Positions 1-64,000 of a stretch of 64,000 bases of DNA are shown here, piece by piece (positions within the stretch are counted from its first letter, which is position 1; each line of letters begins with the position of its first letter). The notes below the pieces were generated by a model that saw only the letters and a program-made list of their open reading frames with translations, made no database searches and had not been told where the DNA came from. Source of the stretch: Branchiostoma floridae (taxonomy: Eukaryota; Chordata; Leptocardii; Amphioxiformes; Branchiostomatidae); assembly GCF_000003815.2 (NCBI RefSeq), contig NC_049995.1, forward strand, positions 13,478,062-13,542,061. The letters run 5' to 3'. The translations under genes were made by a program, and so were the position numbers.

Positions 1-112
1 GCAAAGTACAGCAACTTTTGAACAGTCGACGACAATTTACAAAATAAAAGTAAAAACAGGTATCTAACAATTTTTATACAGATCCCTGACTTGAATACTT
101 TATTTTACTTAG

Positions 113-3100
113 GCGCAGCCTCCATGAACACCCTGATGGTTCTGAGCTCCTGGTCGCATCACTCCTTAAAACAGGTGGCTGAGGCGGCTCCGCGGGGGGT
201 CCGCTGGTTCTACATGCTGTTCTACCGAGACCGAGGCCGGATGAAGCGGCTCCTGGAGCGGGCAGAACGGGCGGGTTACGCCGCCATAGTCCTCACCGCG
301 GATCAGCCTTTCTTTACGTTTTCTTTTCGCAAAGTAGCGACTACTTTGCCATTAGATTTTCGGTAAGAGTACCCTTTTTCATTTCTATCATCATCCCTGG
401 ATTTTTTTTTCTTCTCTTTTTTGTTTTCTTTCGTCCCGGGCCCATTCTACGTCCTTGGTTATACAGTGCTACTCGCACACAATCAATAGTTTGGTATCCA
501 ATGCTATTATGGCTGCCGAGTTACTTCGGCCCCTTACGCAAATAACGCAAATCCATGAAAATCTTACTAGTCTTTCTAGTCTATTGAAGGTTAAAAAGAA
601 TACTTCATACAACCTTTCAGTAAATATCAGTACCTTGTTTCTAATTTTTCTTCAAAATATTTCATGATTTTTTTCTCAAAGCACATTTTATGTTTTTCAA
701 TAGGTTCCCCAACATCTACTTAGACGACAACCCCCCTGGGCCTCTCGGCTCATTAGAACTGGCCGAGTACTTCAAGAAAACCGTCAAGGAGGCGGCAACA
801 TGGGAAGATGTGGAATGGGTGAAGAAGAACACCAGGCTGCCGGTTGTTCTTAAAGGAATCCTGTCCGGTACTAATAATTTATCACATTCGTTGAAGGATT
901 AAAATAGAGAGAGACTATTAACAGATCCTACGGTAGCATAAGATAGAATCAAAAGCTGCCAAAGGAGTGAAGCCGGTCTAGGAGTGTGTTTGGCCGATGA
1001 CTCCCTTTGGCCGGCTGTACTCCTTTGCCAGGTTTGATACTATCTTATGCCACTGGTAAATCTGCCTGGAGAATATAAGTGACTATCATCCTTTTAAGAT
1101 GTCAATCAAGAGACCTGACTGTAAATTTTGGAGAACGCAGCTTGGGATAGACTCCCTAATTTTGTCATTAAGTGCGGTAGGTTCTTTACCATGCTCAGGG
1201 TGTGGCTCTCCTCAAACACGGGACCTCGGCTTCAGATCTAGTCCAAGAAGATGTCCATAACCAAAGCTAGATAGAAGTACCCATTTTGATCTGATTTGAG
1301 TGGGGAAATGTAAAATACCTTTCCCAGGGACACTAGAATGTGGCCTGGCTTGGATTCGAACCCGAAACCGTTAGATTCTAAGAAAAAACAAAAAACTCAT
1401 ATACCACATGTATTATGTTCAGAAATGCAAAAGCCTTCATTACAAGTTGCTTTAATTTTATTGATTAAGTACTGATGATCATATAGACCGTTGAGCGCCC
1501 AACAAATATGATAGACCTCCTTACCGTCTTTTAATCTCTCTCGAAAATCCCTAATGCCTTCCAACGAACGATCTTCTTTTAATCTTTTGCCGTTATTCAA
1601 TTAGCACAAATGCAAAAAACTTCTAATGGTCTTTTAAACATATTTTAGTGATGTGAATTAGCTATAATGTTTAGTAACCCATTAGTTATCAAAATGTATA
1701 TTTCCAGTGGAAATGCGTCCTTCATGAAATAGCATACGAAGCTCATGTTTAACTCTGTTCTACAGTTGATGATGCTAAGATGGCAGTCCGGTTGGGGATT
1801 GACGCCATCTTGGTGTCTAACCACGGTGGCAGACAATTGGACGGAGTCCCTGCTACTGTGAGTCTTACAGCTTAAACTTTGTCTAAAAATTATACAAGGA
1901 AGAGCTAGGCTCTTCCCCTGATTAGAAAATGTTATAGCTGACGTCTTTATTCTCGGTTAAGTGCCTGATAGTCATCAATTACCACATATAAACGTATCAA
2001 ACATTCTGCAATCCAGTAAATCTTTTCTAAATCAATACTAATATCAATCTTAAGGATAGTATATCCGCTGACCATACGGCAGATATTCTGTTTTCTTCGA
2101 CGCGCGCACCCTTGACGTCAAAATGTCGAAAACATTTAAGAGTAACTTCAATGTACTATTTTTGTAGATCGACGTTCTTCCGGACATCGTCGGCGCAGTT
2201 GGCGGTGAGGCGGAGGTTTACCTGGACGGAGGGGTCCGGACTGGGACGGACGTGCTGAAGGCCTTGGCGCTTGGGGCCAGATGTGTGTTCATCGGCAGGC
2301 CCGCTCTATGGGGACTTGCTTATAACGTAAGTATGTCCAACACACTAAATTTAGTACAGTAGAAGCCAAGGTTTACCGCACACTTCTGTTGATTGCACGG
2401 AATCCCACAATACCAAACTGGTGTGGTCCAGCTGGATAACTCCGCATTATTGCACCATCCGGATAATTGCACAAAATACGCTGCCAATCGGGGTGTGCAA
2501 TTAAACGGATTCTATTGCATGTAATTTTTCTATGATCCCAAATTGAACTTCGAACATGTCTTGAACATCAAATTGTTATTTGCCATTTTCGAAATTCGAT
2601 GAACACCATTTGATGAGCTTTGTTTTGGTGCCCAAAGATTTCATGACTTATGTTGGTAAATTGAAACATGCCTACACGACAAAATCAATACTATACACTG
2701 CTTTCCGTTACATCAGGGTGCTGAAGGTGTTCAGCAGGTTCTCAAGATTCTGAAGGACGAACTCAGTTTGGCCATGGCCAGAGCGGGTAAGTATATTTGA
2801 AAGTTCGTAACTTTTAATCTAAAAATTCAAGAAGATTCACTAATTCCTTGACTCAAGTCACACAGTCACAGATTCGCACAAGTGCAAATCATATCCAGTG
2901 TTGAAATGTTACATTCTATAGTTCATATGCATGCCTCTATGTGTTTTTAAGCATGTAAATATAATGTATATATGTATATAACTATGGATTTATTATGAAC
3001 GTGTTGTTGTTGCGCAAAAGTTGCTTTCGGTAATTTTGTTTTGTTCTTCCAGGTTGTGCGAAGATACCAGATATCCAGCGGTCTTTAGTCGTCCACCAGT

Positions 3101-3141
3101 CATATTATGGTGCACCATGGCCGCCACTATCTAAGTATTAG
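113..3141 (+). CDS. HAO1-like: 2-hydroxyacid oxidase (HAO1-like), copy 1, 5' end outside window
   Basis: FMN-dependent oxidase of short 2-hydroxyacids, a TIM-barrel enzyme of the glycolate/lactate oxidase family, peroxisomal in vertebrates. Six exons are visible: 113-362, 704-867, 1766-1857, 2168-2326, 2717-2786 and 3053-3141, all with GT-AG borders and compatible phases. Family landmarks in order are LSSW, the FYRDR segment, [15 protein letters not shown] (flavin lysine), [11 protein letters not shown] (catalytic His and Arg), [20 protein letters not shown] and FIGRP. The first two exons of the family lie to the left of the window. The last exon is shorter than in the two - strand copies and reads to ...PPLSKY then stop, so the terminal tripeptide is SKY, not a classical SKL/SKI peroxisomal signal. 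It is convergent with copy 2. It is the most diverged of the three (LTADQP where the others have LTVDQP). The family call is firm; the substrate is not. Confidence 0.9.
915..1076. repeat. MITE of the TAGTCTCCAAGCAGATCCT family
   Basis: Inverted arms containing ACGGTAGCATAAGATAG and its complement flank a GGCCGGCTGTACTCC core. It lies in an intron of HAO copy 1. Other members are at 26640-26836, 36612-36745 and 44449-44620, with a fragment at 10465-10510. The copy at 44449 has clear 9-bp target duplications. Confidence 0.6.
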
Positions 3142-4179
3142 GGTGATGAATATCTGCAGCATGGAAGAAAATGAGCTGACTTTTTTTTACCACAATCCTT
3201 TTAGATAAGATATTATGCCAGAATTTTGAGATAAACAATCATTATGATAATTCACAGCTGTTTATTGTACGTTGAACTACAGACAACAATTCTACACTAA
3301 AACACACCTTGTTCAATAAAGCCCCACGTATAATTTGCATATTGACATTGTTATGCACTGTATGTCCATACACTCTGTCCCGAATACTGTAAAGACAATT
3401 ATTCTAGAGCAATGTATTATCTTATATTCTCTTTAATATAATTTCTCTTCGAGTAAAAGAAACCTGACATGTCATTAAAATAATTATCAACTCTAATACC
3501 CGCTGTAAGAGAGCCATCTTCATTTCTTATTTTCTACAATTAATGATATAAGAAATCAATGGAATCCAAGATTATTGAACAAAGGTATACATTTATCTAC
3601 GTTTAACCTCTGTGTAGTGCCATGTCGAATCCACCGTCACAATAGTCAAGTCAAGTCAAAGTTTTAATGCATTTGTAGAACGGGTACAATGTAAGGCAAA
3701 CTTAGGTAACGTTATATTGTATAAGACAACTAGCAATATACTAGAAGTAGATTTATGCTAATAAGGTAACAATAGATGAAGGCTATGCAATGGTCGAAGA
3801 AACACAGTGTACAATGTAAAACAAATCCAGAATGTTGCTACAGACTACTTGCTAATAACGTGAATCTAGTACATGCTTACATTCAGGCTTCAGTTTATAC
3901 AAACAATATGATTGAGAGGATATGCTGGCCAGCTGTAGTGCCCTAAATGTTAGAGATATAGTGACTTTAGCAAACCAACCATTTGCATGCTATCAGAGAC
4001 AAGCTCATAGGAAGTCACGTACACAGTGTGTTTTCCCTCCCAGGCCAGACACCCCAGATCTATGTAACACAGTAGGATTGCAGATTAAAAGTTGTAGAGC
4101 TAGGAGACGGACGTGTGTGTGTGCTCTCTGTGTTATATCTCTAGTATAAGACACCACACCAGGCACATACATGCATATC
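3142..4179. other. Convergent 3' intergenic region between HAO copies 1 and 2
   Basis: AT-rich spacer with no supported gene. About 3644-3840 resembles the dispersed sequence at 52605-52800 (CAAGTC tandem triplet, then poly-purine/AT text) and is probably a repeat. The 75-codon frame at 3922-4149 shows no family features. Confidence 0.5.
3315..3320 (+). terminator. Poly(A) signal AATAAA of HAO copy 1
   Basis: An AATAAA hexamer lies 174 bases after the stop codon of HAO copy 1, a normal distance for its 3' end. No other canonical hexamer is closer. Confidence 0.55.
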
Positions 4180-7100
4180 CTAATATTTGGATGTCAGAAT
4201 CTTGTTGTTGACCTTGCCAGAATGGTTGAACAACTGTCGGTACAAGTAATAAGACTCGTGCACGACCAGTGACGACTTGATGTCTGAGATCTTCGCACAG
4301 CCTGGAAAAAAAATAACCAGTACATTACACTAGAAGAACATCCATGATGACCATGTCCCTTCATAACTGCTGACACTGGTCAGTCAGAGTCCTTCCCGCA
4401 CCTGATGGCGCATATGGCGGCGCCCATCTCCATTTCAGTAGCCATGGGCCACACAATTCTGTGCAATCACTGCAACAGGGGGCTAGTCCACTGGCTAGTG
4501 ATGTGTGTTCAACTTCTATACTCCCTCCCGAATATCGAGGGCCAAGTGCCCAGGAGGACAGGAAGAATAGATGACAACATTGTTAACATTGTTAAGCCAA
4601 ATGTGGATTTAAGTAAAGTCAAAGCAGAGAAAGCAGCGTGTACAATTTAAAGTCTTTGGTATGACTCGGCCTGGGATCGAACTCACGACCTACTAAACAC
4701 TCTAACCACTCGGCCATTGTAGCAATTACAAAACAAGACATTGCTGACAATGGTAGCAACATGAAATGATTTTTCCAAGACGCAAAATTAACTTTACGTA
4801 CCGGCTCTGGCCATGGCTAGACTCAGTTCATCCTTCAAGATCTGTAAAACTTGTTGAACACCTTCTGCACCCTGGAATATTCCAGAAAAATTAGAACCAT
4901 GTTCAATGTATTTTGTCAATGTTCTTTGCAAGTCACAAACTGTACTTTTCAAAACATTTCCTATCATTGAAACCATCCAGATAGGAAATAGAGATAAACT
5001 TTTACTTATACTTAAGCAAGGGTTGTCTGTGCAAAACCACGCGTACGTTACAAGCGGGTTGCCGAGGTGGAGAGACAAAAGGTTCAAATAAGACGATAAC
5101 ATCGAAAGAACAAAAACGATTCAAGATTTAAAAAAAAATTTGAAACATTAGCCTAGAGTCCAGCCTCGTTTCGTTCCCGAAGGTCCCTAAATGCGCGGTA
5201 GGGACTTTCGGGAACGGACCAAAGCGAACAGCAGGCTAGACTCCAGGCTATAAAATATTGCAAGAATACATTCAGTGCGAGTCCCCATAGAGCGGGCCTA
5301 CCGATGAACACACATCTGGCCCCCAGCGCCAAGGCCTTCAGCACGTCCGTCCCAGTCCGGACCCCTCCGTCCAGGTAAACCTCCGCCTCACCGCCTACTG
5401 CGCTGACGATGTCGGGAAGGACGTCGATCTATGGAATGATATATAAAATATTGTAAGTCCGCAATGTTTGTGTCTGGTAATGTTGTTTTTTGTACAATAT
5501 GTAGCGATTGGATAACTCTATGCCATTATATTCGAAGGCAAATGCATGTATCAAATATTGTAAGGTATAAATACACGAGCACAGCCTTGGAGGATGTCAA
5601 TCTGAAAGCTGTCACTATTGGTAGATGTGAGATAGTAGATGTAGAAGTCAGCCTTGGAGATGTTGTTTTTCATAATTTTTAAAACTCCGATTTTCTTCGT
5701 ATTTGAAGTCGGAAGCTACTTACTAGTACACTGCTTTAGCTGTAAAAGTACCCGACTTAAGTTAGTTTTCTAATGGATATACGGTTACGGTTGAAAACGG
5801 AGATATCTTCCCACCGTTGCCGGCACCCCGTCCTGCTGCCGGCCGCCATGGTTCGACACGTAAATACCGGCAACCCCCAGGTCCACTGCGATTCTTGCGT
5901 CTTCAGCTGCATTTACATTCTGTTTTAGTTCATTTATCAATTATATATCAATTAGTCATCTGACATATCAATTCAAAACGTATGCACAAAACGGTGTAAA
6001 TTTCAGTTTCATAATGCGTGGAAAAATTTTTTAAAGCAAATCTACTCTCATTTTGAGCTGAATAATACACATCAAGTAAGCTAATCAACCAATCAATCAA
6101 TCGAGCAATTGATCTTTAACGTTATTACAAGACTTCATTTATGTAAGTTTCATACACGTACATGCTTTTTATACACATAAACAAGATTTAGACAGAGTTC
6201 TGTAAATTTCTTTTTCTTTTCAAAAGTTAGAGTTCATTTTACTCAGTAGTACCTACCTGATAGAATCCCTTTCAGCACGACTGGCAGCCTTGTGTTGTTC
6301 TTGATCCACGCCACGTCTTCCCATGTTGCCGCCTCTTTTGCGATCTTAATCAGACCCGCTCCGTGCTCCTTGGAACCGAGAGGGCCTGGTTGGTCGTCAT
6401 CAAGCCAAACGTTTGGTAAACTAAAAAGAGATTGAGTGAAAAAAATCTTGATTACACACGACGGGGTTATACCGCCCCTTACGGGGTAACATACCCTTTC
6501 GCTGGCTAATTACAATACCAGCGCTCCCTCCCGGGTGAATGATGTAAATCACCTTGTGGCTGATACAAGACAGAGGTTCGCCAGACCTCCATCCGGATTT
6601 GAAGTGAATCACCAACTCAAGACAGAAGAAGTTGTACCATCGCATTTCGCATCATCGCGCGTGTGGGGGTTCTTTAACGTGCATGGGGTGTGACTCGCCC
6701 CAAACACGGGACCTCCATTTAACGTCCTGTCCGAGGGACGGCCCTAGCTAGATAGGTACTCATTTTAACCTGAGTGAAGTGAGGAAAGCTTTTGACTTAT
6801 TGCACTATTATATGGCGAAAATGCAAGCGAGGGAATGGCAAGTGAACAAGCGTGAAAAAGGTAGAGATCTTGCTAATCTAACCTGAACTGTACTGGGAAG
6901 ACGACAGGCTTGCGGCGAATAGAATACGGGAAAATAGGTTGGTCCACGGTGAGAACTATGGCGGTGTACCCCGCCCGTTCTGCCCGCTCCAGGAGCCGCT
7001 TCATCCGGTCTCGGTCTCGGTAGAACAGCATGTAGAACCAGCGGACCCCCCGCGGAGCCGCCTCAGACACCTGTTCTAAGGACTGACTCGACCAGGAACT

Positions 7101-8310
7101 CAGGACCATCAGGGTGTTCATGGAGGCAGCGCCTGAGGGAAAGGAAAGACAGACAAACATACGTCAATGTTAGAGTCTGAAAATGACTATATCTTCTGTT
7201 TACTATCACAGTCTTGGTTTACGATATAGACTAAAATTGCACCATGGTCAGGACCATCAGTGTGTTCATGGATGAAGCACAGCGCCTGGGGGATCTTCAA
7301 TCTTATATCCTAAAGCAGCTCAGACAAAAGCAAGAAGTAACCACGCCTTCAAACACCAAAGTTTCCAACAAAAGATTGATGTGTTCAAATATTCGAACTT
7401 TCTTAGAGTGAAATTCGTTGCCACCAAGTACAGTAAGAGCATCGCCACTAGATACATGTAGCTTTGAACAATACCTGCAGTGTGAATGTTTGAGTATGAA
7501 GAATGACTTAAGATCTTCTATTTAATATCTCAGTCTTGGTGTATGAAGACTTGATTTGTACACATTGTAACTACAAGCGCCAAAAACTATATTGCAAATG
7601 CACTTTTTCATGTGAATTCAAATTGTAATAAGTGTCTTAGAACATAAAGATAACATTCGAAAGCAAGGATCGTGATCATGAGCAATTTCATTCTCATCTT
7701 ACTTGGTTGAATTTGAGGCCCTTTAGAAGTGATCGTTTCCTGTAACTGTGTTTATAAAATTGTCGGTAGTAAACCTTTTGAAGTTGCCGCCTCTGCATCT
7801 GGATGAGTGAGTTTGTGGAGAGCCGTTGGCGCAATGGCTACTGGGAAATCCAGCCTGGAGCCCAGCACGGTGACCGAGGTGTCCCGGATGTTGACGTCAC
7901 GCAGGTTCCGCGGAATGATGCGGTAGCTGGGTTCAAGGTCAACATAACAATCCTTTTTAAAGTTAATCAATAACCACTACAGTAAGTGATATATTGTAGG
8001 TAATCTTCAACCAACACACACACACAGTGCCACGCATACACACTGTGACACACACTGTAATTACTAAAACATACACACAGACTGTGGCATAGACACAAGC
8101 AAAGTCTTACACACCGTAGTACACCGTATGTACAGTGACACATACACACATCGTGACACACACATACAGTGACACAAGCACACACACTGACACACACAAA
8201 CACTGCGGCACATAAACACTGTGACACAGACGCACACACAGACGCATAAATGCATGCACACACACACACACACACAAACGTGCATGCACGCACACACACG
8301 CGCGCGTACG

Positions 8311-8391
<81 letters not shown>

Positions 8392-8550
8392 AACCAGGAA
8401 CCGTTTAAAAGCCTGACAGTTGTCCTTGTAAGTCTGTCCCCCCTCCCCAGGATGGCTGAAGTACGTCCGCGCGAACGCTGACATTTTCTCGCCTGCCGCT
8501 GTCTCCAACTCTGCCAGTGACGTCGCCTTGGGGTGGACATTCTCAGACAT
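4180..8550 (-). CDS. HAO1-like: 2-hydroxyacid oxidase (HAO1-like), copy 2, complete
   Basis: Eight exons from the ATG at 8550: 8402-8550, 7775-7926, 6883-7132, 6257-6420, 5815-5906, 5270-5428, 4802-4871 and 4180-4301. They sum to 1158 nt, or 385 residues, against 370 in human HAO1. It starts [12 protein letters not shown]. The [11 protein letters not shown] segment, [41 protein letters not shown] and IGRP follow in family order, and the lysine, histidine and arginine of the flavin site are present. In the usually conserved LQLYIYKDR segment it reads FYMLFYRDR, so the Gln and Tyr that face FMN and substrate are replaced. It ends TSKY. Two donors are weak: exon 1 uses GTTCCT and exon 6 uses GTATTC, where copy 3 has GTAGGG and GTAAGT, so splicing may be inefficient. 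The reading frame itself is open throughout. Confidence 0.9.
4390..4722 (-). repeat. tRNA-derived SINE-like repeat in HAO copy 2 intron 7
   Basis: Read on the - strand, 4722-4655 resembles a tRNA: GGCCGAGTGGTTAGAG (A box), then GAGTTCGATCCC (B box). The same element sits in the same intron of HAO copy 3 (about 23735-23966), so it entered before the duplication. A third partial copy is at about 46140-46290. Confidence 0.55.
5149..5250. repeat. Short hairpin MITE in HAO copy 2 intron 6
   Basis: About 100 bp with arms TAGCCTAGAGTCCAGCCT and AGGCTAGACTCCAGGCTA and a second inner palindrome. It is related to the element at 61364-61473. It ends 20 bases from the weak donor of HAO copy 2 exon 6. 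Flanking TA is compatible with a Tc1/mariner-type insertion. Confidence 0.65.
8000..8391. repeat. CA-rich microsatellite in HAO copy 2 intron 1
   Basis: Degenerate then nearly pure (CA)n, the cleanest part at about 8306-8386. It begins immediately inside intron 1 next to the exon-1 donor. HAO copy 3 carries a shorter CA-rich tract at the same place (28236-28445). It produces long Cys/Val or His/Thr frames that are not genes. Confidence 0.9.
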
Positions 8551-8885
8551 CGCGTCAGAAACAACTTAGAGAAGACTCAAATCAAGCTGAAGAATCCAGT
8601 CACTTGGTGGGAGTGTTGCACGTCATGTGGCTCTGATTGTGTGTTGACATTAATAGTTCATGACAGGGTTAGCCTGAGGGCAAGGACACAGGTACAAAAT
8701 GTAGTACAGTGAACTTTACTCTAGAGTACAGTTCATGTAGATGATTAATACGTAGTGTTGCTAACATGGCGACTCTTCAATAAGAAGACGTTAGCGCTGG
8801 GTTCACTAGCCCAAGGACTGTTGGAGAGCTTCTTAAGTTGCTCTTAGTCTTAAATACATAAGCCCTCTATGTTAGCCTTAGCAAT
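8551..8885 (-). promoter_or_regulatory. Upstream region of HAO copy 2, duplicated with copy 3
   Basis: The 335 bases upstream of the ATG align by eye with 28604-28925 upstream of copy 3. Shared pieces include GTACAGTGAACTT, GGTGTTGCTAAC and GGCTTCTTAAGTTGCT. The duplication therefore carried the proximal promoter. No TATA box was identified. Confidence 0.45.
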
Positions 8886-9203
8886 CAATTGCAAGTACAG
8901 GATAAATGAATGAAAAAATGAATGAATGACAAGTACCCAACGACCCTAATATATCTCGCTGGTCGATATCATGTCAAAGCTTATATATGTTTGCACCTAC
9001 TGTGCGTGCTGACTTTAAGTGTCTCTATTGTTATAATACTTTGCCTTTCATAAATATTAATCTATACTCAGTACGTTTATTTTATGTTGTAATATCACAC
9101 CACTTATTCAGACTTCCGCCTGCAACTTTAGTCACAAGAATGTCTCATTTAATGAACCATAACAAAAAATGCATTTGTGCGTCTGTGTTAGTAGCAATCA
9201 ATG

Positions 9204-9462
9204 CTAAACTTTCTTCCAACACAAATGTATACACGGATCAAATTTTTAACGACCACTGTCGCCTTCTTTAGGAAACATGGCACGTTTGACCAATTGCGGA
9301 CGTCACGCATCCGCAATATCACGTGGTAATAAGATCACGTGTCCGGAACACTCGCGAGTTTTCGTTCTGAAGTGATTTTTCATCACTATTGATCCTGAAG
9401 AAGGCGACAGTGGTCGTTGAAAATTTGATCCGTGTGTACATTTGTGTTGGAAGAAAGTTTAG
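9204..9462. repeat. MITE with ~70-bp terminal inverted repeats
   Basis: The left arm contains CTAAACTTTCTTCCAACACA and GACCACTGTCGCCTTCTT. The right arm has the complements GAAGAAGGCGACAGTGGTC and TGTGTTGGAAGAAAGTTTAG. It has a short unique core and no coding sequence. It is related to 17428-17700. Confidence 0.8.
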
Positions 9463-9504
9463 TATTGTACTAAGGTTAAATGAATTGTATTCATAAGAAG
9501 AAGA

Positions 9505-9905
9505 ACTCACTCACTCACTCACTCACATTCATTCTTTCCATCACTCTTTCATAATAACTAACTCGCTCTCATTCACTCATTCACTTTGCGCACTGTCACT
9601 CACTCTGTCACCGAGTGACTAACACTTTTTCACTCTTTCAGTCTTTCCCTCTTTCACTCACTCACTACTCACTCACTCATTCGTTCTTCCACTCACTCAC
9701 TCACTCATTCGTTCATCCACTTTCATTCACTCGCTCACTCATGCACTCACTTTCGTTCATTCAATCACTCGCTTTCAATCACTGACTCATTCATTCGCTC
9801 ACTCATGCATTCGCTCACTTGTTCACTCTTTCGTCCATTCAATCAAACACTCATTCACTCACTCTCAATCATATTCAGTCACCCATGGCCCACTCACTCT
9901 AATTC
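9505..9905. repeat. Degenerate CACT/CATT tetranucleotide tract
   Basis: About 400 bases made of ACTC, ATTC and TTCA units with drift. Low-complexity; no gene. Confidence 0.85.
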
Positions 9906-10536
9906 TCACTCTATCTCTGAACAGCACTGAATTGCATACATCACTAGTAAGATCTTAATTTCAACACCCCTGCTTGTCTAGCTATCATAAGAAATAACAG
10001 CTGCGAAATTGCTATTAGAAAATGTTTTGGAGATGCAAGTTAAGATTCTGACACTAAGTGCTAATTTTTTATTCATAGATGTCTGTCATTAGTCCTTGTT
10101 ATAGACATACTTGAGAGGGAACTTTATGTGTTTTCCTCGCGCAGCCAACACGTACGCTGAAAGTTTTAATGGTGTACGCTGGTGTGGATGCGATTTTTCA
10201 TGCTGGGCGTAAAAAGTTGTCTGACGACATAGACATCTCGTCATTAAGGTTGCGCTCGTCGGAGTCGTTTAGGGGTCACCCTGCAGCTGTTAACTCGTAA
10301 CGTAAGTTACGACAGAAACTTAGTACCGCGCAGAAACAGTGCTTGCAGATGCCATGCCGGGTAGCTACGCAGTAAGAGGAAGCGGAAAAGACCTTCCTAC
10401 TGTGTGGGGAAGTCTACGGAATCCTTGGATACAGTCCAAAGCTGGCTCCAGGTTCCCATATGTAGTCTCCAAGCAGACCCTACGGTGCCAAAGGTAGCAA
10501 GGGACATAGTATAGCGGCACCAGGTGCCCGTTTGAC
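9906..10536. other. Intergenic region upstream of arylsulfatase gene
   Basis: No supported gene. A fragment of the TAGTCTCCAAGCAGA MITE family lies at about 10465-10510. Otherwise nothing recognised. Confidence 0.4.
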
Positions 10537-10922
10537 GATTTAAAGCGTCCTTGGAAGTTTTTGTGCCTTGTACAGGACGGTAGCAATGACGTGTTGGCTA
10601 ACACGTCCTGTGCCTTGTACAGGACGGTAGCAATGACGTGTTGGCTAACACGTCCTGTGCCTTGTACAGGACGGTAGCAATGACGTGTTGGCTAACACGT
10701 CCTGTGCCTTGTACAGGACGGTAGCAATGACGTGTTGGCTAACACGTCCTGTGCCTTGTACAGGACGGTTTAAAGCGTCCTTGGAAGTTTCTGTGCCTTG
10801 TACAGGACGGTAGTAATGACGTGTTGACTAACACGTCCTGTGCCTTGTACAGGACGGTTTAAAGCGTCCTTGGAAGTTTCTGTGCCTTGTACTGGATGGT
10901 AGCCATGACGTGTTGGCTAACA
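10537..10922. repeat. 47-bp minisatellite just upstream of arylsulfatase start
   Basis: Four near-identical 47-bp units start at 10563, 10610, 10657 and 10704. The array then alternates with a second ~40-bp motif, TTTAAAGCGTCCTTGGAAG, to 10922. Each 47-bp unit contains the perfect palindrome ACGTGTT-GGCT-AACACGT. The array ends 89 bases before the arylsulfatase ATG, so it occupies the proximal promoter or 5' UTR region. Confidence 0.9.
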
Positions 10923-11010
10923 TTTGTTTTACTTCTGGAGAGCCAGCGTTGTTATGTAACACACACAAACCCAGCGAAAGATAGTTAGCACCTGTGGAAA
11001 AGTGGTCGAA

Positions 11011-14000
11011 ATGGCTGCTGTTCTTCTCTTGGCGTTTGTGGGGTGTTTCTTTGGACATGGGGCGGCACAAGACACCGCCAAACCGCATATACTGCTCATC
11101 GTGGCCGACGACCTAGGTACGTACTCATTGACAACTGCAATGTGGTAGAGACGTATTATGCACCATGTTTCTTGGTGTGTTTTTGTAAAACAAGATGCTA
11201 TGCCATGTCACCTTCAAGTATTGCATATACTGGACCGTCTTATATGTAATTAATCTTAAACTATAACTTTTAAAGCAAAGTCTCCAATGTTACTTAGTGA
11301 CTTATGTTCAGGCACCTGAAAAGAAGTTTTGAACATATGTTCCAGCAGCGGTCGTAACTGCAAATAGAAAAACATTTAAGAATCATTCTAAAAACATTCA
11401 GCGCCTTAAACATCTATGTATGTGAATCCAGATTACCAGAAAGGTACATACAAGTTCTGTAATTCAAAGGCCAATACAGAAATACTTGGAAGGAGGGTTC
11501 AGTAGAAAGGTTGGTGTTTACAGCTGTATGTATTTAATTGAACCTTTGATTTAATTGATTTTTGTTTTCACAGTTTTCTAGAGCATTTCTCTACTGCCTC
11601 ATACAACCCTGTACGATATCATGATTTGTATGTTGCGAATGCATTTTAGCCCTTTCCAGTGACGTCATAGATTGTTCTCGGTCTACACAGGATGGAGTGA
11701 CGTCAGTTGGAACAACCCGAATGTGGTGATGCCGAATCTGCACACCTTGGCAACTACTGGTGTCATTTTCAACCAGACATATTGTCAGCGACTCTGTACA
11801 CCGTGAGTACGATGTAGCGAAAGGAAAAAAAGGATCTACCCCTTTCTAGGCTTCCAAGCTAGCGACAACTCTACAACAGACATGAGTCCGCTAACGGACA
11901 TGAGTCAGCTAACGGATTCGCCTATGTGGCAGAGACTGTCATTCTCGTATTGGACTGTTTAAATCCCCTTTCTACTAGGAGGCTACATATATTCTATTTC
12001 GGTCGCAGTGAGAGCGCGGCGCGTTTGCCGACTAAAGGTGGGGTCACACCTGCGTATATATTCAAGTCCGTTTGAGGTTCGTATGAAGCTCTTAGTCTCT
12101 ACCAGGCTCCACAGGTCGCGGGAAAAATAGTATGAATTGGACAAATATAGATACATAACATGCCAGATGAGTTAGCTGACCGAGAAGTATGGTTAGCGAC
12201 CCAGCTATAACTCATCTAACATGTTACCTGTTTACGGTACGTTTGACCAATTTCTATTATTTTTACAACGACCTGTGGAGCCTGGTGGAGGTAAGTGCTC
12301 CCATGCGCGCCTCATACGGACTTATATTTACGCAGGTGTGACCCCACTTTAAGCCACAGCCGACGCTGTAGGGCTGATATCAATTAGGATTTTACCATGG
12401 TGAATATTAACCGAGTACCGAAGAAGGCCATATATATATATAAGCTAGTAACAGATTCTTAAGTAGCACTAATGACGACTAGGTCACACAGGTTATGTTC
12501 AAAACAATGTTTAAGGAATTTTAAATCAATCAGATGTTATGTGTTTCATTTTTGTAGCTCCAGGACTGCCCTTCTGACCGGAAAATTTCCTTATCGCCTA
12601 GGAATGCAGGTATGAAATACTATATTTCAAAAACTCTGTGCACCTTAGATTGAAGTATGATAATTTCTTTATTCGAACTTACATTCCTTTTTTTGATAAT
12701 TGAAATCATGCCTTCAATGNNNNNNNNNNNNNNNNNNNNNNNNNNNNNNNNNNNNNNNNNNNNNNNNNNNNNNNNNNNNNNNNNNNNNNNNNNNNNNNNN
12801 NNNNNNNNNNNNNNNNNNNNNNNNNNNNNNNNNNNNNNNNNNNNNNNNNNNNNNNNNNNNNNNNNNNNNNNNNNNNNNNNNNNNNNNNNNNNNNNNNNNN
12901 NNNNNNNNNNNNNNNNNNNNNNNNNNNNNNNNNNNNNNNNNNNNNNNNNNNNNNNNNNNNNNNNNNNNNNNNNNNNNNNNNNNNNNNNNNNNNNNNNNNN
13001 NNNNNCAAAAAACGTACGGACAAATTGCACGTACGGCGGGTTGTGCCCCAGGCTTAAAGAAAACTCACAACAACACGACTGTAGTGTTGCGTGTCTTTCA
13101 CAGAGACCTATACGTCATAAGAAAGCCCATGGTCTTCCCTTGGACGAAGAACTCCTCCCACAAAAGCTGAAGAAACTGGGATACGCAACACACATGATTG
13201 GAAAGTATGCGCTTCGATTCCTTCTATGGTACCACCGCGGAAGCCAGGACTACTATACACATATGTCAGGTGCTGAAAACACAACCTTTCACGATTAGTA
13301 CAAATCAATAAAGTAGTGTAATGAGATTTATGTTTGAACGACTGTAGGTTAAAATATTCATGATCAAAATTGTATGCTTAGATGGCATCTTGGTTCCTGT
13401 AAGTGGGAATACACACCTACAGAACGCGGCTTCGATTCCTTCTATGGTTACCACCACGGAGGAGAGGACGTCGACTACTATACACATATGTCAGGTGCTG
13501 AAAACACGACCTTTCACGATTAGTACAAATCAAAAGTCTAGTAATTCATAGACACTATTCTACGGGAATTGTGTTGATACCTTCAATGTAAATAAATCGA
13601 TCCAAACATGTTACACATCCCCTCTCTTTTGATTTTCGACTTTTTTTTAAAATAGACATATTCCAGAGGTCAAACGTAATGTACATCTTTATTATGAGAC
13701 TTAAACATTTTATTTTGTTTTCTACCATTTGGCAGACGGTGGCCTGGACTTTTGGGAGGGTAAGACTGCGATCAGCGACCAAAATGGCGTTTATTCAACG
13801 GTAGGTTTGGAAAGAAATGAAATAAGGATAACTCCAAATTTCTGTTCCTATAAGAAATTTATTCAATGTACGTCGATGTAGGTTAGACATCCAGGTAAAA
13901 CAAACAAACCATTGTTTCAAACCATATCCAGTTGCTTGAGTAACTATTTTTTGGTGTAATTTATTCAATGATTCTGCTGTTTACTGTGTCTCTGCTTTGT

Positions 14001-17000
14001 TCTACCGTGTAGGAATCATTTGCCACACGTGCTGAAAACATCATCAGTCAACACGACCCCAACACTCCACTCTTCCTCTACCTGCCGTTACAGCCTGTGC
14101 ATACTCCTCACCAGGTAAGGAAAATAGTTACAGAACCGTTTAAGATCAACTTGAAAACACTGTGCCATGCTTAAGATCCCTTCACGAGCGTGGAGAAATA
14201 GGAACTCTGGGGCTGGGTTTACACACGCGTTTCTGAGTCGACTTGGAGTCTACGCATCAGCTCCAAGTCTACTCCATGTCAACTTCGTGTCGACTTGGAG
14301 TCTACGCATCAGCTCCAAGTCTACTCCATGTCAACTTCGTGTCGACTTGGAGTCTACGCATCAGCTCCAAGTCTACTCCATGTCATGTTCGTGTCGACTT
14401 GGAGTCTACGCATCAGCTCCAAGTCTACTCCATGTCATGTTCGTGTCGACTTGGAGTCTACGCATCAGCTCCAAGTCTACTCCATGTCAACTTCGTGTCG
14501 ACTTGGACTCTACGCATCAGCTCCAAGTCTACTCCATGTCAACTTCGTGTCGACTTGGAGTCTACGCATCAGTTCCAAGTCTACTCCATGTCAACTTCGT
14601 GTCGACTTGGAGTCTACGCATCAGCTCCAAGTCTACTCCATGTCAACTTCGTGTCGACTTGGAGTCTATGCATCAGCTCCAAGTCTACTCCATGTCATGT
14701 TCGTGTCGACTTGGAGTCTATGCATCAGCTCCAAGTCTACTCCATGTCAACTTCGTGTCGACTTGGAGTCTACGCATCAGTTCCAAGTCTACTCCATGTC
14801 AACTTCGTGTCGACTCAGCGACTCCAAACGTACTCCGGACTCTCAACCAGACGTACCAGACAATCTTCAACCCTGAAGTTGATTGCGCCCCGTGTGAGCA
14901 GGGAGTGTGTGAGGAGGTCGTTGGCGGTGTCGGGTCCGGCAGTCTGGAACGTCATTCCAGAAGATGTGCGGATCTCTCCCTCTCTATGGGCCTTCCGACA
15001 TCGATTGATTTCGGACTGTCATTTCTGGTTTACGGACCTGACCACCACTACGAGTTTGATATTGTGATTGTTAAGTATTTAGTGTAAATAGTAATTTTGT
15101 ATTAATTTATAACGGGAGGTGCCCCAACACGGTACGCTTTTTCTTGCGCTCAAACTCATGGCGCTCCATCGCTAGTTGCCTGAGAGTGGTCAAATTTTGA
15201 TGACTGGATTTTTTACTCATAGATTTGAACAACATACTTGAATAAGAAATGCATTCATGTGGTTCATGAACCTTTCGCGCTGCGTGTTACAAGAGGCAAA
15301 CACTGAGAGACAATTTCGTGTATGTAATCTTCCAATTTTGTGCTACGCTGGACAGTGTGCCTAACTCGGTACGCTTTTTTTTATATTTTGCTCTCTTCAG
15401 AAGTAAGTGGTAAATTTAAGTACACAGAAAAAAATTAATAGTATGATATTTTAGCTTTCTTTTGACAGTAAAATCGTGACTGTATGTACTTCTTGTCTCA
15501 CATGAGGAAGGCTGTACCTAGAACAATCCAGCTGATGTTTTACGGGCAATGGGCTGAATGCACTGATTGTGAATGCCCGACTAAAAAAAAACATTACGAA
15601 AAAACGACACCGCCAACATCAACAAAACTCTGTCTGATTATATGAAAATATCATCTACATCTCTCTGTCAAGTCTTATTTTCATAGACAGCACGAATCAT
15701 TTGTTACAGTCAAATAAATCTTTGGAGCGTTCTCTAGTCTGCCACCTTCACTGCCACACTCCCTTGGGAGTACAATGGTGGCAATGTTTATGTCGCTTCC
15801 TTTTGGTTGCTTTTCTACTCAACAAACATTTGAAGACCCATATTCATAGTGTTTTATGGAGCTTTATTTATGTGTATCATGGCAGTTGTATGACTGCTTG
15901 GATGAGTTCGTATAGTTAGCGACACGAGCCGCCAATACGCAGAGGCCGGTGACCGCAGTGATTCAGCACTGTCAACATTACTGTTAGAATTCTGCTCTTA
16001 AAAAAACATGAAGTAAATATGTTAAAGTATACTTGAAATGCAAATTAAAGCTGTGTGCATGGACTTGGTTTATTTACCTTGTAATCAGCATAGTCAGTGG
16101 CAACAAACACGGTGTACTTATGGATAATAAGATCAGCAAAAAATCCGTACCGTCTTACGACGGGGACCGTCTTAGGGCGGCCCCCGTTATATTTATTTGT
16201 TTATTTTTCCCATGACCCATCCCCTCGACTGGACCTCTGGGAAGAACGGCTATTATTAAAGGCCGACAGGGCTACTTCCAGTTTAAATAAACTTAATAAA
16301 GGTCATTGATTGAAAACGCCTTTGTCAACCCAGTCTAGGTAACGAGGGAAAGAAATGACACCTGTGTCACCTAGTGACATAAAGATCTGAGCACCCACAT
16401 GAGATAGTGACAGCAAGTTTGTTGACAATTGAAAATCCGTAGGCTATAATAATGATAATAATGGTTTTATTTGGTGCTCAACATGTACAGAATGGCAGGG
16501 CGCTAACACTAGGCCCTGAATTGCTCTTGTACATACATCAACGTACCATAACAAACTTTACACGGACATTTAAAATCATTCATATTTGTCAGCGTATTAA
16601 AATATCTAAAATTTACATATTTGATTGAGCGATAAAATCAACGCAGTCTATGAGTTTAGTAGTCTGACGATGTGCGGAATTGTACTGTTCTTATATCGCT
16701 TTTCTGGCATTGATAGTGGTCAGCTTGCCGTGTGATCTGGTGAGTCGCCCACTGGTTTCGCCTGGTAGGCTGTTATATCATTGCGACACCGTGTTTTCAA
16801 CAACACAGGTTCCTTCTAGCTACCTGCAGACCTTCTCGACCATCCAAGACCACAACAGGAAGTCCATTTTGGGTAAGCTTGAAAACTTTGATGCAAGTAA
16901 GATATCATGTTAAGATAACAATACATTGCATCGTTTTACTCCAGTACTCCCCGCGTTCATCATATAAATGTGGATTTGCCTTACACTTGAATAATGATCT

Positions 17001-20000
17001 TTCTTTTCAACTCCATCTCATAGCAAATGTAATTTATACTTTGTTTTGTCTGATAATTCGAGTAAAATTCCTTTGCATGTGCATTTTTTGTTCTCACAAG
17101 TAACCGTTAGATAGAATATTCAAACTTTACCTTCCCGTGATTCCCCAGGCATGGTGGCCGCCCTGGACGACGCCATCAAGCGGGTCACGGACGCACTGCA
17201 GGGCAAAGGATTGTGGAACAACACACTCACCATTTTCATGTCGGACGTAAGTAACAGACAATTTTTTTTCAGCAGGCGTCTTTGAAAAAAAATTAAAAGT
17301 TGAAGAACTCGCCATCACTACTAATATTCAGAATTTATGATTATTGTATGATGAAGAAGCTCTTTTGTAATAACTTGAAAGTTCATCTGTGTCGGTAGAC
17401 GTCATCCTTGAACTAAATTAATTTAACTGTAATTATCCAACACAAAGATTGGGCACACCCAAATTTTCGACTGAACAGCAGTCTTTGTCAAGGAATGAAC
17501 AATCCACTCACGTCTGCCGTGACGTCACGTTATTCAAATAGAACACGTGACTCAGCAGTGTGTCATAAGTTGCAGGAAGTTTGGAGTTCTGCATAACGTG
17601 CCGTCACGGCAGCAGTGGATTGTTCATTCCTTGACAAAGATTGGTGCTGTTCAGTCAAAAGTTTGGTGACTCCAATTTTTGAGTTGGATATTACAATTAA
17701 ACTTGTTCAAGGGGATCTTCTGTACATTCAAAAATGTTTTCTGTTTGAACAGAACGGGGGAGATTACCTCGATGGACAAAGTAACTGGCCTCTCCGTGGC
17801 GCAAAGGGGACAGTGTGGGAGGGAGGGACCCGTGTGCCCGCCTTCGCACACGGCAACATGCTGGAGAGGACAGGATACACCTATCACGGGTAACGTTATA
17901 CTAAACGCCGTAAGGCGGTTTGTAGTTCCATAGGCAAGTGCACTGTAATGTGTTGACTGTTGTGGCAAAACTATGAAAACCTCGTCGTCATTTTTCAGTA
18001 CTAGGCTCACTTAGTGCTGAAGATGGCTTCAACACTCCATTTCCAGTGCTGAATGTTTTGTCAGCATGGGCTTCCAGTACTGTGGCACTCTGAGCACTGG
18101 AAGAGCCGGCGTCAGCACTGGAAACAGAGCTGACGAATATTTAGCACTGGAAATCGAGAACTGACGAACATTAAGCACTGGGACCGAGTGCTGACTAATG
18201 TTAGTAATATGTCAAGGCTGAAAGCTCATGAGACATTAACAATACACTCCTGAACATGGATCAAGTATGGTTAACTTTCAGAAACTTTTCTCACGTCAGG
18301 GTCTTTCATCTTTTAACTATTACACACAATGCATATACTACTACTACGCAGTTAGAAGTATCAACTATGGGTTATGAAGGTGAAAATAACATATTGCTAA
18401 GGCATTACATACGTGGTGAATACGTGCCGTACTATGTTCAGCCGATCATTATGTGATGATAATTATGTTGGTTTGTTTCAGAATGATGCACGGTGTGGAC
18501 ATCCTCCCCACTCTCGTGTCGGTGGCAGGCGGAACTGAGGGTAAGGGGACTTGAAGTACAATGTAGCTAAATGGAGACTAAGAGTCACGATATTTTACTT
18601 ACTTGTAAGTAGTGGTGCGTACCTAAACTCATATTTAGGTTCAGGTCCGGATTCAGGTCCAGCAGTTCAGGTTCAGGTCCGGACTTTTAAGTCCGAACCT
18701 GAACCCATCATTGCATATCATGTGCACTAGAATTTTTTTTTTGAGCGGGAGGGGGATGGTGCATATAAAATTGCATGTTAAATCATGAATTGAAATGCAA
18801 TGTGAAAAATACATGCAAATTATATACAGCCAGTGTAAGCACAAAAAGTTTCTTGTCTTATTCCAGTGCAAATTTCACTGTCTATGGAAGGTTTTAAAGG
18901 TTTAGAACAAAAAAAGGGAATATAAGTGACAGATTGCTTTTTGTAAGTACGGACTTGGCTCCGGACATTTAGGTTTATTTTTGGACTTGGACCTAAACAT
19001 TTTTAGGTCCAATTCTAAGTCCGGGCTTTAGGTACGCACCACTACTAGTAAGATACATCAGTATTACAAATCTACTGTGGGTCATGCCATAATTTATTTT
19101 GAATAAAGAGACTCTTTTTACACAATCATTGCTTCATTCACATCGAAGTTTCGGTGACCGTCTGTCACCTTCTTCAGGGCAATTCTGACTGGTTCACATT
19201 GTACTGCAGGACAGGTGTCGCTGCTCACAGTTCAGATGCGGTCATAAAACGTAAAGTATTTACATATGTACAGACAGATTGATGCAAAAATATTTATAAT
19301 AAAGTAATGGTTGTGTAAAAAGAGTCTCTTTATTCAGTGACGTACCAACCTGATGAAACTATTCACGGACATAAGTTATTTTGTTTAATTTGTCTGGTTG
19401 GCTGTTTTTCTGTTACCTACAGACGCTGGGCTTGACGGAAAGAACATGTGGCAGAGTATCTCTACTGGTGCCGAATCACCGAGAACTGAGTTTGTGTATG
19501 ACATAGACAGTAGGCAAGACCGTTACGGTATCAGGTACGTAGTTAAAGTATAGGGATAAGAGCGTCCAGATGAAAACCAAATGGAGCTAGGGTGATCCCA
19601 GGTAGACTCCGTTGCAGTCTTAGGAACGGGGCTGGGTTTTTTTTTTGGGGGGGGGGGGCGTTGGTCCGCGATTTTCAACGTTGGCTATATTCTCTTGTGC
19701 CGGTGTGACAGCGATCTCGCCCCCCCAGCGATCTCGCCCCCCCGGGGGGCGAGATCACTAGCGTTTTCGCCCCCCTTTAGCGTTTTCGCCCCCCCCCCCC
19801 CCCAAGAGCAGCAGAGGGTTAGGTGCGCTACCTGGTACTCTACTGCACCTGTGGAGTAACGTATATGGTGTGTTACCTGGTACCTATATGGCACCTTATT
19901 ACTGTACCGTAAGATGTCATACCTCGAAAGTCGATACTATATCGTTCGGTGGAAACATGACATTGAAATGAAAAAGACAATTTTTGCAGCTGAGATGGCA

Positions 20001-22099
20001 TAAAAACAGTGCTACTGCGAACGTATAAATCAACACCGTCTATGGTACACGTCAGGTATATGTTTTCAATTTAAATTTGTCACAGTGTTTTCTTTCTTGT
20101 GCTGGAAACATTTCCAAAGCACTAACAAAAACACACGTGAATAATAGTTTCTCATTATAAACACTATCTACGCTCAAGTTGATAGAGCTGTTGCTAAATG
20201 CTACACAAACACTGGTAAAGTAACAGTCTTAAGAAACACGGGTAAATGCATCAGTTCCTAAATACTAGAAAAAACAGTCATGTTGGAGGTGAAGATATCC
20301 ATTGGCCAGGTGCATATACCGAAATGTGCGTTATTCTAATTAATACCTAATATTTGCATAATTAATAAAGACATTACATAGTTCTTTTGTGGTCACTTCA
20401 TGGTAGAGACTTCATATTGGAGATATATAGGTTGCTTGAGGACAGGTGAATACAATGAAATACATCTTATGTCAAGACTCAGGTATATGCAATAATGGGA
20501 ATACAAGGGACCCAACCCTCCTTGTCTGAAACAAGTTCAACTATCTTATTACCATGTAATTACGTTAATATTGATACTATGAATGGAGTTATGTATCAAA
20601 CGCATGTAATTATATCATTCTGAAACTGAATTTTGTGATTTATACCAATCAAATTCTAAAATGTCATGTAAACCCGTTTTTTTTTTGGGGGGGGGGCGAA
20701 ATCGCTAAAGGGGGGCGAGGTAGGGGGGCGAGATCACTAGCCGGGGAGGGCGAGATCGCTAGTGATTTCGCCCCGGGGGGGCGAGATCGCTAGTGATTTC
20801 GCCCCCGGGGGGGCGAGATCACGGGGGGGCGAAAACGCTGTCACACCGGGAAAGGGGGTTTGTTGAGGAAGGGAGTATGCTGTGAAAGTGAGTTTGCCGA
20901 GATAGCGAATTTCCCCCGTTGTTCCCTGCAACGGAGTCTAGATCCCAGGGTGTTCTCACGTTAAAGTGCGCTCCCACCGCATTTGTGTCAAGCTTGCGTC
21001 ACTGCGGCGTTCGAAAGATACTCAACGAATGTCAGAGATAAAGAACGAATTTTCTTTCTTTTTGTGTATTTTGTTGTCTTTTGAGTCATACTTGACGTAT
21101 TACGCAATATCTAAATTGTGAAAAATCGGAGAAAAAACAGTGACGCAGTGAACGAACCCCGCAGTGACGCAAACTTGACACAAGTGCGGTGGGAGCGCAC
21201 CTTTAAAGAAAACGGGTAGAGGCTGACATCTATTCCATGTATCAAGCAATGTTTTGAATACCAGGACATCTTCTGAGAGTGGAAATAAAATAAATAGAGA
21301 TTATTCCTTTTTTCAAAAGGGTTGGGGACTACAAACTGATAGAAGGGACCCCGGCTTCCAAAAGTACGTTCTGCACCTATTTTATATAACAAGAATCTCG
21401 CTTTTCTTTTTTTCCCTATTTTAGTTATGTATGCCTTCTTCTATTGTCCGTTATATTGGTAATGCTTAATATATTTATATCCCTGCAGACGACTGGTTTG
21501 CCCCCGCTGAGATGCAACAACTGGGCACCCTTACCGAGGAAGCCGATAATCATGACACCGGACTTTTTCTCTTCAACATTAGAGGTGCGTTACCTTGTAC
21601 TTAGGGTAAACTTGTAGCAATACCTGTTAACTGGTCTCTCACTGAAACAATTCATTGAAAGAAAAGGAGTAGAAAGCACTTTACACTGCTGGGTGTTTGT
21701 TTTTAGAACGGGTTAGCGGGGATACAGACTTAGTCACGTTTGGGACCGCATTCACCTTACCGTTGTAACGCCACCAGGCAACATTGACTGGCAGAGTTCA
21801 TATCAATTTGATGAAGGTGCACCTCAGCTCCAAAGCAGCTCATGGTCGGTAAGGAAATATATAGCTGTTGTATAGAAAAAAAATACTTGTAAATAACCAT
21901 TAGTTGTGTTATCCCCACAGAGGACCCACTCGAGAAGTCGAACCTGTACGATGCGGCTGAGTATGCCCCCATACAGAGGGCCATGCGCCACCGCCTGAAC
22001 GAGCTCAAGCCGGACGAAGTGCCGTTCCCGGACCTTGCTGATGACCCGGCCGCTGACCCGTCCAACTATGGCGACGTGTGGATGCCAGGATGGTGTTAA
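11011..22099 (+). CDS. ARSB-like: Arylsulfatase B-like sulfatase, 15 exons
   Basis: Sulfate-ester hydrolase, lysosomal or secreted. Exons: 11011-11116, 11691-11802, 12558-12609, 13104-13204, 13382-13494, 13736-13800, 14013-14114, 16809-16872, 17149-17246, 17753-17889, 18482-18540, 19423-19534, 21320-21363, 21489-21584 and 21921-22099. They total 1440 nt or 479 residues with all phases compatible; human ARSB has 533. A signal peptide (about residues 1-20, hydrophobic [14 protein letters not shown]) is followed by ADDLG (metal ligands), CTPSR (Cys71, converted to formylglycine), MIGKWHLG, PVHTPH, SDNGG and NWPLRGAKG. All metal and sulfate ligands I know of in the family are visible. A partial second copy of exon 5 lies at 13208-13318. 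Exon 5 ends at a weak donor (GTGCTG). Intron 3 contains an assembly gap, so an additional small exon there cannot be excluded, although exon 3 to exon 4 joins in frame. Confidence 0.9.
12034..12352. repeat. ~318-bp MITE, GGGGTCACACCTGCGTA family
   Basis: Terminal inverted repeats GTGGGGTCACACCTGCGTA and its complement, with inverted subterminal ACCAGGCTCCACAGGTCG. It lies in arylsulfatase intron 2. Two more copies lie at 29019-29165 (half) and 30520-30833. Confidence 0.85.
12720..13005. other. Assembly gap (run of N)
   Basis: 286 unknown bases inside arylsulfatase intron 3. Frames that run across it are meaningless. Confidence 1.
13208..13318 (+). pseudogene. Partial duplicate of arylsulfatase exon 5
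   Basis: Text from GCTTCGATTCCTTCTATGG to CTTTCACGATTAGTACAAAT recurs at 13429-13535, which includes the real exon 5. The first copy lacks several bases (including the GTCGAC stretch), is out of frame and has no upstream WHLG-coding part, so it is not a usable exon. It starts four bases after the exon-4 border and is about 200 bases from the assembly gap. Confidence 0.75.
14239..14815. repeat. 52-bp minisatellite, eleven units
   Basis: Eleven 52-bp units start at 14239, 14291 and every 52 bases to 14759, then a partial unit. Each carries the inverted repeat GACTTGGAG / CTCCAAGTC around a 12-base loop. No frame of the unit has a stop and 52 is not a multiple of three, so all three + frames stay open for hundreds of codons. 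It lies in arylsulfatase intron 7. Confidence 0.97.
14840..15090 (+). mobile_element. LINE 3' fragment (CR1/L2-like reverse transcriptase C-terminus)
   Basis: One + frame reads [27 protein letters not shown] and [13 protein letters not shown]. This matches the conserved C-terminal block of non-LTR reverse transcriptases (pattern GPxxWNxLPxxLR...FKxxLK). Only the last ~80 codons are present. It directly abuts the 52-bp minisatellite. Confidence 0.75.
15100..16800. other. Arylsulfatase intron 7, remaining part
   Basis: No exon recognised. ACGGTACGC/TCGGTACGC motifs recur at about 15131 and 15368. About 16445-16600 (TAATAATGATAATAATGG, then GCGCTAACACTAGGCCC) looks like a dispersed repeat tail. 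Otherwise nothing is supported. Confidence 0.4.
17428..17700. repeat. MITE upstream of arylsulfatase exon 10
   Basis: Long inverted arms: AGGAATGAACAATCCACT on the left and AGTGGATTGTTCATTCCT on the right, with outer CAACACAAAGATTGG and CCAATTTTTGAGTTGG. The right end is about 50 bases from the exon-10 acceptor. A partial relative is at about 33330-33520. Confidence 0.75.
18009..18200. repeat. Degenerate repeat of an AGCACTGG motif
   Basis: AGCACTGGAA or its complement TTCCAGTGCT recurs about eight times in both orientations inside arylsulfatase intron 10. Probably a remnant of an inverted-repeat element; no coding sequence. Confidence 0.45.
18610..19044. mobile_element. Non-autonomous hAT-like element, 435 bp
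   Basis: Ends TAGTGGTGCGTACCTAAA and TTTAGGTACGCACCACTA. Flanking 8-bp sequences CTTGTAAG and CTAGTAAG match at 7 of 8 positions, as expected for an aged hAT target duplication. The subterminal AGGTCCGGA motif is repeated. No transposase frame. Arylsulfatase intron 11. Confidence 0.75.
19101..19335. repeat. MITE with GAATAAAGAGACTCTTTTTACAC-type ends
   Basis: The left arm GAATAAAGAGACTCTTTT and right arm AAAAGAGTCTCTTTATTC are perfect complements and extend further with mismatches. A decayed relative lies at about 36215-36400. Arylsulfatase intron 11. Confidence 0.8.
19603..20940. mobile_element. Mutator-like non-autonomous element, 1338 bp
   Basis: Perfect 15-bp ends TAGACTCCGTTGCAG and CTGCAACGGAGTCTA, flanked on both sides by the 9-bp duplication GATCCCAGG (19594-19602 and 20941-20949). 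Nine bases is the Mutator-like signature. Inside each end is a G- or C-run block of units like GGGGGGCGAGATCGCTAG, bordered by the inverted pair GGTGTGACAGCG / CGCTGTCACACC. No transposase frame is seen. It lies in arylsulfatase intron 12. Confidence 0.85.
20961..21205. repeat. MITE with 40-bp inverted repeats and TTAA flanks
   Basis: Arms AGTGCGCTCCCACCGCA...TTGTGTCAAGCTTGCGTCAC and their complements; TTAA lies at both outer edges (20961-20964 and about 21203-21206). TTAA duplication fits piggyBac or Kolobok-type transposition. Confidence 0.8.
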
Positions 22100-22382
22100 G
22101 ACCCATCACATGGTGTTAGGGTTCATTACAAGTCCGTGGCGTAACCGCCATGTCACATCACGTGGCACAGCGTCACAACACGTCACAGGTGTTCCGAAAA
22201 ATTATTTTTAAATTTCCTCCATTGCTTCCTTCGGCCATGGAATGAAGAAGAATGAAAAATGCATTCGTCTACTTTGTCGTTATTTTATCATTCAATGATC
22301 AAGTCTAGATCTCAAAGTATTCTAACAATGTAGCTTATTCATCAAAAACTCAGCCAACTCAGTTGCATGATGTGCTCGTGAT
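22100..22382. other. 3' region of arylsulfatase gene
   Basis: No gene. No canonical AATAAA was found in the first 280 bases after the stop. Confidence 0.4.
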
Positions 22383-23014
22383 TAGGGGTGGGTACCGGTA
22401 CAGAAAATTCAGGTCCAGGTCCGGACCTGAACCTGATTCAGTAGGTGATAACTTGTGAATGGACGATACTGTAAATGCAGAAATGTTCGCGGTGGGTTAA
22501 TGTTCGCGGTTTTCGCGGTGACCACTTCACCGCGAAATTAAATCCACCGCGAATATTTTTCTATTATGATATTAGATTGCAGTCTATGGTGTTACCGCGA
22601 AATTAAATCCACCGCGAAAAGTCTTTTTTTCCGCTACCGCGAAATTAAATCCCCGCGAACTTAAATGCATTTACTACTCAAAACAATGGTCCATTTCGCT
22701 ACAAAGAAATCTGTTTTGTGGAGTATTCGACTCTCATTGACGTTTTGAAATCCTACAAGGCTAGCTGCCTTTGTATGATTGACTGTAAAACTTGGTAGAA
22801 ATGACTATAAACTCTACTCTACTTCACTCTTGTTATTTTCCTCGGCCGGTAAGCTCCAAACGTGTGAATGCCTGATCAGATAATCTGTTCATTTTCCATT
22901 AGGTCCAACATCCGGTCCACCTTATTTTTTCAGGTCCGGTTTTTCTGGACCGGTCCAATAAGAAAAAAACTGGTTTTGTACCGGTACACAGTACGGGTAC
23001 GGTACCCAGCCCTA
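22383..23014. mobile_element. Non-autonomous hAT element, 632 bp, with nested MITE
   Basis: Ends TAGGGGTGGGTACCG and CGGTACCCAGCCCTA (one mismatch), flanked by a perfect 8-bp duplication CTCGTGAT (22375-22382 and 23015-23022). The core has AGGTCCGGACCTG-type inverted repeats. A second element (22467-22675) is inserted inside it. Confidence 0.88.
22467..22675. repeat. TACTGTAAATGCA / GTTCGCGG MITE (nested)
   Basis: Ends TACTGTAAATGCAGAAATG and GAACTTAAATGCATTTAC with internal TTCGCGGT / ACCGCGAA repeats. Other copies lie at 25731-25900 and 36812-37023, with decayed traces at about 41440-41570, 42356-42440 and 44650-44740. Confidence 0.85.
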
Positions 23015-23154
23015 CTCGTGATGTATTACGGTCTAGGTCAAAGGTGAAGACCCGTTGGCTCAAGAACACTTCCACTTGTACTCGTGAAGACGTTTTCGAA
23101 AAAGAACAGAATCTTAAGGCTGCGCTTAAACAGTGTGAAAAGTTGGGGGTAACC

Positions 23155-23222
23155 GGGTGTCACAGCGATCTCGGGGGGCGAGATCACTAGCGTTTTCGCC
23201 CCCCTTTAGAGTTTTCGCCACT
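23155..23222. repeat. Fragment of the GGGGGGCGAGATC repeat block
   Basis: GTCACAGCGATCTCGGGGGG then CGAGATCACTAGCGTTTTCG, the same block as in the Mutator-like element at 19603-20940. Shows that this module also occurs outside that element. Confidence 0.7.
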
Positions 23223-23514
23223 ATTATTAAACTGGTGTTCCGACTGTTTAAACAGAAGACATTGTGACTTTTATCAGTTATTTATTTGGGAGACATCAAA
23301 CATATTAAGTTGATTAGTCCAAGTTGTGACTGACATAAGTTGGCAACATTTATCCACGCCAACACTTATATGCACGCCAGAATCATAACAGGATGATCAA
23401 ATTTGTAATATGCGATTCGAATTCACACTTTAGATTTTGTGACTAGGTATCTAAATCCAATCTCTATGTGCTACCGTGTCAGTCAGTCGCCTCCTTGCCA
23501 GGCAGTTACATATC

Positions 23515-26500
23515 CTAATATTTGGATGTTACAATCTTGTTATTGACCTTCCCTGCATGGTTTAACAACTGCCGGTACAAGTAATAAGACTCGTGCACGA
23601 CCAGTGACGGCTCGATGTCTGAGATCTTCGCACAGCCTGGAAAAAAAACAAAACACACACAGTAAACGAGAAGAACATCCATGATGACCATGCCCCTTCA
23701 TCACTGCTGACACTGGTCAGTCAAAGTCCTCCCCGCGCCTCATGGCGCATAGGGCAGCGCCCATCTTCTTTTCAGGATCCCTGTGCCACACGACTGTGTT
23801 CAATCACCACATCCACTGGTAGTGTGTTCATACTTTTTCCCGAATGCTGATGCTATTGATAAAGCAGCATGTTCAATTTTTCATGTCTTTGGTATGACTC
23901 GGCCGGGGATCGAACTCACGACCTACCTGATGCATTGTGGGCATCTACCCATTCGGCCATTGTAGTGCTTAAAAAAGATCACCTTGCTGACATTGGTAGC
24001 AATAGAATAGCAACGTGAAATGATTTTTTGAAGACCCAAAATTTACGTACCTGCTCTGGCCATGGCGATACTGAGTTCATGCTTCAGGACCTGTAAAACT
24101 TCTTCAACACCTTCTGCACCCTGGAATAGTCGAGACAAATTTCAATCATTTCCAACGTATTTTGTCAAGGTTTTTTGTTAAGTATAAACAAACTGTGATT
24201 CTGAAAACATTACTGAATAATTAGTCTCTTGGCATTGAAAAATTATTCAGAAAGGAAATTGAGATAAACTTTTACTTGGATGTATTAAACAACGGTTAGT
24301 GTTCAAAACCAGACGTGGGCTACACGCGAGTGATCAACGTGAAGAGCAAAAAGGTTTGATGTTAACAGGATAGTACGCTAACATCAAATGAATGATAACA
24401 TTCGCGATATTGAACGATTCAAAAAGTTTAAAACAGTGCAAGACTTACATTCAACGCGAGTCCCCATAGAGCGGGCCTGCCGATGAACACACATCTGGCC
24501 CCCAGCGCCAAGGCCTTCAGCACGTCCGTCCCAGTCCGGACCCCTCCGTCCAGGTAAACTTCCGCCTCGCCGCCTACCGCGCCCACGATATCGGGAAGGA
24601 CGTCGATCTATGGAATGATATTACAAAAATATTGTAAGTTCGCGATGCTTTCGTCTGGTAATGCTGATTTTGTACAATATACAGCAAATGGATAAGGCTA
24701 TGTTATTATAGAAATGATAGAAATACTCTATTTAGTTATATAGAAAGTAGATTCCCTCATTTTAGACACATGAGTAGCACTGACAAGTTTATATTTCTCA
24801 TGCGTTTTGACAAACCGACCATAGCGAAACCCATACAGTCCTACATTTTCACCATTACCAAGAAGCGAGAAGAAGCCGAACGTTTGTGTTAGACTAGATT
24901 TGTGATACTTTTATATGTATATATCTTGACTTGTTGTGACCTGTACTTAGGCGTAGCTCGGTTGGGCAAAACTGTACAATAAAGGTCTTCATTCATTATT
25001 TCATTATATTCGAAGGCAAATGCATGTATCAAATAGTGGATTGTTTATATACATGAGCACAACCTTGGAGGATGTCAAAATGCCACTGTTGGTAGATGAA
25101 TCAGCCTTGGAGCTGTCGACTTTCACTAAAAAGTACGAATATGAATCCACTGGCTAGTTACACTACATATCTATCAGCCTGATATCCAAACATATCATAA
25201 CTTTCGACATATCATAACTCTTCTGTCGTCTCTGAAAATGACAGAAGCGATCGGGAGCTATATACTAGTACGATATCCGACATAGATGTCTCATATATAT
25301 GTGTGTACATGGCTAGCTATGATTTAAACCAGAGATAAGTTCCCACCGTTGCTGGCACCCCGTCCTGCTGCCGGCCTCCGTGGTTGGACACGTAAATACC
25401 GGCAACCCCCAGGTCCACTGCGATCCTCGCGTCTTCAGCTGATGAACAAAACACAATGATTAGTTATTCAATATAATCAATTAGTCAACGACTCTCACAT
25501 CAAATAAAATGCTTTCAAAAAACGGTTTAAATTTCTGTTTTATGATGCGTGGAAAAAAAGCTTTTTTGAAAGCCAAGCTACTGAATGTTGTTTGAAACAT
25601 CGAGGAAGCAGTTACCAGGTCAACACATTCGTCCATCCAATTTAAATTACAAGACTTCATTGGTGGAAAATTTCATAGTGCAAAATACGTTTTCCTGCAT
25701 CTAAGCTAGATTTGTACAGATTCCTTTTGATACTGTAAATGCATTTAAGTTCGCGGGGATTTAATTTCGCGGTACCACCATATACTGCAGTCTATTACCA
25801 TAATAGAAAAATGTTCGCGGTGGTTTTACGTTCGCGGTGAAGTGGTCACCGCGAAAACCGCGAACATTAATTCACCGCGAACATTTCTGCATTTACAGTA
25901 TTTTGCTTCTTCTTTCAAAAAGTTCAGCAATGGCGATTCAACAACAACCCCTTGGCCTACCGCCTATGACTGAACAAGCTTCCATTCTCACTACCTGACA
26001 GAATCCCTTTCAACACGACCGGCAGCCTTGTGTTATTCTTGATCCACTTCACGTCTTCCCACGTCGCCGCTTCTTTTGCGATCTTGGCCAGGCCCGCTCC
26101 GTGCTCCATTGAACCGAGAGGGCCGGGTTGGTCGTCATCAATCCACACGTTCGGTAAACTAAAAAAGAACAAGGGAAAGATAATCTTTATTGACACGACA
26201 AAGGTACAGCGACTTTCGTAAGGTCTACATGTATTAAAAAAAACTACTTACAGTACAACTAAACACACATATATGGACATATATAGTTATGAATACATCA
26301 ACAAATAGGATCCAGCTTGTCATTTACACTACAGGTTCTACGGTATGAATATTCGTGGATATATTTGCCTACTTGTACACAATGAGGATTATCGCCTCCC
26401 AGGATGTAGTTGACTTTATCTATTGAGCAGAGAATAGCAAATTCTTTATAGCAAGCGGAAAGTAAAGAAGAACTAAAACGTGAGTGAAAAATTGATCTCG

Positions 26501-28603
26501 ATCCAGTTTTACTCACTGTCGGTCAAGACATGACATGGAGAACTGTGGAGCGAGATCTTACTGAGAGGTGGAATGCACCTGGGAGGGGTGCAACGGGCAG
26601 CATTTGATAAAAAAAAACTGCGGAGGACAATGGTCCATCTCAGCAAGGTCTCGCTCGCTCCACAGTTTTCTATGCCATACCATGGCATAAGATAGTACAA
26701 AACTGGCCAAGGAGTGTAGTCAGCCAAAAGGTGTCCATTTGCCCCGGTAGCGAAACACACTCCTACACACTCCTAAGCCAGCTTCACTCATCTGCTAGCT
26801 TCTAATACTATCTTATGCTACCGCGTAGGATCTGCTTGGCGATAAAGTAATCTAACCTGAACTGTACCGGGAAGCTGGCAGGCTTGCGGCGAATAGAATC
26901 CGGGAACAAGGGCTGATCCACGGTGAGGACTATGGCGGCGTAACCCGCCCGTTCTGCCCGCTCCAGGAGCCGCTTCATCCGGCCTCGGTCTCGGTAGAAC
27001 AGCATGTAGAACCAGCGGACCCCCCGCGGAGCCGCCTCAGCCACCTGTTCTAAGGACTGACTCGACCAGGAACTCAGGGCCATCAGGGTGTTCATGGAGG
27101 CAGCGCCTAGGAATTGGACAGACAGGTACTTAGTAGATGTACCAACAGCTATTTCTTATTTTAAACCAGCTCAGCCACGAAAAGAAAATAACAGCGCATT
27201 CAAGCAACAAAGTTTCCAACACAAAGTGACGTGTTCAAATATCTGTACATCCGTAGAACCCGTATAGAGTTTTATGGAGTTGGATTCGTTGGCATCAAGT
27301 AAAGTATCAAGATTGTCATCCTCACAAGATAGCGTTGCCACAATGCCTGCAGTGTCGGCGAATGTTGTGAGAATGACTAATGATCTTCTGTTCATTATCT
27401 CAGTCTTGGTTTATAGATTTATTTAATATCTATTTCGCAAAGGCACTTTTTCTGTGAAATCAAATTATGAGAAGTGTCCATAAAGAAAACATATAAAAAC
27501 AAGAACTAAGTAATTGTGAGCGATTTTTTCGTCTTATTCGGTAGAATTTGACGCCCTGTTGTAGTCATCGTAGCCGCCGAAACACATTGTCATCGTTCAT
27601 AAACGGTAAGTAGCGAACCTTTTGCAGTTGCCGCCTCAGCATCTGGATGAGCGACTTTGTGAACAGCCGTTGGCGCAATGGCTACTGGGAGATCCAGTCT
27701 GGAACCCAGCACGGTGACCGAGGTGTCCCGGATGTTGACGTCACGCAGGTTCCGCGGGATGAGGCGGTACCTGGGTTCAAGGTCAACATTTGAAGTGTTT
27801 TGAAAGTTAATCAATGACCACGGAAGTTAGTTCTGTATCTGTATCTGTATCTATATAGCCGATATAACCGCCGTTCGGCGTAACACACCAGCTTTGCAGG
27901 CACGTGGCGCGGCAGCAGCTGGTTACATCACACCGAACGACCCGTTACCCCTAACTTTTGCACATCTATCTGCAAGCGTTCTTTAAAACTACCGAGACTG
28001 AGAAGATGCCCCTACTGTACTTGATAATAACAAGTTCCACTCTGCGATAGTTCTGGGAAAGTACGAATTTTTGAACACATCAATCCTAGGTTGGTAACTC
28101 TGGTATTTGAAGGCATGACTGTTTCTTGTTCTTTTTTGAGCTGGTATTAGATACTTATCCGCTGTATCAGTTATTATAGTTTAGGCAATATTCAACCAAC
28201 AGGCTTGTGTATACACTGTGACATATACCCATACTGTGACACAAACTGTAAAACACACACACACACAGTGGCATAGACACACGCATGGCCTACATGCAGT
28301 GACACAAAAGTGTCAATAATTACACACACACACACAGTGACGCATACACACAGTGACACATACAATGATACACATATTGTGACATACTGTGACACACACA
28401 CGCACACACGCACGCACAGACACATGCACACCCGAACACACAAAGAGAAAACCCTACCGTTTAAAAGCCTGACAGTTGTCCCTATAAGTTTGCCCCCCCT
28501 CCCCAGGGTGACTGTAGTACCCCCGGGCGAACGAGGACATTTTTTCGCCTGCCGCTTTCTCCAACTCCGTCAGAGACGTCCCCTTGGAATGGACCTCAGA
28601 CAT
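23515..28603 (-). CDS. HAO1-like: 2-hydroxyacid oxidase (HAO1-like), copy 3, complete
   Basis: Eight exons from the ATG at 28603: 28458-28603, 27619-27770, 26857-27106, 25995-26158, 25347-25438, 24449-24607, 24051-24120 and 23515-23636. They sum to 1155 nt, or 384 residues. Exon lengths equal those of copy 2 except exon 1, which is three bases shorter. It starts [14 protein letters not shown] oxidase landmarks are [52 protein letters not shown] and IGRP. Donors are normal here (GTAGGG, GTAAGT), unlike copy 2, so this is the better candidate for the active gene of the pair. The segment FYMLFYRDR again replaces the conserved Gln and Tyr of the active site. The C-terminus is VTSKY. Exons, introns and ~320 bases of upstream sequence are shared with copy 2. 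Confidence 0.92.
23735..23966 (-). repeat. tRNA-derived SINE-like repeat in HAO copy 3 intron 7
   Basis: Same element and position as in copy 2: GGTATGACTCGGCC, then GGGATCGAACTC (B box on the - strand). Shared insertion marks common descent of the two genes. Confidence 0.5.
24725..25010 (+). mobile_element. LINE 3' tail-like sequence
   Basis: Ends CTGTACAATAAAGGTCTTCATTCATTATTTCATT, a 3' UTR-like stretch followed by degenerate CATT units as in CR1/L2-type LINE tails. It lies in HAO copy 3 intron 5. No reverse transcriptase frame is visible here. Confidence 0.4.
25731..25900. repeat. TACTGTAAATGCA MITE in HAO copy 3 intron 4
   Basis: Ends TACTGTAAATGCATTTAAG and AACATTTCTGCATTTACAGTA with GTTCGCGG/CCGCGAAC cores. 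Same family as 22467-22675 and 36812-37023. Confidence 0.85.
26640..26836. repeat. MITE of the TAGTCTCCAAGCAG family in HAO copy 3 intron 3
   Basis: CATGGCATAAGATAGTA...TACTATCTTATGCTACCGCG inverted arms with GGAGTGTAG/CTACACACTCC inner arms. The right edge lies 20 bases from HAO copy 3 exon 3. Confidence 0.65.
27825..28160. repeat. Dispersed repeat in HAO copy 3 intron 1
   Basis: Begins with a short TCTGTA tandem (TCTGTATCTGTATCTGTATC), then a GC-rich segment with CGTTCGGCGTAACAC and CACACCGAACGACCCGTTA. It is absent from the same intron of copy 2, so it is a later insertion. Family not identified. Confidence 0.4.
28236..28445. repeat. CA-rich microsatellite in HAO copy 3 intron 1
   Basis: Interrupted CA repeats immediately next to the exon-1 donor, matching the longer tract in copy 2 intron 1. 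Confidence 0.8.
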
Positions 28604-28925
28604 CGCGTCAGAAACGACTTAGAGAAGACTCGAATCAAGCACAAGCACAAGCAACGCACAAAGAATTCAGTCACTAGACGGGAGTGTTGCAGTCGTCATG
28701 TGGTTCTCATTCTGTCTTGACCTTGTCAGGGTCAACTTGAGGTCGAGCAGGCAGCGCATAGTACAGTGAACTTAGAGTAGAGTTCAAACTGACACGTGGT
28801 GTTGCTAACAAGGCGAAGCTCCACTAAGAAGACGCTGTAAGCGTAGGGTTTAAGTAGCCACAAGACTGTTGGAGGGCTTCTTAAGTTGCTTTTAGTCTTA
28901 TGCATTTGCCCTACATGTTAGCCTA
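28604..28925 (-). promoter_or_regulatory. Upstream region of HAO copy 3, duplicated with copy 2
   Basis: Aligns by eye with 8551-8885 up to about GTTAGCCT, where similarity ends. This marks the left limit of the duplicated segment. Confidence 0.45.
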
Positions 28926-29165
28926 AAGGTGAAAAGTTCAGCAAAATGACAAGTGCAGTGATGCGAGTCCTGTTTGCATGCAAACAGCCTAGTTAATATT
29001 GCATAGAATCGCGACCTAAAGCCGGGTTCACACGTTCGTATATATTCAAGTCCGCATGAGGTCCGTATGGAATTCTTAGCTTCTACCAGGCTCCACAGGT
29101 CGCTGGAAAAACAGTCGACGTTGGAGAAATGTACATGCCAAAGGAGTTAGCTTTCCGAGGAGTAT
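28918..29165. repeat. Local duplication: flank plus half MITE
   Basis: GCCTAAAGGTGAAAAGTTCAGC...GCGACCTAAAGCCGGGTTC at 28922-29033 recurs at 29171-29264. Then 29019-29165 carries the left half of the GGGTTCACACGTTCGTATAT MITE that is complete at 30520-30833. Confidence 0.7.
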
Positions 29166-29264
29166 TTGCCTATATGATAGCCTAAAGCTAGGTGAAAAGT
29201 TCAGCCACGTAAAAAGTGTACTGGTGAAAAGTGCACTGTCCTGTTCGCGACATAAAGCCGGGTT

Positions 29265-30518
29265 CCTCCTCACCTCACCGGTCCCATAGCCTCATCGGCC
29301 GTAGGGGCAGCAATGCCATCAACGAAGGTTTTCCATCTCCTCCTATCTTCAGCCAGGGTTTCTAGCTGATGTACTGTCTGACCATTCTTTCAGGTCACTA
29401 GTCCAAGTCCGTCGTGGACGTCCCCTAGGTCTTACACCCTCCGCCCTTCCTTGCAGTAAAGTGTGAGTTAGAGTGCCCTTTGCTCTTGTAGCATGGCCAA
29501 ACCACTGTAGCTTCTTCTTTTTCACAAGCGAAAGGAAACTGGGACATGGGCCTACCAGGGCATTAACACGCTGCATGACTTCTCTGTTTGTGGTGTGCGG
29601 TGACCAGTGGACCCGAAGTAGTCTTCGGTAGCAGTTCATCTCGAATAATCCGTTTCACAATCTCAGCGTTTAAAGTCCATGCCTCAGCTCCATATAGGAA
29701 GACTGATAACACAAGGGAGCGCAGCAGTTGGATTTTTGTTTGCGGGGAAATGTTATAGCTATTCCAGATGTGTTTTAACCTTGACAATACGGAAGTTGCC
29801 TTAGCTATTCTGACCTTTATCTCTCTTACTGAGCTACAGTCCTCTGTCTGAAGGGAGCCCAGGTATGTAAATTCACTAACCTGTTCTAGGTCAGTGCCTC
29901 TCACTGTAACCTGTACTGTGTCTGACGGGCCAGTCACTAGGCACTTGGTCTTTTCAAGGCTGACTTCCATACCGTATCTCCTACTGGTAGAGTCCAGGCA
30001 GCTAAGGTGAGTTTGTTGGTCTTGTTTACAGCCATCGATCATGTCAACGTCATCGGCAAATTGTAGGTGGTTGATGATACGACCTGCGAGTTTGACCGGT
30101 GACTCTAGAGGTGGCAAGGCTTCTCTAATGATGTTCTCCAAGAAGATGTTGCAGAGTGTTGGTGACAGCAGAAACCCTTGCCGCACTCCTACTGACGTTG
30201 GGAAGCATTCGCTGAACTCGTCTCCTATCATCATGACTATGCTTTGTAGAGTGCTTCAATGGAGCTAATGATGCCCCGACTTATGTTGAAGCGACGCATT
30301 ACTGCCCACAGTCCGTTCTGCCATACCCTATCAAAGCACTTCTTGTAGCAGACAAATGTGTGGTACACTGGTTTCCCAAGTTCCCTGTACTTCTCACAGA
30401 TCATACGTAGATTGAAGATCTGCTCAGCGCAGGACCTGCCTTTCCTAAATCCGGCCTGTTCTTCTGCGAGGATCTGTTCAGCTTGTGGTTGAAGCCGCTT
30501 TAGGATGATCTTTAGAAG
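29265..30518 (-). mobile_element. 5'-truncated LINE with reverse transcriptase, inactive
   Basis: On the - strand, reading from 30518, EEQAGFRKGRSCAEQIF is a reverse transcriptase block. It is followed, after a frame interruption, by PTLCNIFLENIIREAL, LQFADDVDMI (catalytic YADD-type motif, here FADD) and FTYLGS. YGAEAWTLNAE, then RLLRVHW, LQWFGHATR and GRPRRTW in another frame complete the C-terminus. Endonuclease and N-terminus are missing. It is flanked by the apparent target duplication AAGCCGGGTTC (29254-29264 and 30519-30529), which lies in the tip of the MITE at 30520. It has at least two frame breaks, so it cannot move by itself. Confidence 0.85.
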
Positions 30519-30519
30519 A

Positions 30520-30833
30520 AGCCGGGTTCACACGTTCGTATATTTCAAAGTCCGTATGAGGTCCGTGTTGAACCTATTCTTAGCCTCTACCAGGCTCCAC
30601 GGGTCGCTGGAAAAACAGTTAAAGTTGGAGAAAGAAATATAGACGCGTAACATGCCAAAGGAGGTAGCTGACCATGCAAGGAGTATGGTTTGCGACCCAG
30701 CTGCGTCATTTGGCATGTTAGCTGGCTACATTTGCCAATTTTTTCCAGCCACATGATGTGGAGCCTGATAGAGACAACGACTTCCATACGGACCTCATGC
30801 GGACTTGAATATATACGCACGTGTGAATCCACA
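30520..30833. repeat. GGGTTCACACGTTCGTATAT MITE, full length
   Basis: Ends GGGTTCACACGTTCGTATAT and ATATACGCACGTGTGAATCC. Subterminal ACCAGGCTCCACGGGTCG and its inverted counterpart are as in the copy at 12034-12352. Confidence 0.8.
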
Positions 30834-31737
30834 TATTACTAGTATCCAGTGAAGGTCTCGGTAGAGCATTGTATGTATGGCTTTGTTCAAACGCTATAAC
30901 AATCAAATTGCGCACTTTAGGCGCTTGGTAGGCATGATTACAAAATTATACACCCCCCCTGAATTTGTATAGGACATGTCGACATCTATGTATATTTGAC
31001 CCATGTTTTTTTTCAGCACGGTTTAGTAATATTTCGCTAGGGGGCGCCTTTAGTACACATTAAAAAAAAGTCCAGCAAAATTAACAAAAAAAATCAATGC
31101 TGTTGCCAATAAATGTATAATATATAAAATATAAAGCAAAAAATAGAAAACAAAAAATACATAGCTGCCCACGAGGCTACATCCGTAATTGATTGACCAA
31201 AAAACTCCCCGTTAACAAGTTGCCTCTTCCATTGACCCCTTGACCTGAATTGTCTGTGAAGGTTGATAAATGGTACTACTAACTAATCGAAATAATGTCT
31301 TGTATGTAACAAGGAGATGAAATAGTATCTCTTCAGATGTGGATATAACGACTCATAGTTTTTATTCATTCATTCAATTTCAATTTATTGTTGTCCTTTT
31401 GCTATGAGCTGCTATAAATACATTTGGTGTACTTGGTTGGAAGCAGAAAGGGGTAGTGGAAGCCTGTACCCATGTATTGTAACCATTTTACCTATGTATA
31501 CATATATATAACTACTTCTAAAGTGGTTCGTAAATGGAGTATCACTATTTCAAGTATTACGGCTCAAGCCTGGAAAGTGTAATGTTTTCAAATCTTAATA
31601 TCACGGCTCAAATAATGCAATTCAGTATCTTACTATATCTTAGTTGTGCATGGCTCAAAAACGTGGTTTTGGAAGCAACCTTTACAATTTACACACCAGT
31701 CAATGATTCTATTTTGGTGATGTTATGATGATAAGTG
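30834..31737. other. Intergenic, AT-rich
   Basis: No gene or recognised repeat. Short A-runs near 31060-31160. Confidence 0.4.
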
Positions 31738-32225
31738 GGACCGCGTGGCACGATCGGGAGCGCGTTGGTCTCAGGCCCGAGAGGTCCCGGGTTCAAATCC
31801 GCTTGCCGTGTCACCGATCTTGTGCCCTTGGGAAAGGCACTTTACACGACTTTCCTCACCTATCTCAGGTGTAAATGAGTACATAGCTTCGGCTAGTGGC
31901 AGTGACAGGCCTTGTTGTGGTGACAGGCCATGGGGGCATGTTCGGGCATGACGCACCCGCCATGACACACGAGTCAGGGGTAGGAGGAACCCCTTACATC
32001 CTTGGTCGGAAGTCCTCCTAGGAGACGGAAACTCCAAATAACAAACCTGCATCTGCTGGGGCCGTCTTACATGTTGCAAACAATTGCCCCTGTAGGACTA
32101 AGTGCGCCAGTGGACGAGAGGGTGGTGGAGAAGGAAGTGCACACCCCTCCTTCACCTTAAAAAAAAAAGTGCAGGCCAGGCAGACGGGTCGCCTTAAACC
32201 CACCCTGTCTGCCTCCATTGTCTTC
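31738..32225 (+). mobile_element. tRNA-derived SINE
   Basis: The head GTGGCACGATCGGGAGCGC resembles an RNA polymerase III A box, and GTCCCGGGTTCAAATCC 40 bases on is a B box. A conserved SINE-like body follows (GTGCCCTTGGGAAAGGCAC, then CTTTCCTCACC). It is not a functional tRNA: no cloverleaf closes properly and it is ~480 bases long. Confidence 0.7.
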
Positions 32226-33151
32226 CGAGACAGACGGATGCCAAAACAAAACAGGTGATGTTATTAACAATTTCTATAACAGCAAGTCTTCAAACTGTCA
32301 CAAGAGTATTTTTCACAAACAAATCAATGTCTTACATAATTACACCATCTTTCCAAAACAATTAAAAAGAAACCCTCACACACTTCCCTCACTTATACCA
32401 GTCATTTCCTGAGGTTGAATTGGTAAAAATTAACTTAAGAATGAAAAAAAAAATGTTTCCTCTGATAGGCATGTTTGTAGCTTAAGTACTGTTTTCTAAT
32501 GCACTAGAGTTCTATGTTAACCATTAAACTACCAGAGTTTCAGCCCTATAAAATGCCATAGCTGACCTCCAAAAAGAACCCCCCGAACAAGGCCGAAGTC
32601 CCTAACTTCCGGGGTTCGTGCGCTACACACACGCAAAGCTGCTACTTCAGGGGAATACGCTATCCCTGATATATCCGAGCACGGCACACAGGGCATGTAT
32701 ATGTTCGGGGCCGGATATATTCGGGCTTGGCAATTTTAATTCTCTCAAACCCCGAACCATGGAAGAAGGTTGATTCCCCTGACCGCCTAAAATGTCTGTA
32801 GTATTCACTGTGTGTTGAATCTCAGTCACCTAAAAATTTGACTCCCATTGATAAAATCTTATCTAAAAGCCTCTGCTATGAAGTGATCCGGAAATTGTCA
32901 TCAGACATAGGGTGGATAGTTGGGCTGTATGTTTACAAACTAAGGGGTCAGGAGGTCAAAATACAGTATATTGTAGTAGTCAGTACTTAACTGGTAAATA
33001 GAACAGGACTTCTCAAAATGGTTATTAAACACTTAAAAACATAATAAAAACTTCCTTCTTTGAGAATAGTTACACCATTATTGCTAAGAAAGTTTAAAAT
33101 GTCACAAATGTGCATATATCTTAAAATTCCTTGTTTGTTGCTGAGAATTCT
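32226..33151. other. Intergenic, downstream of AIG1-like gene
   Basis: No gene supported. A GC-richer stretch at 32570-32780 has the paired ATATCCGAGC / CCGGATATATTCGGGC motifs but no clear element. Confidence 0.4.
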
Positions 33152-36100
33152 TCATGCTCTCTTCTTCTCTTTTCTTGGAGTTTCCCTTGGTCCTGTAAAT
33201 GTAAATGAAACATGATGTTGTTTAGAGATGCAATAAATGTAGATATTTTCATAAATGTATGTCTGTAGTATTCAATACATTGATATGTCAACTTGAAAGC
33301 TCTGTGTCAAAAGTTCCTCTACATCAGAGCTCTGTAACCATCTCTAATGGGCAAAGACGGAGGGCACCATAGACTTTCAGCAATTTATTGTTCACTGCTC
33401 ATGGAGTCTACATACTAGCATGACGTCAGGGAAGCAGTTGATTCCTTGACAAAGTCTGGAATCGATCAGTCGAAAATTTGAGTAAGTCCAATTTCTTGTG
33501 TTGGAAATTATAGAAGTAGTACACATACATCGTTATGCAGAATTTTCATGACATTGTGTTTGACTGAATTGAAACTGGCAATTAATTGGATTAAGCAATG
33601 GCATCTTTGTGTGCTTTACATACAATATAATTCAAAATTGCACTCACTTACACTCAAACTCACACACTCACTCACACACTCACTCACTCACTCACTCACT
33701 CACTCACTCACTCACTCACTCACTCACTCACTCACTCACTCAACAACAAATCACTCACGGTGACAATCTGATTTAACATAATTTTTTTCCATTCAGATGT
33801 GCTTGCTGAAGAGGAGAAGAGGAACAAAGTCCTACATATGTAACAGTGCAACAAACAATGATTACCTACCCCAGAACATGTTGTTGCAGACCTCCCCTAG
33901 TAGGTAGAAACAGCAGCCTATAACAGCCGTGAAACAGCAGAACAGGAAAAACTGGAAATTGTTCATAGCTGCCATAAAGGGGTACACCCAGAATCCACCC
34001 ACATGGGCAACTATCAGCACCCTGGGGAATGGAGAAAAAAAAGAGGTTTGTGGAAGGTCGAACCATTGTTTCCACACATATGGCAATGTGAATAAATTCC
34101 ATTGAATAAACGAGTAAAAAAGCGAAGTCAGGAACTTTATGCTTGTTGCTATTGGTCACAATAATCTATAATTATTTCTTTGGTAGTTTGACATTTTAGC
34201 AATTTTTTTCTTCCCATTTTTGACAAGAAAGTCTGATTGCAGCTGCAGGGTGTCCTTGAGTAACTTCTTTTTGACATATCTTATTCCCTGGATGTCAAAC
34301 CTTCATTACATCCTTAGATTAGGTGTTTGTGTTTTCTATGGCCTTGTGACTTTGTAGAGATGTTCATAAAAAGAAGGGTCCTCACCATATAAGGTATATA
34401 ATCCCCACGGTGACTGCTCCAGTGAGGCCTGCCCGGCGCGACGGCTGCCTGTGGTGAACCAGGTACATCTCCAACAGCAGAACAGGCACCACTGTCGTGT
34501 GCTGAGGACGGCAATAAGCAATCACAACAGGCACCACGGTCGTGTGATGAGGACGGCAATAAAGCTCAGTCATACAGTAGACACATACTGGGACACTTTT
34601 CTATTGTGATTCCAATGTATGAATGAAGGATACACATGTGAAACCCAATGGAAAACATAGCTAATATCCATGACCAATTGCTCCACCCACAGAAACACAA
34701 GGACCTGCCAGCCTGCTGTCTGCTATGCTCTCCTCCCAGGAGTGATAGATTATCATGATACACATTAGAATCAGTCTCTAACTGGCAATAAGGAAACTTT
34801 TCGGATATTGTGAGCGAGTGTGTGCGAGTGAAACCTACTCAAACGTGGTTGATCCAGGAGCTCGAGGAATGATCTTGTCCAGAGACAGTGAGCGAGTGTG
34901 CTTGAGTGAAACCTTTCCTTTTCAGGCAGGTATGATCTTGTCTAGCAATTAAGCGAGAGTGTGTATGAATGAAACCTACCCAGACATGGTTAATCCAGGG
35001 ACGAATGATCTTGATGTGTGAGCAAAACCTACCCAGACATGGTTGATCCAGGGAGGAATGATCTTGATGTATGAGTAAAACCTACCCAGACATGGTTGAT
35101 CCAGGGAGGAATGATCTTGATGTATGAGTAAAACCTACCCAGACATGGTTGATCCAGGGAGGAATGATCTTGATGTATGAGTAAAACCTACCCAGACATG
35201 GTTGATCCAGGGAGGAATGATCTTGATGTATGAGTAAAACCTACCCAGACATGGTTGATCCAGGGAGGAATGATCTTGTCCATAGATGTCGGGAAGATCA
35301 TGTCACGATCCACGGCATAGATCCCCCAGAACACAACAGTCACGATCTGCAGCAAAACGTGACAAAAGAGCATTTATCATTCATGGTACAAAATAATGGC
35401 ACCCGCAAATGGAGTACATTGAATGCTATTTGAATCAAATCCCCAAATAGAAAAAAAAGTGAGGGACTTTTTGTTTCGCTTAAAAAAAAAGAAATTGGAT
35501 TTAAAAACATGACCTCTCACCTGTCAACTTTGAACTCACCCTGCTCATAGAGAACAGTACAAGGGCCAGTACAGAGTCCTGTATTACCTATGACCTCTCA
35601 CATATTAACTATGAACTAACCATGCTCATACTAGTCATATATAGGGAACAGTACCTTTGACCTGTCACCTATAAACTATGAACTCACCATGCTCATAGGG
35701 AACAGTACAGAGGCCAGTACATAGTCCTGTATTACCTATGACCTCTCACCTATAAACTATGAACTCACCATGGTCATAGGGAACAGTACAGAGGCCAGTA
35801 CATAGTCCTGTATTACCTATGACCTCTCACCTATAAACTATGAACTCACCATGCTCATAGGAAACAGTACAGAGGCCAGTACATAGTCTTGTATTACCTA
35901 TGACCTCTCACCTATAAACTATAAACTCACCATGTACATAGGGAACAGTACAGAGTCCTGTACTACCTATATGACCTGTCACCTATAAACTTTGAACTCA
36001 CCATGCTCATAGGGAACAGTACAGAGGCCAGTACATAGTCCTGTATCTTCCTCAGTCCAGCAGCTTTCTTGCCCAGAACTCCTTCTATGAAGTCAGCCAG

Positions 36101-37190
36101 AACACAGCTAGCAAAGAACACAGTGTGGCCCATCTGCAAAACAAAATCAAACAAACATGAATAGTTTGAAATCATGTTGGTACATCACTGCTATCATTTA
36201 CTGCTACCAAAGTTACCTTCTTCAGGGCAAAACAAAAAAATTGTGAAGCAAGCGTGAATAGTTTCATCAGGTTGGTATGTCACTGAACAGGGGAACTCTT
36301 TTTTCACAACCCTTGCTTTACTGCTATTGACATTTTGGTGACCCGTGTCTATCACCTTCCTCAGGGCAATTCAGACTGGTCCAGTTCACATTGTTGCAGC
36401 TACCAGTACCTAAAACTACCTTGCAAAAAAACTGTACATGGAGGAAGAGTAAGGGTTAGGGCAACAAGGATAATGGACTGTAATGACACTTAATGAAATA
36501 TTAACAAGAGTATTTAGATTAGAAAGGTGGTCATGATCAAACTGTTTTGCAAATCTGTGCTGTTTCACAGGTCAAATCGTTTGAGTCAGGGAAAAATGAG
36601 ATGGTGTAATAGTTGAGTAGTCTCCAAGCAGATTCAATGGCAGCATATGAAAAGCTGGCAGAGGAGTGAGTATGACCAAGGAGGTTGAAAGAGGGGCCTT
36701 GGTATGACTCTGTCATAGCTTTTGATACCATCTTATGGCAGTTATAGAGGCCACTGGAGTCATATACTCATACGTGTACTGATCAAGGAGGTTGAAAGTA
36801 CTGATGTAGCTTACTGTAAATGCAGAAATGTTCGCGGTGGATTAATGTTCGCGGTTTTCGCGGTGGACACTTTACCGCGAAATTAAAACCACCGCGAATA
36901 TTTTTCCATGGCAGTAAGAGACTACAGCACATGGTGCTACCGCGACATTAAAACCACCGCGAAAAGCCCATTTTCCCGCTACCGCGAAATTAAATCCCCG
37001 CGAACTTAAATGCATTTACAGTACTCACAAATACATATGTTGTGAAGTTAACAAAACGTCCGCCAAATCGAGTGCTCGAGTTCCCAAGTGGCAGGATATA
37101 TTCCCTGTCATACAACTCTACGCACACGTAGAGACAGAGGAGGGGAACATGGACTAATCGTGCGAGGGGGTGGATACGAGCGGACGCCAT
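33152..37190 (-). CDS. AIG1-like: AIG1/ADTRP-type hydrolase: shared exons 2-6 plus first exon 1a
   Basis: Multi-pass membrane threonine hydrolase of the AIG1/ADTRP family. In vertebrates these split fatty-acid esters of hydroxy fatty acids. Exons: 1a 37029-37190, then shared 36002-36133, 35245-35346, 34386-34501, 33870-34021 and 33152-33192. They total 705 nt, or 234 residues; human AIG1 has 238. Shared landmarks are VFFASCVLADF, FPMSM, VVFWGIYAVDRDMIFP, INHVW, HTTVVPVLLLEMYLVHH (His133, the presumed catalytic His, AIG1 His134), GGFWVYPF and FYLLGEVCNNMFWG, then a short basic tail ending EKKRA. Exon 1a supplies Thr50 (AIG1 Thr43). Shared exon 2 starts in phase 0, so any of the ten first exons upstream can join it. 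Tandem arrays have duplicated the 3' ends of exons 2 and 3 into their introns. Confidence 0.9.
33657..33752. repeat. (ACTC)n microsatellite
   Basis: Nearly perfect tetranucleotide repeat in the last intron of the AIG1-like gene; it makes a spurious LTHS-repeat frame. Confidence 0.95.
34970..35280 (-). repeat. 53-bp tandem array of the exon-3 3' end and its splice donor
   Basis: The last ~30 coding bases of shared exon 3 (…CCCTGGATCAACCATGTCTGG) plus the donor GTAGGTTTTAC recur six times at exactly 53-bp spacing. The CTACCCA marks are at 34976, 35029, 35082, 35135, 35188 and 35241. Only the copy at 35245 is joined to the rest of the exon. A more decayed relative is near 34833. Confidence 0.93.
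35530..36020 (-). repeat. 81-bp tandem array of the exon-2 3' end and its splice donor
   Basis: Seven copies of the exon-2 end (coding ...DYVLASVLFPMSM) with donor GTGAGTTC. GAACTCACC-type marks are at 35532, 35613, 35680, 35761, 35842, 35923 and 35994; the common period is 81. Only the last, at 36002, continues into the full exon. Confidence 0.93.
36612..36745. repeat. Truncated TAGTCTCCAAGCAG MITE
   Basis: The left end GTAGTCTCCAAGCAGATTC is present and an inner arm TTTGATACCATCTTATGGCA; the right terminal repeat is missing. Confidence 0.6.
36812..37023. repeat. TACTGTAAATGCA MITE directly at the exon 1a donor
   Basis: Ends TACTGTAAATGCAGAAATG and AAATGCATTTACAGTA. The right edge (37023) lies five bases from exon 1a, so the donor GTGAGT takes its sixth base from the element or its TA duplication. 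Confidence 0.85.
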
Positions 37191-37774
37191 CTTTCTCCTG
37201 CTGCTGATCGTGTGAACAATAGGCACTCACCTAACCTTATAATGCACAATGTTGTCCCATGCTACCTACCTTAAACAAACACTTCTGTACACAGTGGGTT
37301 TACATTAACAGGTACTTTGCACTCTAAATGTAGGTCACTTGAAAAGCCAGGCCAGGGCTATCTCCAGCATTTTTTTGTCCAAATCCTTGTTTCATTTTAT
37401 AAACTTTTATGGGTAGGATACTTGCTTCCCAGCACATACTCCTTTCCTGGCATATATTCCTTTCCCGGCATAAGAACCTTCCCGGTTGAAAATTGGGAAT
37501 CACCTTCCTCCATAAATCCTCTTTCCCAGACAACTCACAGTCACACCAATGCCCACAGAAGCCAGTGAAGGAGGCAAGCCGAAATCTGGAAATGGTGAAT
37601 TGGTGCCCCCCCCCCCCCCCCCCCCCACACACACACAAAAGTCACACCTTCAAGGTTGTGAAGAAGTCTAGAGAGAGCATTATTCTTTCCATACATTTAG
37701 TTTCAAACAGGTTTTCTCACTATTGCATTATAAATACTTCTACTTACGGACTATCGAATAATAGATCTACTTAC

Positions 37775-37927
37775 GAACGTGAGTTGAGTAAGGTATTTGT
37801 ATGACCTCCCAAAAAGCTTTCGGCCTGGTTGAAGGTCACCGATGTTTGCATTGTCATACAACCAGGAGTAAACATAAACAGTAAACAACACAACATGCTG
37901 TGCAACAGCTAACCCTCGGGCGGCCAT
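37775..37927 (-). CDS. AIG1-like: AIG1-like alternative first exon 1b
   Basis: 51 codons from ATG to a GTAAGT donor, phase 0. It starts MAARGLAVAQHV, has one hydrophobic segment (VVLFTVYVYSWLY) and ends FGRSYKYLTQLTF, with the presumed catalytic Thr47 five residues from the exon end. It aligns with residues 1-48 of human AIG1. No exon 2 of its own follows before exon 1a, so it must use the shared exons or be dead. Confidence 0.85.
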
Positions 37928-38139
37928 CTTGGATATGGGTCATACCAAAATACAGTGGGGGTCTGTGTAAAAGCCGGAATTGTAAGTTCATTCATCATCT
38001 GTCTTCTGGGACAATTGATTTCACATTAGGAAGGGAAAGGGTTTTGGGCAGTGTTCCAGATATTTCCCTAAGTTGATGAATTGTCCAACATTTATAATAG
38101 AGAAATGGGTTGGATGACCATGAAAAATGGAGGTATAGT

Positions 38140-38900
38140 TTTGAGTGTGTCTGTGTGTGTGTGTGTCGAGATCTGTCTGTGTGTTTGTGTTTCCGGATAT
38201 TTGTGGACATCATAACTTGAGAACCTCTTGATGGACTACGATGATATTTGGTATGTGGGTAGGGGTTGGAAAGACGAAGGTCAAGGTCAATTTCGGGCCC
38301 CCTGTTCTGTGACCTTGGTACTGCAGCAGAATTTCAATTTTTTGTATTTTTTTACCTGGACATGCCATGGTCTTGATTTCTTGGTGGCAGATAGCTTTTG
38401 ATGTAAGGATGAAGTGGTGTATGTTTGGGCCCCCTAGCAGCTTGCTCTGGAACTGCAGGAGCATTTTTGTCAAAATCTTCCAAGGAGCATAATGGAACAC
38501 AGGAATGATGGATTTCCATGATATTTGGTATGCAGGTACCTGTGGCAGAGATGTACTTGATGAAGTGCAAATTATGCAAATTTGGACGTAATTTACATAC
38601 TTAATGAAGAAAATCTATATTTACAGTATTTTCCAATATAGGACTCAAATACATGTTACATGTAGTTTGTAGCAGGCAGAAGTTAAGCAGATACTAATTA
38701 TGCAAATGAGTCCCTAATTTGCATAATTGATTTGAAAGTGCCCTAATTCTTCTTAGTACGTGTAGTAAATGATTGGGCCATCAACACTGTGACCTGTGTA
38801 AGTTTAGGTGTACATAAGCAAGCAAAAATTATGTGTGAAAGTGATTTGCATAATCAGAATATTTCAGGTCTCCGAACTCTTGTTTCTTCAAGCAAGAAGA
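38140..38900. repeat. Dispersed repeat, same family as the 58.4-61.1 kb insertion
   Basis: ACATCATAACTTGAGAACC, GATGATATTTGGTATGTGGG and TTGGTACTGCAGCAG recur, in the other orientation, at 59100-61000. GTGTGTCTGTGTGTG and AATTATGCAAAT stretches are also shared. Unclassified non-coding mobile repeat between exons 1b and 1c. Confidence 0.55.
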
Positions 38901-40316
38901 TTGTTGGTTGGTAATTCACCTTCAAGTTCGTGAATTCACGTTATGTGTATTACTGGTACCCAATCTAAGTACTAGGTAGGTAGGTTACAGGTAATCTAAG
39001 TAACGAGGCTGTTTACATGCTCAAGGTTCCTCTTACAACAGGGACCCCCATTTAAAATCATTTCAAAAAGACAATTGCAGGGTCTGTGAAAACCTTGGAA
39101 AAAATTATTTCTTCCTTCCAGAAATGAAGGGTGAACATTGACTGATAAAATGTAGTTCATCTTTTTTTGACTGCTTTTCTTGTCAAGTATTTATGTTTTC
39201 TTGTCAACATAATTCATTTTCATATCCTGCAAGATCTGAATACCATGGTTAGAAACAGGTGCATGTTGTCCCATGGGGATATGAATGACAGGTGGTGCTA
39301 TTCACAGGCTATGTTGTCTAAAGGGATGGGTTAATCTACTTGCATTACCGGTAAAACTAGGTAGAATTAAAAAAAAAAAAAAACAGAAAAATCAATATGA
39401 TTCTTGTGCTGGTTGACAATGCATACATTTCATCATCTGTCCATTATTCTTTGTTGCCACCAGTACTCTTTGCCCTCGGGCACGAACTTGCAAATAAACT
39501 TCTTCATTATATATTTCATTCATTCATTAATCTCCGGGGATTTGCTAGCAGTCTGTCCTGTTTCCTATTTGCCCTAGCTACACTACAATGGGGCAGGTTG
39601 ATATGCATGGCCTGTGCCTGTCCTAATTGTGAGTTAATCAACCGTGTAATGCATGTAAAAGCTGGGAAGAAAGGGACAGGATTCATCCCCTACACCAAAC
39701 AAAAAACAACGGACAGGAGTGATAGTAACAGAAAGATAAAACCAGTTCCACTTCCATGCTATATCCTAAGTACGAAAGCACACACACATACTGCTGAATA
39801 TAACTGATTGAGAACCTTGGTATGGACTGATGGAGCTTTTACTGCCGTTAGGCTTTGTACAAACCTGTCGAGTAGTAGAGTCAATAGCCCACACCATTTT
39901 GCGCTTACCTTACTTTTGACAGAACAAAGAACATTTCACAGAAGGCAAATACTTCACTTACAGACATTATGGCCTGTCTCCAGGACCTGTCCCTGCTATT
40001 TGGTACGAAAAAGAAAATATCATCCCATCCATCCTCTAAACTTGTAGGGCAAACATAATATATCATTGGCTATACAGTGTACACAATTTCATTGCAGATA
40101 AAAATTTGCTCTAAAAAACATTTGTAAAGCAAATCTTTATTTAAACCTTAATGGATATAACAGTTACTGTTAAAATACTAATTAAAATCTTAACAGATAT
40201 AACTCTTAAAATTGTTAGATATAATCATTGCATATCTACCAATGCAGGTAACATGGATGGCTTAAGGGACAGAAAAAAAAAATGTAGAGCAGTATATTCC
40301 ATAAATGATTACTTAC

Positions 40317-40472
40317 ACAATTCAGATATGTTAGATATTTCCATGGCCCCCCTATACGCTGTCGGTCGGGCAGATACGGCGTATGCAGCAGGTACAGATA
40401 GTCGTATCGCTCTACGCAGCAGTATACGTACACGAGCAGTACATGCACAGCTGTTGCCTTGGTAGTGGCCAT
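40317..40472 (-). CDS. AIG1-like: AIG1-like alternative first exon 1c
   Basis: 52 codons, ATG to GTAAGT, phase 0. It starts MATTKATAVHVLLVYVYCCV and ends IGGPWKYLTYLNC. The GGxWKxLT core is very close to human AIG1 GGSWKFLT, and Thr48 is at the usual place. About 2.4 kb of repeat-rich DNA separates it from 1b. Confidence 0.87.
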
Positions 40473-40549
40473 CTTTGATATGGACTGTACCAACTGACAT
40501 GACAGCAGGGGTGCATAGCCAAGTGACAACCATTGGCTAACACTAGGGA

Positions 40550-40762
40550 CATACTCTCCAAGCAGAGGTTTGGCTCTGACTGTTTTTTTGTTTTTCAGTT
40601 AATTTTAGGTCTTATTATAAGGCTTTCTATTTTGTGCTGTTTTTTTTTTTCTTTATTGCCAGGATTAAGACATAAAGAAAACAGCACATTACATTAAAAT
40701 AGAAAGCCTAAAACTGTGACGTAAAAATAACAGCCGGAGGCTAACCTCTGCTTGGACAGTAA
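40550..40762. repeat. MITE, ACTCTCCAAGCAGAGG family
   Basis: Ends ACTCTCCAAGCAGAGGTT and AACCTCTGCTTGGACAGT. Inner arms TAGAAAGCCT / AGGCTTTCTA and ACAGCACA form a long hairpin. Related ends are found at 46287-46435. Confidence 0.75.
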
Positions 40763-41700
40763 CAGACTACAGTCAAACATGTATATGATTAAGGATTTGG
40801 TCCCATTTTGGAAATGGGGCCCGGCCAGAATGTTTGCGGAAATGAAATAAAAAAGTGTTTACTAAGGAATACTTTTTTTACTAAGGAATATACACAATTC
40901 ATAACCAGTGGAAGACTAGCTCTTCAGTGAACTTAAACTGGATTAAGATCGCTTTTTTTTTAATTTGCCCAATTTTTGTCAACCTCTCATATACCAGTTA
41001 AGTCACAAGCAACCTGAACATTTAAATAAAGGAATTATCTTTGCCTCTTCTAATTCATACACAAAAAGGCTAATGAAGGTAATGTATATATATCAGTAAT
41101 TAAGGAATGGAAGGCTGGTGAATAAAGATAAACTCTAGACTAGATTTCATTTAGTCAGTGCTTTTAGCACACCTGAATGGGGTCAAAGTACATGCAGGTA
41201 GGCTAGTAGAAAAGACATCAATAATTACCGTTAAAAGCAAATCAGATTTCTTGATTGCTATTGAAAGCGTAATACATGTGTAGAAGATTTGTCACATCTC
41301 AAACAACATATACGGCATTTTTCATTTCAAAGTTATCAAAGAATTCCTAAATATGGAGGATATCAAAATCAAACTTCAGTGGACTGTTTGTAGCACCTTT
41401 GCCAAGTGGTTTCCATTACAGTATGTGACTATAGTAAATGAGTAATGTACGATAAATGCATTAAATTCTATGTTTGCAAGAAGGCGCAACCGCGAACTCA
41501 AATTCAAAACCACCGCAAGCACCCCGTTAATCCACTACCACGAAATCAACTCCCCATTAACTTAATCAGCATTTTCTAATAATCTAACCTTCACTAACTC
41601 ACCTCTGGTTAAGTTTTTCTTTCCTAACATTTACGAGCAAGCAAGCAAACGAGGATGCACCTTTGGCAAAATGGGGAAAAGATCAGATAAAAATACTCAC

Positions 41701-41859
41701 AGTTGTCCATACAGTTAGCCTGCCTGATCTTCGTAGCCACTGATTCTTTGGTGGGAAGTGTGGCAAGATATACCATGCATTGTAGAAGTCTTTATACATG
41801 TACACACAGAAAAGTAGTACATGCACTAAAGAAGTAACTGCACCAACTGTAGAGGCCAT
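41701..41859 (-). CDS. AIG1-like: AIG1-like alternative first exon 1d (type I)
   Basis: 53 codons, ATG to GTGAGT, phase 0. It starts MASTVGAVTSLVHVLLFCVY and ends RRSGRLTVWTT, with Thr49 as the presumed nucleophile. It forms a close group with 1e and 1g. The GG pair before the Trp of the family is lost in this group. Confidence 0.87.
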
Positions 41860-42239
41860 CGGTGAAAAATGTAGGATATATTTGGTTCTAGAAGTTAAAG
41901 TGGCTGGCAAAGCCTTAAGTCTTAAATTTCCTTAGGGGATCATTAGTGGAAATGTATTAAAAGGCATGTGTTATACAAATTCCAAAATCCAAGGAGGTTG
42001 TATACAGTCACATGATTACTTAACCAGGCAAATATTGGGATGTGCATGGGGGTTCTGAGGGTTCGTGAAGGTAAATAAATTTTATCATACTAGTACTTAA
42101 TTACTGTTTCTTTTCACATAAGATATTTCCTTCACAATGAGAAAAATGGCTGAATATTACACAAACCATAAGAGAGGTGGCGAGCAGGTTTCTTCAGAAT
42201 GAATTCCAGCAGGCATAACCTCAATCATTCAGTCAATAT

Positions 42240-42356
42240 AAAGACGTTGTTGTGATCAACATTGTACACACGGTAGGAACAGCATATCAATGATTAACTT
42301 GTACTGTTGCAGCAAATCACCTTTCTCTATAAATCTAAAAACATTGAATGACTAAC
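42240..42356 (-). pseudogene. Relic of a lost type II first exon
   Basis: This stretch matches the intron flank on the 3' side of exon 1f (AAGACGTTGTGATCA, GGTAGGAACAGC, ATCAATGATTAACTTGT, AATCTAAAAACATTGAA). It ends with only the last few exon bases, GAATCTT, and a changed donor (GTTAGT). The rest of the exon is gone and is replaced by decayed TACTGTAAATGCA MITE sequence. Confidence 0.65.
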
Positions 42357-42550
42357 AAGATTCTACCGCGAACACTCCATTTTTTCCCTACTGAGAAATT
42401 AATTCCCTGTGAACTTAAATCAGCATCTTCTACTTATTGCGAACTAACCTTCAACAATTCACCTGTGGTTGTGTTTTTCTTTCCTAACATTTATGAGCAA
42501 GAATGCATTTTTGGCAAAATGACGAACAAAAAATATATATAAATACTCAC

Positions 42551-42706
42551 AGTTGTCCATACAGTTAGCCTACCAGAATTTCGTAGTCCCTGTCCTTTTT
42601 CAGTTGAGTGTGGCAAGTACCATGTTAAGTACAACTCTTTATATATGTACACAAAGAACAATAGTACATGCACTAAGGAGGCAACGGTACCAACTGTGGA
42701 GGACAT
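42551..42706 (-). CDS. AIG1-like: AIG1-like alternative first exon 1e (type I)
   Basis: 52 codons, ATG to GTGAGT, phase 0. It starts MSSTVGTVASLVHVLLFFVY and ends RNSGRLTVWTT (Thr48). It is a close paralogue of 1d and 1g. An in-frame reading continues upstream of this ATG, so a longer start is possible, but paralogues agree on this one. Confidence 0.87.
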
Positions 42707-43005
42707 CAGTGAAGGATATATTTGTTTCAAGAAGTGGCTGGCAAAGCCTTTTAAAAGTCCTATATTTTCTGAGGGGATTATTAGTGGATATATCTCTGTT
42801 GGAATGCATACTAGTAATGTACGTAACATGCAGGTTCCAAAGTCCAAGAAGGTCAGGATTAGTTAACCACGCAAATAGTGGGGTGTGCATGGGATTCATG
42901 AGGATAAACTCTATTATACTTAATTGTCATTTCTATCCACATATAGTCTTTCCTTCACATTGAATGATTGATTGAGCAAAATGACTGCATATTCATCACT
43001 GAAGT

Positions 43006-43250
43006 ATACCCCTGTCACATTATCCGCGGTCTTCGGGCATATCCATGGAAGATCGACCATATTTAAGATCGACATCTCTCTAGGGTTGCGCATATTTTTT
43101 ACCTGAAAACTGTCCCTGTCACATACAAGTCATACTTTGTACCTTGTACAATTGTTGTGCAATAAATTTATTATTTAATTATAAGCGAGGATCGGGCGAT
43201 TGCCGCAGAATCGTCGTCCGATCGATTTTCGCCAAATGTAACCGGGGTAT
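43006..43250. repeat. MITE, TACCCCTGTCACAT family
   Basis: Ends TACCCCTGTCACAT and ACCGGGGTAT. It contains TTGCCGCAGAATCGTCGTCCG. The same element lies in the opposite orientation at 49520-49747. Confidence 0.75.
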
Positions 43251-43457
43251 TACAAAGATCATAATAAAAGTAGCAAGCAGATCATTCCGGTTTCATTAAA
43301 ATAGAGTCTGATGATGCATGCAGATCCTCAATGTAATTAAAGACGTTGTGATCATCATTAACCTCCTTGATTGTACATAGGGTAGGAACAGCGTATCAAT
43401 GATTAACTTGTGGCAACTCAACATTCTCAAGAAATCTAAAAACATTGAAACACTTAC

Positions 43458-43610
43458 AAGATTCCACACGGTAAAGAACACAGAACGATACCGAAGCCCT
43501 GGCATCTTGGAAGCATGGGGCCTTACATACTGCATATTGTAAAACTCCTCAAAAAGGTACAAGAGGCAGAAGAAAATGTGAACAGTACGAGAAGTGGTCT
43601 TCCCTGCCAT
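43458..43610 (-). CDS. AIG1-like: AIG1-like alternative first exon 1f (type II)
   Basis: 51 codons, ATG to GTAAGT, phase 0. It starts MAGKTTSRTVHIFF and ends RYRSVFFTVWNL (Thr47). It is a close paralogue of 1h. An upstream in-frame ATG at 43631 would add MGRELAA. A complete hAT-like MITE (43652-44000) begins 42 bases upstream of the chosen ATG, that is, in the probable promoter. Confidence 0.85.
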
Positions 43611-43651
43611 GGCTGCTAGTTCTCTGCCCAAAGTTCATAGTATATACCTAT

Positions 43652-44000
43652 CAGGGCTTGAAATACTTGTTTCTGCATACCTGCACTGGTGCAGGTAACA
43701 TTGAAAATTACCTGCACCAGATAAATTTTACCTGCACCACCCTGAATTTAAGAAGTATGGATCATACTTTTAAATTGCTGACGAACCATTGCTGTATGTT
43801 TTCTTCTATACTAACAGTCAATGCAGCTAATAGCAATCCACATACAATGTAAACTTGCATCATAGATTCATAGGACATTCATGTATAAAACCCAGTACAT
43901 GGGCCAGTGCAGGTTAGGTGCAGGTAGACACCAGAAATACCTGCACGGCTTCAATTTTACCTGCACTAACCTGCATATGCAGGTGGTATTTCAAGCCCTG
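43652..44000. mobile_element. hAT-like MITE with 5-bp target duplication
   Basis: Ends CAGGGCTTGAAATAC and GTATTTCAAGCCCTG, flanked by CCTAT on both sides (43647-43651 and 44001-44005). Internal GTGCAGGTAA motifs occur in both orientations. Other copies: 45190-45523, 54372-54706 and 58182-61215 (split). It lies immediately upstream of exon 1f. Confidence 0.85.
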
Positions 44001-44448
44001 CCTATATTTACATACCAGTCCTATATTTACAATGTAGTAGCCAACGGTCAATGGGCCTGTGAAAATCAAAGTTACAATTTGCATGCACACATAGTCAAAG
44101 ACTGAAATAGAGGGATGGGTGTGTGGGGTGTGTGTATGTGCTGGTCTCTAGATCTGTGTTACATCAAGTAGAAAATTGCTAGCAAGGACTTGCCCGCAAA
44201 GTTGATTCTTTCAATTGAAAATTTGAACCAATCCTGTCGAACACCATATCGAACAAATAGAACCCCCTATTCTATTTTGAACACTTTTGATTCTTGGTTG
44301 CTTAAATATTAGTTATACTGACAGCTTAGAAGGTTTATCACATGATGTCAAACAACATATACAGCATTTTTCGGTTCAAAATTATTAAAATATTCCTGAA
44401 TATGGCTGGATATCAAAAGCAAAAGCTGTCTGTTAAGTTTGTTTGTAG

Positions 44449-44620
44449 TAGTCTCCAAGCAGATCCTATGGTGCCTTAGAGATAGTATCAAAGCTGGCAA
44501 AGGAGTATAGCCGGCCAAAGGGAGATAGCCGACCAAAGGGAGTCAAATGTGCCGCTATACTAAGTCCCTGGCCAGCTTTGATACTATCTCCAAGGCACCG
44601 TTGGGTCTGCTTAGAGACTA
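44449..44620. mobile_element. Mutator-type MITE, 172 bp, 9-bp target duplication
   Basis: Ends TAGTCTCCAAGCAGATCC and GGTCTGCTTAGAGACTA. The flanks are TGTTTGTAG on both sides (44440-44448 and 44621-44629). Long inner arms match (GATAGTATCAAAGCTGGC / GCCAGCTTTGATACTATC). It is the best-preserved member of the family. Confidence 0.88.
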
Positions 44621-44791
44621 TGTTTGTAGCACCCTACCCAAGTGGTTACTGTATGTGAATGCATTTACGTTCTCGGGATGGCGCTACCGCCGCAACTCAA
44701 AATCACCGCAAGCAACCCTTACACCGCTATCGCAAAAATCAACCCATGCATCCTTGGCAAAAAGAAGAACAGATAATATATAAATACTCAC

Positions 44792-44950
44792 AACTGTCCA
44801 TACAGTTAGAGCAGCAGATCTTCGTAGCCACTGATTCATTGGCGGGAAGTGTGGTAAGATATACCATGTATTGTACAACCTTTGATACATGTACACACAG
44901 AAAAGTAGTACATGCACTAAAGAAGCAACTGCACCAATTGTGGAGGCCAT
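44792..44950 (-). CDS. AIG1-like: AIG1-like alternative first exon 1g (type I)
   Basis: 53 codons, ATG to GTGAGT, phase 0. It starts MASTIGAVASLVHVLLFCVY and ends RRSAALTVWTV (Thr49). With 1h it repeats the order of the 1e-1f pair, showing duplication of a two-exon unit. Confidence 0.87.
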
Positions 44951-45189
44951 CGTTGAAGGATATATCTTCTGGTTCAGAAACTTGCAGAAGTGGTACTCTA
45001 TCAAAGACTTTATGTCTTTACTAGTACCTGGCTGAGGGGATTATTAGTGGGAATATTTCTTCTGTTGTCCAGAATATGTGTTATACAAATTCCAAAATCC
45101 AAGGAGGTACAGTGTCATGATTACCAAACCAGGCAAATAGTGGGGTGTGCATGGGGACTTTGAGGATTCATGGGGTAAACTTTATTATA

Positions 45190-45523
45190 CAGGGCTTGAA
45201 ATAGCCACCTGCATATGTAGGTTAGTATAAGTAAAATTGAAGCTGTGCAGGTATTTCTGCTGTCTACCTGCACCTAACCTGCACTGGTCCATGTACTGGG
45301 TATTATACATAAATGTGTAATGTAGCTGTATATGGATTGTTATTAGCTGCAAGGACTGTTACCACCTATAAAGTATAAAACAAAAAAATAGCAATGGTTC
45401 CTGAACAATTTTATTATGATCCATACTTCCTGAATTCAGAGTGGTGCAGGTAAAATTTGTCTGGTGCAGGTAATTTTTAATGTTACCAGTGCAGGTATGC
45501 AGAAAAAAGTATTTCGAGTCCTG
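45190..45523. mobile_element. hAT-like MITE, second copy
   Basis: Ends CAGGGCTTGAAATAG and TATTTCGAGTCCTG, flanked by TTATA. The duplicated segment near 42905 has the same flanks (CTATTATACTTAATT) without the element, which gives an empty site. Confidence 0.82.
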
Positions 45524-45887
45524 TTATACTTAATTAACTTAAATGTACCTCTGTCTAAAACAGCCCCAGCGCCGCAGAAATGGACAAAGAAAAAGGGGAG
45601 GGATCAATCTGGAGAGGGGGGAGGGGAAAGTTGAAACACATAGACGGACAACCCAATTTTTTGGAGAGGGGGGTAACAATTAACGGACTAATATAATAAA
45701 AAAGGCAGCAAATAAATCATTCGATCTAGTTGAAATTAAATGGCACTTATTTACATCCGCATGTAGAACCTCAATGTAACTGTAAGGTCGTTGTGATCAG
45801 CGATTGTTACTAGAGGAAAAGCCTGCCAATAATTAACATGTGGCAAATGAAGTTTCTCTACAAATCTTATTATAATGAATGACTTAC

Positions 45888-46049
45888 AGTATTCCACACG
45901 GTAAAGAACACAGAGCGATACTGGAGTCCCGGCATCTTGGACGTGTGGGGTTTTATGATGTACTGTGTGTTGTAAAACTCCTCAACGAGGTACAAGAGGA
46001 GTAACAAAATGTGAACGGCACAAGGGGGGACCGTAACCTTCCCAATCAT
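45888..46049 (-). CDS. AIG1-like: AIG1-like alternative first exon 1h (type II)
   Basis: 54 codons, ATG to GTAAGT, phase 0. It starts MIGKVTVPPCAVHILLLLL and ends QYRSVFFTVWNT (Thr50). It is a close paralogue of 1f (shared MPGL...YRSVFFTVWN). Confidence 0.87.
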
Positions 46050-46139
46050 GGCTGACTTTTTGGCTCAAAGTACCGATAATCTACTGTCCAAAGGTCACTG
46101 GGCCTGGAAAAACCAATAGTATGTTTCCAAATATGGCCC

Positions 46140-46480
46140 TGAAATTAGTTGGTGCACACTTGGCAGTACCCATCTCCATTACTGTACTAGTAGGCCTTGG
46201 CCACACAACTTTGTGCAATCACTACAGCAGGGGGCTAGTCTACTGTTCAACTACTAGTACTTTCTCAAATGCTGAGTGCACATCAGACTCTCCAAGCAGA
46301 GGTTGGTGGAAAAAATCGTGACCTTTTTCTTTCATTCGTTTTTCATCGACGGACCTTTCCACCAACGTCGGTTGATAAAAAATGGATGAAAGGAAAAGGT
46401 CACGATTTTTCCACCAACCTCTGCCTGGAGAGTAAGCTGCACCATAAAGTCTTTCTTTGACTCAACTGGGTCCCTACAAA
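46140..46480. repeat. SINE-like fragment interrupted by a hairpin MITE
   Basis: 46145-46280 resembles the repeat at 4430-4560 (CCATCTCCATT, GGCCACACAA, TGTGCAATCACT, GGGGGCTAGTC). It is broken at 46287-46435 by an element with ends ACTCTCCAAGCAGAGGTTGG and CCAACCTCTGCCTGGAGAGT. Confidence 0.6.
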
Positions 46481-46878
46481 ATGCATTACAAACACTAGTA
46501 CTCTAGTAAATAACCACTCAGCCACTAGCATGTCTGCACTTAAGGTTAACTGACTTGTCTCAGCTTATCGCCAAATGGTACGCTCATGCCATACCATTAT
46601 GCTCATGCCGTACCATTTTGTGAACTCAACTATATAGTTGTCGTAAACTACACAAGAGCAAATTCTCACGCATACACACACACACAGTACACACACACAC
46701 CATAATACACGCATAATTTACATTATACCTCACATGTGTGTGTGAGTGCACACACTGACGCGAATAACACATGCACACATGTGACAGAGCGAAAGAGAGA
46801 TGCACACAGACAAACATACACACAGACAATACCCAAAGTTTTTAGTCTTTGGGGGAGGGTAGAAATTAAGGGACTTAC

Positions 46879-47052
46879 AAAGTTTAAGACTGTCAAAAAC
46901 TTCCATCTGCCTCCAAACGTTAACTTGAACGGAACCGGAGATCCATAGACGTCATCAACATACAGAACGTCGTAGTACTGCACGAACAAGTGGAATCCAA
47001 ACAAAACAAAGTGCCCGACTTTTCCAAGAACTTCTTTTTGGGTCGCCGCCAT
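46879..47052 (-). CDS. AIG1-like: AIG1-like alternative first exon 1i (type III)
   Basis: 58 codons, ATG to GTAAGT, phase 0. It starts MAATQKEVLGKVGHFVLFGF and ends FGGRWKFLTVLNF (Thr54), closest in this block to vertebrate AIG1 (GGSWKFLTF). It pairs with 1j. Confidence 0.87.
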
Positions 47053-47239
47053 AATGACTGTGGACTCAACCACTCATTTCTGGGGGTAAATGACCTTGAA
47101 CTAAAATTTGCAAACGTTTAACTTTAAGATTCTTTTTGTGTTGGCTTAAGGGCATAATTTAGTTGGGAAAAATATTTCTAAAAAATGCAGTTTTTACTCT
47201 GTAACGTTACAAAGAAATTGTAGATAATTTGATCTACTT

Positions 47240-47580
47240 CAGGGCTCTAGCCAGCGTCTGTTTTTCCGTCAATTGACGGAAATTTGCTGCATGTGACGGA
47301 AAATTTTTTAAACCAATCCGTCAACCTTGACGGACAAAAATTCTTGGTGGAAGCTACAGGCGGCTTGGGGACGCTGTCCACGGGCGGAAAGCCACACACT
47401 GTTTGTTTTGCTATTGTTATGATTGTTGATTTAGTGTGTCGGCGCCCTTTTGCATACGATAATCTCATTAAAAACCCGTTTGTCAAGGTCTCAGTTCCGT
47501 CTTTCTAACTTAACTTTCGCGGTTTTCGCGACAATGGGAATTGGCTGACGGAAAAAAAATTCGATCTGGCTAGAGCCCTG
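47240..47580. mobile_element. hAT-like MITE, 341 bp, inserted at the exon 1j donor
   Basis: Perfect 15-bp ends CAGGGCTCTAGCCAG and CTGGCTAGAGCCCTG with a perfect 8-bp duplication ATCTACTT (47232-47239 and 47581-47588). Inner TGACGGA/TCCGTCA repeats. No coding capacity. Confidence 0.92.
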
Positions 47581-47590
47581 ATCTACTTAC

Positions 47591-47758
47591 AAAGTTTTGG
47601 TAGGTCATAAACTTCCATCTGCCTCCAAACGTCGATCGTAGGCTTCCTGGAGCACTGAAGAAGTTGTCAATGTAGAGATAGTCGTAATATTGCGTGAACA
47701 TGTACAAAGTAAATATCAGAACATGTCCAGTTTGTCCCTGAACTCTAACCACCGCCAT
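47591..47758 (-). CDS. AIG1-like: AIG1-like alternative first exon 1j (type III), most distal
   Basis: 56 codons, ATG to GTAAGT, phase 0. It starts MAVVRVQGQTGHVLIFTLY and ends FGGRWKFMTYQNF (Thr52). A hAT-like MITE (47240-47580) is inserted so that its 8-bp target duplication begins two bases into the intron and contains the rest of the 5' splice site; the donor text GTAAGTAGAT is kept. No further first exon was found upstream to 50.2 kb. Confidence 0.87.
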
Positions 47759-49519
47759 ATTGTTTCGGCGGAACCACTTTCTCCGCAGGGGAGTGAAAGT
47801 GTAACTTGATAGTGCGTGTAAATGTCAACATTCACACGTTTGCTAAAATTTGGCTTACTGGCGCTCGTTGTTTGTAATATTATATTGTCCAAAATAATGA
47901 AAGGGGTGCTTTGACTTCAATTCATGTGTTGGAGAAAAAAAAGATTTCTATAAACATTTCTCAATGTGTGATCATGTGTGTAATCGCCCAAATTTTGGCG
48001 GGAAGACAACTTGTCATTCACTTTTGGCAGACGTGCCCAATATTGTAGCTGTAGGGGTGACTGATTCCAAATTATTCGATTGAACTCACGAATAAAGATA
48101 TTTATCCTCCTAAAAGATTCATCAACATATCAAATATCACCGAGAAGCTCCTTATTTATGTTAGAAAAACACACACATAGTTTTGTTGTACAATATGTTA
48201 ATCTAAAGAATGTGCCAAAAAAAGGCTGTGGAACTAACGTTACCTTGCAATGAATGTAATCGACTCAAGATAGGAAATCAGTAATTCACCTGGGAAATAG
48301 GGGGGTTATGTTTCGGTGCAAAATGATACAGCAGGTTATGATCTTGTTTTTGTATACCAAGATTATTGCCTTGGAAAATTAAAACTACAGTGTCGTATGG
48401 AAAATGTCATACTCTAGGTGATCATTTTTTTAAAATTCGGGTTAACTTACAATGTAAACTATACCTATAGAAAGTGTGGCAGTCTTAATCGAATATTGAC
48501 CAATCACATAACGCGGTCTCTGCCAAATATGGTCTGTATGTATGCAAATTTCATTGCCGCATCACTCCTTGCGCAGAGCAACATTCCAAGCAGTCAGACT
48601 GGCGGGAAGACTCGGAAAAAGGTCGTCGGGTCTTCTTGTGCGGTAAGAATTACTGAATTCTTGGACATGAGCGGTGTCGTTAGGGTTGATTGTGTATTCC
48701 AGAAATAAGATGTAGACTTATCAAATGTTTGACAAGTTTTCAACTCAAATTGTCACCAACGTTTTCTGTATTTTTCTGTGAAGGTAGGTTTTGGTGGCAA
48801 TGTTTTCTTCGCACAAGACTCTTCAGACGATGTTTTGGTCACGGTTGAAAGAAAATTAAATTCTACCAAATGTTTCCCTCAGAATTTTTGGACAGAGGGG
48901 TTTTTGAGGTTTTGTCTAGATCTTATTCAAAGAACAGTGAAAAAATATGGCTACTTTTTGACAAGTGTTAACTTACCGGGCCAGCGCCCGACGTGTTGGC
49001 TGAACTTTTGGTACCCCGCGCCTTGTACTGACCATGGTCATTTTCCAGAATGTGTGTTTATAATATTACATAGAAGTGCAACTTTTTTTCTGCTGAAAGA
49101 TTTCCCTCAGAATTTTCGGATGAAATGTTACTACACTTGTTTGTATGCAAGTTGCGTGAAATATTGTGATTTTGTCCAAAACGTGCTGTCAAGCGGCACA
49201 ACGTAGTTCACTCAGCGGCAAACGCTACCCGTTGGCTAACGTGCGGACCGTTGTCATTTTATGATAATGTTAACGTAGCCGACCAAGTCATTCTTGGTCA
49301 AATTTTCCCTCAGAATTTCTGGACGAAATGTCATTGTATGTAAATGTATGATTTGTGGTACATTTTGTCCGTAATTTACAAGGAGCCACAGACATTACGT
49401 CACCATCCGTAATAACAACTATATGTCCGAACCGACCAACCCAAGACAATGCGAGAATCGAACTCCTGCCCATGGACCTACGGAATTCGATGAAGATCAC
49501 CAAGCAGCGGGATTGCGTT
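47759..49519. other. Intergenic, upstream of the AIG1-like cluster
   Basis: Holds the presumed promoter of exon 1j. A 142-codon + frame (48778-49206) has no recognised family features. It contains the phrase TTTCCCTCAGAATTTT, which recurs with a following GGA at about 48872, 49101 and 49303, so it is more likely repeat-derived than a gene. Confidence 0.4.
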
Positions 49520-49747
49520 ATACCCCTGTCACATTTGGCGAAAATCGATCGGACGACGATTCTGCGGCAAACGCCCGAGCCTCGCTTATAATAATAACTT
49601 TATTGCGCAACAATTGTACCAGGTACAAAGTATGGCTTATATGTGACAGGGACGGTTTTCAGGTGAAAAAAACGCGCAACCCTTTGTCGATCTTAAATAT
49701 GGCCGATCTTCCATCGAAACCCCCGAAGATAATGTGACCGGGGTATT
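49520..49747. repeat. MITE, TACCCCTGTCACAT family, second copy
   Basis: Starts TACCCCTGTCACATTTGGCG and ends AATGTGACCGGGGTATTA. Inverted relative to 43006-43250. Confidence 0.75.
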
Positions 49748-50209
49748 ACCGCTTGCGCAACGGGGACTTCGCAATTTACCCAAAGATGTGTTTCTAGCGG
49801 GAGTTTTTTTTCTGTTTCTACTCCTTTCTTACAGTATCCCATGTTTTAGATAGCTTTAGAGATGCATAGTAATAAAGACAATGAGAATTGAATTCTATTA
49901 AGCAAATCGAAAGAACAATCAGGCAAATCTTATGAGTGTAGCGAGAAGAAGTCAAACCTGTAGATACAGCATACATTAGAGTACGAAATTACAATCAGTA
50001 CTAGTATTACAAGTAGTAAATTTCACTTAGACTATTTAGAACTACATGAACGTTACTTAGAACTTTATCATCTTGGCCTGTACGTAGATTGAAACAGCAG
50101 AAACGTACAATTCTTCATTCATTACTTATTGTTCAACACGTCGCAAAGCAAAGAGACGCGTTCTCTTGGTTTCTTTATTCCTCAAACGTGACGGCTATCT
50201 CATATCGAG
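49748..50209. other. Intergenic, 3' of methyltransferase gene 1
   Basis: AT-rich, no gene recognised. It includes the 3' UTR of the - strand methyltransferase. Confidence 0.4.
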
Positions 50210-53200
50210 TTACAGAACTTTAAAGAGGTACACGACGCCGTCGAAACCGATGACGTAACCGGAGAAGACGTCGCGTTTTATCTGTTCCCAACAGCCATCG
50301 CTCTGCAGCGCCGCCATGCGGGGTTCTAGGGCTTTGCAGTCCTCCGAAGATCGCAGAAGAACCTCCCTCAGAGCAAGGCAGACCAATCCACCTGCGGGAT
50401 TTAAACAAAAGGAAGTGAAGTATATATAGAAAACGGATAAAATCTAAATGCAAGACTACTATACACAATACACAGTTCTTTTGATTAATATAGCGCTAAA
50501 GTTCACCACAAGTCCCGAATTCTTGCTTAATTTTACACAACACGATCTGTTCAGCGCTTTTCAAAACTATGCCTTTTATCGAAGATGTTTATCTTGAAGA
50601 CCTATGATAGGAATATCTATAACTAAATTGTATCCATTGTTTTAATTCTTTTGTATCAATTTATCTTATTTGATTAAAACTGGGATTAATTCATCCTAGT
50701 CACAGTTGTCAACAATCCCCTTCTGTCTTTTCTTTGCATGTAGCACTGTTAGCTCAAGGAGGTAATAATTAAAACCTCCTTGGTTAGCTATAGGATACTT
50801 TACTTACTTGCTACACTGACCTCGTCTGTTCTAAAACAAATATGCAACAAAAAATAATAACCTGTCGTTATAAACGATACAGCAAGCTCAAAAAAGACTA
50901 GTTGCAGTGTGTGATTAGCCCTTTTTGCGAAAATGTACCACTGACCCGGTTTGACCACCCTGATGAGCTCGTCCAGACAGTCCGACTTCACGTGGCCGTT
51001 AGAGAACAGCCCGCTGCCAGTCACCACGTCATAGGTGTCTACAAACAAACATATAACAAATAAATAATCTAACGCTATTAATTAGACAAAACTAAGCGTT
51101 CAAACAAAATATTTCATTTCATTTCATCTATAGCAAATCTCCTATTCTTTGTGTGTGCAAGACCTCCCTTTATGTTCAACAACAATGCACTCGATTTTTT
51201 CCTAAAAGTCTATATATGAAGATTTATAAAATGTAGCTTCACAAGACATGTAAATAATTCCAAAACGGGTATACCTTGTTGGACTAAGCCGAATCCCGTC
51301 AAAAACTAAATGCGAAGGAAAACATCATTTTATCACAGCAAATCTCTTTTTGACTTATCTTTTAACTAAGTGACAGCATTGTGATTTCCAGTAACCTGCT
51401 TATTTGGGCTTCATACGCAAATGCGTGACCACAGAAGCAGAAATTCGTTGGCGCGAAATCTTGCTCTGCCCAATTTTGTGCAATCAAGTGAGAAACCTTC
51501 CTTACCGTCTTTAATGTTAAGACGGTTTGGCCCCAGGAAGTCTTTGATGAAGTTCTTGTAGACGTTCTTGGTCTTGGCGACGTCTAACATCTCCTGGCTG
51601 GCGTCCAAGGCGTCCACATTGGTGAAACCGAGCTTGGATAACTGAAAAAAAAAGAGTAGAAAAATGAAAGGCAAAAGCGTTTGTCTGATCCAAACAGAAG
51701 GAATGAAAACAGGCCCCCTCCATTATTGGTTTTCTTCAATGACGCTGTTGAAAAACAACCACTCCTTTTCCATTAAATGCAATAAATTATAACTATTATT
51801 TGTGAAACGTTGTCATACTAACACTTCTCATCTACTAATCATAATACAATAAACTACACGTTTAACATCAATCAATAACATCGTTTATGCATTTACCTAT
51901 CTTAGCATTATTTACATGTAACACACACTGCCGTCCCGTGCAACCAACTTAGCCTCTGTACCATTCTCCGCTGGTCGGCTTTGGGGTGCTTTAAGCCCCC
52001 TTTATAAATCAAGAATTTAGCTCGGCCGAGTTGTCAGCGAGCTCTAAATGACGAGGAGGTATGACCCTGATGCCAACGAAGAAACTCTGCCATTTGTTCG
52101 TAGGCATCAGGGTCATGCCTCCTCGTAATTCAGAGCTCGATGACAACTCGGCCGAGCTAAAATCTTGATTTGTAAAGGGGGCTTTACCCGGCCCAGTGCT
52201 AAGGTAAGGCACCGACCTGCTTCTGTCAGCCTGTCTGATTAGCTGCCCTTTGAGATTTCGCCGCTAGAGCCTGTAGCTTTATATACGTGACGAAATCCAA
52301 CCTAACCCATTAGAAACTTCCCCAGCCTGCGCTAATTAACTGCACGGGCCGGCTACCCCTACAGCGCCGTAGAGCATAACAGCGAGCGCCTCGATGGTAT
52401 GGTAACCAGGCTAAGACCAACCTCGACTCCTAGGAACCCTGTCCCCGCCGCCACGTCCAGAACGCGGGCGTTCCTCTCGTTGCCTAGCGACGCGGCCACA
52501 GCTTCGGCAACCTTCCAAGGTCCGGTGTAGTTGGCGCCTCCGAAATGATCCTAATTAAAACGATATTTCGTTTTTATAATTTAGGCAATCTACATCCTCC
52601 TTTAACTTGACTTGACTTGACTTTATTAAGATACACAATTAGCTTAACAATATACAAATACATTGTGTACGTAGCTACTCTTCCTGTGGTCCTTATCAAA
52701 CATAGCAGCACACAAACCTGACACATAGGAACATACAAAAACTATACAATGTACATGAAATTCACACGTGATAAAATATAACTTAATGACTACTTGAGTT
52801 CATATACAATGCGAAAAATCTATTGCTTTTACAATTTCAACCGGCTTGCACTAGCCTCTACGTATACCAGGATCGGTGGTCTAATAGTAGAAATTGGACA
52901 AATAGAGTCAATAGTACGCTAGGGGAGTTAGCCGGCCATAGGAGCCAACACTTGTCCAACTTACCCCTACTAGGCTTTTACTCTTTACTTGGCCCAAGTC
53001 CCCTATTACTATTCGGCCTGGCGGGAGTCTGGTACACACTAGGTTTGCACGACCTAAATGGTCATAAATTGATGTTTGCATCCATCTAATTTGCATTTTG
53101 TCCCACTAGCCTAGTTTGCACCTTCTGAATGATATTTGCTTATCTAAATGATATTTGCACTGAACATGTGACGATACGGATTATAAATCAGCTAGTAGCT

Positions 53201-53961
53201 TGATCACTGGTTTGCTTTGGGCACTGCCACATTTCATACGATGTTTTAGTCGAGGTAGACTAAAGTTTCCTAAAAAAATAACGACCATCTTCAAGTATCT
53301 CTTGACAACCCGCTCTAGTTCTGTCAAAAACAGTTATGTAAGTTTTGTACGACGCATATATACGGTGGTCCCACTAAGAATTTGCTATCGTAACCCAATC
53401 GTACGAGGCATGTGACCGAGATACTATCTCTCGATTGTCTGGAAATTCGCATCGTTCAGAAACAAGCAACCGTCACTGTAAGAGCTCCGGTTGAAAAAGT
53501 ACAATCGGCCACTAGCAATACATTGTTTACCAACTGTCTATAAGCGTGCACTTGAAGACCCAGAAAACGTTCTACTTTATATAGATCAGGATAAAAGAGC
53601 ATATTAGTGAACACAGCATTATGATTGTTCTATGAAAACTGGTTAACGGTTAGGGAATGGTATAAATCAGAATCCATTGACTATAAAAGAACAAAACCCA
53701 GAAGTGGGGTGGTGATAAATGTACTTAGTGGACGTATAGAGTGATCAGGGAGCGATGGCAACCACCTGTCTTGTGCACAAAATGACCAGAACAAAAAAGA
53801 AGAAGAAACAGATAACTTTTAACCCTTTTAGCCTTTTGATGATACCTTACCTGATCATATTCCTTGGCCCATGTCTTGTAGAAGTCAATCACTTCTTTCG
53901 GCTTAATTCCTGGCCGGGTCACGTTAAGAACCCTTTCCTTAACCCTCGACTCATCCGCCAT
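50210..53961 (-). CDS. METTL27-like: METTL27-like SAM-dependent methyltransferase, gene 1
   Basis: Class I (Rossmann) methyltransferase, soluble, substrate unknown for the family. Five exons: 53851-53961, 52422-52550, 51506-51641, 50946-51038 and 50210-50391; 651 nt or 216 residues. It starts MADESRVKERVLNVTRPGIK. VIDFYKTWAKEYDQ is the family's N-terminal FYDxWAxxYDQ motif. ARVLDVAAGTGFLG is the SAM-binding motif I, VDALDASQEMLDVA motif II, and YDVVTGSGLFS motif IV. LIRVVKPGGLVCLALR follows. It is slightly shorter than human METTL27 (245). It has the same exon phases as gene 2 and is about 1.6 kb downstream of it in the same direction, a tandem duplicate. Donor of exon 4 (GTCAGT) is less usual. 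The family call is firm; the reaction is not known. Confidence 0.9.
51992..52185. repeat. MITE forming a near-perfect ~80-bp-arm hairpin
   Basis: Arms run from AAGCCCCCTTTATAAATCAA through GCTCGGCCGAG, TGACGAGGAGG and ATGACCCTGATGCC, with complements on the other side and a ~20-base loop. In methyltransferase gene 1 intron 2. It contains no gene. Confidence 0.85.
52600..52810. repeat. Dispersed repeat in methyltransferase gene 1 intron 1
   Basis: Starts with a GACTT tandem (TTGACTTGACTTGAC) and TTATTAAGATACACA; the start resembles 3644-3720 in inverse context. Probably a SINE or LINE tail. Confidence 0.4.
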
Positions 53962-54371
53962 CTTGTCCTAGGTAAGTATGATCAGACCTCACCTGACGAT
54001 GTCCCCTTTTCAACGTCTTGCGCCAAAGTACACAATGGATCAACTGTTACAGCACTGTCCACATTGAGAGATAACGTGACTGGCACTGACGACAAAGGCG
54101 TCAAACCGTCCTGGTTTTCTCTTCGCGTACCCTTTGCATTCCTGCCTATAGCCAGGGAAGATTTGAGTTATGGAATAGTTCTCACAGAACATTTTTAGTA
54201 ATATTCTCAAGAGAAGTGCCCGAAGAGGGACTCTGTTATCTGTCAAAGATTGCTGGTCTGTTTTTCATCAACCACCCCCCCCCCCCATGTCCCTGTCGGC
54301 CTTTTTGTCATTGAGACAGTTCGATGCAAGGTCACCAGTCTGATTGTACCATGCGACATGTAATAGTTATG

Positions 54372-54706
54372 CAAGGCTCGAAATACCACCTGCATAATTA
54401 TGCAAGTTAGTGCATGTAAAATTGGAGTTGTGCAGGTATTTCTGATGTCTACCTGCACCTAACCTGCACTGGTCCATGTACTGGGTTTTATACATAAATG
54501 TCCTATGATGTAGGTGTGTATGGATTATTATTAGCTGCATTGGTAAAGTATGAAAGAAAAACTAGCGATGCATGGTTCCTGAACAATTTTAGTATGATTA
54601 ATAATTCTTAAGTTCAAAGTGGTGCAGGTAAATTTTGTCTGGTGCAGGTAATTGTCAATGTTACCTGCACTGGTGCAGGTATGCAGGAAAAGTATTTCGA
54701 GCCCTG
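54372..54706. mobile_element. hAT-like MITE, third copy
   Basis: Ends CAAGGCTCGAAATACC and GTATTTCGAGCCCTG, body as in 43652-44000. No clear target duplication, so older or altered flanks. Confidence 0.75.
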
Positions 54707-55154
54707 TATAATATGGGATTTGGGGTCAAGGATATAATAACGACGAGATATTTTTCATAGTCTTTACGGGATTTGCCTTACGACGAAAAATATAAACATG
54801 CATACAAACGCCACCGAAAACAAAATCTTATTGGCGGAAGGTAAAAGGACATGACATGCCAAAATCCAAATACATCTGGGTTATTAAATTAAGCTGCGAA
54901 TAGATTTCTACGTACTTAGTTTGTGTTACCTCATAAATAAGTGAAGACTTAGTTTGTAAAACAAATACGAATATCTTTATCAAATACGTACTGATATCTA
55001 ACACATTGAAAAATACGCAAAAAAATTAGATAGACATAAATACTGAAATACGTATTGTCTTAAATGTTGCCACTTTTTTTATTAATTTGTCAAAACTGGT
55101 GCTAAAAGAACAGACAGACAGACAGAGACAACACGTCTTTTTTGGGCAATATTT
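54707..55154. other. Intergenic between methyltransferase genes
   Basis: No gene recognised; AT-rich. Confidence 0.4.
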
Positions 55155-55255
55155 CCTTCTGTGTAAGTGAGACAGTTTATGACACTTTATAAACGTACAT
55201 GACTCCATCGAATCCGACGACGCAGTAACTGAGAAATACTTCCCGATGTAACAGA
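55155..55255 (-). pseudogene. Relic of a duplicated METTL27-like last exon
   Basis: Matches the end of gene 2 exon 5 and its 3' flank: GTGTAAGTGAGA, ACACTTTATAAACGTACA, TCGAATCCGACG. It encodes a decayed ...GFDGVMYVYKVS ending with a stop. The acceptor and the first two thirds of the exon are missing and it has a frame change, so it is not functional. Confidence 0.75.
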
Positions 55256-55535
55256 CACACAGAGACGACAAGCTTTCTTGGGCATTATAACGCTAGTTCA
55301 CCTTAATCCGTGAGGTAACCTACTAGCAAATTCGTTGTTTTAAAAAGCTGGGTATTAAGAGATTTCAGGTCAACGACGTGGGTTTAAAATGTCAACATTT
55401 TCAAGATATTGCAATGTGAAACTACCTTCCGCCGACTTAACGATCTCCAAATACCCTATTTTTATACACAACGGATATAGGTTACCCTACGGATAAAGGT
55501 GAACTAACATTATCTCTTTGTGTAAGTGAGATGGT

Positions 55536-58500
55536 CTATAACACTTTATAAACGTACACGACTCCGTCGAATCCGACGCAGTAACCGGGAAACACCTCCC
55601 GATGCACCTGCTGCCATTGGCCCTCGCTCTGAAGCGCCGCCATGCGGGGTTCTAGGTCTTTGCAGGCATCCGAAGTGTGCAGGAGAACTTCTCTTAGGCC
55701 GATACAGATGAAGCCACCTGTATAGTTAAAAAAAAGACATAAACATGATTTAGTTAACTATCAAGGTAAAATAAATGCAATTGTGTTTGCAGTTTTGACT
55801 GTGGAAAAGGGATCTGCAACAAATGTAAGAAGTTTTAACTTCATCCAAACACTGTTGTTGTTTATCACAGAATTACATGAAGCCGTAGTACCTTTCGATA
55901 TCAGATTGCTCTTTCCTAGAAGGTAATGACTGAACTGGAAGTCCACAAGGTGATACGGTAACTCTTTACATTACAAAACAGTTGGGTGGAAAATAAGAAA
56001 GAAAGCAAAAGAACGGAAGCAAAAACGAAAATAAAGAAATGGTAAGAAAGGAAGAAAGAAGAAAGGGAAGGAACGGAGGAGAGAAAGAAAGAAAGAAAAA
56101 GAAAAAAGAAAGAAAGAAAGAAAGAAGGAAAAAAAGAAAGAAAAAAGCTGATTCATGGTATTAGTTATTACCCACCGGGTTTAACAATCCTAATCAGCTG
56201 TTCCAAACAGTCTGGCCCCACGTGACCATCGCAGAACAGGCCACAGGCGGTCATGCCGTCATATGTATCTATAAACAAACAAACAAACAAACAAACAAAT
56301 CAAATCAACATTCACACACGTGTTTGTCCCTTTTTCAAGATGTAAGTTTCATCGTCAGCAATGTTGTCTCCCAAATGACTTATAATGTTTGAATAATAAT
56401 ACATTTAAACACAAAGGTAATTGCGATATGATAAAAGGTTTCAACACAACCTGGACGCATGTCTCTCCCAGGACTTTTAGCTACGTTTCCTCGGCACTGC
56501 AAGCATATCTTCCCAAATAAACCGTGCCCTATTCACAGTAGATAACAACCCACTGCTCCTACGGCCTTTGTAAGGCTATGGGACTGCCTAACTACTGACA
56601 CTGACGAGGGAAGTTGTACCAAACGTGACTTTGATTTGCAATATAAAACGCTCCTTACCGTCATCGATATTGAGACGGTTCGGCCCCAGGAATTCCTTGA
56701 TGAAGTTCTTGTAGACATTCTTGGTCTTGGCGACGTCTAACATCTCCTGGCTGGCGTCTAAGGCGTCCACGTTGGTGAAACCGAGCTTAGACAGCTGGGG
56801 AATATTACGTTTAAACATGTGTTAAAAGCGGTTAGGTGGATCAAGTAGATGGTTGCACTTAATAGCTGTACAGCCCCTATTTGGGATAAGAAAGGACGTC
56901 ATCAACGTTACGGGCAAGCTGTCCGGACCAGTTGTATTCTTTTTTTTCAGACATATCTGTCCCCAATAGAGGTCTACGGACAACAATGACCTTGTAAGCC
57001 ACAAGAAAGAGCTGCAATGGCATAGAATAGAAACTGAATTGTAAATAAAAAAAGAAGACACGTTTAATGGCATCTGTAATGAAAAGGGGTTTCCATTGTT
57101 GCATCGAAAATTATCACCACTTCGTTTCATGCGCTACATTTTTTTCAATGTTTGTGTAATCGTGTAATCACCGGTTATCAAGAGATTAAAGAGACAATTC
57201 AAGAAAGCACCCCCCCCAATCCCGTGTAACACACATGTACGTGTAGAAACACTTACAGGCTATCAGATTATCTAAATCAATAAAATGACTAAATTAGATT
57301 ATTTACCTCCAGACCACAAAGCCCGGTCCCCGCCGCCACATCCAGAACCCGCACGTCCCTCCTGTCTCCCAGCGACGCCGCCAGAGTCTGGGCCACCTTT
57401 CGCGGCCCGCCGTATTCCTCTTCGTCTAAATCCTTTAAGAACGAGATACGAGGGGAGATCAATAAGTTTTGGGCCTAACTAAAAAATAATAAGCACAACT
57501 CAAATTTCGAGGCACAACTTGTTAGATGCAGAAAGCGATGTTTTCCATGTAATGCTCTCATGTTCAACTAATATATCCGTCTACGTAGGCCAGTTTCTTT
57601 ATAATGTATTCCAAATACGAGACCAGATTAATCATACATAACTAAACTGTTATCGATAATGTTTTGTTGTTGCTTTGTATGTAGCCTCTTAGTACCATTA
57701 TCTGTATAGCTATTAATTGTTATTGGTTGCCATTCATTGTACCCTGTACGATTGTTGAGCAATAAATTCATTCATTCATTCATATAAAGCCTTTTATCAA
57801 TACCCTTAAAATTTCAAATCATTGCATCCATTACTTTCCAGGCAACGTCAGTAGGTCAGTGGCGAGAAAAACAAGGGTGAACTGTGATCAGACATGTTGG
57901 TCGAGTTCCCCATGCCGTAAATTCTTTGTCATCACCAAAAGACATTGTCAAAATGTTTGATAATGATTCTCTTACTATTTCAAGCAGAAAGAAGTGTGTA
58001 TCTGGCTTTTAGCAGAGCATGTTGGCCCGCACCCCTCGTATATGTTTAGATATATAGTTGTAGTAGACCTTACGAAAGTCGCTGTACTTTTGTTGTGTGA
58101 ATAAGAATCTTTCTGTGTTCAAATATTCGTACTTTCCTAGAACGACCTTCTTCTTCGTGTGAGGGGACCACCATCAACTTTCAGGGCTCGAAATACTTTT
58201 TTTCTGCATCCCTGCACTGGTGCAGGTGGCATTGAAAATTATCTGCACCAGACAAACTTTACCTGCACCACTATGAATTATGTAGTATGGACCATACTGA
58301 AATTGTTTAGGAACCATCATATTATTGTTAACAGTCAATGCAGCTAATAACTAGAGTTCCACAAACACATACCTTTGCCAAATAACAAGGTTTGTTATGT
58401 AGAATGATGTCTGTAGACAAATGCGTTACTCATTTCATTTTCTTTATAATTATATGCTTGGAGTTGGTTTATAAAATTTCAACATTGATGATGCAAATTA

Positions 58501-61500
58501 GATCCCAAGGTACCATTAATCGATATCAAATTGTATCAAGCATTACTTAAGCTATCAGCATACCAAAAATCATGATGATCCTTTGATCCATTCTCGACTT
58601 ATTCTCTTTCAGTCTTAAATAAAATACACCCCTTACTCTCTTCCCTCTTTCTCAGTTACATATGTGACAACTTTGAAGAAAGTACGATAATGAAATGCAG
58701 TGGGTTTTTGTACTTTTCCTAATTGATTAGGCAAATTAGCTGTTGATTTGCATAATTGGTATCTCATTATTTAGGTCTTCACTTACGCTACCTAAATACC
58801 AAAAAACATGATGATCCGTCAACATGTTCATATTTTCTCATTAATAATGCAAATGAGGTCATCATTTGCATAATTGATATCTATAGATATTTCTCTCCTT
58901 CCCAGCTACATATGTGACAAGTTTGAAAGTCCTATCATGGAATGCTGTGGATTTATAAATTTTCCTAATTAATTATGCAAATGAGCTGTTGATGTGCATA
59001 ATTCGTATCTCATTATGTAAGTCATCACTCATTCTATCTACATACCAAAAATCATGACGATCCGTCAACATGTTGTAGAGTTATTTCGTCCAAAGTTGAG
59101 TTTCTGCTGCAGTACCTTAGCAAGCCGCTAGGGGGTCCATTATCAAACTTGACCTTCGTTTCCCGATCCCTACCCACCTACCAAATATCATCAGGATCCA
59201 TCCCAGGCTTCTCGAGTTATGCTGTTAACACACACACAGACACACAAACACATCCAAAACCTAACCTTAGCCATTCTGGCAAAGGTAAAATTGTCGCAGT
59301 GGTTTTAGTCTATTGTCCAGGTTTGTGCGGCAACCCCTCAGCTCCAAAACCACAACTCCACAAATGTGCATTTTAGTTGTATGAAACTGTTCAGAAGTCA
59401 CCCTCAAGCTTAAAGCATCGAGAAACAAGTACCATTTCCACCACCCTGTCACAATTGCAAGGGGGTAGGCACTACTTCTAAGTTTGCACAAAGCCCACCA
59501 TACCACATATTTATCTAGAAAATTTTATATAATATTCCCTGGAGAATCCCTTCTTTACTTTTTTGTAGACAGTCAATGAAAACATATCTGGATATATATA
59601 TCTTTCAACCACATTTTTAACAATGTACATTATGTACTTATTGTCTAACTGTGAATTCAGACATCCATAGAAAAAAGTAACCGATATCGTTTCAAATTTC
59701 CCTTACGCCTTGTAACCTGAATTCCTTACAGCTGTTCATCAGTTCATATTCAATTTGATGACAGAGTGATAACGCGCCTACTCACAATAGGGGATGTGTT
59801 GAAAAGTCCGAATGTTTGAAGCGTAGCCACAACTTGACTGTACATTAAATATATGTAAGTCAATTGGGAACAATGTCCCAAGCTCTGCTCTACTTCCTCA
59901 TGTTCCTTGTATCTCTATGTACACCCAAAAGATTTTCCACAAAATCACCTCCGTGTAATTTCTGCTGGGCAATTGTCTTCTGAATTAGCTCTGCCCCAAA
60001 TCTCACAACCATATGATATAAAAGGTAAGATACATGTTCTACATAGTTCAAGCTTCAAAGTTCTTACTCTTTGGAGACAGACTTGAATGCATGAAGGCTT
60101 TGAGACTGAAAATGGCCTTTAAAAGACTACTGCAAGGACAGCTCAAATTGAGACCATGTAGTGAAAAGAGAGATGACAGTGTACCTACCTCTCAAACTCA
60201 AAGGAAGGAGAAGAATACAGACTAAGACCGCTGTTATGTACATAAGCCCATCATTTTGGCTTGCCAAGTTGATCATATGGCCTAAGGGTCAACTAACACA
60301 TTTGCAAGGTCTGACCTTTACACCTCTGAAATATCAGGTTGCTCACAGTACTGACTGATCATAGGCCAGTCCAATTCATGGACCAGGAACCCCTCAACTG
60401 TGCTGACAGCTGCTAAGGTGGAGTGGGGTTGTACTGCTTCAGAGGTTTTCGACAAGAATGCCCCTGCTATCCCTACACTAGCCGCTAGGGGGCCCAAACT
60501 TATGTCACTAACTCCTGAGCACAACAGCTATCTAACACCCAAAACTCGTGGCCATACCATGTTCAGAAGATGGAAAAACACACCCGGAAGTTGCGCTGCA
60601 GTACCAAGGGAAGCCGCTAGGGGGCCCATTATCGAACTCCCCCTTCGTTTCCCAGACCCCTACCCACCCACCAAATACCAGCTGCATCCGTCGAAGTCTT
60701 CTTGAGTTATGCTGTCCGCAGACAAAAGTTTGCAATTAAACCGGCGCCTGCACTTCCATGAAAGCCGCTAGGGGGCCCAAACTCGCAGCAATCACTCCCT
60801 GCTTTAAGGGCTCCCTAACGCTCAAAAATCACGACCGCAGCATGTCCGGAACGCGAGATATCAAGCATGCAGGTCCTGCTGCAGTACCTTAGCAAGCCGC
60901 TAGGAGGCCCATTATCGAACTCGACCTTCGTCTTCCACACCCCTACCCACCCACCAAATATCAGCTGCATCCATCGAAGTCCTCTCGAGTTATGCTGCTC
61001 ACAAACGGGGAGAACCACACCACCAAACCGAAAACATAACCTTAGCCATTCTGGCAAAGGTAACAATCCACATGCACCTACACCATAGGATATTCATGTA
61101 TAAAACCTAGTTCATGGACCAGCGCAGGTTAGGTGCAGGCAGACACTAGAAATACCTGCACAGCTCCAATTTTACCTGCACTAACTTGCATGTGCAGGTG
61201 GTATTTCCAGCCCTGACTTTGTTTGGCGTAATTTAGAATTCTGAGCAAGCGTGTTCCTTATCCGCCCATCGCTGTTGACCCGGATGACCCGTAATGACTT
61301 AATGATCAGCCGATGAATAATCCCACCGAAGTATGATAAGTGTGATATAAAAGGCACCAAACTATAGCTTGGAGTCCAGCCTTGTTCGCTTTGTTCCGCT
61401 CCCAAAGGTCGATACTAGAGTAATGATCTTCGGGAGCGGAACAAAGCTAACAAGGCTTGACTCCAGGCTATAGTTATTCTAGTTAATTATAAGACACAGA

Positions 61501-62267
61501 ACATGTGACTGTTATATTCACTCTCCCAAGTACGTAGTCGTTTCATGTGCCGTATGATTTAACATGAGAGGTATCTGGGTTATGCGCCATTTGAACTTTG
61601 CCCTTGACAAACCAGTTGAACAACTTTTTCACAGCTTTCAGTCCAACCAACAAAGTGTTTTTGAAAATAAGGGACAACCTGGACTTTGTTGTTTTACTCT
61701 GTGTTTCTCTGAATGCTTGTATAAAGTAAAGGGTTAATTTTAATGGTTATGCATAATTTGTATGGGCACATGGGCAGCGTCTTTGATATACGTTACTGGT
61801 GTATTTTGCCAGTAGGTACCCATGTGATTATGAGACGTAATGAGACGGATGCACTTTATACAGTCACTGTTTAGTTAATTCAGTTGTACAATGATTTAGG
61901 TACCTCCCGTTTCAAAATAGAGATTTTGTTCCAGCAAAAAACAACAACAATCGACTGCAGATTATTAGTAGTTTAGGAATGGTTGACCCCTATATTTTTG
62001 AAGTGTGAAACAAAACGTGGCGTGACCTCTTATGATCACATCATCAGATTCTATGGGTCAAGGGTTGCTACACGTCAACGCCCCTACGGTACTGCACACG
62101 GAAAAGGGCTTATTATAAGGACGTACTACAGTAAAGACTGAACCGACCTTGTCATACTCCTTGGACCATTTCTTGTAGAAGTCTAGAACCTCATCATTCT
62201 TGATTCCCGGTCGGGTCACTCCAAGAACTTTCTCCTTGGAGACCGCAGAGTCCTTCGAAGCTGACAT
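55536..62267 (-). CDS. METTL27-like: METTL27-like SAM-dependent methyltransferase, gene 2
   Basis: Same family and exon plan as gene 1. Exons: 62148-62267, 57307-57432, 56659-56794, 56176-56268 and 55536-55717; 657 nt or 218 residues. It starts MSASKDSAVSKEKVLGVTR. VLDFYKKWSKEYDK is the N-terminal motif, VRVLDVAAGTGLCG motif I and VDALDASQEMLD motif II. YDGMTACGLFCDGHV, LIRIVKPGGFICIGLR and GFDGVVYVYKVL follow. Exon 3 is almost identical in protein to gene 1 exon 3 (two differences near its end), while exons 2 and 4 differ much more; this unevenness could reflect local gene conversion or selection. Intron 1 is 4.7 kb because of nested repeats. Exon 1 donor is GTCGGT, weaker than in gene 1. 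Confidence 0.9.
55979..56150. repeat. Purine-rich GAAA tract in gene 2 intron 4
   Basis: (GAAA)n with interruptions; on the transcript strand it is TTTC-rich and starts just after the exon-4 donor. A (CAAA)n tract at 56274-56298 precedes the exon-4 acceptor. Confidence 0.9.
57600..57785 (+). mobile_element. LINE 3' tail-like sequence
   Basis: TGTACGATTGTTGAGCAATAAATTC followed by CATTCATTCATTCAT, a typical CR1/L2-type tail. No reverse transcriptase codons precede it in readable form. Confidence 0.45.
58182..61215. mobile_element. hAT-like MITE, fourth copy, split by a 2.7-kb insertion
   Basis: Left half 58182-58351 starts CAGGGCTCGAAATAC. Right half 61062-61215 ends GGTATTTCCAGCCCTG. ACTTT flanks both outer ends (58177-58181 and 61216-61220), the expected 5-bp duplication, which proves the halves belong together. 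Confidence 0.88.
58352..61061. mobile_element. Unclassified 2.7-kb composite insertion
   Basis: Inserted into the hAT-like element with AAC at both junctions. Near both ends is a loose inverted pair, ACCTTTGCCAAATAAC and GCCATTCTGGCAAAGGT. Inside, blocks such as AGCCGCTAGGGGGCCCA and CTACCCACCCACCAAATA recur three to four times. No long coding frame. Superfamily not recognised. Confidence 0.65.
61364..61473. repeat. Hairpin MITE, GGAGTCCAGCCTTG family
   Basis: CTTGGAGTCCAGCCTTGTTC and the inner TTTGTTCCGCTCCC pair with GGGAGCGGAACAAAG and CAAGGCTTGACTCCAGG. Related to 5149-5250. Confidence 0.8.
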
Positions 62268-63202
62268 CTTAGGCTGTATGTCTACGGTTTGTCCAAGGTC
62301 GTCTCGGATCGTAAACAGGGCGGGGACTGTACAAATACTTCAGTTGCACGTAAGAGCCTTCGCTGCGTTCACCACTAGTTTCGATTTTAAGGCGGAAAAA
62401 ACGTTAACGTTTGAACATAGTAGTGAAGTTGTACGTTAGAGGGGCACGGAAAAATAGTTTATTGCGTGCTTTTCCCGGTAATGCCTTTTGATGTTAGGCA
62501 GGCCACCCCCACCCCTGAAATGAAGTCGTCCAGCCATCTCGCTGGCTGGACTGTTCCATTAAAGCAGGGGGTATTCGGGTTTATCCGAAACGTCGTAAAA
62601 ATGTTGAAGTCCAACACCCAAACCTAGTCTGACAAATCTAGCTTTGTAACAAAGGTTAATACTAAAACATGTATACCCCTATTGGGGTGCCATACAGTGA
62701 TAATCTTTCACTTTTTTTGCGAGAACGAACGGAGGTTCCCCTTTTTCTGATCTTTAATTTTTTTAATTTGCGTCTGAGAAAATCATTAACTTGTCATGTA
62801 CACATCTAGATTGCGAAAACATTTAAGTGGGTCAAGAGAGTTTCTCTCATAGCTATGATAACAGGCACAGACGTTTCGTGTTACGCTTTATTAAAAACAC
62901 ATGCTTTTAAGTATGAATATTCTAAGGGAATACAAAGCTCAATATGTGATGAAAATATATGAGGTAAACAAGTAATAATCTATACATATTTTATCTTATT
63001 TAGCCTTGGTTAGCTGTACCCTTATTTATTATTAATGTATAATCATGTTGTAAATCGTGACTATATTGTATCGTAATACAATAAATACCTGATAAATCTA
63101 ATGTATTACGATTACGACTCCATGAGAAATGGTACATTCATTGCATATATCTCTAATAAGATTCATAATAAAGCTGATAAAAGTGAAAGATCATGAGAAT
63201 AG
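62268..63202. other. Intergenic between methyltransferase gene 2 and HAO copy 4
   Basis: Contains the presumed promoter of methyltransferase gene 2 and the 3' UTR of HAO copy 4. No gene or clear repeat seen. Confidence 0.4.
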
Positions 63203-63303
63203 TCAGTAGTGGTTGTTCACGGTCGAAATGTTTCCACGTCGCGAACTGTAGTATGATTCGTGTAACACCAGAGTCGAGTTGATGTCACCGATCTCAGCAC
63301 ATC
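63203..63303 (-). CDS. HAO1-like: 2-hydroxyacid oxidase (HAO1-like), copy 4, last exon only
   Basis: On the - strand an AG acceptor is followed by a phase-matching exon reading CAEIGDINSTLVLHESYY. This matches [18 protein letters not shown] of copy 2, and the exon ends in VNNHY and a stop. The preceding exon ([16 protein letters not shown] type) is not in the remaining 700 bases. Either the intron is longer than in the other copies and the gene continues to the right, or this is an orphan exon. The tail lacks SKY. Confidence 0.75.
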
Positions 63304-64000
63304 CTGCATGGAAGATAAACAAGAGAAACAATCGTCACACATCGATGAAGGTTTAGACATCCAGGTAATAACATAAATCAGTTAGCTTCTATATCTATTC
63401 AAGAAGCTGGATACGATTTTGAAAACGATCTTCAGGTAGCATTGGCTTCCTTTCGTCAGTTACAATGAGGGCTTCTTGTGGGAGAGCAGGTTTGACACCC
63501 TTAAAGGGGCATTCCACTCCAAAAGGGAGTCTTGTTTTCCAATAGATAATGTGTCAATGAATACATAATCAGCTTAAATTTGTGGAAATCACCTTGGGAT
63601 GAATTACGTGATGTATGTTTTATAAAACAATAATGACACTCACTAAACCCATGCAGACCCTACCCATACATTCCCTATACGCATAGACACTCTGTTTATC
63701 GTACATATTTTCGGAATAAATGAGGTACGCTAAGCACACCAAGAAGGCAAATTGCTTATAAGATAGCAAAGAATACAAGAACAAGACGAGTTTTCTTAGC
63801 GAACCTGAAATTAATTTTGTAACCTTACCTAAAAGTTTTGCATTGTATTCAGCCATAGGATTAATTCAATTAGAGGGTACTTGGGGAGTTAAGTAGAAGA
63901 CTGAATGCTTTTGAGGCATGTGGAGCAACTGGGTACTTTATCGTATAATGTGAAGTAGTATGCAGTTATCACTTCCTAAAATTGATATCTATTGGAAAAT

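Follow-up and report, generated by a model that had tools for sequence, protein, structure and literature searches.

The 64 kb stretch of Branchiostoma floridae DNA analyzed here (the window) contains a minus-strand gene for an AIG1/ADTRP-family (PF04750) hydrolase, with ten first exons and a single body of exons 2-6. All ten first exons claimed by an earlier sequence-only reading were re-derived from the DNA (10/10). Each has 51-58 codons, begins with an ATG, and ends in phase 0 at a GTRAGT donor, and an upstream stop closes each frame. Exon 2 starts in phase 0, which matches these ends, and the spliced frame stays open for 10/10 first exons joined to it, giving products of 231-238 aa. The features are listed with E values from the profile search described below.

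37029..37190, minus strand: variable first exon 1a, 54 codons (E 3.5e-15)
37775..37927, minus strand: variable first exon 1b, 51 codons (E 1.9e-19)
40317..40472, minus strand: variable first exon 1c, 52 codons (E 3.2e-22)
41701..41859, minus strand: variable first exon 1d, D type, 53 codons (E 6.6e-21)
~42246..42366, minus strand: decayed eleventh first exon, F type, of which flanking intron, ~10 bp of exon sequence and an altered donor (GTTAGT) are left
42551..42706, minus strand: variable first exon 1e, D type, 52 codons (E 3.3e-12)
43458..43610, minus strand: variable first exon 1f, F type, 51 codons (E 1.5e-19)
44792..44950, minus strand: variable first exon 1g, D type, 53 codons (E 6.7e-21)
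45888..46049, minus strand: variable first exon 1h, F type, 54 codons (E 2.6e-18), 71% identical to P0006
46879..47052, minus strand: variable first exon 1i, 58 codons (E 5.5e-11)
47591..47758, minus strand: variable first exon 1j, 56 codons (E 2.3e-18)
36002..36133, minus strand: shared exon 2, 132 bp, phase 0 at both ends
35245..35346, minus strand: shared exon 3, 102 bp
34386..34501, minus strand: shared exon 4, 116 bp, first codon the His aligned with AIG1 His134 (HTTV)
33870..34021, minus strand: shared exon 5, 152 bp
33152..33192, minus strand: shared exon 6 with the stop, protein end KKRA

We take the KKRA C-terminus to be a KKXX-like motif.

The profile was built from nine lancelet N-termini from outside the window and searched against 1,704 window ORFs. 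Its matches are the ten first exons (E 3.2e-22 to 5.5e-11), and the next one (45252-45181, E 0.01) lies inside the cluster and is taken as noise. The best control E values are 0.072 for the reversed window and 0.017 for the best of five shuffles. Nine of 13 lancelet N-termini entered the profile; P0001 was omitted because it is equal to 1i, and P0011-P0013 because they belong to another gene. P0003 was kept; since its identity to 1c is 92% and its source is probably a floridae-type haplotype, the profile test is not independent for 1c.

The two spliced isoforms that were scanned score above the PF04750 cut-off of 24.5 (1j, 179.6 bits; 1d, 162.9 bits), with a match along the entire protein. When eight first exons were scanned alone, 1i gave a weak match to this domain (13.8 bits, E 0.04) and seven gave none. 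The catalytic residues of AIG1 are Thr43 and His134 (PMC8123165, PMC11139994), and the motif contexts of both were taken from PMC11139994. A Thr aligns with Thr43 in 10/10 first exons and in 9/9 other N-termini that occur with this body, and the equivalent of His134 is the first codon of shared exon 4. An alignment of 31 of 40 proteins (omitting P0001, P0016, P0019, P0020, P0033, P0034 and P0038-P0040) has an invariant His column and Thr in 27/31 sequences; the other rows have Ser (P0011, P0012 and P0018) or Pro (P0029). One homologue search scored the best 8,000 candidates by shared words. The same His is numbered 181 in PMC8394805, versus H134 in PMC8123165 and PMC11139994.

The claim of a single set of exons 2-6 agrees with a tblastn search that used the body as query over all of the window (E up to 1) and finds one body and no second one, complete or as a partial copy between the first exons. 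Beyond it, the search picks up brief, tandemly arranged copies of exon 3' ends (exons 2 and 3), along with two weak stretches at E 0.23 and E 0.40. Tandem genes of full length were rejected because tblastn shows one body alone. No paralogue exons occur in the window, and 20 of its 116 long ORFs were scanned for neighbors of the cluster.

Lancelet protein records connect the first exons to this body. Ten of 17 database matches (P0001-P0010) carry the window body or its orthologue, and taken together they show it fused to every one of the seven first-exon classes (a, b, c, d/e/g, f/h, i and j). These are automatic protein models, and seven of the ten have numbered isoform names. In B. lanceolatum, isoforms X4, X5 and X7 have different N-termini and bodies that are identical at 180/180 residues, and the same is true of X3 and X4 from a B. 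floridae x B. belcheri hybrid. P0003 has a 1c-type N-terminus on a body that is 176/180 identical to that of the window. The B. floridae record P0001 consists of exon 1i and the window body (180/180 aligned residues identical) and carries no isoform number. Among the matches listed, no other named B. floridae model has this body. The matches stand for 90% clusters, within which further B. floridae forms may be hidden; such forms may also be absent.

On this evidence the locus is, with a probability of about 0.87, a cluster of variable first exons organized like UGT1A and conserved among lancelets, within one gene for an integral-membrane hydrolase of the AIG1/ADTRP family. The proposed UGT1A or protocadherin type of organization is supported by protein models, mostly from other lancelets, and one gene can probably make ten enzyme versions. 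It is very improbable that the array is instead an assembly artefact in which several full-length tandem genes had their bodies collapsed or lost. Minisatellites inside the shared body can disturb assembly, and P0005 and P0007, B. lanceolatum records that stem from separate assemblies, differ at 15/180 body residues. However, one body with many N-termini recurs in other assemblies and species with 180/180 identity, the DNA between the first exons contains no fragment of another body, and the sole N run of the window (12720-13005) is far from the cluster. The P0005 and P0007 bodies (165/180 identical) show four differences and then an unrelated-looking C-terminus, so that a second body in B. 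lanceolatum would be formally compatible with these sequences.

All seven classes within the cluster have counterparts in the lancelet records. One alignment of these records covered 16 of the 17 database matches (P0016 was left out). Exon 1a pairs with B. lanceolatum isoform X4 (P0005; 44% identity, tree support 93/87), and 1b with P0007 from the same species (73%, 96/87). The counterparts of 1c are P0003 (92%) and B. belcheri P0004 (77%). A D-type N-terminus occurs in P0009 (57% identity to 1d), and 1f matches B. lanceolatum isoform X7 (P0006; 69%) within a clade of f, h and P0006 that has support of 100/99. Exon 1i is identical to the N-terminus of P0001, and 1j is 70% identical to that of B. 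belcheri isoform X2 (P0002).

The array expanded through tandem duplication, with birth and death of exons. A pair of D and F exons was probably among the duplicated units (e-f, g-h, and d with the dead F). Values of dN/dS computed for pairs of first exons are 0.28 for f/h and 0.31 for i/j, with significantly fewer nonsynonymous than synonymous changes in both, but for the d/e/g pairs they are 0.50-0.87 and constraint is not significant. The earlier argument for selection and against dead copies thus stands for f/h and i/j; it does not extend to d/e/g, and one dead remnant is present. The d/e/g values and the remnant would also be expected if 1i and the body were one working gene and the other first exons a graveyard, rarely if ever spliced in B. 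floridae, and P0001, the single named model listed for this species that carries the body, does use 1i. Such a graveyard is nonetheless quite improbable. Frame, start, GTRAGT donor and Thr are kept in 10/10 first exons, f/h and i/j are constrained, and every exon class is joined to the body in records from other lancelets, including 1c on the 176/180 body of P0003.

An AlphaFold model of P0004, a 1c-type relative, has a pLDDT of 84.6 and a pTM of 0.82. It contains a helix at residues 2-29, a low-confidence loop, and a second helix that begins at residue 46, which therefore places Thr48 in that helix's first turn. A search by sequence found no solved structure of a relative. The sequence and this model of a relative show that each first exon encodes a start codon, helix 1, a variable loop, and the beginning of helix 2 including the Thr, while the remainder of the protein, with the His134 equivalent, comes from shared exons 2-6. 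Each isoform would then be a complete Thr/His hydrolase in which the first helix and the approach to the nucleophile differ.

For expression of the cluster, we propose that a transcript begins at one first exon, from an adjoining promoter, and that splicing links the GTRAGT donor of this exon to the one exon 2, skipping any first exons in between. The tissue or stage of expression may differ between first exons. No 8-mer within 300 bp upstream is present in more than three of the seven classes. A TISU-like start context (9-11 of 12 positions of a consensus that is linked to YY1) occurs in 5/10 first exons (a, b, c, i and j); a score of at least 9 is found at 2.1% of 2,544 window ATGs, a comparison that is confounded by Kozak and Ala-2 bias. 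In an amphioxus CAGE study (PMC6292497), YY1 is plotted around ubiquitously active promoters, and its CAGE data allow a direct test of the promoter question.

These start contexts and the YY1 plots are points against an arrangement in which a single shared non-coding leader precedes all ten exons and splicing, not promoter choice, selects just one of them as second exon of a transcript. Untranslated leader exons are compatible with the DNA alone, and in the 200 bp preceding each ATG the best acceptor-like AG site reaches 10-12 on a crude scale, near the 12-15 of real acceptors. However, 10-12 is also the commonest score among 1,988 random window segments. A shared leader exon was set aside for this lack of acceptor enrichment, and we consider the arrangement unlikely.

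If separate promoters are used, the choice of first exon might rewrite the catalytic site, with each promoter supplying a different first helix that bears the nucleophile to the common body that bears the His, and one gene would encode ten lipid hydrolases with different substrates; this is a tentative reading. Exon choice may tune the lipid ester substrate, as has been proposed for UGT1 variable exons, and hydrolysis of FAHFA by the products is putative. If true, this would amount to a counterpart of UGT1A outside vertebrates that handles lipid esters. The isoforms offer natural experiments on the role of the AIG1/ADTRP first helix for FAHFA or other lipid substrates.

Vertebrate UGT1 (UGT1A) resembles the lancelet cluster in having tandem homologous first exons and common downstream exons, isoforms that differ only at the N-terminus, and exon birth and death (PMC1885805). 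As far as its anatomy shows, the lancelet cluster would work in the same way. Variable first exons are likewise spliced to constant exons in protocadherins alpha/gamma and GCNT2 (PMC1885805), although these encode adhesion molecules and a glycosyltransferase, not a hydrolase. UGT1 differs in its protein family and lineage and has a conserved motif upstream of its variable exons, whereas the 8-mer comparison finds none in the lancelet cluster. Unlike in UGT1, the lancelet variable part is only 51-58 codons long (one helix, a loop and the catalytic Thr). Protocadherin variable exons are much larger. The variable-constant organization of Ugt1, Gcnt2 and Ugt2a is called vertebrate-specific in PMC1885805; a ten-exon array with classes that recur across lancelets would be an independent case outside vertebrates, in an enzyme whose nucleophile lies in the variable exon.

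Vertebrate AIG1 and ADTRP share PF04750 and the Thr/His catalytic pair with the lancelet gene. Six membrane helices are predicted for ADTRP, which has three described isoforms (PMC8123165). Among the best-ranked literature matches we found no variable-first-exon array in vertebrate AIG1/ADTRP and no description of such a cluster for the family, in line with the earlier statement that none was known. A family survey (PMC8394805) dropped alternatively spliced sequences and would miss such a cluster. The AIG1 of the amphioxus pangenome paper (PMC12373286) was considered and set aside; it has a GIMAP GTPase domain (PF04548) and belongs to another family.

Lancelets also have a second AIG1-like gene (P0011, P0012, P0013, P0016 and P0018) that is absent from the window and whose body is 49% identical (88/180) to the one there. 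It has two N-terminal types on bodies from two assemblies that are 184/190 identical, and in three species one of these types carries Ser where Thr43 aligns. In keeping with the tentative reading above, the choice of N-terminus in this sister gene may swap the nucleophile between Ser (P0011, P0012 and P0018) and Thr (P0013).

By its anatomy and by lancelet protein models, the lancelet AIG1 locus is a real, conserved variable-first-exon cluster. Rebuilt from the DNA, all ten first exons (1a-1j) of this AIG1/ADTRP-family gene reproduce what the sequence-only reading had described: each lies on the minus strand, begins with an ATG, spans 51-58 codons, and ends in phase 0 followed by GTRAGT. A stop upstream of each ATG closes the frame. 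The single body of shared exons 2-6 that it proposed also holds, as tblastn of the whole window with the body and the first exons finds no second body. A search with the proteins of a second lancelet AIG1-like gene (the sister gene) finds no further exons in the window. The shared exons are as follows.

36133-36002, minus strand, exon 2
35346-35245, minus strand, exon 3
34501-34386, minus strand, exon 4
34021-33870, minus strand, exon 5
33192-33152, minus strand, exon 6

Every first exon spliced to this body gives an open reading frame (10 of 10, 231-238 aa), and the two isoforms scanned against PF04750 score 179.6 bits (1j) and 162.9 bits (1d) with a cut-off of 24.5. Eight first exons were also scanned without the body, and of these 1i is the only one to match the family, weakly. 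Two minisatellites, one at 34962-35278 (53 bp x 6) and one at 35652-36046 (81 bp x 5), derive from the 3' ends of exons 3 and 2, splice donors included, and the 10-residue end of exon 3 is present twice in P0001, a B. floridae record that uses 1i.

A profile of nine N-termini from database proteins, none from the window, recovers all ten first exons among 1,704 window ORFs (E 3.2e-22 to 5.5e-11), although for 1c the test is not independent, since the nine include P0003, which has 92% identity to that exon. Nine of the ten matches start exactly on the ATG, and nine stop exactly at the donor. The best match outside the exons has an E of 0.01 (45252-45181) and the remainder are weaker; the best control values are 0.072 in the reversed window and 0.017 among five shuffles.

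The variable-first-exon reading is corroborated by lancelet protein models, in which different N-termini are joined to identical bodies. Ten of the 17 matches in the first protein search carry the body or its orthologue (P0001-P0010), four are products of the sister gene (P0011-P0013 and P0016), and three come from elsewhere. Together, the N-termini of the ten represent all seven first-exon classes.

Database counterparts of the first-exon classes, with identity
Class a: P0005, B. lanceolatum X4, 44%
Class b: P0007, B. lanceolatum, from an assembly other than that of P0005, 73%
Class c: P0003, representative of a six-member 90% cluster, 92%; P0004, B. belcheri, 77%
Class d/e/g (D type): P0008, P0009 and P0010, 47-57%
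Class f/h (F type): P0006, B. lanceolatum X7, 69-71%
Class i: P0001, B. floridae, 100%
Class j: P0002, B. belcheri X2, 70%

These isoform records are automatic models. The bodies of B. lanceolatum X4, X5 and X7 are identical (180/180), as are those of X3 and X4 from a B. floridae x B. belcheri hybrid (180/180), and the window body equals that of P0001 at 180/180 aligned residues save for the ten-residue repeat, which makes B. floridae the most likely source of the window. The bodies of P0007 and P0005 have 15 differences over 180 residues; four of these come before the C-terminus, which is not the same in the two records. Among the matches listed, only one named B. floridae model, the one using 1i, has the window body; further forms could be inside the 90% clusters, or absent. 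Judged by sequence identity, the first exons diverge faster than the body: in comparison with B. lanceolatum, 87% of the body is conserved (P0005), against 73% of 1b, 69-71% of f/h and 44% of 1a, and in comparison with B. belcheri 83% of the body is conserved (P0004), against 77% of 1c and 70% of 1j.

The cluster is already present in databases as automatic isoforms, and it is undescribed as far as our searches reach. In agreement with the earlier statement that no description was known, none was found among the best-ranked matches in the open-licence PMC literature, including the retrieved portions of PMC8394805, PMC8123165, PMC1885805, PMC6292497, PMC11139994 and PMC12373286. In the excerpts obtained, PMC8394805 drew on B. 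belcheri and B. floridae but left alternatively spliced sequences out, and PMC1885805 describes variable-constant organisation, as in Ugt1, Gcnt2 and Ugt2a, as vertebrate-specific.

The catalytic residues are given as Thr43 and His134 in AIG1 and as T47 and H131 in ADTRP in the available text of PMC8123165 (mutagenesis in that of PMC11139994); the AIG1 histidine is numbered His181 in excerpts of PMC8394805. A Thr aligned with Thr43 stands five residues before the first-exon end in all ten window exons, and the column is also Thr in 9/9 other N-termini joined to a window-type body. Exon 4 opens with the codon for the His134 equivalent. Across a broader set of 31 aligned sequences this His never varies, and the Thr column has 27 Thr, three Ser and one Pro. 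By alignment, the catalytic pair is split, with Thr in the variable exons and His in the shared ones. An AlphaFold model of P0004 based on the same 31 sequences (pLDDT 84.6, pTM 0.82) has one helix at 2-29 and another from 46, with a loop of low confidence between them. Comparison with exon 1c places residues 1-52 in the first exon, which thereby covers helix 1, the loop and the beginning of helix 2, Thr included. Within the loop (alignment columns 33-59), no residue is common to 14 of 19 N-termini.

In the sister gene the Thr43 column is Ser in P0011, P0012 and P0018 and Thr in P0013 (isoform X2); the bodies of P0012 and P0013, from two assemblies, are identical at 184/190 residues. In both B. 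floridae and B. lanceolatum, contigs of equal length suggest that the two genes share a chromosome.

In a tree of 23 N-termini, 1b pairs with P0007 (96/87) and 1a with P0005 (93/87), f/h join P0006 (100/99), and the D and F types form a clade (97/97); support is weak for the c group (81/74) and for the pairing of j. Ser-type and Thr-type sister-gene N-termini occupy separate places. P0008 and P0010 pair at 100/100 with no one-to-one window partner, and exon classes therefore also come and go. The proposal that all ten exons are under selection stands for f/h (dN/dS 0.28, Fisher p = 0.0026) and i/j (0.31, p = 0.0006), but not for the D-type pairs, where the ratios are not significant (d-g 0.72, p = 0.31; d-e 0.50, p = 0.06; e-g 0.87, p = 0.45). 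One further copy has died: an eleventh exon persists as a remnant.

42246-42366, between 1d and 1e, F-type first-exon remnant with intron flank, a changed donor (GTTAGT) and some 10 bp of exon sequence

Past these 10 bp, exon sequence gives way to other sequence. DNA self-comparison delimits duplication units of about 450-570 bp (D) and 280 bp (F), and the succession d-[dead F], e-f, g-h points to tandem duplication of a two-exon unit. Also between first exons are an inverted pair (364 bp, 79%; 43649-44000 and 45190-45526) and three palindromic repeats (46287-46433, 44449-44620 and 40552-40761), all of which are perhaps transposon-derived.

Upstream of the first exons, no 8-mer is common to more than three of the seven classes, and acceptor-like sites are not better than background. 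Scored against the TISU consensus, the starts of a, b, c, i and j match at 9-11 of 12 positions and those of d-h at 5-8, scores that are confounded by Kozak and Ala-2 codon bias; 2.1% of the 2,544 window ATGs score 9 or more. One guess, subject to the same confounding, is that the outer exons are broad and the inner exons regulated. For amphioxus, the CAGE study PMC6292497 plots, according to its figure legends, YY1 motifs around promoters that are ubiquitous, and TATA boxes around those that are embryonic- or tissue-specific.

Two neighbours lie elsewhere in the window.

29566-30255, minus strand, fragment of a reverse transcriptase (PF00078, E 1.1e-13)
26811-27155, minus strand, FMN-dependent dehydrogenase piece (PF01070, E 7.3e-18)

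The dehydrogenase piece may be an exon of the neighbouring gene downstream.
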